This document shows, piece after piece, positions 1 to 64,000 of a stretch of 64,000 bases of DNA. Within the stretch, counting starts at the first letter, position 1, and each line of letters starts with the position of its first letter. Source of the stretch: Serinus canaria (taxonomy: Eukaryota; Chordata; Aves; Passeriformes; Fringillidae); assembly GCF_022539315.1 (NCBI RefSeq), contig NC_066338.1:2232001-2296000 (forward strand). Reading direction: 5' to 3'. The translations under genes were made by a program, and so were the position numbers. The notes below the pieces were generated by a model that worked only from the letters and a program-made list of their open reading frames with translations, had not been told where the DNA came from and did not search any database.

Positions 1-1082
1 CTGCGGGAAGTCTAAAAACTACATCCCTTTTCTTGAATTTATTTTTATTTTTCATGATTAAAGCCCGAGTAAAAAGAGACAAAAGGAGCCATTGTGTGAG
101 GGAAATGGAAAGCAAACATAAACCCTGAAGACATACGGAAAATCCTAAAACTATTATTATAAACAATATGAGCAATTAACTGGGGCAGTCACTGTTCGCT
201 GGTTAGCAGTTAGGACTGCTTTCCGTACAAAGTTTGGCTGAAAAGGAAATTAAATATTCATGACTTGTAGGCAGTTTATTTTAAAGTAGAAAAATGTTTG
301 AAACGCCACAACAGGAGCTATTACCATTGTTAGCATTCCCCACTTGGCATGCTCCCTGAAAGACTAATTCTTTGGGAATGTCATGAATGTCATACTTCAT
401 CGCTCCACTCTGCACAGGTGTTTAACCATATTGGAGGGGAGGAAGGCCATGACAAACATCACATCCTTTCAGTGCAGACGTGTAAACCAATGGGGCCTTC
501 AGCTGTTTGATCAGCTTTATTTTTAACTCTCCTAGAAACGTGGAGTTCAGGAATTTGTCCTTCTAGTCATTTGCTTAAGGTATGGTCAGAAATTGGGAAA
601 GACTGACTTGTGCCAAAAGACCAAAAGACTGACTTGTGCTAAAATCATGTAATGATTACAGCAAATGTAAATTATGGTTTGTTGAGAGTAAATGAATTTA
701 CAGATGCTGAGGATGTGGCCTTTTGGAAATAAGGACAAACAGAAATTATCTTTTCCACCTCTGTTTCTGATCTATCCTTCCCTGGACTACAGTTCACAGG
801 GGAGGAAGCAGAAAACTGTGTGGCTGCTGTTCCTCCTCTAACCTGTGCTTTTCCTCAGCAGCTAGTACACTACAATTGTAAAATGCCATTACTTCACACC
901 AAATTTACTGAAAAATGATGCTTACCTAAGTGGTGAATAATTGAGAACGCCTCAGTGCTAAATGGCACGTAGGTAGGTGTCCTTGCCCAGGATTTCTGAG
1001 CCTTGCTGTCCCATTTGCTGAGACAAAAAACAAAGCCCCTGAGCTGTGGTTTATGTGCTTTTTGCTTTGTCTGGGGGCACAG
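1..1082 (+). other. CALCRL: Last intron of CALCRL (3' part)
   Basis: This is non-coding sequence ending in a pyrimidine-containing stretch and an AG acceptor at 1081-1082, directly before the open frame of the terminal exon. Reading frames here are short and interrupted. I see no repeat family that I recognise and no RNA gene. The intron assignment follows from the exon call downstream; the donor exon lies outside the window. Confidence 0.75.
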
Positions 1083-1304
1083 GTGCAGGCAGTGCTGAGG
1101 AGGCACTGGAACCAGTACAAGATCCAGTTTGAGCACAGCTTCAGCCACTCAGACGCCATGCGCACGGCCTCCTACACCGTGTCCACCATCAGCGACGTGC
1201 AGGGCTACGGCTACAGCCATGACTGTGCTGGCGAACACCTCAATGGCAAGGGCTACCATGACATGGACAGCGTGGCACTCAAGACTGAGAAGCTCTATGG
1301 CTGA
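1083..1304 (+). CDS. CALCRL: Calcitonin receptor-like receptor, terminal coding exon (cytoplasmic C-tail)
   Basis: CALCRL is a class B (secretin family) G-protein-coupled receptor. With RAMP1 it forms the CGRP receptor and with RAMP2 or RAMP3 it forms adrenomedullin receptors at the plasma membrane. The exon encodes about 73 residues of the intracellular tail and ends at a TGA (1302-1304). It opens with [16 protein letters not shown], the conserved stretch after TM7/helix 8 in this subfamily. It continues with [20 protein letters not shown] and a final LKTEKLYG, the pattern of the CALCRL tail rather than of CALCR or other class B receptors. The start is set by the splice acceptor AG at 1081-1082; the preceding in-frame ATG at 1053 lies in the intron. 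No stop or frameshift is present and codon use is GC-rich at third positions, so this looks like an intact gene. All upstream exons are outside the window. Identification is from family knowledge, not a search. Confidence 0.87.
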
Positions 1305-1438
1305 GGGACTGCCCCCTGCCCCATGCCTTGTGCCAATCCACAGCTGATCCATTGACTTCATGGCCAGAAGATCTCAGCTACCTTGGAATATGTTCTTCTC
1401 CTGGATGATGCAAACTAAACCGACACGTTGCTCATGTA

Positions 1439-1466
1439 TATGTGTGTGTGTGTGTATACACACACG
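1439..1466. repeat. Short TG/CA microsatellite in the CALCRL 3' UTR
   Basis: A run of TG dinucleotides followed directly by a TACACACA stretch forms a small alternating purine-pyrimidine, partly self-complementary tract. It is about 28 bp long and unremarkable except as a possible polymorphic marker. Confidence 0.8.
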
Positions 1467-4400
1467 TGCATATATACTTGTTTGTGTTATCTATACAGTA
1501 TGGACATCTGTACATATATATCTATATATGTATGTGCCTTTACACAGGGATACAAACTTTGCCTCTTCAGTTTCTACTGTGTAGACAAAGTTGGCAAATT
1601 TTTGTACAAAGGGAATCAATGAAGGATTTCTTATTTTCTTGGAAGTTTGTATAAGACTGTGCTGTGTTGAAGCCACATCATTTGCCTATAGAATCTTAGA
1701 GTGTAAATACCATACTCTGTTGTCTTAATTCAACCTAAAACAGAGCAAAGCAAAATGGTTTAAATAGGTGCAATAATAACAAGAAGTTTTCCAGGTTCTT
1801 TTTTTGGTCCAGCTTTCTTTCCTTTGGCCGTCAAAAAAGCCTGACAGGTAGTCTGAGGTAACAGATTCAAAGATAGATACTGCTGTTTTGGTTAAACAGC
1901 AGATTGACGTTTTGCTTTGGTTTGGCCAGTTTGTTTTCTTCCCACTGTTTTACACCAAGCACAGACACTACTTCCAGTGTGAGCCTTCATGTACTTCTGT
2001 ACTGCTATGTACTATCTTGCACCAAGATTTGAGCAATTTTATTTAAGCCATTTCAGGATATTCAGAAGTGTCTCCTTCTCCTGAATCATATGGAAGTTTC
2101 TTGGATTTAACAAAGACAGGACTGATGAGGCCTCACCGCCAGAGAGCAAAGGAGTAACCTGAGTCACTGTGAGTCCCTCCAGACACTCTTAGTAACTGCA
2201 GCTGGTGGAACTTTATTATGTGCTTAAGGAATCTACTCAGCTGGAGAAGGTCATGTACAGAATTCCTTGTGGCATTGTTCTGATTTTACTTTGATGTATT
2301 TCCCTGGCCATATGCTTGATAACTTACTCCTTCACTCTTGGGGCAAAGTTTGGGTTAATTTTGCTGCTGTTTTTGCTGTCTGAGGTGAGCGTGCAAGACT
2401 GAGCACAGTGCACATGTCATACTACCTTTAAAGCCCAGTATAAGTTTTGTATGATAAAGGTTAAAAACTTTAGGGATTGAGAATTTCAATATTGTTTTAG
2501 ATTGGTTGATTCTGAATCTCTGTCTCAGTTAATTAGCTAAGAGCAGTACTTTATATGTTGTTTCTTTGGTTCTGCTGGTGCATAACGGCCTCACTGAAAA
2601 CTAGGAGGCTGTCAGGAAGGTCTTGAGAAAATGTGTCTTTATAGAAACTTGTATTTTTCTTAAATCCTTATGCTTTAAAGAAATAGTAGTTTTGTTAGGT
2701 GAAATGACAAAAATGCTCAAGAATGAGGGCATGAAATGAGGTGAGCTCACTGAAAATTAAAAATGTAAGAAAAAATTTTATGCATTTCATTTGCAGATAA
2801 GTCTACTTAAAGTGGGGAAAAACCAAAATTAGGCAGAAGAAAAATTAGGTGGTGGAACTGTTTTGCTAATGAACTTATTACTGATGAATGCAGTCCAGTG
2901 AAAAAATTGGAAGACAGTTCTTTCTGGGACCAGTTTGAAATAATTTTGCATACAAAATTATTGTATACAAGCCACCTTGACTTTGACATTTAAACATTTT
3001 TGTCAGTAGTTTCTCTCTGTGCTTCAATAGTGTCTAGGTAATTTTCAGTGTTTATTACTTTGTGACTTCTTAAGGTGTTTAAAGCTTTGTACTTACAAAG
3101 AAAACATTAGGAGGATGTGGCAAGGTCCTGCCACTTGCACCTTTCTTTAGTTTTTTTGACAGTTCTTATGTCTGGAGTTTGAATATAGGAAGTGTTTTAT
3201 TATTGATACAGTTTCACAATATAGAATTTCAACTAGGATGCACAAATGAAGATTTCTTCTCTTCTGCAGGGCTGTCTGGTCAGTTGATGGGGATGATTTG
3301 AAGAATCTGTTGGATTGTGTAGAGTAGTGTGCGACCTGGCAATCAGATGTCACAGTCTCTTAAAATTTAAGAGTGACAGTAACAATGTCTGCTACAACAT
3401 GACTAGAGGTTATTTACAACTCTGCTTGCTGATCTTTGTAGTGTTACTTAACATTTGTGCCATGTTCTGAAGATATCAGTGGTGCAGAGAATCCCTGCTC
3501 CAGTGTAGCAGCTTTACAATTGTGGGACCAGATCATCAGCTGGTATAAATCTGTCTTGAGTTTCCTTTACACAATCGGCAGGTACCACTGAGACTCAAAG
3601 CCCAGACAGGTGTCTGTCCATTTAAATGTGCTGTAAACCATTTATGGCACATTATTAGACAATTATTTCATGGTACCTGGTGGATTGTTGTTGTAATTAA
3701 CAAATAGATGTTGGTTTAGAGTGTGATACAGTATTAGACTTTAATTAAGCTTCTTTCTCAGAGAGGCAGTTCAAATTTACCAGACTACAGATTTTGTCAT
3801 TTAATATATATTTCTATTAGAGAAACATGTAATTATAATTTAGGAGGGAAAATTGTTTTTACAGAAATTACCCTAATTCTAGGTGGACAATCACAGCTTC
3901 CTTCTAGGCACACACCTCCCCATCTTCACTTTGGAAAAGAAACACAGCCAGCTGGATGTGCAAGAAAATCTTTCTGGCAGTGAAGGGTCACATGGTATAG
4001 CAGAGCTGTATTTCCCCTCTCTTGCTGAGATTAGATAATCTGTTTTCTAATTTGCATTGGAAAATACCAATTCCTTGTTTTCCTACCTCACCTTTTTTCA
4101 GTTTCTACATAGCTAAGAGAAGGGTCTGCTTTTTAAAATGTTTTTCTGTCACCATAAGTTAAAATCAAATTTTTATGCTGATTTCTCATGGCTCTCTTCC
4201 ACTTTACAGAATGTTGTAGTCCATACCTGTCTTCTCTGGGATGGAAGTAAAATCTCTTTTGGTGGGGCTGTGGGATTCCTTTGAACATGCAGATTATTAT
4301 TTTTTTATTACGTGTTATTATTTGCTGGGGGTTTTTTTGGTTTTTTTAGTGTGGATTTATTGTATCAATCTACAGGGGCTACAGCAATAGTTGTCTTATA

Positions 4401-4475
4401 TTTTTTATCTGTAACACCAGCATGTTATGATTCAATGAGAGAAAATGTCTATTTTTAATGCTACTGTCTTCAAGT

Positions 4476-4481
4476 AATAAA
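4476..4481 (+). promoter_or_regulatory. Candidate polyadenylation hexamer
   Basis: AATAAA in the CALCRL 3' UTR, preceded by TTCAAGT. It may serve as an internal alternative site. Transcript ends are needed to confirm use. Confidence 0.35.
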
Positions 4482-4791
4482 TGGCTGCATTGCAGGGTCC
4501 CTCAGCTGGTTTTTTTAATGTTGGCATTTATGTTATTCAGTTTTTCATGGTGGTGATTTATAAGTGCATTTGGCTGTAGAAATGCTGCAACATGTACTCT
4601 TTTTGATGTCAAGAAACATTTGGGCTGGCAACCAGGCAACAGTCATTTATTGTGCTATGCAAATAAGATTAATATGCTTACACTAAGAAGAAAATGGAAA
4701 AAATGTGAAGTTATTTTTTTGGTTGTTTCATTTTCACCTTGTTCATATGAATCATGCATTTTAATTGCTGAGAAAAGTATTGTTTCTGATC

Positions 4792-4797
4792 AATAAA
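4792..4797 (+). promoter_or_regulatory. Candidate polyadenylation hexamer, best 3' end for CALCRL
   Basis: AATAAA is followed about 25 bp later by CTCTCTTGTTCTGT, a plausible U/GU-rich downstream element. This is the best-supported candidate for the end of the transcript. Confidence 0.45.
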
Positions 4798-4815
4798 ATA
4801 TTGCTCCATTTATTC

Positions 4816-5393
4816 ATCTCTCTTGTTCTGTAATATAACAAAGCTGATATAACAACTGGCTTTCACAGATGTCTTAACTCTCTGCTAGTTAAATATTAAC
4901 CCAGGGAGAAAGTAATTACATAGAGTTATTAATAATTATTGTGGTTTAAAGTGTTTTTCAATACTTATATTTAATACTAGAGTGCTGAATTTCTGGAGGA
5001 AGTTTGTACAGATAATATAAGACGACTGGACATAAAATTATTTAACTGAAAGTTTCATGTTCCTATTTCTTGTCTTCTGAATCCACCTTTTAATAAAAAG
5101 TTATTAATAGTTGCTTACATTAAGCCAAAATGTCTGTTTCATCAGAAACTAACAGCAGAGACGAAATTGAGTGTATCTATCTTCTTCATCCCATCAGTTG
5201 AGGTGGAGGTAGATAAGCAAACCTGATCTCAAATAAAAAAACCCAAGGAATATTTAACCATACCAGGGGATCTTAAATACTGGGTGTTAATACTGCTGTC
5301 TGCCTTTGCCCCTATTTAAAGTGTGCCAATATCCATCCAAGAAATGCACAATCTCCTGCCTCACTTCATGACTTCTCAACAGCAACCTGTAAT
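4816..5393. other. Intergenic AT-rich stretch
   Basis: I see no gene, RNA or repeat in this stretch apart from the distal polyA hexamer. It leads directly into the segment that recurs beyond the assembly gap. Confidence 0.5.
5092..5097 (+). promoter_or_regulatory. Candidate distal polyadenylation hexamer
   Basis: AATAAA within TTTTAATAAAAAG. It could mark a longer CALCRL isoform or be chance in AT-rich sequence. Confidence 0.25.
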
Positions 5394-5636
5394 TGCAGGT
5401 AGGTTTTTTTGAGCTCCAGTTCCTGGGACCAAGTGTCAGGCAGTAGAAGTTGTTACAGACTCTGAGTTTTGTCTGTTCCTTCGGTTCTTTACCAATATTC
5501 CAACTTACTGATTCTCTGTATGTACAGAGTCCATTTAACAATTATTCGGTTCTGTTATACAAGTAACTGTGGAGAAGAAGTAAATCCAATCCCCCAAATC
5601 CAAAGCTTCTTATTACAACATTTTATTCTAACTCAC
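5394..5636. repeat. Duplicated flank, copy A
   Basis: This segment of about 240 bp reappears almost unchanged at 11684-11928. By eye I count two substitutions (a G/T within ATTCNGTTC and an A/C within CTTCTNTT). It ends in ACTCAC, the left target duplication of the LTR that follows. The same flank resumes at 6652, after the LTR, with ACACAGCAG and leads into the first Sat1 monomer. Copy B has the uninterrupted site, so copy A is the filled allele for this LTR. Confidence 0.9.
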
Positions 5637-6646
5637 GGTCATCGTTTGAGCCTGGCACAATGCCAGTGCCCCCACGAGAATACCTCTTTCCCTGGCATCC
5701 ACTGTGAGATGTGATCAGAGACAGAGCAAAGGAGGCTTCAACTTGAGGTCGAAAAGGAAAAAAACTTTATTAACCTAAAGCTACAAAGAAAAACACACAG
5801 AACACATAGAACACAAGATGAAAACCTTCCAAATTTCTTCCTCCTCCCCCCAAAATTTCACCCCCTGGGGCCGAGGGGTCTCTTGAACAGAGATCATCTT
5901 CTTCTTCTTCTTCGAAGCGGAGGGCACCACCACCACCCCCCTCACCCGTCGTCTCTGTTCACACACCTCCACATCACCGCACTCTCCTGGCTCTGAGCCA
6001 TCGCCTCCCCCTAGAATGCAGTCTCTGTGTCACAGGAACACAAGGGGTTCTGCTGTGGCTATACAAGAAAAGTCCAGCCAAAGGCCACTCCATCATCTCC
6101 TCCCACCTAGGATTCTTCTCAACATCCTCTCAATCTCATCAACTTCAGGAAGAATCAGCATTTGCAAGGTTTCCATCCTCCCCAGAAGGGTTAAAAGTCC
6201 CAGGCCTGATGGTTTGCTTCATGAACTCCCACGCCTGGCTGCCCTGCTGGGCACCCCTCCCTTCTCCTTCACGCCGTCCGCGCTATCACAGGCACCGGCT
6301 CTGGCCCTCTCCCTCTCTCCAGGGGGGGGTAATGGGGGATGGCTGCCCAAAGCCCTCGCAATGTTCTCCTCCACCCTTGGGCCCAGGCCTGGTCTACCTC
6401 CCTCCAGCCGCATGGCTCCCCTCCCCCCCTGCCCAGCTCAGAGCTGGGCAGGGAGGATCTGGTCAGTTCAAAACCGGAACCCAAAGAGAGAAATTCCCCT
6501 GGGAGTTCACAGCTTTTAACCCCCTGTGTTCTCAGAGGCGTATCCATGCCCTCAGTGAACAAACCAGTTGCCAATATTAAAATCTGAACACCGATTGGCT
6601 TGACCACACCATCACAAAAAACTTCATTTCCTCTCAAACCACGACA
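5637..6646 (-). mobile_element. Solo LTR, about 1.0 kb, minus strand
   Basis: The insert is bounded by a 5-6 bp direct duplication (ACTCAC at 5631-5636 and 6646-6651), and the matching empty site is present at about 11920-11930. On the minus strand it starts TGTCGTGGTTTGAG, and an AATAAA lies at about 5764-5770 (minus strand, TTTATT on plus). No internal retroviral sequence is present, so it is a solo LTR produced by LTR-LTR recombination. The 6-bp duplication fits a class II (ERVK/beta-like) integrase. The far end reads GATGACC rather than a canonical CA, so the last bases are uncertain. Confidence 0.8.
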
Positions 6647-6651
6647 CTCAC

Positions 6652-6972
6652 ACACAGCAGTAGGAATGGATAGCTACAGTAGCATTTTCCAATGCAGTAT
6701 AGGTGTCCTTGTCAAACCAGCCCAAGTTTTCGCTGGTGCCAGCTTGGGTCTGGGAGGCATCCTGCACAATGCAGAATTTTAGGAGCCAGCTGGCCACTCA
6801 GGGCCACAGGACCCTGAACACCAACACTGGCCCTTTTCCTTGAGAAACTCATCAGCCAAGTTCATGATGGCAGATTGCAGGAGTTACATGGCACTGTCAA
6901 ACCAGCTCAAGTTGGCAGTGCTGTCAGCTTGGGTCTGGGAGGCATCCTGCTCAATGCAGAAGGTGTGCAGGT
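6652..6972 (+). repeat. Sat1 (190-bp satellite), segment 1
   Basis: This is the first monomers of a tandem repeat with a period close to 190 bp. Landmarks are CACTGTCAAACCAGCCC, GGTGCCAGCTTGGGTCTGG, GGCATCCTGCACAATGC, GGCCACTC..GGGCCACAGG and AACAAAACTCACCAG. Monomers differ by roughly 10-20%. The array is interrupted at 6972 by a solo LTR. Confidence 0.9.
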
Positions 6973-7344
6973 GTAATGATGACCACAAGGGTCTTAGGAT
7001 GAGGGAAGAGATGGAACCTTGACTCTGTGTTTCAAAAGGCTTGATTTATTATTTTATGATATATTAAAACTCCACTAAAAGAATAGAAGAAAGAATTTCA
7101 TCAGAGGGCTAGCTAAGAATAGAAAAGGAATGAATAACAAAGGCTCGGACTAGCCGAGAAAGTCTGACAGGTGGACTGTGATTGGCCATTACTTAGAAAC
7201 AACTACATAAGACCAATCACAGATCCACCTCTTGCATTCCATAGCAGCAGATAATGATTGTTTACATTTTTTTCTTGAAACCTCTCAGGTTCTCAAGAGA
7301 AAAAATCCTAAAGCAAAGATTTTTCAGAAAACATGGCTGAGACA
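6973..7344 (-). mobile_element. Solo LTR (372 bp), minus strand, with perfect 6-bp TSD
   Basis: The element starts TG and ends CA and is flanked by TGCAGG at 6967-6972 and 7345-7350. Its reverse complement is the same family as the 3' LTR at 14638-15025: shared GAAAAATC, TCTGCTGCT, ATTGGTC, GGCCAATCACAG, TATTCATTCCTTTTCTATTC and GACCCTTGTGG in the same order. The AT-rich stretch with AATAAT/AATAAA supplies the polyadenylation region. It sits inside a Sat1 monomer. Confidence 0.9.
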
Positions 7345-8594
7345 TGCAGGCAGCCGGCAACTCCAGGCCACAGGCCCCTCAACACTAACGCTGAACCTTT
7401 TCCTGGGGAAACAAAACTCACCAGACCAGGGTGCTGACGGCAAATTGCAGGAGGCACTTGGTACTGTCAAACAAGCCCGAGTTCCAAGTGGTGCTGGCTT
7501 CGGTCTGGGAAGGTGCTGGTTTCTGCCTCTTCGGGAGGCATCCTACACAATGCGGAATTTCAGCAGGTAGCCAGCCACTCTGGGCCACAGGCCCCCGAAC
7601 ACCAGTGCTGGCCCTTTTCCCTGGGAAACAAAACTCACGAGCCTAAGTTCCTGATGGCAGACTGCAGGAGGCACTTGGCACTGTCAAAGTAGCCCGAGTT
7701 GTAAGTGGTGCCGGCTTCGGTCTTGGAGGCATCCTGTGCAATGCGGAATTTTGGGAGCCAGCCGGCCACGCCGGGGGACAGGCCTCTGAACATCAATTCC
7801 GGCCCCTTTCTTGAGGAAACAATCCTCACCAACCCAGGTTCCTGATGCAGATTGCAGGAGGCACTTGGCACTGTCAAAGCAGCCTGAGTTGCAAGTGATG
7901 CCGCATTTGGTCTGGAAGCAATCCTGCACAATGTAGAATTTCAGCAAGCAGTAGACACTTCAGGCCACAGGCCCCTGAACACCAACACCGGCCCTTTTCC
8001 CAAGGAATCAAAACTCACCAGCCTAAGTTCCTGATGGCAGACTGCAGGAGGCACTCGGCGCAGTCAAAGCAGCCCGAGTTGGCACTAGTGCCAACTTGGG
8101 TCTGAGAGGCATCCTGCGCAATGTGTAATTTCATCCAGCAGTGGGCCAGTCAGGGACACAGGCCCCTGAGCACAAACACCGGCCCTTTACCCTGGGAAAC
8201 AAAACTCATCAGGAAGATTCCTGATGGAGGATTGCAGGAAGCACTTGGCATTGTTAAAACATCCTGAGTATGTCGTGGTGCCAGCTTGGGTCTTGGAGAC
8301 ATCCTGCGCAATGAGGAATTTCAGCAGGCAGCAGGTCACTCCGGGCCACAGGCCCCCGAACACCACCACCGGCTCCTTTCCTTGAAGAAGAAAACTCACC
8401 ATTTCCAGGTTCCTGATGGCAGATTGCAGGAGCCACTTGGCACTGTCAAACCAGCCAGACTTGGTATTGCTGCCAGCTTGGGTCTGGGAGGCATCTTACA
8501 CAATGTGGAATTTCAGCGGGCAGCCAGCTATTTTGGGCCACAGTCCCCTGAACACAAACGCCGGCCCTTTACCCTGGGAAACAAAACTCACCAC
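7345..8594 (+). repeat. Sat1 (190-bp satellite), segment 2
   Basis: About 6.5 monomers. Successive CTGTCAAA landmarks lie near 7681, 7870, 8060, 8250 and 8443, giving a spacing of 189-192 bp. Short open frames on both strands shift phase between monomers because 190 is not a multiple of three, so no coding role is suggested. Confidence 0.92.
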
Positions 8595-9165
8595 TGTGGG
8601 AGGAGACCCCAAGGACTTTGGGGTGGGGATGCCATGGGAGGACACTCTTGTGTGAACATCAATCAGCTGCGGCTCCCTCCCCTAGTTCTGGAAAGTTCTG
8701 AGTTCTCTCCTTACCCATTGGTTCATATTTTAACACCTCCCTCTTCCCCCTCTTTCATCATTTGAGTACCCCTAGTCACTCCACTCTGGCTCCTCCCCTG
8801 GTCCCCCTCTCGATTGGATCTGTGTACCCCAGACCCTCCTGCTTGTCACATTGTTATAAACCCTGGCTCTACCCCTGTTCTGGGCTTTTTGCCACCTGCT
8901 CCCTATCAGCCTGGTTGTGTCCCTGCTTTGCTCCTCTCTACCCCCCCGGACCCTTCCTGGACCCTCTGCATCGCCCTGAATAAACCTGGTTGGATTCCCG
9001 GCAGCGTGTGCAGAGCCCTCCTTCCTTTCCTAGCCGGCAAAGGAAGAGCTTATCCGGGACTGAGTGCAAGGTGGGCTGCAGAGGCAGTTCCCCTGGAGCT
9101 GGTCGCCCCGCCCCTGCCCAGGATTTCTCCCCCGCATGGAAGAAGTTGTGGCTCGGTTTCCCGCA
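8595..9165 (+). mobile_element. Solo LTR (571 bp), plus strand, with perfect 6-bp TSD
   Basis: The insert starts TGTGGGAGG, ends CCGCA and is flanked by CACCAC at 8589-8594 and 9166-9171. Promoter-like features are a TATAAA at about 8855 and an AATAAA at about 8979. The sequence is C-rich in U3. The six-base duplication indicates a class II ERV. No internal region remains. Confidence 0.88.
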
Positions 9166-10549
9166 CACCACCCCAGGTCTTTTATGTCAGAGCTCAGGAG
9201 GAACTTGGCACTGTCAAACAGCCCAAGTTGGGCCTGTGTTGCCAGCTTGGGTCCGGGAGGAATTCTGTTCAATGCAGAATTTCAGCAGACAGTGGGCAGC
9301 TCTGGCCCATAGTCCCCTGAACACCAACGCCGGCCCTTTACCATGGGAAAAAAAACTCACCAGCCCAGAATTGAGATGGCTGATTGCGGGAGGTACTCAA
9401 CACTCTTAAACCAGCAAGGGTTGGTACTACTGCCCAGCTGGGTCTGGGAGGCACCCTGTGCCATGCAGAATTTCATCAGGCAGCCGGTCAGTCAGGGACA
9501 CAGGCCCCTGAAAACCATCGTCAGCCCTTATCCTGGGGAAATAATACTCATCAGCCAGGTTTCTGAAGGCAGATTGCAGGAGGAGCTTGGAACTGTCAGA
9601 CCAGCCTGAGTTGGTACTTGCATGCACTTTGCATGGAGAGGCATTCTGCGCAATGCAGAATTTCAGCAGGGAGACAGCCACTCTAGGCCACAGGCCCCTG
9701 CACACCACCGATGACCCTTTTCCCGAGGAAATAAAACTCGTCAGCCAAGTTCCTGATGGCAGATTGCAGGAGGCATTTGGCACTGTCAAAGCAGCCCGAG
9801 TTGGCAGGGGTGGTTTCTTGGGTCTGGGAGGCTTCCTGCACAATGTGGAATTTCAGCAGGCAGCTGGCCGCTCTGGGCCCAGAGCCCCCTGCACACCAAG
9901 GATGGCCTGTTTAACAGGGAATTAAAACTCATCAGCCCAGGTTCCTGATGGTGGATTCCATGAGGCATTTGGCAAGGTCAAAAATGCCCCAACTGGTACT
10001 GGTGCCACCTTGGGTCTGGAAGATATTCTGCGCAATGCAGCATTTCAGTCAGTAGGTGGCCACTCCGGACCACAGGCCCCAGAACACTACTGCTGGACCT
10101 TTTCCCTGGTAAACAAAACTCACCAGACCAAGTTCCTGATGACAGATTGCAGGAGGCACTTGGCACTGTAAAAGCAGCCCGAGTTGGCAGTGCTGCTGTT
10201 TGGGTCTTGGAGTCATTCTGCACAATGCGGGATTTCATCAGGCAGCCAGCCAGCCACTCATGGCCACAGGCCCCTAAAGACATACGCCAGCCCTTTTCCC
10301 GGGAATGCCAAACTTATCAGCCCAGATTCCTGATGGCAGATTGCAGGAGGCACTTGGCCCTGTCAAACCAGCCCAAGTGTGTAGGGGTGCTAGCTCGAAT
10401 CTGGGAGGCATCCTGTACAATGCAGAATTTCTACAGGTAGCCAGCCACTCCAGGCCACAGGTCCCTGAGTACAAACGCCGGCTTTTTTCCATGAGAAAAA
10501 AACTCATCAGCCAAGTTTCTGAGGGCAGATTGCAGGAGGCAGTTGGCAA
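9166..10549 (+). repeat. Sat1 (190-bp satellite), segment 3
   Basis: About seven further monomers with the same landmarks and period. Several carry small indels (for example, monomers near 9600 and 9960), showing imperfect homogenisation. The array is cut at 10549 by another LTR. Confidence 0.9.
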
Positions 10550-11172
10550 TGTGTTCCAGATTGCAAGGCAAGTTATATTCTATTACCATTTGTATGGCAG
10601 ATGTCTTGTGTCAAGTGGGCAATTCTCCTTCTCTCTCTCCCTGAGTGATCATAATCACTCCACCCTCCACAGGGGACATCTGCTGATAACAAGCTATTGA
10701 ATGTCACTGCATGACTGATAAGAACTGTAACATCCCATTGTGAGATGCTCCACCCAGAAGGAGGAGCCAAGCATTGCTACCCAGATATAACTTGGAGATT
10801 CTGAAGCACCAGCGCAGCTTCCCACTAGATTCCCCAGAGGAACAGCAGCTGCTTCTACTTCCATGGCTCTGCGGAAGAAGAATACACCCTTTTTTCTAAA
10901 GGACTCCCCTGCTCCAATAGAACCACATCTGACACTTCGGGAAGACAGCAGCCACTTTTCCAACTGCTACCAGTACCATGACCAAAAATGTTGAGTTCTG
11001 ACTCTGTCAGTGTTGTTAAAGAACTGTTATTTCCTGCTCCCATATTTTTTGCCTGAGAGCCCCTAATTTGAAATTCATAAAAAATCGGAGGGGTAGGGAG
11101 GGTTTGCATTCTCCATTTCAAGGAAGGCTCCTGCCTTCGTTGGCAAGCACCTATCTTTCCAAACCAAGACAC
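10550..11172 (+). mobile_element. Probable solo LTR (about 620 bp)
   Basis: Non-satellite sequence starts TGTGTTCCAGATTGC and ends AAGACA, after which Sat1 resumes with CACTGTCAAACC. The insertion therefore replaces no satellite sequence, as expected for a transposed element. A clear target duplication is not visible (GGCAA on the left; GACAC or CACTG on the right), so the exact ends and the ERV class are open. No AATAAA is obvious on the plus strand. Confidence 0.6.
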
Positions 11173-11183
11173 ACTGTCAAACC

Positions 11184-11683
11184 NNNNNNNNNNNNNNNNN
11201 NNNNNNNNNNNNNNNNNNNNNNNNNNNNNNNNNNNNNNNNNNNNNNNNNNNNNNNNNNNNNNNNNNNNNNNNNNNNNNNNNNNNNNNNNNNNNNNNNNNN
11301 NNNNNNNNNNNNNNNNNNNNNNNNNNNNNNNNNNNNNNNNNNNNNNNNNNNNNNNNNNNNNNNNNNNNNNNNNNNNNNNNNNNNNNNNNNNNNNNNNNNN
11401 NNNNNNNNNNNNNNNNNNNNNNNNNNNNNNNNNNNNNNNNNNNNNNNNNNNNNNNNNNNNNNNNNNNNNNNNNNNNNNNNNNNNNNNNNNNNNNNNNNNN
11501 NNNNNNNNNNNNNNNNNNNNNNNNNNNNNNNNNNNNNNNNNNNNNNNNNNNNNNNNNNNNNNNNNNNNNNNNNNNNNNNNNNNNNNNNNNNNNNNNNNNN
11601 NNNNNNNNNNNNNNNNNNNNNNNNNNNNNNNNNNNNNNNNNNNNNNNNNNNNNNNNNNNNNNNNNNNNNNNNNNNNNNNNNNN
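11184..11683. other. Assembly gap of exactly 500 N
   Basis: The run of 500 unknown bases is a conventional placeholder for a gap of unknown size. Left of it is Sat1; right of it the sequence restarts inside a copy of the 5394-5636 flank. Any open frame crossing it is an artefact. Confidence 0.98.
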
Positions 11684-11942
11684 GCAGGTAGGTTTTTTTG
11701 AGCTCCAGTTCCTGGGACCAAGTGTCAGGCAGTAGAAGTTGTTACAGACTCTGAGTTTTGTCTGTTCCTTCGGTTCTTTACCAATATTCCAACTTACTGA
11801 TTCTCTGTATGTACAGAGTCCATTTAACAATTATTCTGTTCTGTTATACAAGTAACTGTGGAGAAGAAGTAAATCCAATCCCCCAAATCCAAAGCTTCTT
11901 CTTACAACATTTTATTCTAACTCACACACAGCAGTAAAAAAG
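11684..11942. repeat. Duplicated flank, copy B
   Basis: Near-identical to 5394-5636 but with an uninterrupted ACTCACACACAGCAG where copy A has its LTR. It continues to AAAAAG at 11937-11942, the left target duplication of the ERV that follows. In copy A the corresponding site (about 6661-6668) has no ERV. Confidence 0.9.
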
Positions 11943-12140
11943 TGTCACCGACATGTTCTATGAAAAATCCTTTCCTTAGGATTTTTCCCTCCTGAGAAGC
12001 TGAGAGGCCTCAGGAACAAACTGTAAACAATTCTTATCTGCTGCTGTGGAATGAATGCACCAGTGGATCTGGGACTGGCCGTTAATTGGAAACAACAAGA
12101 TGAGACCAATCACAGTTCACCTGCCCAGACTGTCTCGGTC
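11943..12140 (+). mobile_element. 5' LTR of the ERV, truncated and rearranged
   Basis: It aligns with the first 199 bases of the 3' LTR. Bases 12077-12107 are inverted relative to 14773-14803. Similarity stops at TCGGTC (12140), so the R/U5 portion of about 190 bp is missing. The sequence then folds back on itself (see findings). Confidence 0.85.
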
Positions 12141-12190
12141 TGGACAGGTGAACCTTTTGAAAAGACCTTTTGAAAAGTCTCCGAGACAAG

Positions 12191-12445
12191 ATGTCCGGAA
12201 GTCTTTGCAGCTCAGAGCAGCCTGCTGAAGCTCAGAGGACACTGTCACAAGATACTGTTTACACTTCTCTTCCTAAAGATGCTGCCCTTCGTGCAAGGTG
12301 GGCTAGGATGTGGAAGAGGGTGCCTACGGAGGCAGAGGTTCCATTCTCTTTCAGAGATGAAATAATTATTAACAGCTGGCAAATATGGGGTCATGAATAT
12401 AGAATTCCTATGGTGAAGAGACATTTCTATGAGTTTTTCAGATGA
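12191..12445 (+). CDS. Unrecognised 84-residue ORF inside the ERV
   Basis: This ATG-initiated frame starts MSGSLCSSEQ and ends KRHFYEFFR. It is rich in Trp and Arg in its second half (ARWARMWKR, NSWQIWGHEY). Position just after the 5' LTR suggests a gag-leader or matrix-like remnant, but I see no diagnostic motif. It is followed in another frame by a further open stretch (about 12509-12720), which could mean a frameshift. It may not be translated. Confidence 0.3.
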   Translation: MSGSLCSSEQPAEAQRTLSQDTVYTSLPKDAALRARWARMWKRVPTEAEVPFSFRDEIIINSWQIWGHEYRIPMVKRHFYEFFR

Positions 12446-12711
12446 ACAAAATACTATGGCTTTTTCCCTGATCTGTTTTATTCCCTTGATTCCTACGTAG
12501 GGGATTGCATGGCATTGGTTTTTGAGGATGCTTTGAACCATGATGGATTTGGAACTCCTCGCAGCTATCCGGCATTCAAAATTCTCTTCCCAATTCTGAA
12601 ATTGAAAGAATATTCATTCGAGAAGATTGCGAAATTAAGAGGTTTTTCGCTGGAGCTGGCAAGAGTGGAATTTGAGCAAAACCACGGCCTGCAGGTTCCC
12701 AGCCCCCCCGA

Positions 12712-13647
12712 ATGGGGGGGGGGGGGGCGAAGCTTTGCCTGCAGCAGAAGAAAGGTTTCTTTCTGTGCCTTTGGAGCATGCTCCGACGGAACCGCTTCCC
12801 CCCCCCCCATCGCTGCTCTCAGGGGGGAGGTGAATTGGCTCCGCCGCACGAGCCGGAGCCCTGGGCCCCACCTCAGCCCGCCCCGCGGGAGGCGCCGGTC
12901 CCCGCGGCCCCGCCGCAGCCCGGACCGGACCCGACTCGCCGCCTCCAGCAGAGTTTGTCGGCGTTCCCGTGGCAGAAGCATCGCCTCTCGCGGCTTCGCC
13001 CAAGTTGCTCAGCGACGCACTCGACAGCAGCGATGATCGACGGCAGCCCGTCCCCGAGTCGGGACCTGCCGCCCCTGTCTTTTCTCCTTCTGCATCGCAG
13101 CCAACAATTGCGTTCGCAGCGTGTGCCGGCAGGGGTCGATCCCGCGGCCCTGCTGCCCCCCGCGCCTCCCACGTCGGCTCCACCAGCTTTGCTGTCTGCG
13201 CCTGCGCTGAAGCTTCCGGTACACGGAGAATACGCGGCTGCTGTCCCCAGCCCGGCGGGCGATGCACTCCCCCCGGCTTTGCAGCCCCCACTGACCACCA
13301 CGGCGGCCTTGCCTTTGCCTGCCGCGCCGGTGGAGGAAGCTGAGGTTGAGAACCACCAAACGGAACCGCCCGTGGCCCCGCCGCCCCTCGCGGCGGCTGC
13401 CGCAACGCCTGCGATCAGCCTGGATTCCCCCCCAGCTTTTCGGGCTGTCCCGAGGTTGCCCCTGCGGGGGAGCTGGGACAGGGGAAGGGGCCTCGCCTTC
13501 GCCTGCCCCTCCGTGGGGGCTTGTGGCTCGACAGCTGACTGCGGGCTCAGCCCGTCTGCCTGCTTTCAAACTCAGCGTTTTTCGCGGGCCGATTCGGATT
13601 TGGTTCGGAGGTTCCCGCTGGGCGTTGGAATGCCTGACTCCCCTTGA
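12712..13647 (+). CDS. GC-rich Pro/Ala-rich ORF (311 codons) inside the ERV
   Basis: The frame begins in a run of G and encodes a low-complexity Pro/Ala/Ser-rich product with blocks such as APPQPAPREAPVPAAPPQP and PPAPPTSAPPALLSAPALK, then a more mixed C-terminus. The opposite strand is also open for more than 250 codons, as expected from GC-rich composition, so openness alone is weak evidence. It could be a degenerate gag linker/proline-rich domain or sequence captured from a host GC-rich locus. I do not recognise it. Confidence 0.3.
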   Translation: MGGGGAKLCLQQKKGFFLCLWSMLRRNRFPPPHRCSQGGGELAPPHEPEPWAPPQPAPREAPVPAAPPQPGPDPTRRLQQSLSAFPWQKHRLSRLRPSCSATHSTAAMIDGSPSPSRDLPPLSFLLLHRSQQLRSQRVPAGVDPAALLPPAPPTSAPPALLSAPALKLPVHGEYAAAVPSPAGDALPPALQPPLTTTAALPLPAAPVEEAEVENHQTEPPVAPPPLAAAAATPAISLDSPPAFRAVPRLPLRGSWDRGRGLAFACPSVGACGSTADCGLSPSACFQTQRFSRADSDLVRRFPLGVGMPDSP

Positions 13648-14637
13648 GCGCCCCAGCGGCGTTCGGGAGGTGGCTCCTGAGCCTTCTGCCTCTGGTCCCC
13701 AGCCCGCAGGGGGTGGGGGTGGTACTGGTACTGAGGGGCAGAAAGAGGGAACACCTTTTGTATTTGTGTTGCAGAGGCAGGAGAAACAGTGGAAAGTGAG
13801 CATCGCTCACTTGCTCTGGGGACAAAGCACCCCCAGATCTGGGGTGATGATCCTTGGGAAAGCTTCTCTTCCCCAACTGCTGGTCTGCACCGGTTCAGAG
13901 GGGATGAAGCATTCAGTCACTCGTGCTGCCCAAGCATTTACAGCAGGGTGCCGGGTTGAGAGAACACAGAGCCCTCTCCGTGGGCCGGGTCTGGGCCATT
14001 TGGCTCGGTTCCCTGGGCCAGGGCCTCCGTGCGGCCAGCACCGGAGGCTTGGGGGCTTTGCTGCCACCGTTCTGTAGGCCAGGTCTGGGATGCCTGATCC
14101 TTCCGTCAGGACCTGGGCCACCATTCTGTAGGCCGAGTCTGGGATCCCTGTTCCTTCCATGAGGGCCAGGGCCCCCGCAGGGCCTCAGCGGCTCCTCTCT
14201 GCTGCTGCTCTTTCGGACAACAACAACAACAACAACAAAAAACACAAAAGAAGAGTTGAAAGAGCTAGCAGCTCAAAAAGCATTGAAAAGCAAAATTTTT
14301 GCAAGCCTGTTTCAGGACAAAAAAGGACTTTCAGCGATGTCAAAAAGGAACATCTTCAGTTTGGACTTTTTCCTGAAACTCAGCTGTTTGGACTTGAAGC
14401 AATGAAATTTCTTTGCACTGTTTCTGCATTTCCTTATATCTTAAGATTGTTTTGGTGATGTGATGGGAATTTGGTGTTTTGCAGGTGAAGAATCTCCCTG
14501 ATGGTTCCACACCAGCACTTGATTGATGTTTTGATTGGCAACACAAAACCTCTCAGGTGCTTGTTCTTTCCTCTGCATGACCCCGCAGATGAAATTGCAA
14601 GCATCTTTTAAATTTATTTAAAATAAAAAGGGTGAGA

Positions 14638-15025
14638 TGTCACCGACATGTTTTATGAAAAATCCTTTCCTTAGGATTTTTCCCTCCTGAGAAGCTGAGA
14701 GGCCTCAGGAACAAACTGTAAACAATTCTTATCTGCTGCTGTGGAATGAATGCACCAGGTGGATCTGGGATTGGTCTCATCTGGTTGTTTCCAATTAACG
14801 GCCAATCACAGTTCACCTGCCCAGACTGTCTCGGTCAGAGACAAGCCTTTCTTATTCATTCCTTTTCTATTCTTAGCTTAGCGTTCTGATGAAATCCTTT
14901 CCTCTATTCTTTTAGTATAGTTTTAATATATTATATATCATAAAATAATAATCAAGCCTTCTGATACATGGAGTCAACTTTCTTGTCTCTTCCCTCATCC
15001 TGGGACCCTTGTGGACAATACCACA
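14638..15025 (+). mobile_element. 3' LTR of the ERV, 388 bp, complete
   Basis: It begins TGTCACCGACATG and ends GGACAATACCACA. Order of landmarks: CCTTTCCTTAGG, CTGCTGCTGTGG, a CCAAT-like pair (ATTGG..CCAAT), GACTGTCTCGGTC, TATTCATTCC, an AT-rich polyadenylation region (CATAAAATAATAAT) and CTTGTGGAC. It matches the solo LTR at 6973-7344 throughout, including the orientation of the segment that is inverted in the 5' LTR. Confidence 0.92.
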
Positions 15026-15031
15026 AAAAAG

Positions 15032-15570
15032 GATAGCTACAGTAGCATTTTTCAATGCAGTATAGGTGTCCCTGTCAAACCAGCCCAAGTTTTCGCTGGT
15101 GCCAGCTTGGGTCTGGGAGGCATCCTGCGCAATGCGGAATTTTCGGAGCCACTCCGGGCCACAGGCCTCTGCACAGAAACACCAGCCCTCCTTCCTGGGA
15201 AACAAAACTCACCCGCCCAGGTTCCTGATGGCAGATTGCAGGAGCCACTCTGCACTGTCAAACCAGCCCAAGTTTGCAGTGGTGCCAGCTTGGGTCTCAG
15301 AGGCATCCTGCACAATGCAGAATTTCAGGAGCCAGCCGCCAGCTGGCCCCTCTTGTGGCCACTCCGGGCCACAAGACCCTGAACACCAACGCTGGCCTTT
15401 TTCCATGGCAAGCAAAACTCACCAGTCCAGGTTCCTGATGGTAAATTGCAGGATTCACTTGGCACTGTCAAAGCAGCCTGAGTTGGCAGTGGTGCCGGCT
15501 TGGGTCTGGGACGCATCCTGCACAATGCAGAATTTCAGCAGGCAACCGGCCACTCCAGGCTACAGGCCCC
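15032..15570 (+). repeat. Sat1 (190-bp satellite), segment 4
   Basis: Resumes with GGATAGCTACAGTAGC, the same leader that opens segment 1 at 6669, and then about 2.7 monomers. The shared leader confirms that segments 1 and 4 begin at the same point of the same locus. After the first monomer the two arrays are no longer collinear. Confidence 0.9.
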
Positions 15571-15954
15571 TGTGGTATTCACATGCCCTCTGAACAGAGA
15601 GAAGCTGTGAGACAAGCAGAGAAGAAGGAAAACACAACTCTTATCTCGCTTGCTGTGCCTGTGTTGTGCTAAAGTAGAATGCAATATGGAGATTGTTTAG
15701 TGAGGATGTTTTGTTCCCTTGGCCTATCAGGGCCAAGAAGTGTGTGTGTGTGGGACTGTCACAGGATAGTCAGGAGAGAATCAGAGATGAGTGCAGTTCT
15801 GTGCAGTTGTGAGCAAGAGTGAGTGCCTGGCAGATTCAGTTTAGATGAAATGTACACAGTGCAGTATAATAAAGTAATTCATTACCCTTCTGATGATGTA
15901 TTCAGATGCATCATTCTCTCTCCCCTTCATCGGAGTCATCTTTGATTTACTATA
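15571..15954 (+). mobile_element. Solo LTR (384 bp), plus strand, with 6-bp TSD
   Basis: Starts TGTGGTATTCACATGCC and is flanked by GGCCCC (15565-15570 and 15955-15960). It contains AATAAA at about 15868 followed by GTAATTC. Its last bases read ATA instead of CA, perhaps a mutation. The insertion splits the Sat1 motif CAGGCCCCTGAACACC. Confidence 0.85.
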
Positions 15955-15977
15955 GGCCCCTAAACACAAACACTGGC

Positions 15978-16437
15978 TGTGGGGGGAAAGGTGCAAGATG
16001 CGGAGGTTCAGGGACATCACACGACAACCAATATGATCCAGTGAAGCCAAATTTATTATCCCTAAAAAGACTGTATTTATAATAATTCTCTACTGTCCAC
16101 ACATCTCTAGCTAATACATGATTGGCTAGGCCTAGCTGTTCACGCGTCTAAGAGAGGATGCTGATCGGATCATCTAATTTTCACGCATCTGGCTGTGGTT
16201 TTCTATCCCACCCATGAACTGTCTTTTTCCTCACTTTCCCAAGCTCACTGACAAACTTGCTGAGTCCGTTTGACTCTTCTTCTTGTATCTTTTTCAAGGA
16301 TATACCGACCCCATTTTCTGTGTATGTCCATTATTGTTTGTGAACGTGTCCATTGTCCCAAGCAGGCTGGATTGTGCATCGGCTGAATATGGCCATTGTT
16401 TCTCAAAAACTCCTCAATCTGCAACAAATCCTCAACA
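15978..16437 (-). mobile_element. Solo LTR (about 460 bp), minus strand
   Basis: On plus it runs from TGTGGGGGG to CTCAACA; on minus it starts TGTTGAGG and ends CCCCCCACA. A minus-strand AATAAA lies at about 16050 (TTTATT on plus). The flanks ACTGGC and ACCAGC are possible decayed 6-bp duplications (4 of 6 match). Only 23 bp of Sat1 separate it from the LTR at 15571-15954. Confidence 0.75.
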
Positions 16438-17646
16438 ACCAGCCATTTTCCCAGGGAAATAAAACTCATCCACCAGGTTCTTGAAGGCCGATTGCAGGAG
16501 GCACTTGGCCCTGTCAAACCAGCCCGAGTTGCCACTGGTGCCAGCTTGGGTCTAGGAGGCATCCTGCGCAATGCAGAATTTCAGCAGGCAGGTGGCCACT
16601 CGGGGCCACAGGCCCCTCCACACCAACGCTGGCCCTCTTTCCTAGGAAACAAAATTCATCACCCCGCGTTCCTGATGGAAGATTGCAGGAGCAACTTTGT
16701 GCTGTCAAACCAGCCCAAGTTTGCACCTGTGCCAGCTTCGGCCTTGGAGGCATCCTACTCAATGTGGAAGTTCTAAAGGCATCAGGTCACTCCGGGTCAC
16801 AGGCCAGTGCACACCAATGCCGGCCCTTTTCCCTGGGAAACAAAACTCACCTGCCCGCATTCCTGATGGCAGATTGCAGGAGCCACTTGGCACTGTCAAT
16901 CCAGCCCGAGTTGCAAGTGGTGCCACCTTGGGTCTGGAAGGCACCCAGCCAATGCGGAATTTTAGGAGCCAGGCGGCATCTCTGGGCCTCAGCCCCCCAA
17001 ACGCCAATACTGGCCCTTGTCCCTGGGAAACAATACTTCACCACCCGGATTCCTGATGGAAGATTGCAGGACCCACTTGGCATTCTCAAACCAGCCCAAG
17101 TTGCAAGTGGTGCCAGCTTTGGTCTGGGAGGCATCCTTTGCAATGCGGAATTTTAGGAGCCAGCCAGGCACTTCAGGACACAGGCCCCCGAACACCAACG
17201 CCGGCCCTGTTCTTTGGGAAACAAAACTCACCCGCCCAGATTCCTGATGGCAGATTGCAGAAAACACGTGGCGCTGTCAAACCGGCCCAAGTTGTAAGTG
17301 GTTGCTGCTTGGATCTTGGAGGCATCCTGTGTAATGGGGAATTTTAGGAGCCATCCAGCTGCTTCGGGCCACAGGCCCCCAAACGCCAGCCCTGTTTCCT
17401 TTGGACAAAAACCTACCCATCCAGATTCCTGATGGCAGAATGCAGGAGCCACTTAGCACTGTCAAGGAGCTGAGTTGCAAGTGGTGCCAGATTGGGTCTT
17501 GGAGGCATCCTGCACAATGCGGGCTTTTAGGAGCCAGCCAGCCACTCTGGGCCACAGGCCCCTGAACCCTAACGTCAGTCTTTTTCCCTGGGGAACAAAA
17601 CTCACTAGCTCAGGTTCCTGCGTTCAGTTTACAGGAGCCACTTGGC
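16438..17646 (+). repeat. Sat1 (190-bp satellite), segment 5
   Basis: About 6.3 monomers with standard landmarks, ending in CAGGAGCCACTTGGC where a large provirus begins. Monomers in segments 4 and 5 mostly carry AATTTTAGGAGCCAG in place of the AATTTCAGCAGGCAG of segments 2 and 3, so the two arrays have begun to form separate subfamilies. Confidence 0.9.
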
Positions 17647-17649
17647 TCT

Positions 17650-18536
17650 TGCTGTCTCTCTGACATACTGTGTCTGCTTTCCAGGTTATGCTACCAATGT
17701 ACGATGAGTCCTAAAAAATTCACGACGATACTACGGAACTCTCCTGATTAAGACCCTTGAAAGACTGTCATGAGTCACCAATGTGAAAGGCGGTCTGAAG
17801 TTCCCCTCATTTGCCTTTTGACCATCCCCAGGACAGACACTGGGACCCTGAGGACCCTGATCGAAATTCTGGCCTGCGGGTGGTAGATGAACACCAGAAA
17901 TCCTGAGGCCCCTGAGCAGAATTCTGGCCTGCCAAGTGATTGTTCGCAGCTGTGTCTACAGTGACTGCTTCTAGCAGGGCCTGCCAAGAGGCCATGCTCC
18001 CCATATGCTTGCACCTGCTTGGCCACACCAGCCCAGGAATCTTCCCACCTCTTCGCCAGATGAACTTGCTGGGGACACTGTAGTAGCCACCCCATGGAAA
18101 ATCCTTCATCTGCTCCACTACCACCGTGAGGGACGGAGATTGAAGCCCCCCTCCCAAGGCCTGAGGCTGAGACGCCCGTAATTCTGATCCAGGGATGCTG
18201 GCCTGACTGAAGCAGGATGCCTGCTAAGTGTTGCCTGCAGATGTGTTCACTGGACTTAGACTGGTTTCTCATAGAAACCAGTCTTGAAACAATGGGTCCC
18301 ACTCACTGCTGATGTTGACTTATCCTGCTGAGAACATGGACTGTCTGTACCCATCTTCAATACCTTTTTCCCCTCAGCAATTTCAATAGACTTATTCTTT
18401 ATTGTATCTCTTCCCCCCCTCAGCAATGGACTATAATAGAACCTTGAGTAAACCAGGAGTTTGAGATCTCCCCTAGCCGAACTCCATTGGCTGGACTACG
18501 AGGACTTCATCTCTCTACGTTTGGTAGCTATTCTCC
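17650..18536 (+). mobile_element. 5' LTR of the provirus
   Basis: Matches about 27740-28620 collinearly. Shared landmarks include GACCCTTG.AAGACTGT, CGGTCTGAAGTTCCCCTC, GAATTCTGGCCTGCC, CTTCGCCAGATGAACTTGC and TGTTGCCTGCAGATGTG. The first 250 bp differ a good deal more from the 3' copy than the next 400 bp do. It is cut at 18536 by the nested LTR. Confidence 0.8.
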
Positions 18537-19160
18537 TGTCCTGGTTCAGGGCAAATTTTGGAAAGAACCCCCAAAGCAGCTCCACTAGGAAAGCAGATTC
18601 ATTTGGCCCCTCCCCCCAATGAGTCTGGGAGAAAATACCTCCTTGGAGAAAAGTGAAAAAAACCTGTTTATTAAACAATAAAACCCCTTGCTGCTCCACA
18701 AGAGATGACAAACTGAGAAAGTCCCCTCCCCAGGTTGCAGTTCAGCTTACTCAGTGTCTTATCAGTCCCTCCGGTGCTGGAAATGTTGTGGGCCAGGCCC
18801 AGCCCGGTGGGCCAGAGGTAGCTGCTGGTGCTCTGCTGGGTGTTCAGTCCAGAGCAGGTTTAAATAGGTCCAAAGAAAAGGGAAAAAAGAAAAAAACACT
18901 CAGTCCAGGGAACTTCTTTGCCTCAGCTAGCTAAAACTAACTACAAGCAAAGGAGAGCTCTGTCCTGCTGTCTGTTCATTCACAGACAACACAGTCCAGG
19001 AGCGGGAATGTGGAGGAGTGAGTGCAGTGTCTGAAAACAAACTGCACTCTTCTTCTCTCACCCCTTCACTCTCTGAAACAAGTCTTAAAGTTGCAAAACA
19101 TATTATTCAGCATAAACAGAACAAGACGACTGGGGATAAAAGCATCATGTAGTCAAGCTA
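18537..19160. mobile_element. Nested LTR inside the provirus
   Basis: Begins TGTCCTGGTTCAGG, absent from the corresponding part of the 3' LTR region. It has polyadenylation-like AATAAA on both strands near 18665-18680, so the orientation is not settled. The right end merges into a pyrimidine microsatellite and cannot be placed exactly; no target duplication is seen. Confidence 0.6.
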
Positions 19161-19167
19161 GGGGAAC

Positions 19168-19634
19168 TCCCTCTCCCTCTCTCCTCTCCTCTCCTCTCCT
19201 CTCCTCTCCTCTCCTCTCCTCTCCTCTCCTCTCCTCTCCTCTCCTCTCCTCTCCTCTCCTCTCCTCTCCTCTCCTCTCCTCTCCTCTCCTCTCCTCTCCT
19301 CTCCTCTCCTCTCCTCTCCTCTCCTCTCCGCTCCTCTCCTCTCCCTCTCCTCTCCTCATCCTCCTCCTCTCCTCTCCTCTCCTCTCCTCTCCTCTCCTCT
19401 CCTCTCCTCTCTCATCTCTCCTCTCCTCTCCTCGCCTCCTCTCCTCTCCTCTCCTCCTCCTCTCCTCTCCTCTCCTCTCCTCTCCTCTCCTCATCCTCGT
19501 CCTCTCCTCTCCTCCTCCTCTCCTCTCCTCTCCTCCTCCTCTCCTCTCCTCTCCCTCTCCTCTCCTCTCCTCTCCTCTCCTCTCCTCTCCTCTCCTCTCC
19601 TCTCCTCTCCTCTCCTCTCCTCTCCTCTCCTCTC
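19168..19634. repeat. (CTCTC)n pyrimidine microsatellite, about 465 bp
   Basis: An almost pure pentanucleotide array of CTCTC/TCTCC on the plus strand (all purine on the minus), with CTCCTC and CTCAT interruptions mostly in the second half. It reads open in several frames (Leu/Ser/Pro or Glu/Arg repeats), which is a composition effect. It separates the nested LTR from the gag remnant. Confidence 0.97.
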
Positions 19635-19666
19635 ATGATGATCTTGACCTACATATCACAACTTAA

Positions 19667-20810
19667 CAAATACCATTCAGCGATACTGAATTAGCTAAGC
19701 TGAAAAAAGAATTTGGGCACCTCCCACAAGAATCGGAGACAGAATATGTCTTCCAAGTGTCCCTCACTGGTAGAGATCAAATTAAATTAACTGAACAGGA
19801 GGCCAGTGGGTACTGGGGGTGTGGAGTCTTCTTAACAACAGGAGGTAAACGTGACGCATGGTCCCCAACAGAGCGTGCGGCTTTTTGGGCCAGGGGAATG
19901 AATCCTTTGAAAAGGGGTGACCCCCTGGCAATCGTTGGTACCCCTGAGCAGCTCTTAGAAAGTGTCCACAAAGCCACCTGCCCGCAAATGATTCATGAAA
20001 AGAAATGACTTCCTGGTTTTGAATCCCCAGTGCAATTACCTATGAAGCCAGAACTAATGACCCCTTGAATTCTGGCCTTCCAGAAACCCTTAAACCTACA
20101 GCAGTCACTCTACAGAAAACCATCATGGCTTTGAGTCCTGTAGAAAGACTAGATAGATTCCTCAGAAACTCCAGTGACCAAAGTGAAGCTAGAGATCCTG
20201 GCTTCACTCCATACTCTTCCCTGTCACAGCCCTCAGCTTTTCAATCTGATTCACCTGCCAGTAGCCATAGAGTTTGGACATGGGGTGAAGTTGCAGTAGA
20301 TCTGATGAACTATTGCAGACAATATGGACCTATAAAAACCCCGGAGGAGAAATCAGAAAAAACAAAAGGTGTTGGGTTATTTGGGGCTCCTCACAGTGAA
20401 AATATAGAGAAGGGAAAACAGATCTCTCACCGGCACCTCTGGTGGTTGTTGGGAGTTAAAAAGGGGGGGTCCCCAAAGAGGTGATAGATGGTTTGCCCCT
20501 TGATAAATTGCAGAAAATAATAAATAATTGTCACCATCGAAAACCGAATCCATCATCTCAAGCCAGTGCACCCCTTCCTTCTCAGGAACCAAAACCAACC
20601 CTCCCCCAGCCTCTCCCACAGAACATGGGCAACGAGCCAAAATTACCCCTCTGCCAGCTTCTTTCTCAGCATCCTAGCAGCGGAACCCTCCCCTAGACTC
20701 TCCCTCAGAACACAGGCAGTGAGCCAAAACCAACAGGGTTTTCGGGAAACTAATCTCTCTGCCGCTTACAGGTGGGCGAAGGGGCAGACCTTGGGTTTAT
20801 TTAAGAATGC
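19667..20810 (+). pseudogene. gag remnant of the provirus
   Basis: A frame of about 110 codons reaching a stop at 20008 contains ELAKLKKEFG and then a segment rich in Thr/Gly/Trp, the layout of a capsid C-terminal region in ERVL-like gag. A second fragment at 20065-20484 and a Pro/Gln-rich third (20481-20696) are in other frames. No zinc knuckle (CCHC) is visible. Known gag roles are capsid assembly and RNA packaging; this copy is frameshifted and cannot make a full product. Confidence 0.55.
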
Positions 20811-21000
20811 TCACTAAAAAGAAATCAGGAGATATATTAATCCCAGCTATCAAGGGCCCCAAAAGGCTACTAGTAACCTTTTGGATTGACACTGGGGGCA
20901 CAAAACTCTGCACTAACAAAAAAGGATGCCCAGAGGTGTAGAATTGTTCCAACTAAGAGACAATGCTGTGTTCTTATTGCTCTGGAAACTGCAGAATCTA
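20811..21000 (+). pseudogene. Retroviral aspartic protease remnant
   Basis: The short frame around 20860-20943 has RLLVTFWIDTGGTKLC. DTG at 20888-20896 is the expected Asp-Thr-Gly active-site triad of retropepsins, set in a hydrophobic strand. A TAG follows after about 15 residues, so the domain is truncated. It lies just upstream of RT, where the protease should be. Confidence 0.6.
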
Positions 21001-21089
21001 TGAATGTTGCCTTAGTCAAACTGATGCTCCACTGGAGATGAGCATCAATTAGTAATCAAAAATGGTAATGGGGGACATTCCAAAGAATT

Positions 21090-21990
21090 TATCAGGAATG
21101 GATGTCTTTGCTGGGAGACAGTGGGAAGACTCTGAGGGATTTCTGTGGTCTTTTGGTACACTGCCACTTAACATTAGGCTGCTTCAAAACTGCACCCTCT
21201 CTACCATATAGTAAAAGAACTAATGTAAAACAGTACCCTCTACCTTCTGGTGCCAGAGAAGCGGTTATACAGGACTTGAGCAACCAAGGGGTAATAATTC
21301 ACACACATTCTCCTTTTAATTCACCAGTATGGCCCGTCCAAAAAGCCAATGGAAAGTGGAGATTAACAGTAGATTTTTGCAGGCCTAACGCCAGCACAGA
21401 CCCTCTTACAACAGTGGTCCCAAACTTAGCTGTATTAATAATATCAATACAAGAAAAGGCTCACCCAATCATGGCAACTATAGATGTCAAAGTCATCTTC
21501 TTTATGATACCCATACAACCAGAAGATATGGACCGTTTTGCCTTCACAGGGAAAGGACAGCAATACACTTTCACTAGGCTTCCCCAAGGCTACAAACACT
21601 CCCCCACTTTGGCCCAGCATGCTTTAGCCCAGGAATTAGAAAAAATACCCAAACCTGATCCTGTAGCTGTTTATCAATACATTGATGACATTCTGGTGGC
21701 GGGGGGGGATGAAATAGAGGTAGTAGGAAAACATCAGCAGAAATAATCTCTCACTTAGAAAGTCTTGATTTGAAGATGCCCCCAGAGAAAATTCAGAAGC
21801 CTTCTCAGGAAGTGAAGTTTTTGGGAATTTGGTGGAAAGGAGGTATGATGTGTATTCCACCCGATACCCTAACCTCTTTAGATCAGATTCAAATGCCTGA
21901 ATCCAGGAAAGATCTCCAGCAATCTCTATTAATGTTCTGGAGAAAACACATCCCAGATTTCTCAATAATTGCTAGGCTGCTTTATGACTA
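21090..21990 (+). pseudogene. Reverse transcriptase remnant
   Basis: The frame 21102-21746 has the RT fingers and palm in order: YPLPSGAREAV, SPFNSPVWPVQKANGKWR, a VDFC motif, then LPQGYKHSPTLAQHAL and the catalytic YQYIDDILVAG (YIDD at 21678-21689). In the first catalytic block the expected aspartate is present (TIDVK). The thumb/connection continues in another frame at 21770-21991 (VKFLGIWWKGG). Stops near 21746 and 21991 and the frame change break it. RT would copy the RNA genome to DNA. Its divergence suggests an old insertion. Confidence 0.85.
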
Positions 21991-22009
21991 GCTGAAGAAA
22001 AGGGTGAAA

Positions 22010-22975
22010 TGAGATTGGACTCCTTCTCAGGAAGAAGCATTGCAATTACTGAATTTTGAGGCAACAGCTCACCAAGCTCTAGGCCCTATCCATCCCACAG
22101 ATCCCTCTCAGGTGGAATGGGGATTTGCCTCCTCAGGGCTATCTGTACACATTTGGCAGCGGGGTCCCCAGCGTCCGACAAGGCCTCTAGGGTTTTATTC
22201 CCATGGTTTCAAAGATGCTGAGAAAAGAAACACTGCCTGGGAAAAGGGGTTGTTTGTGGTTAGCTTAGCTCTCTTAGAAGAGGAAAAAATTGGACGACAA
22301 CAGCCTATTGTATAAAGAGGCCCTTTCAAAGTTATCAAAACTGTCACTAATGGGACCCCCCCCCCCCGCCTGGCAGGCTGGCCCAAAGGGCCTCACTTAG
22401 AAAATGGTACACTCCGATGGAACACTACTGTAATAGTGTCTCAATAACAGAAGGTGCTGCTAAAAATCTAGCAATCCAAGACACTGAGAGCCTGGCTAGC
22501 AGACAAGATAAACGTGCCTCTGTAATCAAAGCTGCCCTTCCTTTCTCCCCTGAACTAGCAGCAAGTTCTTGGTTCCCAGATGCCTCTGCAAAATGGGAAG
22601 GGAAGGTATGGAGATGTAGAGCAGCTGCCTTACACATTTCATCTGGTGAAAGAATCATTAACGAGGGGGAAGGCAGCGCTCAGGTTGGAGAGCTCATAGC
22701 TGTTTGGAGTGTTTTCCGAGGTGAGGCACAGAACATTTCTCTTGTCTGCATTTACACTGACCCTTATGCAGTATACAAAGGTTGTACCGAGTGGCTTCCT
22801 TTCTGGCAGCAAAATGATTGGGAAGTTCACAGAATTCCAGTGTGGCAAAAGGAAAAGTGGCAAGAAATCTCAGATATCGCGAGTCAAGGAAATTTTGCTG
22901 TTGGTTGGGTAGCTTCTCACCAAACAGATGGAAATCCAGCAGGAGAGTGGAATAATTAAGCTGATGGACAAGCAA
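22010..22975 (+). pseudogene. RT connection and RNase H remnant
   Basis: Two frames, 22040-22315 and 22417-22959, are separated by stops and a C-run at about 22360. The second holds the RNase H core: WFPDASAKWEG with the first Asp, then QVGELIAVW with the Glu, then YTDPYAVYKG with an Asp, and VASHQTDGNPA near the C-terminus. All four expected acidic/histidine positions are recognisable. The role in the virus is removal of template RNA. The frames are interrupted, so it is inactive. Confidence 0.8.
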
Positions 22976-23920
22976 GGCTCAGCCCCCTGAAAAAGGAACT
23001 AACTACTGAGGACTGGGATCAACTACTAGAATGGCTGCATGTAAAAAGACAGCACACAGGTGCGAAAAATTTGTACAAGGAAGCTCATGCTCGTGGCTGG
23101 CCGGTTACCAGGGAAATGTGTAAAACATGCATATCAGCCTGCGAGCAGTGTTGCAGGCGACTGGAGAGACATCCTTTAGAAGATGACCCTCTGCATTTAA
23201 GAAAGGGTAAAGGCTTATGGGACACATGGCAGGTAGACTATATTGGCCCCTTGAAGAAGTTAGGAGATAAACACTTTGTGCTAGTAGGAGTAGAAATTGT
23301 GTCTGGGTTGGTTGAAGCTGATGCTTTTAAAAGAGCTACAGGTGATAATACGGTTAAAGCTTTGCAGGGGTGGTTTGGGACTTTCCCAAAGCCGCAGGAA
23401 ATTCAGTCTGACAACAGGTCCCACTTCACTGCTAGAGGTGTACAGCATTGGCAAAAGGTGAAGGAATTAAGTGGACTTTCCACACCCCTTACTACTCTCA
23501 AGCTAACAGAATTGTAGAAATGTAGATGGTATTTTGAAATGAGTTCTGAAGCCACAGGAGGCAAATTGGGATGTTCGGTTATGGGAAGCTGTTGAAGGAG
23601 TGAACAGCAGATGGGGTGTGAATGGATGTCCCAAAATCACTGCCTTTTGCCCAACAGCTCCAAGCATCATTCCCTCACTACGAGGACCTGATGATTCAAG
23701 AAATCCAGCACATTACCCTAGACAACCTGTTCTGGTGGACCTCCCTACTGTAGGGGAAGTACCACTAGTGCTGAAAACCCCTCTGAATAATAATGCATGT
23801 GTAGCCTCTGATGCTCTAGGGAAAGAGCATTGGATAAATACACGCTGGATAATCCCATCATTTGAACTCCTTTCTGCCTCTCAGTGGCCGGATTTCTGTT
23901 GTTTTTACTTTTACAGAAGA
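22960..23920 (+). pseudogene. Integrase remnant
   Basis: The stretch before and within 23071-23517 shows an HHCC-like zinc region (RQHTGAKN, then CKTCISACEQC). The catalytic core begins with TWQVDYIGP (first Asp) and has QSDN for the second Asp. The frame breaks at the second half of the core, where the region with the catalytic Glu should be. A C-terminal region continues in a different frame at 23600-23947 (KEHWINTRWIIPS). Integrase would insert viral DNA and make the target duplication. It is broken here. Confidence 0.8.
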
Positions 23921-23950
23921 ACCCCGGGGGACATGAGAATCATCTGATCC

Positions 23951-24600
23951 ATGAGAACTGGGATGGTGATACTTTTCTGCATCCTACCACAACTTCATGG
24001 ACAGAATCCTGCTGAGTGGTTGTGGTCTGAAGCTACCATCCATCACACTAATGTTCTAGGATGGTATCCCAAGGGTCAACACCCGAACCTAGAGCCTATA
24101 GTGCTGCATGACTCTGAGGTATATCATCCAAGTGAGTGGGGATGGGATCAGAAGGACTGGACTAGAACCCTAACTGGAACAATTGGTGAATCCATTGTGG
24201 GAGCATGCAGAAAAATTGAAGGATCTCTCTATGAGAAAGCCACCTCCATTATAGACGCTGGAAATGTTATGGAATATGGAACCAGGTGGGAAAAATTATC
24301 TGGCTATCCCTCCAGCGAGACTGTGTCCTACAAAGAAGTGGAAGCGTGCCAAACAAATTACTCTCTGTTGCCGCCAGGAGTGTGTTGGTAATTACACTCT
24401 AGGTCCCAAAACTATCAATGTTGCAAATACAAAGGATTGTGAAAATGAACCAATTGATTGCTGGCATAATTTTACTTTAGCTAAACTGACTTATGTGGCA
24501 TGACGCTGGCAAAATAACTTGACCGACGCGTTAGGTTTCAAAGGCTTAGTTCATAAATTCAAGATAAATGCTACAGCAAAACCCACACTGAGTACCGTAG
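23951..24600 (+). pseudogene. env surface-subunit remnant, first part
   Basis: An ATG at 23951 opens a hydrophobic, signal-peptide-like start (MRTGMVILFCILPQLHG). About 130 residues with many Trp and Tyr follow, to a stop at 24391. A second frame (24264-24503) continues with NCWHNF-type residues (DCWHNFTL), a potential N-glycosylation site. The frames overlap by a shift. The position after integrase fits env. It is not functional. Confidence 0.7.
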
Positions 24601-24800
24601 TTACACCCAGTGGGTAGAAGGGACTGAGAGCATGAAGCCCACACCGAGTACCGTAGTTACACCCCAGTGGGTAGAAGGGACTGAGAGCACAAAGCTCACA
24701 TGGAGTACAGTAGTTACATCCCAGTAGGTAGAAGGGACTGAGACTACGAAGCCCACGTTAAGTACAAGAGTTATACCCCAATTGGTAGTAGGGACTGAGT
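24597..24800 (+). repeat. 57-bp tandem repeat in env, about 3.6 copies
   Basis: GTAGTTACACCCCAGTGGG-type units start at about 24597, 24653, 24710 and 24768 (spacing 56-58 bp, or 19 codons). Each ends with AAGCCCACA..GAGTAC. It lies in the part of env that codes for Thr/Pro-rich sequence. Confidence 0.85.
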
Positions 24801-24976
24801 CCCCTTAGTCAATATGTAACCAAATGGCCTTGGTCCCAGGCTTTTGTTCACTTTACAGGAATGGGAAAAACAAGGGTTCCAGGTGCCTGATCCTTGCGGC
24901 CACTTCCTACGGAGTTCACCTGGAGGTCTCTTACTGCCAATAAGTCCAAGTTTGCTAAATAAAACGTGGGTGCCAC

Positions 24977-25640
24977 TGTAAGAGCCTAAATGAGAGATGC
25001 AAGACTCCAGGTGCCTCTTCAAAATGCAGTTTATTCCATCCAAGATGCTGCAGGAGTCCAAGGTCATGGGTGACAGAGCATGTGCCTACAGCTGTAAGCT
25101 CTAGCTGCAGGCAGGCCTGGAGACCTTTCGGATTTGTTTACATTGCATTATATACTTTTCTTTGCTGAGCATCTTAATACAGTAGAACCAATCTATACCT
25201 TAACTATTACCTATAGCCTATCATAACTACTCTAATTACCATATTCATGTTACTATTCTCCACTCACTAAAAGTCAGTACATTACAGTTTAGGCTGAAAG
25301 TTGTTTTTCAGTTTTTCTGCAGTGGAAAATTCTGAGACCTTTTTTCTGCTTGCCACATTTGCTGACTTGTTTGCCTGTGCTATCTTCCTGCTTGATAAAA
25401 CATCTTCTTGTTTGAGGTGGGTTTATCCTTTGCTCTAAGTCATAAAACCCCCTTCTAACTAACACACCCTTTGCCTCCTTGGTTATCCAGTAAGACTGGC
25501 TCAGCAATTCTTCTAGATCAAAACTTGCTTCCATCTCTGTTCTTTCTTCAGATTCTACATTTAAAAATCTTTCTTCTAAGCATACATATCTGTCAAAATT
25601 TCATCCTTCCAAATACCTGGCAGCTTCAAGGGGTAGTGGG
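24977..25640 (-). mobile_element. Nested LTR inside env, probably minus strand
   Basis: TGTAAGAGCC at 24977 begins sequence unlike env. A minus-strand AATAAA lies at about 25031 (TTTATTCC on plus) near the left end, as expected for a minus-strand LTR. The right boundary is unclear (between about 25350 and 25650) and no target duplication could be found, so extent is approximate. Confidence 0.55.
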
Positions 25641-25665
25641 AGAAGAAATTAGCATAGGATAGCAA

Positions 25666-26130
25666 ATGATTAACGGAACTACCTATAGTAAAGCAATCTC
25701 AATCAGTGTTTTGACAGTTCAGACAAATAAGCATGAACAGGTTTGTACGCACCCAAGCGTACAAGACTGTTGGCACAATTTTACATTAACACAAACCACG
25801 GAAGTAGTTTGTCTTTGGTCCAAAAATACTAAAGGCCTTTTTTTTAAGTTTATAATAAATGCTATGACCCAACCTTCTACTACCACCACTCCAGCCCAAC
25901 CACTGCTTAAGCTTAGCCCGAGAATTTTTGAAATTGGACCCTATATAATCAGGAAAACTGGTCAACAACAATTATTGTTCAATCCAGCATGGTCTCTTAA
26001 ACAAGTCAAATTGCTGATGATGCAAAGCAATGTCTCAGAAATTCAGCCCGCCTGTTCGCGTTTTTTGCAGAATTCCTTTGAGGGTTGGACCAACTGGCTG
26101 CGAAAACAGAAAGTCCGTTTTTTTTTTTAA
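25666..26130 (+). pseudogene. env surface-subunit remnant, second part
   Basis: The open frame contains DCWHNFTLTQTTEVV and then INAMTQPSTTTTPAQP. It therefore repeats, with divergence, the module seen at about 24440-24590. It continues into SPRIFEIGPY and ends at the surface/transmembrane boundary around 26100 after a T-run frameshift. Confidence 0.65.
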
Positions 26131-27470
26131 AAACCAGACTGACACTAAGAGACATAACCGGTTTTGTGGGAACAGGTTTGGGAATTCTAAATAGTATTGA
26201 TTCAGAAGTACTAATGAATAAACTGGCTACCACCAATAGAGATTTGACCGAATTACAACAACCACTGCACTCATCCTTATTGGCTTTGGGAACACAGCAG
26301 TGGTTGCTATCAACCATATTACCAACTTGGGAAAAGGTAAATGGAAATGATCACAAATTGGTAACTGATGCACTCAGGGCTACACAAAACAACCTTTCTT
26401 TGGCTCTTAGCTGGATCCAGGCACAGTTGTGGATGCAGTCAGTTGCTACCTCAGTTATAAGAGAAGGTGAAGAAGGCACTTTTCCTACTGAAATTCGGAA
26501 AATAATTTGGGACAGTGCCACTGATTTTGAAAGAGAATTCCAATCCTGGTGGAACTTGGCGAATTTTACTAATGACCCCATTACAAACACAGCCACAGCT
26601 CTTGTATTAACCATACACAATGCCTCAGTGCATTTGATATTTCTCTAGCTTTCTGAACATAGAGAATGGGCCCGTCAAATTGGTGAAAAATGGCAAAATG
26701 TTTATTCGGAATCTTGTATTGTCTGAGAACAAGGCTTCATCTGTGAAAGTAATGCAATTATAGCTCAAGACACTTGTTTGGACGCAGAGCAAAATATCTC
26801 TCCTTTTGAAATTCATCCTAACCAGACTTCTGAAACAGTCCTTATATATATAGGCAATGGGTGTGCATGCTTTAGAACTGCTTGTGATATGGTATTGGTA
26901 GAAAATATAGTAGTGGATACTAAAAATCATTCAAATTTTTGGGCTTGTAACTTTACCAAAATTGCAGGATGTGATTTTTCTGAAGAAGCTCCAGTTCCCT
27001 CCCATTACCTTTTACAATCCAATTACACACCAATTCACAAACTATTACCTACTTCCATTGGGATGAACATTACTTTGGTGAAGCAATTGTTGCTTCATCA
27101 GGACTTAATCAAAATATTGGAGAAGATCAAGAAGAATGGACAGAAAACCCTGGTAACTGTTCATCACAATGGGAAAGAAATTCACCGTGTCATAGAGCGA
27201 GTAAGAAAAGATGCTGAACACAGGTGGGGGGATACTCTTTTTGGGTGCTCACCTACTGCCACAAGTGTCCTGAACAATATGTGTCATCCCATCATTGTCC
27301 TTTGGAGTTCAGTTTGGATTGGGTTTTTTTTATCAGCAATCTTACTCACTAGGAATTGGAGAATGATGAAACGGTTAACAAAATTGACGTCTATAACTAA
27401 TGCACACAACTTGGCTGATGTCCTTTTCACTGTGGTCATCTCCAAGACTAATGACAGAAGGCAATTATAA
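26085..27470 (+). pseudogene. env transmembrane-subunit remnant
   Basis: Frames 26085-26648 and 26778-27470 together cover the TM subunit. It opens with a glycine-rich hydrophobic stretch (TGFVGTGLGIL) that may be the fusion peptide. A heptad-like helical segment follows (LMNKLATTNRDL), then an ectodomain with several Asn-X-Ser/Thr sites. A membrane span (IIVLWSSVWIGFFLSAILL) at about 27292-27348 precedes a basic tail (RNWRMMKRL). A stop at 26648 and a second in the gap between the frames inactivate it. The C-terminal end before the 3' LTR is as expected. Confidence 0.75.
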
Positions 27471-27739
27471 ATTAGACTATGTGTTTTGAAATGATCTTCA
27501 ATTTTCTTTTGCAATTATACAAAAATTGCCTTTGATTTTTGCTGAATTGTTTTGAAAAAAAATACTTTAAATTAACATTTGTTGATTTTTTTATTGCCTT
27601 TGATTATTTGTGATTAGTTTTGATAATTTGAAAAATTCTTTTAAAATATAATTCTTTAAATAACTATTAATTATATTTGTTTCTTGTTTCCTTCCACCCC
27701 CCCCCCCCCTCCCTTTTCCTATCTTTTCTTTTCCTTCCT

Positions 27740-28710
27740 TTCTCTCTCTGACCTACTGTCTCTGCTTTCCGGGATATGCTACCATTGTATGACTACTCCC
27801 GAAGACTTTGCAACGGAACCCTGCCGATGAAGACCCTTGGAAGACTGTAGTGAATCACTGGGTGACCTGAAAGACGGTCTGAAGTTCCCCTCATTTGCCT
27901 CACGACCGTCCCCAGGACAGACATCAGGAGGCTGAGGACCCTGATCGGAATGCTGGCCTGCCAGTGATGGATGAACGCCAGAAATCCTGAGGTCCCTGAG
28001 CAGAATTCTGGCCTGCCAAGTGATTGTTGGCAGCTGTGTCTACAGTGACTGCTTCTAACAGGGCCTGCCAAGGGGCAACGCGACCTATATGCTTGCACCT
28101 GCTTGGCCACACCAGCCCAGGAATCTTCCCACCTCTTCGCCAGATGAACTTGCTGGGGACACTGGGGTGGCCACCCCATGGAAAATCCTTCATCTGCTCC
28201 ACTACCACCGTGAGGGACGGAGATTGAAGCCCCCCTCCCAAGGCCTGAGGCTGAGACGCCCGTAATTCTGATCCAGGGATGCTGGCCTGACTGAAGCAGG
28301 ATGCCTGCTAAGTGTTGCCTGCAGATGTGTTCACTGGACCTAGACTGGTTTCTCATAGAAACCAGTCCTGAAACAATGGCTCCCACTCACTGCTGATATT
28401 GATATTGACTTATCCTGCTGAGAACATGGACTGTCTGTACCCATCTTCAATACCTTTGTCCCCCTCAGCAATTTCAATAGACTTGCTCTTTATTGTATCT
28501 GCTCCCCCTCAGCCATTTCTAGATCTGTTTCCCCCCTCAGCAATGGACTATAATTGAACCTTGAGTAAACCAGGACTTGGAGATCTCCCCTAGGAAAACT
28601 CTATCGGCTGGACTGCGAGGACTTTGTCTCTCTCCATTTGGTACTTATACTCCCTCTCTCTTTCTCCCCCTCTTTTCTATTCTTTTCCTCTCCCTAATTC
28701 CTTTAAGGCA
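27740..28710 (+). mobile_element. 3' LTR of the provirus
   Basis: Collinear partner of 17650-18536. It carries two insertions relative to the 5' copy: an extra GATATT in CTGATATTGATATTGAC and a duplicated CCCCTCAGC-type segment at about 28505-28545. It is preceded by a pyrimidine-rich, not purine-rich, stretch with a C-run at about 27697-27709. The right end is placed at the last CA before apparently unique sequence (about 28710). Confidence 0.75.
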
Positions 28711-29790
28711 TTTGCTGTGGTCATTCTAGAAAGGTGCATTTGTTTGGAGTGATACTGCAATCCCCTTTCCATCTTGTCTTTTGCACTCCAAGATCAGTTA
28801 AGAAAACGTCACCACCCCCTTCGTACCAGCAGATCATGACAATATGTTCTTTCCAGCTGAAATTGGTTCTAGTCAATAGAAGCACACTGCTAGGTAAAAG
28901 TAGACTATAAAAGATAACATTCAGAATGTATTTCCCTTGTCTTCCCATTAAAGCAAGTGGAGAAAGCAGACAGATCTTCAGATAACATGCTATGTGAATT
29001 GAAAGGCATCTTCTTGGAGGCAACTGTGAAACTCACACCACGAAACAGATGAAAGGGTCACATATGATGTCAAATCTATACTTTTCATGTTTGAAAGAAA
29101 GAAGATTTCTTGAAGTACAATGCTATCAAATGAAGGTGAATTTGCAGAAGCAATTGAACTGGGTCTCCTTTAGAAACACAATGTTTTCTAATTAAACTGA
29201 GGATTGAGGAAGGCAACCTTGAAATCAAAAGGATTTAGTAACATACAAATACCAAGACTGGCAGTTCATTATCTTTCACAGTCTCTTGAAGATATGATTT
29301 ATTTTTAACTTCCGCTTGTAGTAGGTCTGAAGACATTAGGAATGATGCAATATAAAAAATCCAAAGCAAAACAACTTTCTCAAAAAGCTTTGAGTAACCA
29401 GAGAAATGATGATTTTTAGGGGTTAGGTAGTCCTTTAAAATTTGTCTCAGGGGAAAGAGATAAAAAACTGACTGAGCTCAAATGACTATGGAGTATATTC
29501 CAAAACTGTAATGAAGAATGTAAGGGGCAAGAGCCTGTAATAAAAATACTATGCTGGGTTCATCTGTTGAAAGCATTCCAGAATGGTTGAAATGATGAAT
29601 CACATCTTGTGGGATTAAAAAAAAAAAAAAAGAAGGAAGAAGAAGAAAACATAAGGAAAAAAATATTTGAACATATTTTCCCATTCCAAGATGGTACAAC
29701 AGCTTTATTTCATTTTGTTCCTATGGCAGGTTAATAGCTTATGAAGTGTTTTGCAATAGAGAGTGAGAGTGTTCACACTAACCATACAAC
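28711..29790. other. Unremarkable intergenic stretch
   Basis: About 1.1 kb between the provirus and the Sat2 array. I see no convincing ORF, RNA gene or repeat apart from an A-run at about 29608-29622. It may be remaining original unique sequence. Confidence 0.5.
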
Positions 29791-32700
29791 TTGGACGGAT
29801 TTCTTTTACTCGGCCAGGCCAATTAGCCACAAACAGAGTCCATTTTTTGATGGAAGAAGTAGTCCTTTCCCTAGGGTCTGCGTATAAGTTGAAAGCCGGC
29901 CTTTTGGGGCATTAAATATTTGCCAGATCCTAGCTGCTGTCAGCTTTCCTTTAGGAGAAATCCGGAAAAGTTGGCCAATTTTCAGGACGGCGCCCTCTGT
30001 GGGCCATGCGGAGAAGGTGCAAAGAGAGGCCATTTTCTGGGGGAAAAAGACGTCATTTCCGTCTGGTCTGGGTATCAGTTTGAAGATGGCCTTTGGGGCT
30101 TTAAGGACGTGCAGGGTCCTAGTTGCTCTATGCTTTCATTTATGGAGAAATCCAGCAAAAATTGCCAATTTGCAGCTTGTCACCCACTGTCGGCCAGGCG
30201 TAGTACCCGGAAATGGAGGCCATGTTCTGAGGGAAGAAGATGTCATTTCCCCAGGGTCTGGGTATCAGATTAAAGCTGGTCTTTGGGGCCTTATGGACGT
30301 GCAGGGTTGTAGTACTGGCAGGTCTCATTTTGGAGAAATCGACAAAAAATTGCCCAATTCCAACTTGTGGCCCATTGTCGGCCGGGCATAATAGCCACAA
30401 ACGGAGGCCATTTTCCAAGGGAATAGGAAGTCATTTTCCCAGGGTCTGGGGAACAGTTTAAAGCTGGCCTTTGGGGATGTAATTTCTCGAAGGTCCTGCT
30501 TGCTGGCAGCCTTCATTTTGGAGAAATCCGGTAAAGTTGGCCAATTTCCAGGATGACGCCCTCTGTCGGCCATGCGGAGAAGGTGCAAAGAGAGGCCATT
30601 TTCTCGGGAAAAAATATGTCATTTCCCAAGGGTCTGTGTATCAGTTTAAATCGAGACTTTTGGGGCATTAAATATTTGCCAGGTCCTAGTTCCTGTCAGC
30701 TTTCGTTAGGAGAAATCCAGCAAAGTTGGCCAATTTTCTGTTTGGTGCCCTCTGTGATCCAGGCGGAGAATGTGCAAAGAGAGGCCATTTTCCATGGGAA
30801 ACAGACGTCATTTGCCTGGGGTCTGGGTATCAGATTGAAGAAGGTCTTTACAGCTTTAAGGACGTAAAGGGTCCTGGTTGCTGTCAGCTTTCATTTAGGA
30901 GAAATCCAGGAAAGTTGGCCAATTTCCAGGATGGCGCCCTCCGTCGTCCATGTGGAGAAGGTGCAAAGAGAGGCCATTTTCCAGGTGAAAAAGAAGTCAT
31001 TTCCCCAGGGTCTGGGTATCAGTTTGAAGATTGCCATTGGGGCTTTAGGGACACGAAGGGTCCTGGTTGCTGGCACCTTTCCTTTAGAAAAATACTAGGA
31101 AAGGGAGACAATTTCCAGGATGGCGCCCTCTGTAGTCCATGCGGAGAAGGTGCAAATAGAGGACATTTTCTGGAGGAAAAAGACGTCATTTCCCCAGGGT
31201 CTGGTTATCAGTTTAAAGCTGAACATTGGGGCCATTAAATATTTGCCAGGTCCTAGTTGCTGTCAGCTTTCGTTTAGGAGAAATCCAGCAAAGTGTGCCA
31301 GTTTTCAGGATGGTACCCTCTGTCGGCCAAGAGGAGAAGGTGCAAAAAGAGGCCATTTTCTGAGGGCAAAACGACGTCATTTCCCCGGAGTCTTGGAAAC
31401 AGTTTGAAGACTGCCTTTGGGGTTTAGGGACGCGCAGGGTCCTGGTTGCAGGCAGCTTTGTCTAGGAGAATACTAGCAATAGGAACCAACTTCCAGGATG
31501 GCGCCGTCTGTCGTCCATGCAGAGAAGGTGCAAAGGGAGGCCATTTCCTGGGGGAAAAAGACGTCATTTCCCCAGGGTCTGGGTATCAGTTTCAAGATGG
31601 CCTTTTGGGGCGATAAATATTTCCAAGGTCGTGGTTACTCTCAGCTTTCATTTAGCATAATCCAACAAAATTGATCAATTTCCGGGACGGCATCCTCTGT
31701 CGGCCATGCTGCAAAAGTGCAAATAGAGGCCATTTTCTGGGGGAAAAAGACGTCATTTCCCCATGGTCTGCATATCAGTTTGAAGTTGGCTTTTTTGAGC
31801 TATAAATATTTGCCAGTTGATGCTAGGGCCTGGTTGCTGGAATCTTTCATTTACGGAGAAATCCAGCAAAGTTGGCCAGTTTTCTGTTTGGCACCCTCTG
31901 TCGTCCATGCAGAGAAGGTGCAAAGGAGGCCATTTCCTGGGGGAAAAAGACGTCATTTCCCCAGGGTCTGGGTTATCGGTTTGAAAATGGTCTTTTGAGG
32001 CATAAATATTTCCAAGGTCGTGGTTACTCTCAGCTTTTGTTTAGCATAATCCAACAAAATTGATCAATTTCCAAGATGGCACCCTCTGTCGGCTATGCAG
32101 AGGAAGTGCAAAGAGAGGCCATTTTCTGGGGAAAAAAAACATCATTTCCCTTGGGTCTGGGTATCACTTTGAAGATGGGCGCTTTTGTAATCCAACAAAA
32201 TTGGTCAATTTCCAAGATGGCACCCTCTGTCGGCTATGCAGAGGAAGTGCAAAGAGAGGCCATTTTCTGGGGAAAAAAGACATCATTTCCCTTGGGTCTG
32301 GGTATCACTGTGAAGATGGCTTTTTTGGGCTATAAATATTTGCCACTTGCTGCCATGGCCTGGTTGATGGCATCTTTCATTTACGGAGAAATCCAGTTAA
32401 GTTGGCCAATTTTCGTTTTGGTGCCCTCTGTTGTCCATGCGCAGAAGGTGCAAAGAGAGGCCATTTCCTGGGGGAAAAAGACGCCATTTCTGCAGGGTCT
32501 TGGTAACAATTTGAAGATTGCCTTTGGGGCTTTAGGGATGTTCAGGGTCCTCGTTGCTGTCAGCTTTCCTTTAGCAGAATACTAGGAAAGGGAGCCAATT
32601 TCCAGGATGGCGCCCTCTTCCATCCATGCGCAGAAGATGCAAATAGAGGCCATTTTCTGGGGAAAAAGATGTCATTTCCCCAGTGTCTGGTTATCAGTTT

Positions 32701-35700
32701 AAAGCTGAACATTGGGGGCATTAAATATTTGCCTGTTCCTAGTTGCTGTCAGCTTTCGTTTAGGAGAAATCCCGCAAAGTATGCCAATTTCCAGGATGGT
32801 GCCCTCTGTCAGACATACGGAGAAGGTGCAAAAAAAGGCCATTTTCTGGGTGAAAAAGAGGTCATTTCCCCAGGTCTGGTTATCAGTTTGAAGATGGCCT
32901 TTTGCGCTTTAGGGATGTGCAGTGTCCTGGTTGCTGGAAGCGTTTGTTTAGAAGAAATCCAGCAAAGTTGGCCAATTTTCTCTTTGGCGCCCTCTGTCAG
33001 CCATGCAGATAATGTGCAAAAAGAGGCCATTTTCTGGGGGGAAAAATGTCATTTCCCCAGGGGCTGGGTATCAGTATGACGATGGCCTTTTGGGCATTAA
33101 GGATGTGAAGTGTCCTGGTTGCTGTCAGCTTTCGTTTAGGAGAAATCCAGCAAAGTTGGCCAATTTCCAGGATGGCGCCCTCTGTCAGCCATGCAGAGAC
33201 TGTGCAAAGACTGGCCATTTTCTGGGTGAAAAAGATGTCATTTCCCCAGGCTCTGGGTATCAGTTTCAAGATGGTCTATTGGGGCAATAAATATTTGCCA
33301 GGTCCTAGTTGCTCTATGCTTTTGTTTAGGAGAAATCCAGCAAAGTTGGCTAATTTTCTGCACGGCGCCCTCTGTGGCCCATGCAGAGAAGTACGAATAG
33401 AGGCCATTTTCTGGGTGAAAAAACGTCATTTCCCCAGGGTCTGAGTATCAGTTTGAAGATGTCTTTTTGGGGCTCTAAATATTTCCAAGGTCCTGGTTCT
33501 TCTCAGCTTTTGTTTAGCATAATCCAACAAAATTGCCCAATTTCCGGGAGGTCACCCTCTGTCGGCCATGCTTAGAAAGTGCAAATAGAGTCCATTTTCT
33601 GGGGGAAAAAGACGTCATTTCCCCAGGGTCTGGGTATCAGTTTTAAGGTAGCATTTGGGGCTTTAGAGACGTGCAGGGCCTGGTTGCTGGTAGCTTTACT
33701 TTAGGTGATATCCAGCTAAGTTGACCAATTTTACTTTTGGCGCCCTCTGTCGGCCATGTGGAGAAGGTGCAAGAGGCCTTTCTCCATGGGAAAATGACAT
33801 CATTTCTCAAAGTGCCTGATTATGAGTTAAAAGATGGCCTTTGGCGCTTTAAGGATGTGCAGGGTCCTGGTGGCTGGCAGCTTTCGTTTATGGAGAAATC
33901 CAGCAAAGATGGCCAAATTCCAGGATGGCGCCCTCTGTCGTCAATGAGGAGAAGGTGCAGACCGAGGCCATTTTCTGGGGGAAAAGGACGTCATTTACCC
34001 AGGGTATCAGTTTCAAGATAGTCTATATGGGCAATAAATATTTCCCTGGTCCTTGTTGCTCTCAGCTTTTGTTTAGCAGAAATCCAGCAAAGTTGGCCAA
34101 TTTTCAGTTTGGTGCCCTCTGTGGTCCATGCAGACAAGGTGTAAATTGAGGCCATTTTCTGGGGAAAAAGACGTCATTTATCCAGGTCTGGGTATCAGTT
34201 TGCAGCTGGACTTTGGGGCTTTAAGGACTGGCAGGGATCTTGGTTGCTGGCAGCTTTCAATTAGGAGAAAGACAGCAAAGTGTGCCATGATGGCGCCCTC
34301 TGTTGGCCATGCGGAGAAGGTGAAAACAGAGGCCATTTTCTGGATGAAAAAGACGTCATATCCCCAGGGTCTGGGTATCAGCTTGAAGATGGCCTTTTGG
34401 GGCTATAAATATTTCCAAGGTCCTGGTTGTTCTCAGCTTTTTTTTAGCATAATCCAACCAAATTGGCCAATTTCCGGGAGAGCACCCTCTGTCGGCCATG
34501 CAGAGGAAGTGCAAATAGACGCCATTTTCTGGAGGAAAAACGCATAATTTCCCTAGGGTCTGGATATGAGTTTAAAGCTGCCCTTTTGGGGCATTAAATA
34601 TTTGCCAGGTCTTAGCTGTTGTCAGCTTTCCTTTTGGAGAAATCCAGCAAAGTTGTCAAATTTCCAGGATGTCTCTCTTTGTCAGCCATGCAGAGACTGT
34701 GCAAAGAGAGGCCATTTTCTGGGTGAAAAAGATGACATTTCCCCAGGCTCTGGTTATCAGTTTAAAGATGGCTTTTTTGGGCTATAAATATTTGCCAGTT
34801 GCTGTCATGGCCTGGTTGCTGGAATCTTTTGTTTAAGGAGAAATCCAGCTTAGTTTGCCAGTTTTCAGTTTGGTGCCCTCTGTTGTCCATGTGCAGAAGG
34901 TGCAAAGAGAGGCCATTTTCTGGGGGAAAAAGACATCATTTCCCCAGGGTCTGGGTATCAGCTTGAAGATGGCCTTTTGGGCTTTAAGGATGTGCAAGGT
35001 CCTCGTTGCTGTCAGCTTTCATTTAGGAGAAATCCAGCAAAGTTTCCCAATTTTCTTTTTGACGCCGTCTGTCGTCCATGCGAAGAAGGTGCAAAGAGTG
35101 GCCATTTTCTGGGGAAAAAAACGACATTTCCCCAGGTTTTGGGTATCAGTTTCAAGATGGCCTTTGTGGCTTTTAGGATGTGCAGGGTCCTAGTTGCTGT
35201 GAGCTCTCGTTTAGGAGAAATCCAGCAATGTTGGCCAAATTTCTAGGATGGCGCCCTCTGTCGGCCAGTCCGATTAGCCACAGAGTCCATTTTTTGTTGG
35301 AAGAAGCAGTCATTTTCCCAGGGCCTGGGAGTCAGTTTATACCTGGCCGTTGAGGCATTAAATATTTGCCAGGTCCTCGTTGCTGTCAGCTTCCGTTAAG
35401 GAGAAATCCAGCAAAGTGTGCCAATTTCCACGATGGCACCCTCTGTAGGCCTTGTGTGTAAGATACAAAAAGAGGCCATTTTCTGGGGGAAGAAGATGTC
35501 ATTTCCCCGGAATCTTGGTATCAGTTTGAAGATTGCCTTTGGGGCTATAGGGACGCGCAGGGTCCTGGTTGCTGTCAGCTTTCCTTTAGGAGAATACTAG
35601 GAAAGGGAGCCAATTTCCAGGATGTTGCCCTCTTTCGTCCATACAGAGAAGGTGCAAAGAGAGGCCATTTTCTGGGTGAAAAAGATGTCATTTCCCCAGG

Positions 35701-38700
35701 CTCTGGGTATCAGTTTGAAGATGGCTTTTTTTGGCTATAAACATTTGCCAGGTACTTGTTGCTCTCAGCTTTCATTTAGCATAATCCAACAAAATTGTCC
35801 AATTTCCAGGATGGCGCCCTCTGTCGTTCATGTGGAGAAGGTGCAAAGGAGGCCATTTTCTTGGGAAAAAAGACGTCATTTCCCCAAATTAGGGTATCAG
35901 TTTGAAGATGGCTATTTTGGGCTATAAATATTTGCCAGTTGCTGCTAGGGCCTGGTTGCTGATACCTTTCATTTACAGAGAAATCCAGCAAAATTGGCCA
36001 ATTTTCTATTTGGCGCCCTCTGCCAGCCACGCGGAGAAGGTGCAAAGAGAGGCCATTTTCTGGGGAAAAAGACGCCATTTTTCCAGGGTCTGGGTATCAG
36101 TTGTAAGATGGCATTTGGGGCTTTAAGGACGTGCAGGGTCCTGGTTGCTGGCAGCTTTCGTTTATGGAGGAATCCTGCAAAGTTGGCCAATCTTGTTTGG
36201 CTCCCTCTGTGGTCCATGCAGGGAAGGTGCAAATAGAGGCCATTTCTGGGGGAAAAAGACGTCATTTATCCAAGGTCTGGGTATCAGTTTGAAGATTGCA
36301 TTTTGGGACTTTAATCACATGCAGGGTACTCGATATTGGCAGCTTTCCTTTAGCAGAAATCCAGAAAAGTTGGCCAGTTTCCAGGATGTCTCCCTCCGTC
36401 CGCCATACGGAGAAGGTGCAAAGAGTGACCATTTTCTAGGGGAAAAAGATGTCGTTTCCCCAGGGTCTGGGTATCAGTTTAAAGCTGAACATTGGGGCAA
36501 TATATATTTGCCACGTCCTAGTTGCTGACTGCTTTCTTTTAGGAGAAATCCAGCAAAGTTTTCCAATATGCAGGATGTCTCCCTCTGTCGGCCATGAGGA
36601 AAAGGCGCAAAGAGTGGCCATTTTTGGGGGAAAAAGACGTCATTTCCCCAGGGGCTGGGTATCAGTTAAAAGCTGACACTTTAGGGCTATAAATATTTGC
36701 CAGCTCATAGCTGCTCTCAGCTTTCCTTTAGGAGAAATCCATCAAAGTTGGCCAATTTCCAGGATGGCGCCCTCTGTTGGCCATGCGGAGAATGTGCAAA
36801 CAGAGGCCATTTTCTGAGAGAAAAAAATTGCATTTCCCCAAGATCTGGGTATCAGTTTGAAGATGGCTTTTGGGGCTTTCAGGATGTACGCGGTCCTGGT
36901 TGCTGGCAGCTTTTTTTTAGAAGAAATCCAGCAAAGTTGGCTAATTTTATGTTTGGCGCCCTCTGTCAGCCATGCGGATAATGTGCAAAGAGTGGCCATT
37001 TTCTGGGGAAAAAGACATCATTTCCGCAGTGTCTGGGTATCAGTTTGAAGATGGCTTTTGAGGCTTTTAGGATGTGCAGGGTCCTAGTTGCTGGCAGCTT
37101 ACGTTTTGCAGGAATCCAGCAAAGTTGGCCAATTTCCAGGATGGCCCACTGTATCAGCCATGCAGAGAAGGTACAAAGAGAGGCCATTTTCTGGGGGAAA
37201 AAGACATCATTTTCCTAGAGTCTGGATATCAGTTTGAAGCTGGCTTTTTCGGGTAATAAATATTTACCAAGTCGTGGTTGCTGTCAGCTTTCGTTTAACA
37301 TAATCCAACAAAATTGGCCAATTTCCGGGATGGTACCCTCTGTCAGCCATGTGGAGAAGGTTCAAAGAGAGGCCATTTTCTGGGGGAAAAAGACATCTTT
37401 TCCCCAGGGTCTGCATATCAGCTTGAAGATGGCTTTTTGGGGCTTTAAGGATGTGCAGGGTCCTGGTTGCTGGTAGCTTTCATTTAGCAGAAATCCAGCA
37501 AAGTTGGCCAATTTCTAGGATGGCGCCCTCCGTCTGCCATGCAGAAAAGGTTCAAAAAAAGGCCATTTTTCTGGGGGAAAAAGACGTCATTTCCCCAGGG
37601 TCTGGGTATCAGCTTGAAGATGGCCTTTGGGGCTTTAAGGATGTTCAGGGTCCTTGTTGCTCTCAGCTTTCGTTTAGGAGAGTTCCAGCAAAGTTGGCCA
37701 ATTTCCAGGATGTCTCTCTCTGTTGGCCATGCGGAGAAGGTGCAAAGAGTGACCATTTTCGGGGAGATAAAGACGCCATTTCCCCAGGGTCTGGGTATCA
37801 GTTTAAAGCTGACCTTTTGGGGCATTAAATATTTTTCAGGTCGTAGTTGCTGTCTGCTTTCGTTTAAGAGAAATCTAGCAAAATGTGCCAATTTCCAGGA
37901 TGGTGCCCTTTGTCATCCATGCACAGAAGGTGCAAAGAGAGGCCATTTTCTAGGGAAAAAGACGACATTTCCCCAGGGTCTGGGTATCAGTTTCAAGATT
38001 GTCTTTTGGGACTTTAAGGACTTTCAGGGTCCTGGTTTCTGTCAACTTTCTATTTGGAGAATTCCAGCAAAGTTAGCCAATTTCCAGGATGGCGCCCTCT
38101 GTCGGCCATGCAGAGAAGGTGCAAAGAGAGGCCATTTTCTGAGGGAAAAAGACGTAATTTCCCCAGAATCTGGCTATCAGAATCAAGGTGGCGTTTGGCG
38201 ACCTAAGGACTTGCTGTGTCCCAGTTGCTGATAGCATTCCTTGTAGAGAAATCCAGTAAAGTTTGCCTTTTTCTATTATGTCACCGCACAGTCAGCAATG
38301 CCACTTGGCTGCTAATGGGGGCCATTACGCATAGGAAAATAAAGTCATTTCCCCAAGGTCTGGGCTTCAGATTAAATCTGGCCTTTTTGTACTCTAAGGA
38401 CTTGTAGGTTCTTAGTAGTTGGCAACTTTAGTTTTGGAGAAATTCAGCAGTTTGCCAATTTCTAGTTTGGCAACGCACTTTCGCCCAGGTTGAATGGCCA
38501 CCATCACAGCCCATTCTCAATGGGAAAAAATAGTCATTTACAAAGCGTCTCTTTATCAGATTCAAGGTCTTCTTTGGTATCTAAGACCTTTGAGAATTTT
38601 AGTTGCTGAAGGCTTTAGTTTTTAGAAATCCAGCAGTTTGCTAATTTTTAGGATGGTCCATACAGTTGGCAGAGGTAAGTTGCCGAAAACAGTACCCATT

Positions 38701-40503
38701 TTCCATGGGGAAAAGAAGCCATTACTCCAGGATCTGGGTATCATGTTCAAGGTGGCCTTTGGAACTCGTAGAATATCCTGTCTCCTAGGTGCTGACAACT
38801 TTAGTTTTGAGAAATATCGCAAATTTTGCACATTTCTAGCTGGGCACGGCACAGTCAGCCCAGCGGAGTATCTGCAAAGAGAGGCCATTTTCCATGGGAA
38901 AAGGAAGTAATTTCCAAAGGGTCTGGGTAGCGGATTAAAGCTGGCCTTTGGGGCTCTAAGGACTTGAAGAGTCTTATTGGCTCGCTGCTTTAGTGTTGGA
39001 GAAATCCAGCAAAGTTTACCAATTTCTAACTTGGCCCAATATAATCAGTACAGGTAAGATGCCGCTAAAGGAGCCCATTTTCGGAGGGAAAAAAAGTCAC
39101 TTACATAGGCTCTGGGTAGCATAATAAATGGCCTGTAATGCTCTTCGAACCTCCTGTCTCCTTGTTGCTGACAGCTTTAGTTTTGGATAAATATAGCAAA
39201 GTTTGCAAGTTTCTAGCTGGGCTCCTCAACCTTGGCCTGACAGAGTGGCTGCTATCTGAGGCCATTTTCCATGGGAAATCAAGTCATTTCCCTAAGGTCC
39301 TTGTATCCGATTTAAGGTTGTCTTTGGATTGGTAAGGACTTGCAGGATCCAAGTTTCTGGCAGCTTTAGTTTTGGAGAAATCCTGCAAAGTTTGCTGATT
39401 TCTTGATTGTCATTGCGCTGTTGGCCAGGCCAAGTGTCAGCCAACGGAGGCCGCTTTCCATGGGAAAAAGAAGTTCATTTCCAAACCATCTGGGTATCAG
39501 ATTCAGGGTGGTGTTTGGGGCTCTTAGGAATTGCTGGGTCCCAGTTGCTGGTAGTTTTCATTTTGGAGAAATCCAGCAAAGCTTACCAATTTCCAGCTTG
39601 GCACAGCACTTTTGGCCAGGCCAAGTTGCCATTAATTGAGGCCATTATGCATTGGAAAATGAAGTCACTTCCCTAGGCTCTGGGTATCAAATTCAAGATG
39701 GCTTTTGGGGATCTAATAACGTCCTGTCTCTTACCTGATGACAAGTTTAGAGAAATAAAGCAATGTTTGACAATTTCTAGCTTGCCCCAGCATAGTCGGC
39801 CAAGGCAAGTGGTTACAAATGGAAACCATTTTACTTAGGAAAAAAAAGTCATTTCACCCGGGTGTGGGTATCTGTTTAAAGCTGGCCTTTGGGGCTCTAA
39901 ACACTTGAGCGTCTTAGTAGCTTGTAGCTTTGGTTTTGTAGAAATCCAGCTAAGTTTTCCAATTTCTACCTTGGCCAAATACAGTCGGCACAGGTAAGAT
40001 GCCTCAAACGGAGGCCATTTTCCATGGGGAAAAATGTCATTTCCCCAGGGCCTCGTATGAGATTCAATGTGGTGTTTGTGGTTGTTAGGACTTTCTTTGA
40101 AGGATCCTAGTTCATGGCAGTTTTAGTTTTGGAAAAATCTAGCAGTTTGCCAATTTCTTACTTGGCACGACATGGTCTCAGAGGCAAGTGATTGCCAATG
40201 GAGGCCATTTTCCCTGGGAAAAAGTAGTCATTTCTTCAGGGTCTTCGTGTCAGATTCAGTCTCCTTTGTTGATCTAAGAACGTCTTAGTTGCTGGAATCT
40301 TTATCGTTAGAGAAATATAGCAAGTTTGCCACTTTCTAGCTTGACACATCACGGTCGCCAGAGCAAGTGGTTTCAAACAGCACTATTTTCTGCGGGAAAA
40401 ACAAGTCACTTCCCCAGGGCCTGGATGCCAGATTCAAGGTGGCCTTTGGGGCTCTAAGGACTTGAAGGGTCTTAGTACTGGCAGCTTTAATTTTGAGAAA
40501 GAT
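29790..40503 (+). repeat. Sat2, a satellite of about 189 bp, roughly 57 monomers
   Basis: GACGTCATTTCCCCAGGG-type landmarks recur every 187-191 bp (for example, about 30049, 30239, 30428, 30619, 30806, 30995, 31185). Other fixed parts are GGTCCTGGTTGCTGGCAGC, GAGAAATCCAGCAAAGTTGG, GATGGCGCCCTCTGTCGG, GAGAAGGTGCAAAGAGAGG and GCCATTTTCTGGGGG. Some monomers are shorter or compound, for example a 124-bp unit duplicated near 32083-32330. Open frames on both strands drift between monomers and are not genes. From about 38200 rightwards monomers are clearly more diverged. Confidence 0.95.
38200..40503 (+). repeat. Diverged right edge of Sat2
   Basis: Monomers here read TTTAGTTTTGGAGAAATCC and GCCATTTTCCATGGG and have lost the GATGGCGCCCTCTGTCGG block (now GCTTGGCACAGCACAGTCGG-like). 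Monomer lengths vary more and indels are common. Edge decay is what is expected where unequal exchange no longer homogenises monomers. These older variants are also the ones most like Sat1. Confidence 0.85.
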
Positions 40504-40635
40504 AAGACCACACGGCCTGGTCGACTCTGCGGTGGTTGGCTAGAAATTAGAAAATTTTGCAGGATTTCTCCAAAACTAATGCTGCCAGCAACTAAGAACC
40601 AGCAAGTCCATAAAGGCATGAACATCGTCTCGATC
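40504..40635 (-). repeat. Partial Sat2 monomer in inverted orientation
   Basis: CAGGATTTCTCCAAAACTAATGC and GCTGCCAGCAACTAAGAACC are the reverse complement of the Sat2 blocks GCAGCTTTAGTTTTGGAGAAA and TTAGTTGCTGGCAGC. The switch from direct to inverted lies at about 40503, within about 60 bp of non-matching sequence containing GGCCTGGTCGACTCTGCGG. Confidence 0.8.
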
Positions 40636-42945
40636 TCCTAGGGCAAAATCGGGAGATATTTACTGCGCTGGCTCAGTTTCTTCTGATGAGAGATAATAGA
40701 AAAGATTTCTCTATGATGCAGGCACCAAGAGATGCAGATATAGGAGATATGGATGTCTCCGAAGAGAAGCGCCAGTTTAGGTTCTGAGTTGCAAAGATCT
40801 CGATGAATTTCTAGGGGGAGATATGGGGATGTTTGCTGTTCTGGCATAGTTTCTCCCTGAGAGAAATTGTGGAAACGCTTTCGCGAAGGTGCAGGCAGCA
40901 AGAAACAATGAGCACCGAGATACGGAGCTCTCTGAGGGTACCCGCCAGTCTCAGGCATCTTTCTGCAGAAGCCATGTTCCGGAGAGAACAGCCCCCGGAA
41001 CAATGCTCGATATGCGAAAAAGCAGCTTCTTTGCCTCCAGGAGACGGAGCTCTCAGCAGATAAAGAGATAAGAAGAACAAATAAGCACAGCACTGGGATT
41101 GAGTGCACAGCTTTCAAACAGAGAGCGAACAAGAACTAACCACTCTCCAGAAGCTAAACTTTCATTAACATTTGAATCAAAAGAGTTCTTGGACGACTTT
41201 CCCTTGCATGCTTCTAAAATTTTTGCAGCACTCCGTGGCCAATCTCGCTTTTTCTTTTCTGCTCCAAGCTGGTAAGAACTCGATTAACTTCAAGCAAAAT
41301 GTCGAGGGACGTGCTGCTGTGCTGGAACAGTTTCTCTTTATGAGAAACCCTGGAAAATCTTTTCGCTACAATGTAAGCAACAAGAGACACAGAATACGGT
41401 CCTACGCAGCTCTCTGAAGGTAGGCATCGGTCCCAGGCGTCTTTCGGCAAAAGCCGCGCTCCTGGGAGCACCGCGCCCGGAACAGTGCTCGATATGCAAA
41501 AGAAACACTTCTTTGCCTCCAGGAGACGGAGCTCTCAGCAGATGAAGAGACATGAAGAATGAAGCCGCACAGCACCAGGACTGAGTGCACAGCTCTCAAA
41601 CTGAAAGAGGACAGAACCTTGTCATTCACCTGCCTCCTAAACTCACATTAGCCCTCGTAGTAAAAGTGTTCTTAGAAAACTTTCTTCTGCTTTTTATTAG
41701 TGTTCTTGCAGCCCTTTCTGCCACTTCTAATGCAAGACCGAGAGAAGTTTGCTGTGTGGGTACAGTTTCTGTTTGAGACAAACAATGGAAAAGCTTTTTG
41801 CTAACATGTAAGAGACAAGAGACCCAGAAGACGGGCATACGCAGCTCTCCAAAGGTAGGCATCGGTCCCGGGCGTCTTTCGGCAGCAGTCGCACTCCGGA
41901 GAACACTGCAACTGGCACTAGGCTCTATGAGCGAAAAAGCTGCCACTTAGCCTCCGAGAGACAGAGAGCTCGGCAGACGCTGAGACGCGAAGAATGAAGA
42001 AGCACAGCACCTGGATTGAATGCTCAGCTTTCAAACTAAGAGAGGACAAGAACTAACCACTCTCCAGCAGTTTAAATTTCATTAACATTCGAATCAAAAG
42101 GGTTCTTGGACAACTTTCTCTTGTATGCTTCTAAAGCTTTTGCAGCCCTCCGTGGCCAATCTCACTTTTTCTTTTCGTCTCCCAGCTGGTAAGAACTAAA
42201 TTAACTTCAAGGAAAACGTCGAGAGTTGCGCTGCTGTGCTGGCACAGTTTCTCTTTATGAGAAACCCTGGAAAAGCTTTTGGCTAAGATGTAGGCAGCAA
42301 GAGCCGCAGAAGACGGCCATACACAGCTCTCCGAAGGTAGGTGCTGATCATCGGCATCTTTCGGCAGAAGCCGCCGTCCGGAGCGCACCGTGACTGGCAC
42401 AGTGCTCTGTGCACGAAAAATCCGTTTCTTCGCCTCCAGGAGACGGAGAACTCAGCAGAAGCTGAGACGTCAAGAACGAAGCCACACAGCACAGGGATTT
42501 AGTGTGCAGCTTTCAGAATTACTAAAAACTTTCCAGCAATTTAAACTTAGATTACATTTGTAGAAAAAGAGCTCATGGAAAACTTTCCATTGCATCCTTC
42601 AAAACCTTATGCAGCATTCTGTGGCCAATCTTACTTTTTGTTTTTGCATCAGAGATGGTAAGAACTCAACTAACTTCATTAAAAACGTTGAGGGACGCTT
42701 GCTGTACTGGCATAGTTTCTTTTTGAGAGAAAGCGTGAAAAATGTTTTCGCTAAGATGTAAGCGGCAAGAGCCGCAGAAGATGGGCATCCGCAGCTCTCC
42801 GAAGGTAGTCGCCATCACGGGTGTCTTTCGGCAGCAGCCGCTCTCCAGAGTGCTCTGTCACCTTCCAAATGGTCTTTGCACGAGGAAGCCACTTCATCGT
42901 TTACGGGAATTCCAAAAGAACAAGCACAAGCTTTAAACTCGATTG
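40636..42945. repeat. Sat3, tandem repeat of about 480 bp, 4.5-5 copies
   Basis: CCTCCAGGAGACGGAG landmarks occur at 41034, 41516, 41951 (mutated) and 42433, a spacing of 482, 435 and 482 bp. Each unit has CTGGCACAGTTTCTC, GAGAAACC..GGAAAAGCTTTT, CGCAGCTCTC.GAAGGTAG and GCATCTTTCGGCAGAAGCCG. A minus-strand frame of 60-89 codons recurs in each unit (LLPKDA..RCLPSESC). Units are 80-90% alike. The last copy decays at about 42900. Confidence 0.9.
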
Positions 42946-43043
42946 CCACCATTGTGTAGAGTTTTGCTCATTCCAGCAGGAATAACTACGTCATTCCTTA
43001 CGCTAGGTTTCACTGCTTATCAAAGTTTTCTGGTTTTAATCAT

Positions 43044-43600
43044 TTGGGATGTTAGATGTTCAAATTAAACGTAACATCTATTTTAAATCAGGTGCTCACT
43101 GACGTAGAGCCTATTAGACATAGCACACTGCAAATAAGAGCTGTAATAAGTTTATTGTTAGTAGCACATGGGCACGGGTGTAAGGAATTTGAAGGAATGT
43201 GTTGTATGAATCTTTTTGACCATTCTGCAGCCATTCATAAGAAACTCACACAACTACAAGATAGCATGAAGAAATTGACTCGGAACGAGTGGGGTTTGTG
43301 TGAATGATTTGAGGGATAGGAAAGAACTGGATGGTTGAAAGATCTCGTAAATGGAGCTTTGTTTTTACTAGTAGTCATTATTTCATTGCTTTGTGTTATT
43401 CCATGCATCGTGAAACTGGTGTGCCTCTTGGTAGAAAATATGGTGGAAAGGGTCTGGCTGGTGCAAGAAGAAGGGGGAATTGTGGCAATGTATCTGAACT
43501 GCTTAGACTACAGGGTGCACCTGCCATCCAGCTTGGAACAGTTCTTTTCAGAATTTTTTCAGGGCCCTCTGGAATTCATCAAGACATAAGCCATGCTAAA
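43044..43600 (+). pseudogene. Retroviral env transmembrane-subunit remnant, alpharetrovirus-like
   Basis: The frame starting at 43056 includes a leucine-rich helical stretch (LQIRAVISLLLVAHGHGC) and the immunosuppressive/disulfide region with CKEFEGMCC, a CX6CC motif typical of gamma-, delta- and alpha-type TM subunits. The 43305 TGA and a TAG at about 43317 interrupt it. The same frame then resumes with a membrane span (LFLLVVIISLLCVIPCIVKL, about 43355-43414). The LLLVAHGHGC/CC arrangement resembles avian alpharetroviral TM. No gag or pol lies upstream: the Sat3 array ends about 100 bp before it. Confidence 0.78.
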
Positions 43601-43654
43601 CCAAGAGAGAAGAAGCTGAGAAACCAAATTCCAAGACCGCAAGGACTCCAGAAC

Positions 43655-43676
43655 GGGTGGGGGGGAGGGGGCAAAG
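43655..43676 (+). promoter_or_regulatory. Polypurine tract of the env remnant
   Basis: A G-rich run (GGGTGGGGGGGAGGGGGC followed by AAAG) lies about 60 bp after the env frame, the position and composition of a retroviral plus-strand primer. It should mark the border with a 3' LTR starting within the next 10 bp (perhaps TGGACTG or TGTAAGG), but the LTR itself is not recognisable. Confidence 0.6.
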
Positions 43677-43689
43677 TACCTGGACTGTA

Positions 43690-46600
43690 AGGAAACACAC
43701 CTTCTGAGAGGTGCATGCGGAATGCGTGATGGACAAGACAAAGCCACCAATAAGAAATGCGTGACTAGCGTGTGCAGAGAGTCAGAATGTGTAAGTGCAT
43801 CATGTAAACCATAAACGGCTTCTGCTTAATCCTCTTGGTCCATTGTGCAGGAATCCCAAATTTCCCATAAGTGATACTTACTAAAAGAGCTCTGATTTTA
43901 ATGCTAGAGTTACTGTCTATATGATGATTCATGGGAATAGTTCTTTCAAATCCTTCCCTTGCTGACATCTGTCAGTTTCATCTTTTCCTGATTGTACTGG
44001 TGGCTATACATTAGTTATGAATAGAAGGGAATGAGTTTTAGGGATATGTTGCAAGGAAATAGATTGGTAGCTCTGCTTCCATTTCCATTGTCTAAGAAGA
44101 ACTCTGATTAGTTTTGGCCCTTTCATAGACCTCTGACTAGATTAGCACTTGTCCTTGATTGACCCCGTAAATTTTAGGCTACTAGGCTTGACCAATGAAT
44201 GGAAAGGGGAAAGTCACAGAGCTTAGGTGGTTCCCTTGTCAGCAATTTCTCAGAAGCAGGGAGATTTCTGTCCTCAAGTTTGTTACTTCAGCTAGCAGAT
44301 TATGTTCATGCCAAAAAGAGGTGAGAAGGTTGCTTCCTTAAATGGTCAAATAATTCTTCCTGCTATTTTTGTCGCTTTTGTATTACTGGAGTTTGTTACA
44401 GAAAGTTGGATTAAATTGCATGCATCCTCTCTTGGGGAAACAGAGTATTTAGCCAATAGCATGTAGGCTTTTAACAACCTGCAATTGTCTTAACAGACCA
44501 GAGGTTTAAAAGACAGTAATTCCTGCTAGTTCCAATTCCACTTTTAGGCTCGACAAACCGAATGGTAAACCTGCATCAGCAGGGAGGGACGTGTAAATGG
44601 TTTTTTCTCCTTTTTAGAGAGAAGCTGATGAAAAAGTTTCACCAGAATCAGAGCAGGCTGTGTAACAAGAAGAGCATCATGAAAAGAGGCCAATCCTATC
44701 CTCTTAGTATTGCTAGTTGTGATTGGATTTCAATGAAATGTGTCAACTCTGTGTTCCTGGATATCGCATCAGTAATAGGTACTTCAGCTGCTGTACTTCT
44801 CTCCTAAAACTAAGAACAGAATCCCAAATAATCTTGATTCCAAGGTCACAATTCACCCTGGGATACTGACAGGTGAAAAAGGAGTGGAAGGTGCACCAGT
44901 AAATGAACTTGAATGGCCTATCTAAATCAGCAGCCACTGATTTCCTGAAGGCTTAACTAGGTCAGTTGCCCCTATTTTTCTTGGGATTCTTTTAGTTTTT
45001 GGTCATGTTTTTCTTGCAATGCTTTAAATGCTTCCCCATGAGTTTAGCCTCTGCTCTCAAATCCTTTGCTGTCCTTTAAAGTATCTCGATAGCCTGAAAA
45101 CGTGTTGTCTTTATTTCTCACCTCATTATTACCTGCAAAAGGTTGCTTGCCTCAAGTCTCATTTTTGCTGATTTTCTGCTAGTTCATTGTCAGATGGCAA
45201 CAGGTGTTTTGTAAAAGCAAGTACACAATCCCATAGCTTACGTTTCTTTGGATCTGACCTGTCTAGAAAATGGAATGACTGAGCATCTCCGACAAGATTT
45301 TCTCTCCTCATTATGTTTCACCGGAAGGGCAGATGCAAATCATCTGCCTAAACTCTTGGCGCTGAAGAAACTAGTGGTTTGCTGTTGCATATAGGTAGAA
45401 CCTTCCAAAAGGAAGGCCTTGTAAAACCATGGCTGAGGCAAGTTACTTTGGCTAAGTAGAAAAGGACTATGGGAAAGTGAGGCAGATGAATCAGAGGTAG
45501 ATCAACAAGTTCTAGAAGCATTGGGTGTTCACAGCATGGTGTATGGCACTTGGTTGAATTATGTTTGTTGTGGCTTAAAGCTATGCAACTGATAAAGGCC
45601 TGACTGCTTCAAGAGCCTGGCTTTTGCAAGAAAGCAGCTCTCCTTTGCACCTGCCTGGGGACTCTGCGTCACTACGGACCCTCACGCCCAGTTTGCCAAG
45701 GAGATGATGAGTAGGAATGTTGCAGAGCTGCTGTGTGCATATTAAAGGAATGGCAGAGAGTGAAGGGGTGGACATTTCTGGGCTTTAGTACAATGCTGCT
45801 GCATTGGTGCCAGTTTAGTCGGTTTTCCATCAGTGGCATTTCTGTCTAGAAGTACACTGCCCAGAGTCTTTCTGGCATTTGATGCCATTTCCTTACTGCC
45901 TTTCCAATACCTTCCTTCAGTTTAAAGGATTATACAATCTTTACATTTGGAAGATCCCCCTTAGGAAACACTATGCCAGAGGAGTCATCGCTCCCTTTTC
46001 TTTCGCCTCCTTTGTAATTTTGGTAGACTCATTTCACATTTCTGCTAATGTCAATAAGAACTCTGAGACTACCTAGCGGGGTTGATGCTCTCAGCTGCTT
46101 TCCTCTTTCCTACTGCTTCATACCAGATGTGACTTAATGGCCCCGTTTTGCAATCAGCATTTTGCTGTGGTTTGCTAAAAACGGGCACGCACTGCCAACT
46201 CACAACTTGTGTGTTGCCATTTGAGGGGCTTTGATGGGTTCCTTTCTGAGATTGCCATGCACTGGACTTTCACAGTCACAAGGACTTCAACTATCAGTGG
46301 TCGAATTTCATATTTAGTACTCTTTCCTGGAATGTAGGCAACCTAGCAGCAAGTACTAAATTCACTGTAAGCCCTGTCTTCCCAAGGACTATTTAAAAAG
46401 ATTGTTTTTTCCTCTCTGACCAATCTGCCAGTATTTCGATGGAGAATTTGGTACCTTAAATGAACCTCTTAGAAGGGATCTCATCACAGACAATATCTCA
46501 GGCTTTCTTGAAATACTGGCTCCTTTGGATCTCGATTCCATTCAGAGTGCATTTAAGATTTTTGTTTTCACTGAAGCCATTCAACAATGCCTCTTCTCTT

Positions 46601-47757
46601 GTAAAATGTGATGCACGTGACAAAGATGGATCCCTGTGAAAGGTTCTACAGATATCAAAGTTTGTCATAAGAATGGTGGCTCCCTCCTGCAGTTCCATTT
46701 GTAACTGAATTGATATTCCAAAGCTAAATATGCCAGGCTTGTGAACACAAAAGGAAGTCTTTTTGTCTTTTGCAAGAATTACCCCTAGGAGGATTTGTGT
46801 TAATTTTGATTTCTACGGTGTTAGCCCTGTTGCAGAAAAAAAGTAGATTGTACTCTCTTCTTGTGTACTCTCTTCTTGTGCTCTCATTCCCCTCTCTCTG
46901 CTTTGCATGCCCTAGTTGATCTACCGGCCTGACTCATTTGGCATCATCTCATCGTGCAGATTCTGCATAGTTTCATGTACTCACAAATGCTAGTTGCCAG
47001 GGAGCTTATATAACCATTCAAGGGGTAAAGAATTGTAGGGCTGGGCTACTTCAGGTGCTGAAACTGGAAATGGTTAAGTCATGCCATATTCAAGTGACAG
47101 AGCAAACCTGTAGCTATAGGACTTTCAGCTGGACACCTCTGAGAATGGCACCCTGTCAGCAATGACACTGCCAATGGTGATCTTCCAAGCTGTATTCCAG
47201 AAAGAGAAAACGGACACCTTCAATGGTTAAGATTTTTGGCAGGAGAAAACAGCAAAAAATGTATCACAAAATACTTGAGCCAGAAAAAGTGCATTTTCCT
47301 AGTGAGAATTTTGTTCTTTCTTGTCTGTGCCTTTAAATTTCACAGAAGATTTGGCGGGGGGGGGGGTTAATTGGTATTGTTCTTTTGTTTAGTTTTGTTG
47401 GCATCCCTCTTTCAACCTGCAGTTAACAATTTTGCCTTTTTTTACTGGCTTCTCTCTCTTGTATAGAAGGTTGCATGAGGTGATCCAATCGTGTCATAAA
47501 CATTCTTATACAGTGGAAAGAAGCAGAAGGTACATCTAAATGGATAAAGCAAATCCAGAAAAATAGAGGTTTATTTACAGACGTCTGTGAGACCATTAGG
47601 ACACAAGATACCTTGAAATGAGATATGCAGAATTGCTTTAACTTTTAGTCCACACGTTACCAATATTACAAGCGTTTGGACATTAGTACATAGCCTTTGA
47701 AATCATCCAGCCCAATATTTTCGTTACTTTTATTTCTAGCAAGACCCTGACAATTAA
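43690..47757. other. About 4 kb with no recognised feature
   Basis: Mixed-composition sequence with only short open frames (under 85 codons) on both strands. Possible remnants of the env-related element's LTR lie at the left end. A G-run lies at about 47356-47366. I see no convincing exon, RNA or tandem repeat. Degraded retroviral DNA is possible and would need a search. Confidence 0.45.
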
Positions 47758-48384
47758 CATAAGCCCTTTAGCCTGGGAAACAAAACTCACTGGGCCGGGT
47801 TTCCCGATGGCAGATTGCAGGGGCCCATTGGCACTATCAAACCAGACCAAGTTAGCACTGGTGTCAGCTTGGGTCTTGGAGGCATCCTGCACAATGCGAA
47901 ATTTCAGGAGCCAGGTGGCCACTCCGGGCCACAGGCCCTCGAACTGAAACGCTGGCCCTTTTCCCTGGGGAGCCAAACTCACCCGCCTGGGTTTCTGATG
48001 GCAGATTGAAGGAGCCACCTGGCACTGTCAAACAGAGGGAGTTGCAAGTGGTGCCAGCTTGGGTCTGGAAGGCATCCTGCGCAAGGCTGAATTTCAGGAG
48101 CCAACAGGCCACTCTGGGTCACTGGTCCCTGAACGAATACGCCACAACTTATTCAAGGGAAAAAAAAATCAGCCACCTGGGTTCCTGATGGCAGATTGCT
48201 GGAGCCACTTGTCACTGTCAAACCAGCCCAAGTTGGCACTGGTGCCAGCTTGGGTCTGGGAGGCATCCTGCGAAATGTGGAATTTCTGGAGCCAGCCGGC
48301 CACTCTGCACCACAGGCATCTGAACTCCAGTGCCGCCCTTTTTCCTTGGGAAACAAAACTCACCTGCCCGCCTGCTAGATGGCA
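47758..48384 (+). repeat. Sat1 (190-bp satellite), isolated block of about 3.3 monomers
   Basis: Same landmarks as the main array 30 kb away: AACAAAACTCAC, GATGGCAGATTGCAGG, CACTATCAAACCAGACC, GGTCTTGGAGGCATCCTGC and GGCCACTCCGGGCCACAGG. It carries the AATTTCAGGAGCCAG variant. It ends in CTGCTAGATGGCAGGCAAAC at the border of the 30-bp minisatellite. Confidence 0.92.
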
Positions 48385-51300
48385 GGCAAACAGGATAGAC
48401 CCGGCGTCCGCCGCGGAAATTGTGGTGGACCCAGTGTCCGCCGCAGAAATCTGGGTAGACTTGGTGTCCGCCGCAGAAGACAGGGTAAAACAGGTGTCCG
48501 CCAAAGCAGACGGAGTAGACCAAGTGTCTGCCACGGAAGACGAAGTAAAAATGGTGTCCGCCGCGGAAGACGGGGTAGAACAAGTCTTCGCCGCGGAAGA
48601 CGGGGAAGACCCGGTGTTCGCGGCGGAAGATGGGCTAGACCCAGTGTCCGCCGCGGAAATCAGGATAGACTTGGTGTCTGCCGCTGAAGACGGGATGGAC
48701 CCGGTGTCCGCTGCAGCAAACGGGGTGTACCTAGAATCCGCCGCGGAAGACGGGGTAGACCAGGTGCCTGCCGCGGAAAAAGGGGTAGGTCTGCTGTCCG
48801 CCCCGGCAAACGGGGCAGACCCGGTGTCCGCCGGGGCAAACGGAGTAGACCCGGTGCCAGCAGCGGAAATCTAGGTAGACTTAGTGTCGGCCACGGAAGA
48901 AGGGGTAGACCCGGTGTCCGCCGCGGAAAAAGGGGTAGACCCGGTGTCCGCCGCGGAAAAGGGGTAGGCCAGGTGTCGGCTTCGGAAGACGGGGCAGACC
49001 CAGTGTCCGCAGCTGAAGATGGGGTAGACCCGGTGTCCGCCGCGGAAGACGGGATAGACCCGGTGTCCACCGCAGAAGACGGGGTGGACCCGGTGTCCGC
49101 CGCCAAAGAAGGGATAGACCCAGTGTCTGCCACGAAAGACGGGGTAGGACGGGTGTCCGCCTCGGAAGACGGGGTAGACCCAGTGTCCGCCGCGTCAAAC
49201 GGGGTAGACCTGGTGTCCGCCGCAGAAGACGGGGCGGACCCAGTGTGTGCCGCGGAAGACGAAGTGGACCCGGTGTCCGCCACGGTAAACGGGGTACACC
49301 AGGTGTCGATTGCGGAAGTCGGGGTTGACTTGGTGTCCGCCGCGGAAAAGGGGTAGACCCGATGTCCGCCGCGGAAGACGGGGTAGACCCGGTGTCTGCC
49401 GCGGAAAAGATGGGGTAGACCCACCCAGTGTCCGCCGTGGAAGATGGGGTAGACTTGGTGTCCACCGCGAAAGAAGGGGTAGACACGGTGTCTGCCGCTA
49501 AAGACGGGGTAGGCCTGGTGTTCGCCTCTAAATACATGGTCGACCCGGTGTCCGCCGCGGTGGACGGGGCTGACACGGTGTCCGCCGCGGAAAAGATGGG
49601 GTAGACCCAGTGTCCGCCGCGGAAGATGGGGTAGACCCAGTGTCTGCTGCGGAAGACGAGTTGGACCCGGTGTCTGCTGCCGAAAACGGGATAGACCTGC
49701 TGTCAGCCACTGAAGTTGGGGTAGAATTGGTGTCCTCCGCGGAAGACGGGGTAGACCCGGTGTCCGCCGCGGAAAAAGGGGTAGACCCGGTGTCCGCCGC
49801 GGAAGAAGGGGTAGACTTGGTGTCCGCCGCCGAAAAAGGGGTAGACCTGGCGTCCGCCGCAGAAATCGGGGTAGACCAGGCGTCTGCCGCGGAAGACGGG
49901 ATGGACCCCATGTCCGCTGCAGCAAACGGGGTATACCTAGTATACGCTGCAGAAGACGGGGTAGACCAGGTACCTGCCGCAGAAAAAGGGGTAGACCCGG
50001 TTTCCGCCAGGGAAGTCGGGATAAACTAGGTGTCCGCCGTGGAAATAGGGGTAGACACGGTGTCTGCCACGGAAGACAGGGTAGGCCCGGTGTCCGCCAG
50101 GGAAGACGGGGTAGACGCGGTGTCCGCAGCGGAAGATGGGGTAGACCCAGTGTCCGCCGTGGAAGACGGGGTAGACCTGGTGTCCGCAGCGGAAGATGGG
50201 GTAGACCCAGTGTCCGCCGTGGAAGACGGGGTAGACCTGGTGTCCACTGTGGCAAACAAGGTAGACCCGGTGTCCGCTGCGGCAAACGGGGTAGACCCGG
50301 TGTCAGCCGTGGAAGCTGGGGTAGACCTGGTGTCCACTGCGGCAAACAAGGTAGACCTGGTGTCCGCCCCCGAAGTTGGGGTAGACCCGGTATCTGCCGC
50401 GGAAGACAGGGTAGACATGGTGTTCGCCGCAGAAGACAGGGTAAAACAGGTGTCCCCCGCGGAAGACGGTGTAGACCAAGGGTTCGCCGTGGAAGGCGGG
50501 GTAGACTCGGTGTCCTCCGCGGAAGATGGGTTAGAGCCGGTGTCTGCCGCGGAAGAAGGGGAAGGCCCGGTGTCCGACTCGGAGGACGGGGTAGACCCGG
50601 TGTCCGCCGCGGGAGACGCGGTATACCCAGTGTCTGCCGCGGCAAACGGGGTAGACCTAGTGTCCACCACAGAAGACGGGGTAGATCCGGTGTCTGCCGC
50701 GGAAGACGGGGTAGGCCAGGTGTCCGCCACGGCAGACAAGGTAGAGCCGGTGTCCACCGCGGCAAACGGGATAGACCTACTGTCCGCAGTGGAAGACGGG
50801 GTAAACCCGGTGTCCGCCGCGGAAGTAGGGGTAAACCCGGTGTCCACCGCGGAAGACGGGGCGGACCCAGTGTGTGCCGCGAAAGACGAAGTGGACCCGG
50901 TGTCCGCCACGGTTAACGAGGTACACCTGGTGCCGGTTGCGGAAGTCGGGGTAGACTTGGTGTCCGCCGTGGAAGAAGGGGTAGACCCGGTATCCGCCGA
51001 GGAAGATGGGGTAGACAAGGTGTCCGCCGCCGAAGATGGGGTAGACCTGGTGTCTGCCTCGGAAGAAGGAGTAGACCCGGTGTCTGCTGTGGAAGAAGGG
51101 TTAGACCCGGTGTCTGCCGTGGAAGAAGGGGTAGGCCCGGTGTTCGCCTCTAAAGACATGGTAGACCCTGTGTCCTCCGCGGCAGATGGGGCTGACCCGG
51201 TGTCCGCCGCGTCAAATGGGGAAGACCTGGTGTCCGCCGTGGAAGACGGGGTAGAACCGGTGTCTGCTGCGGAAGACGGGGCGGACCCGGTGTTTGTCGC

Positions 51301-54300
51301 AAAAAAAGGGGTAGGCCCGTTGCCTGCCCCGGAAGAAGGGGTCGACTCGGTGTCCTCCGCGGAAGACGGGTAAGAGCCGGTGTCTGCCGCGGAAGAAGGG
51401 GAAGGCCCGGTGTCCGATTCGGAGGACGGGGTAGACCCGGTGTCCGCCGAGGGAGACGGTGTATACCCGGTGTCTGCCGCGGAAGATGGGGCAGGCTGGG
51501 TGTCCGCCTCGGAACAAAGGGTAGACCTGGTGTCCGCCGTGGCAGACAAGGTAGACCCGGTGTCCGCCGCAGCAAACGGGATAGAGCTACTGTCCGCCGC
51601 GGAAGACGGGGTAAACCCGGTGTCCGCCGCAGAAGACGGGGCGGGCCCAGTGTGTGCGGCAGAAGACGGGGTAGCCCCGGTGTCCGTTGCGGAAGAAGGG
51701 GTAGACCCGGTGTCTGCCGAGCAAGACGGGGCAGACCTGGTGTCGGACGCAGAAGACAGGGTGGACCCAGTGTCTGCCGCGGCAAATGAGATACACCTGG
51801 TGTCGGCCGTGGAAGTCGGGGTAGACTTGGTGACCACGGCGGAATAAGGGGTAGAGCCAGTGTCCGTCATGGAAGACGGGGTAAACCCGGTGTCCGCCGC
51901 GGATAACGGGGTAGACCCGGTTTCCGCCGCGGAAGATGGGGTAGACTCGGTGTCCGCCGCGAAAGAAGGGGTAGACCGGGTGTCTGCCACAGAAGACGGG
52001 GTAGTCCCGGTGTCCGCGGAGGAAGAAAGGGTAGACCCGGTGCCCGCCGCGACAAACGGGGTAGACCTGGTGTCTGCCGTGGAAGAAGGCATAGGCCCGG
52101 TGTTCGCCTCTAAATACATGGTAGACCCGGTGTCCGCTGCGGCAGACGGGGCTGACACGGTGTCCGCCGCGGAAGACAGGTTGGACCCGATGTTCGCTGC
52201 GGAAAACGGGGTAGACTCGGTGTCCGCCACGGAAGTCGGGGTAGACTTGGTGTCCACCGTGGAAGAAGGGGTAGACCTGGTGTCCGCCGCGGAAGAAGGA
52301 GTGGGCCCTGTGTCCGCCGCGGAAGACGCGGTAGACCCTATGTCCACCGCGGAAGACGGGGTTCACCCGGTGTCCACCGCGGAAGACTGGTTGGACCCGG
52401 TGTTCGCTGCGGAAAACAGGGTAGACCCTGTGTCTGCCGCGGAAAAGGGGTAGGCCCAGGGTCCGCTTCGGAAGACGGGGTAGACTTGGTGTCCGCCGTG
52501 GTAAACGGGGTAGACCTAGTGTCAGCCGCGACAATCGGGGTAGACTTGGTGTCCGCCACGGAAGAAGGTGTAGACCCGGTGTCTGCCGCGGAAAAAGGGG
52601 TAGACCAGGTGTCAGCCGCGGAAAAGATGGGGTAGACCCAGTGTCCACCGCGGAAGATGGGGTAGACTTGGTGTCCACCGCGAAAGAAGGGGTAGACACG
52701 GTGTCTGCCGCTAAAGACGGGGTAGGCCCGGTGTCCGCATTCGAAGACTGGGTCGGCCGGGTGTCCGTCCCGGAAGACGAGGTCGACTTAGTTTCCATTG
52801 CTGAAGACGGCGTAGACTTAATTTCGGCCGCGGAAGACGAAGTATACCCAGTATCCACCGCTGAAGATGGGGTAGACCCGATGTCCGCTGCGGAAGACAG
52901 GGTAGTCCCGGTGTCCGCCGCGGAACACGGGGTAGATCCGGTCTCCGCCGCGGAAGACAGGGTAGTCACGGTGTCCGCCGCGGAACACGGGGTAAACCTG
53001 GTGTCTGCCGCAGAAGAAGGGGAAGACCCGGTGTCTGCCGCAGCAAACGGCGTAGACCCGGTGTCCACCTCGGAAGAGGGGGTTGACTCAGTGTCCGCCG
53101 CGGAAGACGGGGTAAACCCGATGTTTGCCGCTGAAGAAGGGGTAGGCCCGGTGTCTGCCGTGGAAGTCGGGGTAGACTAGGTGTCCGCCGCGGAAGTCAG
53201 GGTAGACCGGTTGTCCGCCTTGGAAAATGGGGTGGACCTGGTGTCCGTTGCGGAAGACGGGGTAGACCTGCTGTCTGCGGCGGAGGACGGGGTAGACCCG
53301 GTGTCCGCAGCAGAAGACGGGGTAGACCCGTTGTCCGCCACGGAAAAAGGGGTAGACTCGGTGTCCGCCCCGGAAGAAGGGTTAGACTCGGTGTCCGCCC
53401 CGGAAGAAGGGTTAGACTCGGTGTCCTCCGCGGAAGACGGTTTAGAGCCGGTGTCTGCCACGGAAGAAGTGGAAGGCCCGGTGTTCGCCTCGGAAGATGG
53501 GGTAAACCCGGTGTACGCCGCAGAAGACAAGGTAGACATTTTGTACGCCGCAGAAGACGGGGTAGACCTGGTGTCCGCCGCGGAAGAGGAGGTCGACTTA
53601 GTGTCCACCGCTAAAGATGGCGTAGACTTAGTTTCCACCGCGGAAGACGGGGTTTACCCGGGGATCGCAGCGGAAGGCGGGGTAGACACGTCGTTTGCCA
53701 AAGAAGACGGGGTATACCTGGTGTCCGCCGTGGAAGATGGGGAGGCCAGGTGTCTGCCCCAGAAGACGAGGTCGACTTAGTGTCCACCGCTGAACACGGC
53801 GTAGACTTAGTTTCCGCCGCGGAAGACGAGGTAAACCCGGTGTCCGACGCGGAAGACGGCGTAGACCTGGTGTCCGCCGCGGAAGACGGGGTAGACCTTG
53901 TGTACACTGCGGAAGACGGGGTAGACCTAGTGTCCGCTGCGGAAGACGGGGAAGACAAGTTGTCCACCCTGGAAGAAGGGGTAGACTCGATGTCCTCTGC
54001 GGAAGACGGTTTAGAGCTGGTGTCTGTGGCGGAAGTAGAGGAAGGCCCGGTGTTCACCTCGGAAGATGGGGTAGACCCGGTGTCTGCAGCGGCAAACGGG
54101 GTAGACCTAGTGTCCACCGCAGAAGACGGGGTAGACCTGGGGTCCGCTGCGGAAGTCAGGGTAGACTAGGTGTCCATCGCGGAAGACGGGGTAGACACGG
54201 TGTCCGCCGCGGAAGACGGGATTGACCCGGTGTCCGCTGCGGAAGATGGCTTAGACCTGGTGTCTGCAGGGGAAGACAGGCTAAACCTGGTGTCCGGTGT

Positions 54301-55850
54301 GGAAGACGGGGTAGACCCGGTGTCCGCCGCGGAAGCCGGGGCAGACTTGGTGTCTGCCGCGGAAGACGAGGTAGACCCGGTGTCCCCAGCTGAAGACTGG
54401 GTCGGCCGGGTGTCTGCCCCGGAAGACGAAGTCGACTTAGTGTCCATCGCTGAAGACGGCGTAGACTTAGTTTCGACAGCGGAAGACGAAGTATACCCGG
54501 TAACGCCGCTGAAGACGGGGTAGATCCGATGTCCGCCGCGGAAGATGGGGTAGACCCGGTGTCCGCCGCAGAAGACGGGGTAAACCCGGTGGTCCACCAC
54601 GGAAGAAGGGGTAGACTCGGTGTCCACCCCGGAAGAAGGGGTAGACTCGCTGTCCTCCAAAGAAGACCGTTTAGAGCTGGTGTCTGCCGTGGACGAAGGG
54701 GAAGACCCAGTGTCCGCCGTGGAAGAAGGGGTAGACCAGGTGTCTACTGCGGAAGACGGGTTAGACCCGGTGTCTGCTGCGGAAGAAGGGGAAGACCCGG
54801 TGTCCGCCGCGGCAAATGGCGTAGACCCGGTGTCCACATCGGAAGACGGGGAAAACCCAGCTTCCGCCGCGGATGGCGGGGTAGACCTGCTGTCTGCGTC
54901 GGAAGACGGGGTAGACCTGCTGTCCGCAGCAGAAGACGGGGTAGACTGGTTGTCCGCCACGGAAGAAAGGGTAGACTCGGGGTCCACCCCGGAAGAAGGG
55001 GTAGACTCGCTGTCCTCCGAGGAAGACTGTTTAGAGCCGGTGTCTGCCGCGGACGAAGGGGAAGGCCCGGTGTTCGCCTCGGAAGACGGGGTAGACCCGG
55101 TGTCCGCCGCGGCAGACGGGGTACACCTGGAGTCTGCCACGGCAAAAGGGGTAGACCTAGTTTCCGCCACGGAAGACGGGGTAGACCCGGGTTCTGCCGC
55201 GGAAGATGGTTTAGACCTGGTGTCCGCCGCGGCAAACGGCGAAGACCCGGTGTCCACCTCGGAAGAGGGGGTTGACTAGGTGTCTGCCGTGGAAGACGGG
55301 GTAGACCCGGTGTTTGCCGCGGAAGAAGGGGTAGGCCCGGTGTCTGACGTGGAAGTTGGGGTAGACTAGGTGTCCGCCGCGGAAGTCGGGGTAGACCCGG
55401 TGTCCGCTGCGGAAGACGGGGTAGACGCAGTATCGGCCGCAGAAGACGGGGTAGACCAGTTGTCCGCCTTGGAAAATGGGGTAGACTCTGTGTCCTCCGC
55501 GGAAGACGGTTCAGAGCCGGTGTCTGCCACGGAAGACGAGGTCGACTTAGTGTCCACCGCTGAACACGGCATAGACTTAGTTTCCGCCGCGGAAGACGAG
55601 GTATACCCGGTGTCCGATGTGGAAGACAGCATAGACCCGGTGTCCGCCGCGGAAGACGGGGTAGACCTTGTGTACACGGCAGAAGACGGGGTAGACCTGG
55701 TGTCCGCCGCGGAACACGGGGTAGACCTGGTGTCCACCGCCGAAGACGGGGTAGACACGGCGTCCGCAGTGGAAGACGGGGTAGGCCCAGTGCCTGCCCT
55801 GGAAGACGAGGTCGACTTGGTGTCCACCGCTAAAGACGACGTAGACTTAG
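48385..55850. repeat. 30-bp GC-rich minisatellite, about 250 copies over 7.5 kb
   Basis: Each unit contains GACGGGGTAGAC followed by a GGTGTCCGCCGCGG half; nearly all variants preserve the 30-bp length. CCGCGG is present in many units and CpG density is very high. Because 30 is a multiple of three, frames persist. The plus strand reads DGVDPVSAAE repeats; the minus strand reads STPSSAADTG or TPGLPRLPRR repeats, with frames up to 773 codons (50026-52347). Plus-strand frames are broken about every 300-1300 bp, often by a GAC-TAG variant. Indels of 2-4 bp (near 48960, 49350, 49400, 52445, 54500) shift phase. No promoter, start context or splice signals are evident. I treat it as non-coding. Confidence 0.95.
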
Positions 55851-55852
55851 AC

Positions 55853-58800
55853 TGTCCATGGTGATATACCTGGGCCTGATGGAATCTGGAGAAAATTTTT
55901 ACCCCATGGAATCTCAAGGAACAAGGTGTCCATGGTGACAGATCTACTCCTGATGGAACACTGGAGAACAGTGTTACCCACTGGAACCTCAAGGAACCAG
56001 GTTTCCATGGTGACACAGCCGGGCCTGATGGAACACTGGAGAACATAGTTAACCCACGGAATCTCATGGAATCAGGTGTCCATGGTGAAAGAGCCTGGCC
56101 GATGGAACACTGGAGAATATTTTACCCAATGGAATCTCATGGAACCAGGTGTCCATGGCGACAGAGCTGGGCCTGATTGAACGCTGGAGAACATTGTTAC
56201 CCCATGGAATCTCATGGAACCAGGTGTCCACGGGGAGAGTACTGGGCGTGATGGAACGCTGGAGAACATTGTTACCCACTGGAGTCTCAAGGAACCAGGT
56301 ATTCACGGTGACAGAGGTGGGTCTGATGGAACTCTGCAGAAAATTTTTACCCCATTGAATCTCATGGAACAAGGTGTCCATGGTGACAGAGCCGGGCCTG
56401 ATGAAACACTGGGGAACATTGTTACCCCATGGAATCTCATGGAACCAGGTGTCCATGGTGATAAAGGCAGGCCTGATGGAACTCTGGAGAACATTGTTAT
56501 CCCATGGAATCTCATGGAACCAGGTGTCCATGGGGAGAGAGCTGGGCCTCATGGAACACTGGAGAACATTGTTACCTCATGGAATCTAATGGAACCAGGT
56601 GTCCATGGTGTAAGAGACACTCTAATGGAGCCCTTGAGAATATTGTAACCCCATGGATTCTCATGGAACCACGTGTCCATGGTGAGAGAGCCAGACTAGT
56701 GGAACGCTGGAGAATATTGTTCCACTGTGGAAAATCATGGAACCAAGTGTACCTAGTGACAGAGCAGGGCCTGATGGAAAACTGGAAAACATTGTTACCC
56801 CATCGAATCTCATGGAACCAGGTGTCCATGGTGAAAGAGCTGGGCCTGATGGAACACTGGGGAACACAATTACCCCATCTAATCTCATGGAACTAGGTGT
56901 CCATGGTGACAGTGCTTGCCCTGATGGAAGCCTGGAGAACATTGTTACCCCATGGAAGCTCATGGAACCAGGTGTCCGTGGTGAAAGATCTCGGCCTGAT
57001 GGAACACTGGAGAACATTGTTACCCCATGGAATCTCATGGAACCAGTTGGCCATGGTGACAGAGCTGGGCCTGATGGAACACTGGAGAACATTGTTACTC
57101 ACTGGAATATCATGGAACCAGGTGTCCCAATTGACAGAGCCAGGCCTGTTGGAACACTGGAAAACATTGTTACACTATGGAATCTCATGGATCCAGGTGT
57201 CCATGGTGACAGAGGGTGCCTGATGGAACACTGGAGAACATTGTAACCCCATGGAATCTCATGGAACCAGGTGTCGATGGTGAGAGAGCTGGGCCTGATG
57301 GAACAATATAGAACATTGTTACCCAGGGGAATCTCATTCAACCAGATGTCCATTGTGACGGAGACGGGCCTGATGGAATACTCAAGAACATTGTTACCCC
57401 ATGGAATCTCATTGAACCAGGTGTTCATCGTGACAGAGCCGGGCTAATGGAACCCTGGAGAACATTGTTACCCCGTGAAATCTCATAAAACCAGGTGTCA
57501 GTGTTGACAGACATAGGCCGGATATGAAACTGGAGAACATTGTTACCCCATGGAATCTGATGGGACCAGGTGTCCATGTTAACAGATCTGGGCCAGATGG
57601 AACAGTGGAGAATATTGTGGCCTCATAGAATCTCATGGAACCAGGTGTCCATGGTGACAGGGCCGGACTAGTGGAACACTGGAGAACATTGTTACACAGT
57701 GGAATCTCATGGAAACAGGTGACCATCGAGACAGTGCCGGGCTAATAGAACACTGGAGAACATTGTTACACAGTGGAATCTCAGGGAACGAGGTGTCCAT
57801 GGTGATCGAGCGGGGCCTGATATAACACTGCAGAACATGGTTACCCAGTAGAATCTCATGAAGCCAGGTGTCCATGGTTACAGAGATGGGCCTGATGGAA
57901 CACTGGAGAACACTTTTACCCAGTGGAATCTCATGGAACTCGGTGTCCATGGTGACAGAGCTGGGCCTGATGGAACACTGGAGAACATTGTTACTCCGTG
58001 GAATCTCATGAAGCCAGGTGTCCATGGTGAGAGAAACAGGCCTGATGGAACACTGGAGAACAATTATACCACATGGAGTCTCATGGAAACAAGTGTCCAT
58101 GGTTCCAGAGCCAGGCCTGATGAAACAGCGGAGACAATTGTTACCCCATGGAATCTCCTGGAAGCAGTTGTACGTGGTGACAGAGGCAGGTTAATGGAAC
58201 ACTGGAGAACATTGCTACGCAAGGGAATCTCATGGAACAAGGTGTCCATATTGACAGAGACGGGCCTGATAGAACACCGGAGAACATGGTTACCCCATGG
58301 AATCTCATGGAACCAGATGTCCATGGTGACAGGGCCAGGCTAATGAAGCATTGGGGAACATTGTTATCCCATGGAATCTCATGGAACCAGGTGTCCATGG
58401 ATAACGAGCCAGGCCTGTTGGAGCCCTGGAGAACATTGTTATCCCATGGAATCTCATGGGACCAGGTCGCCATGGTGACTGAGCTGGGCCTGACGGAACA
58501 CTGGAGAACCTTGTTACCCAATGGAATCTCATGACACCAGGTGTCAATGGTGACAGAGTCGGGCCTGATGGAACACTGGAAAACATTGCAAACCCAGGAA
58601 TCTCATGGATCCTGTTGTCCATAGTGACATAGCTGGGCCTGATGGAACACTGGAGAACATTGTTACCCCATGGAATCTCAGAGAACCAGCTGTCCCTGGT
58701 GACAGATCCAGGCCTGATGGAACACTGGAGAACCTTGTTACCCCATGGAATCTCATGGAACCAGGTGTCCATGGTGACAGAGCCGGGTCTAATGGAACAC

Positions 58801-61800
58801 TGAAGAACATTTTTAAGCCAAGAAAGCTCATGGTAACACGTGTTGATGGTGACAGAGCAAGGCTAATGGAACACATGAGAACAATGTTACCAAATGAATC
58901 TCATGGAACCAGGTGTCTATTGTGAGAGACAAGGGCCTGATGGAACACTGGAGAATATTTTTACCCCATGGAATCTCATGGAACCAGGTCTCCATGGTGA
59001 CTGAGGGGGGCCTGATGTAACAATGGATAACATTGCCACCCCATGGAATCTCACGGAACCTGGTGTTCATGGTGACCGGGGGGGCCGTAATGTAACCCTG
59101 AAGAACATGGTTATCCAAAGGAATCTCATGGGACCAGGTGTCCATGGTGACAGAGACAGGCCTGATGCAACTCTGGAAAACACTGTTACCCCAGGGAATC
59201 TTATGGAACCAGGTGACCATCGAGAGAGTGCCGGGCTAATGGAACACTGGAGAACATTGTTACACAGTGGAATCTCATGGAACCAGGTGTCCATGGTGAT
59301 CGAGCGGGGCCTGATGGAACACTGGAGAACATTGTTACTCCATGGAATCTCATGAAGCCAGGTGTCCATGGTGAGAGACACAGGCCTGATCGAACACTGG
59401 AGAACAATTTTACCCCATGGAATCTCATGGAAGCAGGTGTACGTGGTGACAGAGCCAGGTTAATGGAAAACTGGAGAACATTGCTGCGCAAGGAAATCTC
59501 ATGGAACCAGGTGTCCATGGTGACAGAGCCGGGCCTGAGGGAACACTGGAGAACATCTTTACCCCATGGAATCTCATGGAACCAGGTGTTAATGGTGACT
59601 GAGCTGGGCCTGACAGAACACTGGAGAACCTTGTTACCCAATGGAATCTCATGGAACCAGGTGTCAGTGGTGACAGAGCTTGGCCTGATGGAACACTGGA
59701 AAACATTGCTAGCCCATGGAATCTCATGGATCGTGGTGTCCATAGTGACATAGCTGGGCCTGATGGAACACTGGAGAACATTGTTACCCCATGGAATCTC
59801 AAAGAACCAGCTCTCCCTGGTGACAGAGCCAGGCCAGATGGAACACTGGAGAACATTATTACCCCATGGAATCTCATGGAACCAGGTGTCCCTGGTGACA
59901 GATCCAGGCCTGATGGAACACTGGAGAACCTTGTTACCCCATAGAATCTCATGGAACCAGGTGTCCATGGTGACAGAGCCGGGTCTAATGGAACACTGGA
60001 GAACATCGTTACCCCAAATGAATCTCATGGAACCAGGTGTCACTGGTGACAGAGCTTGGCCTGATGGAACACTGGAAAACATTGCTAGCCCAGGGAATCT
60101 CATGGATCGTGGTGTCCATAGTGACATAGCTGGGCCTGATGGCACACTGAAGAACATTGTTACCCCATGGAATCTCATAGAAGCAGGTGACCATCGAGAG
60201 AGTGCCGGGCTAATGGAACACTGGAGAACATTGTTACACAGTGGAATCTCATGGAACCAGGTGTCCATGGTGACAGAGCCGGGCCTGATGGAACACTGGA
60301 GAACACTGTTACCCAGTGGAATCTCATGGATCCAGGTGTCCATGATGAGAGACACGGGCCTAAACGAACACTGGAGAACAATTTTACCACATGGAAACTC
60401 ATGGAACCAAGTGTCCATGATGCCAGAGCTGGGCCTGATGGAACACTGGAGAACATTTTTACTCCATGGAATCTCATGACACCAGGTTTCCATGGAGAGA
60501 GAGCTGGGTCTGATGGAACACTGGAGAACATTGTGACCCCATAGAATCTCATGCAACCACACGTCGATGGTGATAGAGCCGGGCTAATGGAATGCTGGAG
60601 ACCATTGTTTCCTACTGGAATCTCATGGAACCAGGTGTCCATGGTGACAGAGCTGGGCATGATGGAACAATGGAGAACATTGTTACCGCATGGAATCTCA
60701 TGGAATCCCGTGTCCATGGTGTCAGAGGCAGGCCTAATGTAACACAAGAGAACATTGTTACCCCATGGAATCTCATGGAACCTGGTGTCTATGGTGAGAG
60801 ATCTTGGCCTGATGGAACACTGGAGAATATTGTTACCCCATGGAATATGATGGAATCAGGTGTCTTGCTGACAGAGCCAGGCCTGATGGAACACTGGATA
60901 ACATTTTCACACAGTGGAATCTCATGGAACCAGGTTTCCATGGTGACAGATGGGCGCCTGATGGAACACTGGATAACATTGTTACCTCATGGAATATGAT
61001 GGAATTAGGTGTCCTTGCTGACAGAGCCAGGCCTGATGGAACACTGGAGAACATTTTCACACAGTGGAATCTCATGGAACCAGGTTTCCATGGTGACAGA
61101 TGGCCGCTTGATGAAACACTGAAGAACATTGTTACCCCTTGGAATCTCATAGAACCCGGTGTCCATGGTAACACATGGGGGCCTGATGGAACACTGGAGA
61201 ACATTGTTACCCCATGGAATCTCATGGAATCAGGTGTCCATGGTGACAGAGCGGGCCTGATGGAACACTGGAGAACATTGTTACCCAGTGGAATCTCATG
61301 AAGCCAGGTGTCCATGGTGACAGAGACAGGCCTGATGGAACACTGGAGAACATTTTACCACATGGAGTCTCATGGAAACCAAGTGTCCATGGTTCCAGAG
61401 CCAGGCCTGATGAAACAGTGGAGACAATTGTTACCCCATGGAATCTCATGGAAGCAGTTGTACGTGGTGACAGAGGCAGGTTAATGGAACACTGGAGAAC
61501 ATTGCTACGCTAGGGAATCTCATGGAACAAGGTGTCCATATTGACAGAGACGGGCCTGATTGAACACCGGAGAACATGGTTACCCCATGGAATCTCATGG
61601 AACCAGATGTCCATGGTGACAGGGCCAGGCTAATGAAGCACTGGGGAACATTGTTATCCCATGGAATCTCATGGAACCAGGCATCCATGGATACAGAGCC
61701 AGGCCTGTTGGAGCCCTGGAGAACATTGTTATCCCATGGAATTTCATGGAATCAGGTGTCCATGGTGACTGAGCTGGGCATGATGGAACACTGGAGAACC

Positions 61801-64000
61801 TTGTTACCCAATGGAATCTCATGACACCAGGTGTCAATGGTGACAGAGTCGGGCCTGATGGAACACTGGAAAACATTGCTAACCCAGGAATCTCATGGAT
61901 CCTGTTGTCCATAGTGACATAGCTGGCCCTGATGGAACACTGGAGAACATTGTTACCCCATGGAATCTCAGAGAACCAGCTCTCCCTAGTGACAGAGCCA
62001 GGCCAGATGGAACACTGGAGAACATTGTACCCAGGAACTCAGGAACAGGTGTCATTGGACAGACGGCCTGATGGAACACTGGAGAACCTTGTTACCCCAT
62101 GGAATCTCATGGAACCAGGTGTCCATGGTGACAGAGCCGGGTCTAATGGAACACTGAAGAACATTTTTAAGCCAAGAAAGCTCATGGTAACACGTGTTGA
62201 TGGTGACAGAGCAAGGCTAATGGAACACATGAGAACAATGTTACCAAATGAATCTCATGGAACCAGGTGTCTATTGTGACAGACGAGGGCCTGATGGAAC
62301 ACTGGAGAATATTTTTACCCCATGGAATCTCACGGAACCTGGTGTTCATGGTGACAGAGGGGGCCCAAATGCAACACTGAAGAACATGGTTATCCAAAGG
62401 AATCTCATGGGACCAGGTGTCCATGGTGACAGAGACAGGCCTGAGGCAACTCTGGAGAACACTGTTAACCCAGGGAATCTTATGGAACCAGGTGACCATC
62501 GAGAGAGTGCCGGGCTAAAGGAACACTGGAGAACATTGTTACACAGTGGAATCTCATGGAACCAGGTGTCCATGGTGATCGAGCGGGGCCTGATGGAACA
62601 CTGGAGAACATTGTTACTCCATGGAATCTCATGAAGCCAGGTGTCCATGGTGAGAGACACAGTCCTGATCGAACACTGGAGAACAATTTTACCCCATGGA
62701 ATCTCATGGAAGCAGGTGTACGTGGTGACAGAGCCAAGTTAATGGAACACTGGAGAACATTGTTACCCAATGGAATCTCATGACACCAGGTGTCCATGGT
62801 GACAGAGCTGGGCTAATGGAACACTGGAGGAAATTGTTACACAGTGGAATCTCATGGAACCAGGTGTTCATGGTGACTGACCTGGGCCTGACAGAACACT
62901 GGAGAACCTTGTTACCCAATGGAATCTCATGAAACCAGGTGTCAGTGGTGACAGAGCTTGGCCTGATGGAACACTGGAAAAAATTGCTAGCCCAGGGAAT
63001 CTCATGGATCGTGGTGTCCATAGTGACATAGCTGGGCCTGATGGAACACTGGAGAACATTGTTACCGCATGGAATCTTAAAGAACCAGCTGTCCCTGTTG
63101 ACAGAGCCAGGCCTGATGGAACACTGGAGAACATTGTTACCCAATGGAATCTCATGACACCAGGTGTCCATGGTGACAGAGCTGGGCTAATGGAACACTG
63201 GAGAACTTGTACCCATGGAATCTCATGAACAGGTGTCATGGTGACAGAGCGGCGATGGACACTGGAGAACATGTTACCCATGAATCTCATGGAACCAGGT
63301 GTCAGTGTTGACAGAGCTTGGCCTGATGGAACACTGGAAAACATTGCTAGCCCATGGAATCTCATGGATCGTGGTGTCCATAGTGACATAGCTGGGCCTG
63401 ATGGAACACTGGAGAACATTGTTACCCCATGGAATCTCATGGAACCAGGTGACCATCGAGAGAGTGCCGGGCTAACGGAACACTGGAGAACATTGTTACA
63501 CAGTGGAATCTCATGGAACCAGGTGTCCATGGTGACAGAGCCGGGCCTGATGGAACACTGGAGAACACTGTTACCCAGTGGAATCTCATGGATCCAGGTG
63601 TCCATGATGAGAGACACGGGCCTAAACGAACACTGGAGAACAATTTTACCACATGGAATCTCATGGAACCAAGTGTCCATGGTGCCAGAGCTGGGCCTGA
63701 TGGAACACTGGAGAACATTTTTACTCCATGGAATCTCATGACACCAGGTTTCCATGGAGAGAGAGCTGGGTCTGATGGAACACTGGAGAACATTGTGACC
63801 CCATGGAATCTCATGCAACCACACGTCGATGGTGATAGAGCCGGGCTAATGGAATGCTGGAGACCATTGTTTCCTACTGGAATCTCATGGAACCAGGTGT
63901 CCATGGTGACAGAGCTGGGCATGATGGAACAATGGAGAACATTGTTACCGCATGGAATCTCATGGAATCCCGTGTCCATGGTGTCAGAGGCAGGCCTAAT
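55853..64000. repeat. 75-bp minisatellite, about 108 copies, continuing past the window
   Basis: Units read GGAACACTGGAGAACATTG, then TTACCCCATGGAATCTCATG, then GAACCAGGTGTCCATGG and GTGACAGAGC.GGGCCTGAT, 75 bp in all. One plus-strand frame gives a 25-residue repeat (MEPGVHGDRAGPDGTLENIV..), another MEHWRTLLPHGISWNQVSM. Minus-strand frames reach 453 codons (59201-60562). Units with GGGCTAATGG are 74 bp and break the frame. NcoI-like CCATGG occurs twice per unit. It follows the 30-bp array with no spacer. No gene is called. Confidence 0.95.
57850..64000. repeat. Higher-order duplication of about 3.3 kb in the 75-bp array
   Basis: Blocks of distinctive units recur in order. TGAAACAGCG is at 58121 and its partner at 61411 (3290 bp). 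TAATGAAGCA is at 58341 and 61631 (3290). TGAAGAACATTTTTAAGCC is at 58801 and 62155 (3354). GGTGACCATC is at 59212 and 62491 (3279). ACCATTGTTTCC is at 60601 and 63863 (3262). Small offset changes equal gained or lost 75-bp or damaged units. About 44 units form the higher-order repeat, and the second copy runs out of the window. Confidence 0.9.

What the first reader, a model, noticed from the sequence alone, without database searches (positions are those of the whole stretch)
5394..15570. Same locus present twice around a 500-N gap, with reciprocal ERV insertions
The flank 5394-5636 and the leader of the first Sat1 monomer recur at 11684-11936 and 15032. Copy A holds a 1.0-kb solo LTR (TSD ACTCAC) where copy B is empty; copy B holds a 3.1-kb ERV (TSD AAAAAG) where copy A is empty. 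By eye the shared flank differs at about 2 of 240 bases. This looks like two alleles placed in series by the assembler, or a very young tandem duplication. If allelic, it is a locus with two segregating ERV insertions next to CALCRL.
Basis: partly seen in the sequence, partly recalled or inferred. Interest (0 to 1): 0.75.

Follow-up and report, generated by a model that had tools for sequence, protein, structure and literature searches.

The report
Two haplotypes probably assembled in series
A short stretch of bird DNA beside the CALCRL gene appears twice around an assembly gap, most likely because both parental versions, each with its own retrovirus-derived insertion, were laid end to end; this is a known kind of assembly error and not a new biological system.

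Summary
Window 5395-5636 recurs at 11684-11925 with 2 mismatches in 242. The second copy starts at the first base after the 500-N gap. Copy A carries a 1,010-bp LTR where B has the intact empty site; its target duplication is CTCAC (5 bp), not ACTCAC. Copy B carries a 3.08-kb LTR element (AAAAAG both sides) where A is empty, but A's site differs at 3 of 6 bases. Past the insertions the copies share only about 130 bp. After that the old 190-bp arrays hold no allelic monomers: the best A-B monomer pair after the first is 83.9%.

No other pair in 264 kb of scaffold (5 gaps, all 500 N) reached 97% over 150 bp. The flank was found at two places in the genome, the 2 kb to its left at one. This fits a heterotype false duplication better than a real tandem duplication, but reads are needed to decide. 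The copies must also differ by an array rearrangement, and the right-hand divergence and LTR-A age hint at haplotypes older than 0.8%. The artefact is ordinary. The two candidate insertion polymorphisms, 4 kb past CALCRL, can be genotyped.

The parts
945..1304 (+). Stop-to-stop ORF holding the last coding exon of CALCRL (C-terminal tail and stop)
   Evidence: phmmer of 1050-1301 hits PDB 6e3y chain R, calcitonin gene-related peptide type 1 receptor, E 5.1e-29; PF00002 matches on the + strand 5-14 kb to the left of the window start
5395..5636 (+). Copy A of the shared euchromatic flank
   Evidence: 240 of 242 identical to 11684-11925
5632..5636 (+). CTCAC target-site duplication, left copy, of the A LTR
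5637..6646 (-). Solo LTR present only in copy A; lacks about 0.3 kb relative to aligned relatives
   Evidence: 81 matched pieces from the 40 scored of 1743 candidate places, longest pieces at most 95%; internal deletion at a 15-bp overlap; termini
6647..6651 (+). CTCAC target-site duplication, right copy
6652..6783 (+). Copy A leader and start of the first 190-bp monomer, shared with B (8 mismatches in 132, 3 of them in the ERV-B target 6663-6668)
6695..10552 (+). Copy A 190-bp satellite array (17 profile hits, whole or partial), interrupted by other DNA
   Evidence: nhmmer, TRF; monomers about 75% alike
11184..11683 (.). 500-N gap
   Evidence: all 5 gaps in the 264 kb read are 500 N
11684..11925 (+). 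Copy B of the shared flank; starts at the first base after the gap
11926..11942 (+). Copy B continuation up to the ERV-B insertion, ending in the left AAAAAG duplication; with 11684-11925 it forms the uninterrupted empty site for the A LTR
11943..15025 (+). LTR element present only in copy B; 5' LTR part 11943-12146, 3' LTR 14638-15025
   Evidence: LTR comparison; no Pfam hit in 15 of 15 internal ORFs of 90 aa or more
15026..15031 (+). AAAAAG target-site duplication, right copy
15032..15146 (+). Copy B leader and start of the first monomer, homologous to 6669-6783
15064..17646 (+). Copy B 190-bp satellite array (10 profile hits), interrupted by other DNA at about 15573-16441

Best explanation
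This is most likely a heterotype false duplication at the boundary between the CALCRL euchromatin and a satellite block. The contig left of the gap follows one parental haplotype (A: flank, solo LTR, 190-bp array). The contig right of the gap follows the other (B: flank, LTR element, a different stretch of array). They were laid in series with a 500-N gap instead of being recognised as overlapping. Shown: the two copies, the two precise insertions with reciprocal empty sites, the position at the gap, and no other such pair found nearby. Inferred: that the copies are allelic; that the overlap to the left of 5395 was collapsed or trimmed, leaving about 242 bp; and that the haplotypes also differ by loss or gain of several kb of old satellite monomers.
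For: Flank 2/242 mismatches and two genomic places. The 2 kb to its left was found once. Each insertion has an empty site in the other copy. With its inversion allowed for, the B element's LTR parts differ by 2 substitutions and 1 indel in about 200 bp, so it need not be older than the split. Of 5 gaps in 264 kb, only this one has a same-strand pair of at least 97% over 150 bp, and no inverted pair reached 95%. Other local pairs outside the CCTCT microsatellite lie at 85 to 96%. Published signs of false duplication include a gap between the copies on one scaffold (PMC9516828, passages) and haplotype contigs misplaced in the primary assembly (PMC8081667, passages). LTR retrotransposons make up 23.5% of long-read insertions and deletions in crows (PMC7341801, passages), and 655 ERVK solo LTRs are polymorphic among 19 zebra finches (PMC11009239, passages).
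Against: Coverage, k-mer and linked-read tests could not be run. The arrays share no allelic monomer after the first: the best of the other A-B pairs is 83.9% over a monomer, with a local piece of 89.5% over 86 bp, so a further rearrangement must be assumed. The right side differs more than the left: 8/132, or 5/126 outside the target site, against 2/242 (Fisher p 0.005 and 0.049; my first counts of 7/132 and 4/113 gave 0.011 and 0.08). The A LTR has 18 private differences in 992 columns, and the scored copies reach only about 95.6% over the long piece (96% over 222 bp), which is old for a 0.8% split, although 18 is an upper bound. A common divergence of about 2% suits the left flank and a right count of 4/113 but leaves the LTR count at p 0.013. 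Copying of satellite segments also occurs in this block.
Confidence: 0.77

Rival explanations
1. Real tandem duplication: the edge of the euchromatin and the start of the array were duplicated on one chromosome, each copy then gained its own LTR insertion, and the array of at least one copy was rearranged. The junction is hidden in the gap.
For: Composite satellite blocks nearby recur at 85 to 96%. Both insertions would postdate the duplication, which explains the reciprocal pattern. The higher divergence on the right and the apparently old A LTR leave room for a real age. A contig start inside the unit is expected here too, so the position at the gap does not decide.
Against: Needs a duplication on top of every event that the allelic reading needs. 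The stretch 3400-5394 was found once, so the unit would have to begin close to 5395 or the rest of it would have to be unassembled. The flank is the only pair of at least 97% found in 264 kb.
Confidence: 0.17
2. Homotype duplication: one haplotype, with the contig start repeated from a dead-end branch of the assembly graph, the differences being read errors.
For: The contig start coincides with the overlap, as described for branch overlaps (PMC8081667 figure legend).
Against: Two whole LTR insertions with target duplications and different arrays cannot be read errors.
Confidence: 0.03
3. Misjoin with a different locus that happens to carry a similar satellite border.
For: 190-bp arrays occur in several places of the block.
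Against: The flank is not part of the satellite and was found only at these two places.
Confidence: 0.03

Closest known systems
Heterotype false duplication (Vertebrate Genomes Project; PMC8081667, PMC9516828)
   Same: Near-identical copies on one scaffold with an assembly gap between them; structural differences between the copies; repeat-rich place.
   Different: Only 242 bp plus about 130 bp are left in common, because insertions and array differences interrupt the copies. Coverage and k-mer criteria are untested here.
Polymorphic solo LTR and LTR-element insertions of songbirds (PMC11009239, PMC7341801)
   Same: LTR with target-site duplication against an empty site.
   Different: Here inferred from one assembly; no population data. 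The A LTR has a 5-bp duplication and the B element matched no Pfam family. Whether either is ERVK was not tested.
Structurally different pericentromeric haplotypes (recalled from human centromere work, no call)
   Same: Linked flank with different arrays beyond it.
   Different: No evidence on recombination or centromere position here.

Membership tests
Heterotype false duplication | Gap between the duplicated pair on one scaffold | tested here: met
   500 N at 11184-11683; copy B starts at the next base
Heterotype false duplication | Divergence at the scale of heterozygosity | tested here: inconclusive
   2/242 on the left (95% interval 0.1 to 3.0%) meets it; 8/132 on the right (5/126 outside the target site) is higher; arrays not alignable as alleles
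Heterotype false duplication | Half read depth over each copy | not testable with these tools
   no reads held
Heterotype false duplication | One-copy (heterozygous) k-mers and discordant linked reads | not testable with these tools
   no reads held
Real tandem duplication | Reads or contig spanning both copies | not testable with these tools
   no reads held; in this assembly the gap lies between the copies
Retroviral-type LTR insertion, copy A | Target-site duplication and an intact empty site in the other copy | tested here: met
   CTCAC twice in A, once in B
Retroviral-type LTR insertion, copy A | TG...CA termini and further copies in the genome | tested here: inconclusive
   begins TGTCGTGG and ends GATGACC, so the last base is not A; all 7 aligned relatives end ATGACA and 6 of 7 start TGTC; further copies are many
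Retroviral-type LTR insertion, copy B | Two LTRs, TG...CA, target duplication | tested here: met
   TGTCACC...CCACA, AAAAAG both sides; the 5' LTR is incomplete and partly inverted
Endogenous retrovirus with coding genes, copy B | gag, pol or env domains between the LTRs | tested here: not met
   15 of 15 internal ORFs of 90 aa or more without a Pfam hit at E 0.01; shorter ORFs not scanned

The most novel reading that the evidence does not exclude
The two copies are deeply diverged haplotypes of a heterochromatin border, held apart by the satellite block. Their arrays share almost no monomers and the A insertion is older than the flank suggests, while the euchromatic edge has been made alike again by exchange that stops at the insertions. 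CALCRL would then carry two long-lived structural haplotypes just past its 3' end.
Probability: 0.15. Interest if true: 0.4.

Novelty: new member of a known kind. Interest (0 to 1): 0.17.

Why it matters
For users of this assembly the region should be flagged: distances, copy numbers and satellite estimates across 5395-17646 are unreliable, and one of the copies probably belongs in an alternate assembly. If the copies are allelic, the bird is heterozygous for two LTR insertions about 4 kb past the CALCRL stop codon, which PCR can genotype. The case also suggests that a short overlap interrupted by insertions can go unnoticed; how this assembly was purged is not known to me.

Tried and rejected
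Tried: matching array monomers between the copies to find allelic pairs, none found after the first (15 of 17 profile hits in A and 9 of 10 in B were used, the short end pieces at 7345-7393, 10482-10552 and 17581-17649 were left out, and three were trimmed). Looking for further haplotypic pairs at the other gaps: 0 of 4 at 97% over 150 bp, with flanks of at most 20 kb, 11 kb at one. Testing whether the inverted order of 75-, 439- and 484-bp arrays around the gap at C27:2341018 is a second false duplication: 92.9% at one junction, so not allelic at this scale. Rfam: 0 matches at gathering scores in the window. Literature on the satellite: 'Tgut191A' 0 papers; '191 bp' with songbird terms 1 paper, listing only; '190-bp' with centromere and zebra finch 1 paper, on the duck, passages seen. 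I take no family name for the satellite from this. The search on contig-end trimming gave listings only and is not used.

Considered and rejected: homotype duplication as the whole explanation; dispersed repeat; chance. Dating of the A LTR is inconclusive: 40 of 1743 candidates were scored and 7 relatives aligned.

Not answered: whole-genome searches with the B LTR, the leader, the satellite and the right-hand stretch 17647-18560. That last stretch proved to be mostly an LTR-like repeat (17655-18536), so it is no unique right flank.

Full report
What is there. The window lies at C27:2232001-2296000 of a 1.05-Gb genome in 684 sequences. The stretch 5395-5636 recurs at 11684-11925 with 2 substitutions in 242 bp and no gap. 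A search of the whole genome with 5394-5636 returned these two places only. The 2 kb to the left (3400-5394) was found once; that search skips very common words, so absence is not absolute. The second copy starts at the first base after a 500-N gap. All 5 gaps in the 264 kb read here are exactly 500 N, so the true distance between the contigs is unknown.

The insertions. In copy A the flank ends in CTCAC, then comes 5637-6646, then CTCAC again. Copy B reads through with one CTCAC. Seven relatives elsewhere in the genome, about 1.3 kb long where complete, show the ends: 6 of 7 start TGTC (the seventh match begins inside the LTR) and all 7 end ATGACA; by eye 3 of 7 have exact 5-bp duplications. 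The A copy starts TGTCGTGG, ends GATGACC and lacks about 0.3 kb at a 15-bp overlap. In copy B an element of 3.08 kb sits at 11943-15025 between AAAAAG repeats. Its 3' LTR is 388 bp. Its 5' LTR is represented by about 204 bp and contains a roughly 36-bp inverted stretch. With that allowed for, the two differ by 2 substitutions and 1 indel in about 200 bp. None of 15 internal ORFs of 90 aa or more has a Pfam hit (6, 9), so I describe it as a probably non-autonomous LTR element. Copy A is empty there, but the six target bases read GGAATG against AAAAAG. Since both repeats of B agree, that difference was in B's target before the insertion or arose in A.

Beyond the insertions. The copies share a leader and the first part of a 190-bp monomer: 8 mismatches in 132 columns, 3 of them in the target site. 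Then they part. Of the 15 monomers used in A and 9 in B, A1 and B1 match at 91.5% over 118 bp; no other A-B pair exceeds 83.9% (A14-B3), and the mean of the 135 pairs is 74.7%. Local pieces reach 89.5% over 86 bp. The monomers within each array are as diverged (means 74.5 and 76.7%), so the arrays are old and each monomer is recognisable. If A and B carried the same array as alleles, many pairs near 99% would be seen. So one haplotype lacks what the other shows, or the visible parts do not overlap: A's array runs into the gap, while B's goes on to 17646, where an LTR-like repeat begins (17655-18536, 87% like 27743-28653).

Allelic or duplicated. In 264 kb this is the only same-strand pair found of at least 97% over 150 bp (exact 28-base seeds, listing capped at 20,000 pieces). 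No inverted pair reached 95%. Other repeated pieces of the block lie at 85 to 96%, apart from a CCTCT microsatellite. False duplications of the heterotype kind are described as arising where the haplotypes are more diverged, with a gap between the copies on one scaffold (PMC8081667 and PMC9516828, passages). PacBio gaps in a bird-of-paradise assembly seemed mainly caused by LTR elements and secondarily by satellites (PMC7757076, passages). This is such a place. A real tandem duplication needs the same insertions and array change plus the duplication. I put the allelic reading at 0.77 and a real duplication at 0.17. No read data were available, so this is a judgement and not a test.

Results that do not fit well. 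The right side differs more than the left: 5/126 outside the target site (Fisher p 0.049), 8/132 with it (p 0.005), against 2/242; an earlier, shorter count gave 4/113 (p 0.08) and 7/132 (p 0.011). The A LTR carries 18 private changes in 992 columns and a tree branch of 2.6%, like the 7 relatives (8 to 28 private changes). The scored copies reach at most about 95.6% over the long piece (40 of 1743 candidates scored). If those changes all followed insertion, the flanks should differ by about 4%, and 2 of 242 would be unlikely (p 0.003). A divergence of about 2% leaves 2/242 and 4/113 acceptable (p 0.14 and 0.19) but the LTR count low (p 0.013). The 18 are an upper bound, since a closer source copy may exist unscored. 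The alternative, older haplotypes with the euchromatic edge made alike by exchange, is kept as the novel case. The recount on the right side (8 instead of 7, 5 instead of 4) did not move my odds.

Surroundings. The ORF at 945-1304 is the end of CALCRL (PDB 6e3y, E 5.1e-29), with class B receptor matches at C27:2217980, 2219519 and 2226579 on the same strand. Copy A's flank begins 4.1 kb past the stop codon. The gene lies in about 83 kb of DNA almost free of tandem repeats, between satellite blocks, as assembled.

Verdict. The kind of thing is known; the interest is modest and mainly practical.

Noticed in passing
window 6695-64000 and C27:2296001-2396000: A long mosaic of tandem repeats (190, 189, 30, 75, 439 and 484 bp) follows the CALCRL euchromatin; a 30-bp to 75-bp block also lies to the left of it, so as assembled the gene sits on an island of about 83 kb between satellites.
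   Followed up: partly
C27:2313000-2347000, also 2146060-2146312 and 2287746-2287997: The order 75-439-484 recurs inverted on the far side of the gap at 2341018 (one junction 92.9% alike), and the 30-to-75 junction recurs at 85% on both sides of the island: composite satellite blocks seem to have been copied whole.
   Followed up: partly
window 12069-12123 against 14756-14811: The 5' LTR part of the B element holds a roughly 36-bp stretch inverted relative to the 3' LTR, and next to it a 16-base fold-back with one mismatch; template switching is my guess.
   Followed up: partly
window 17655-28653: Older proviral stretch: LTR-like ends 87% alike, with stop-to-stop ORFs between them that resemble retroviral pieces by eye (recalled motifs, not searched).
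   Followed up: no
window 6983-7345: Piece inside array A that matches the 3' LTR of the B element inverted at 82%.
   Followed up: no
window 19170-19634: About 92 copies of CCTCT.
   Followed up: no
C27:2369086-2370608 and 2394480-2396000: 95.6% same-strand pair across the gap at 2384502, cut by the end of the fetched stretch; could be another haplotypic or real duplication.
   Followed up: no
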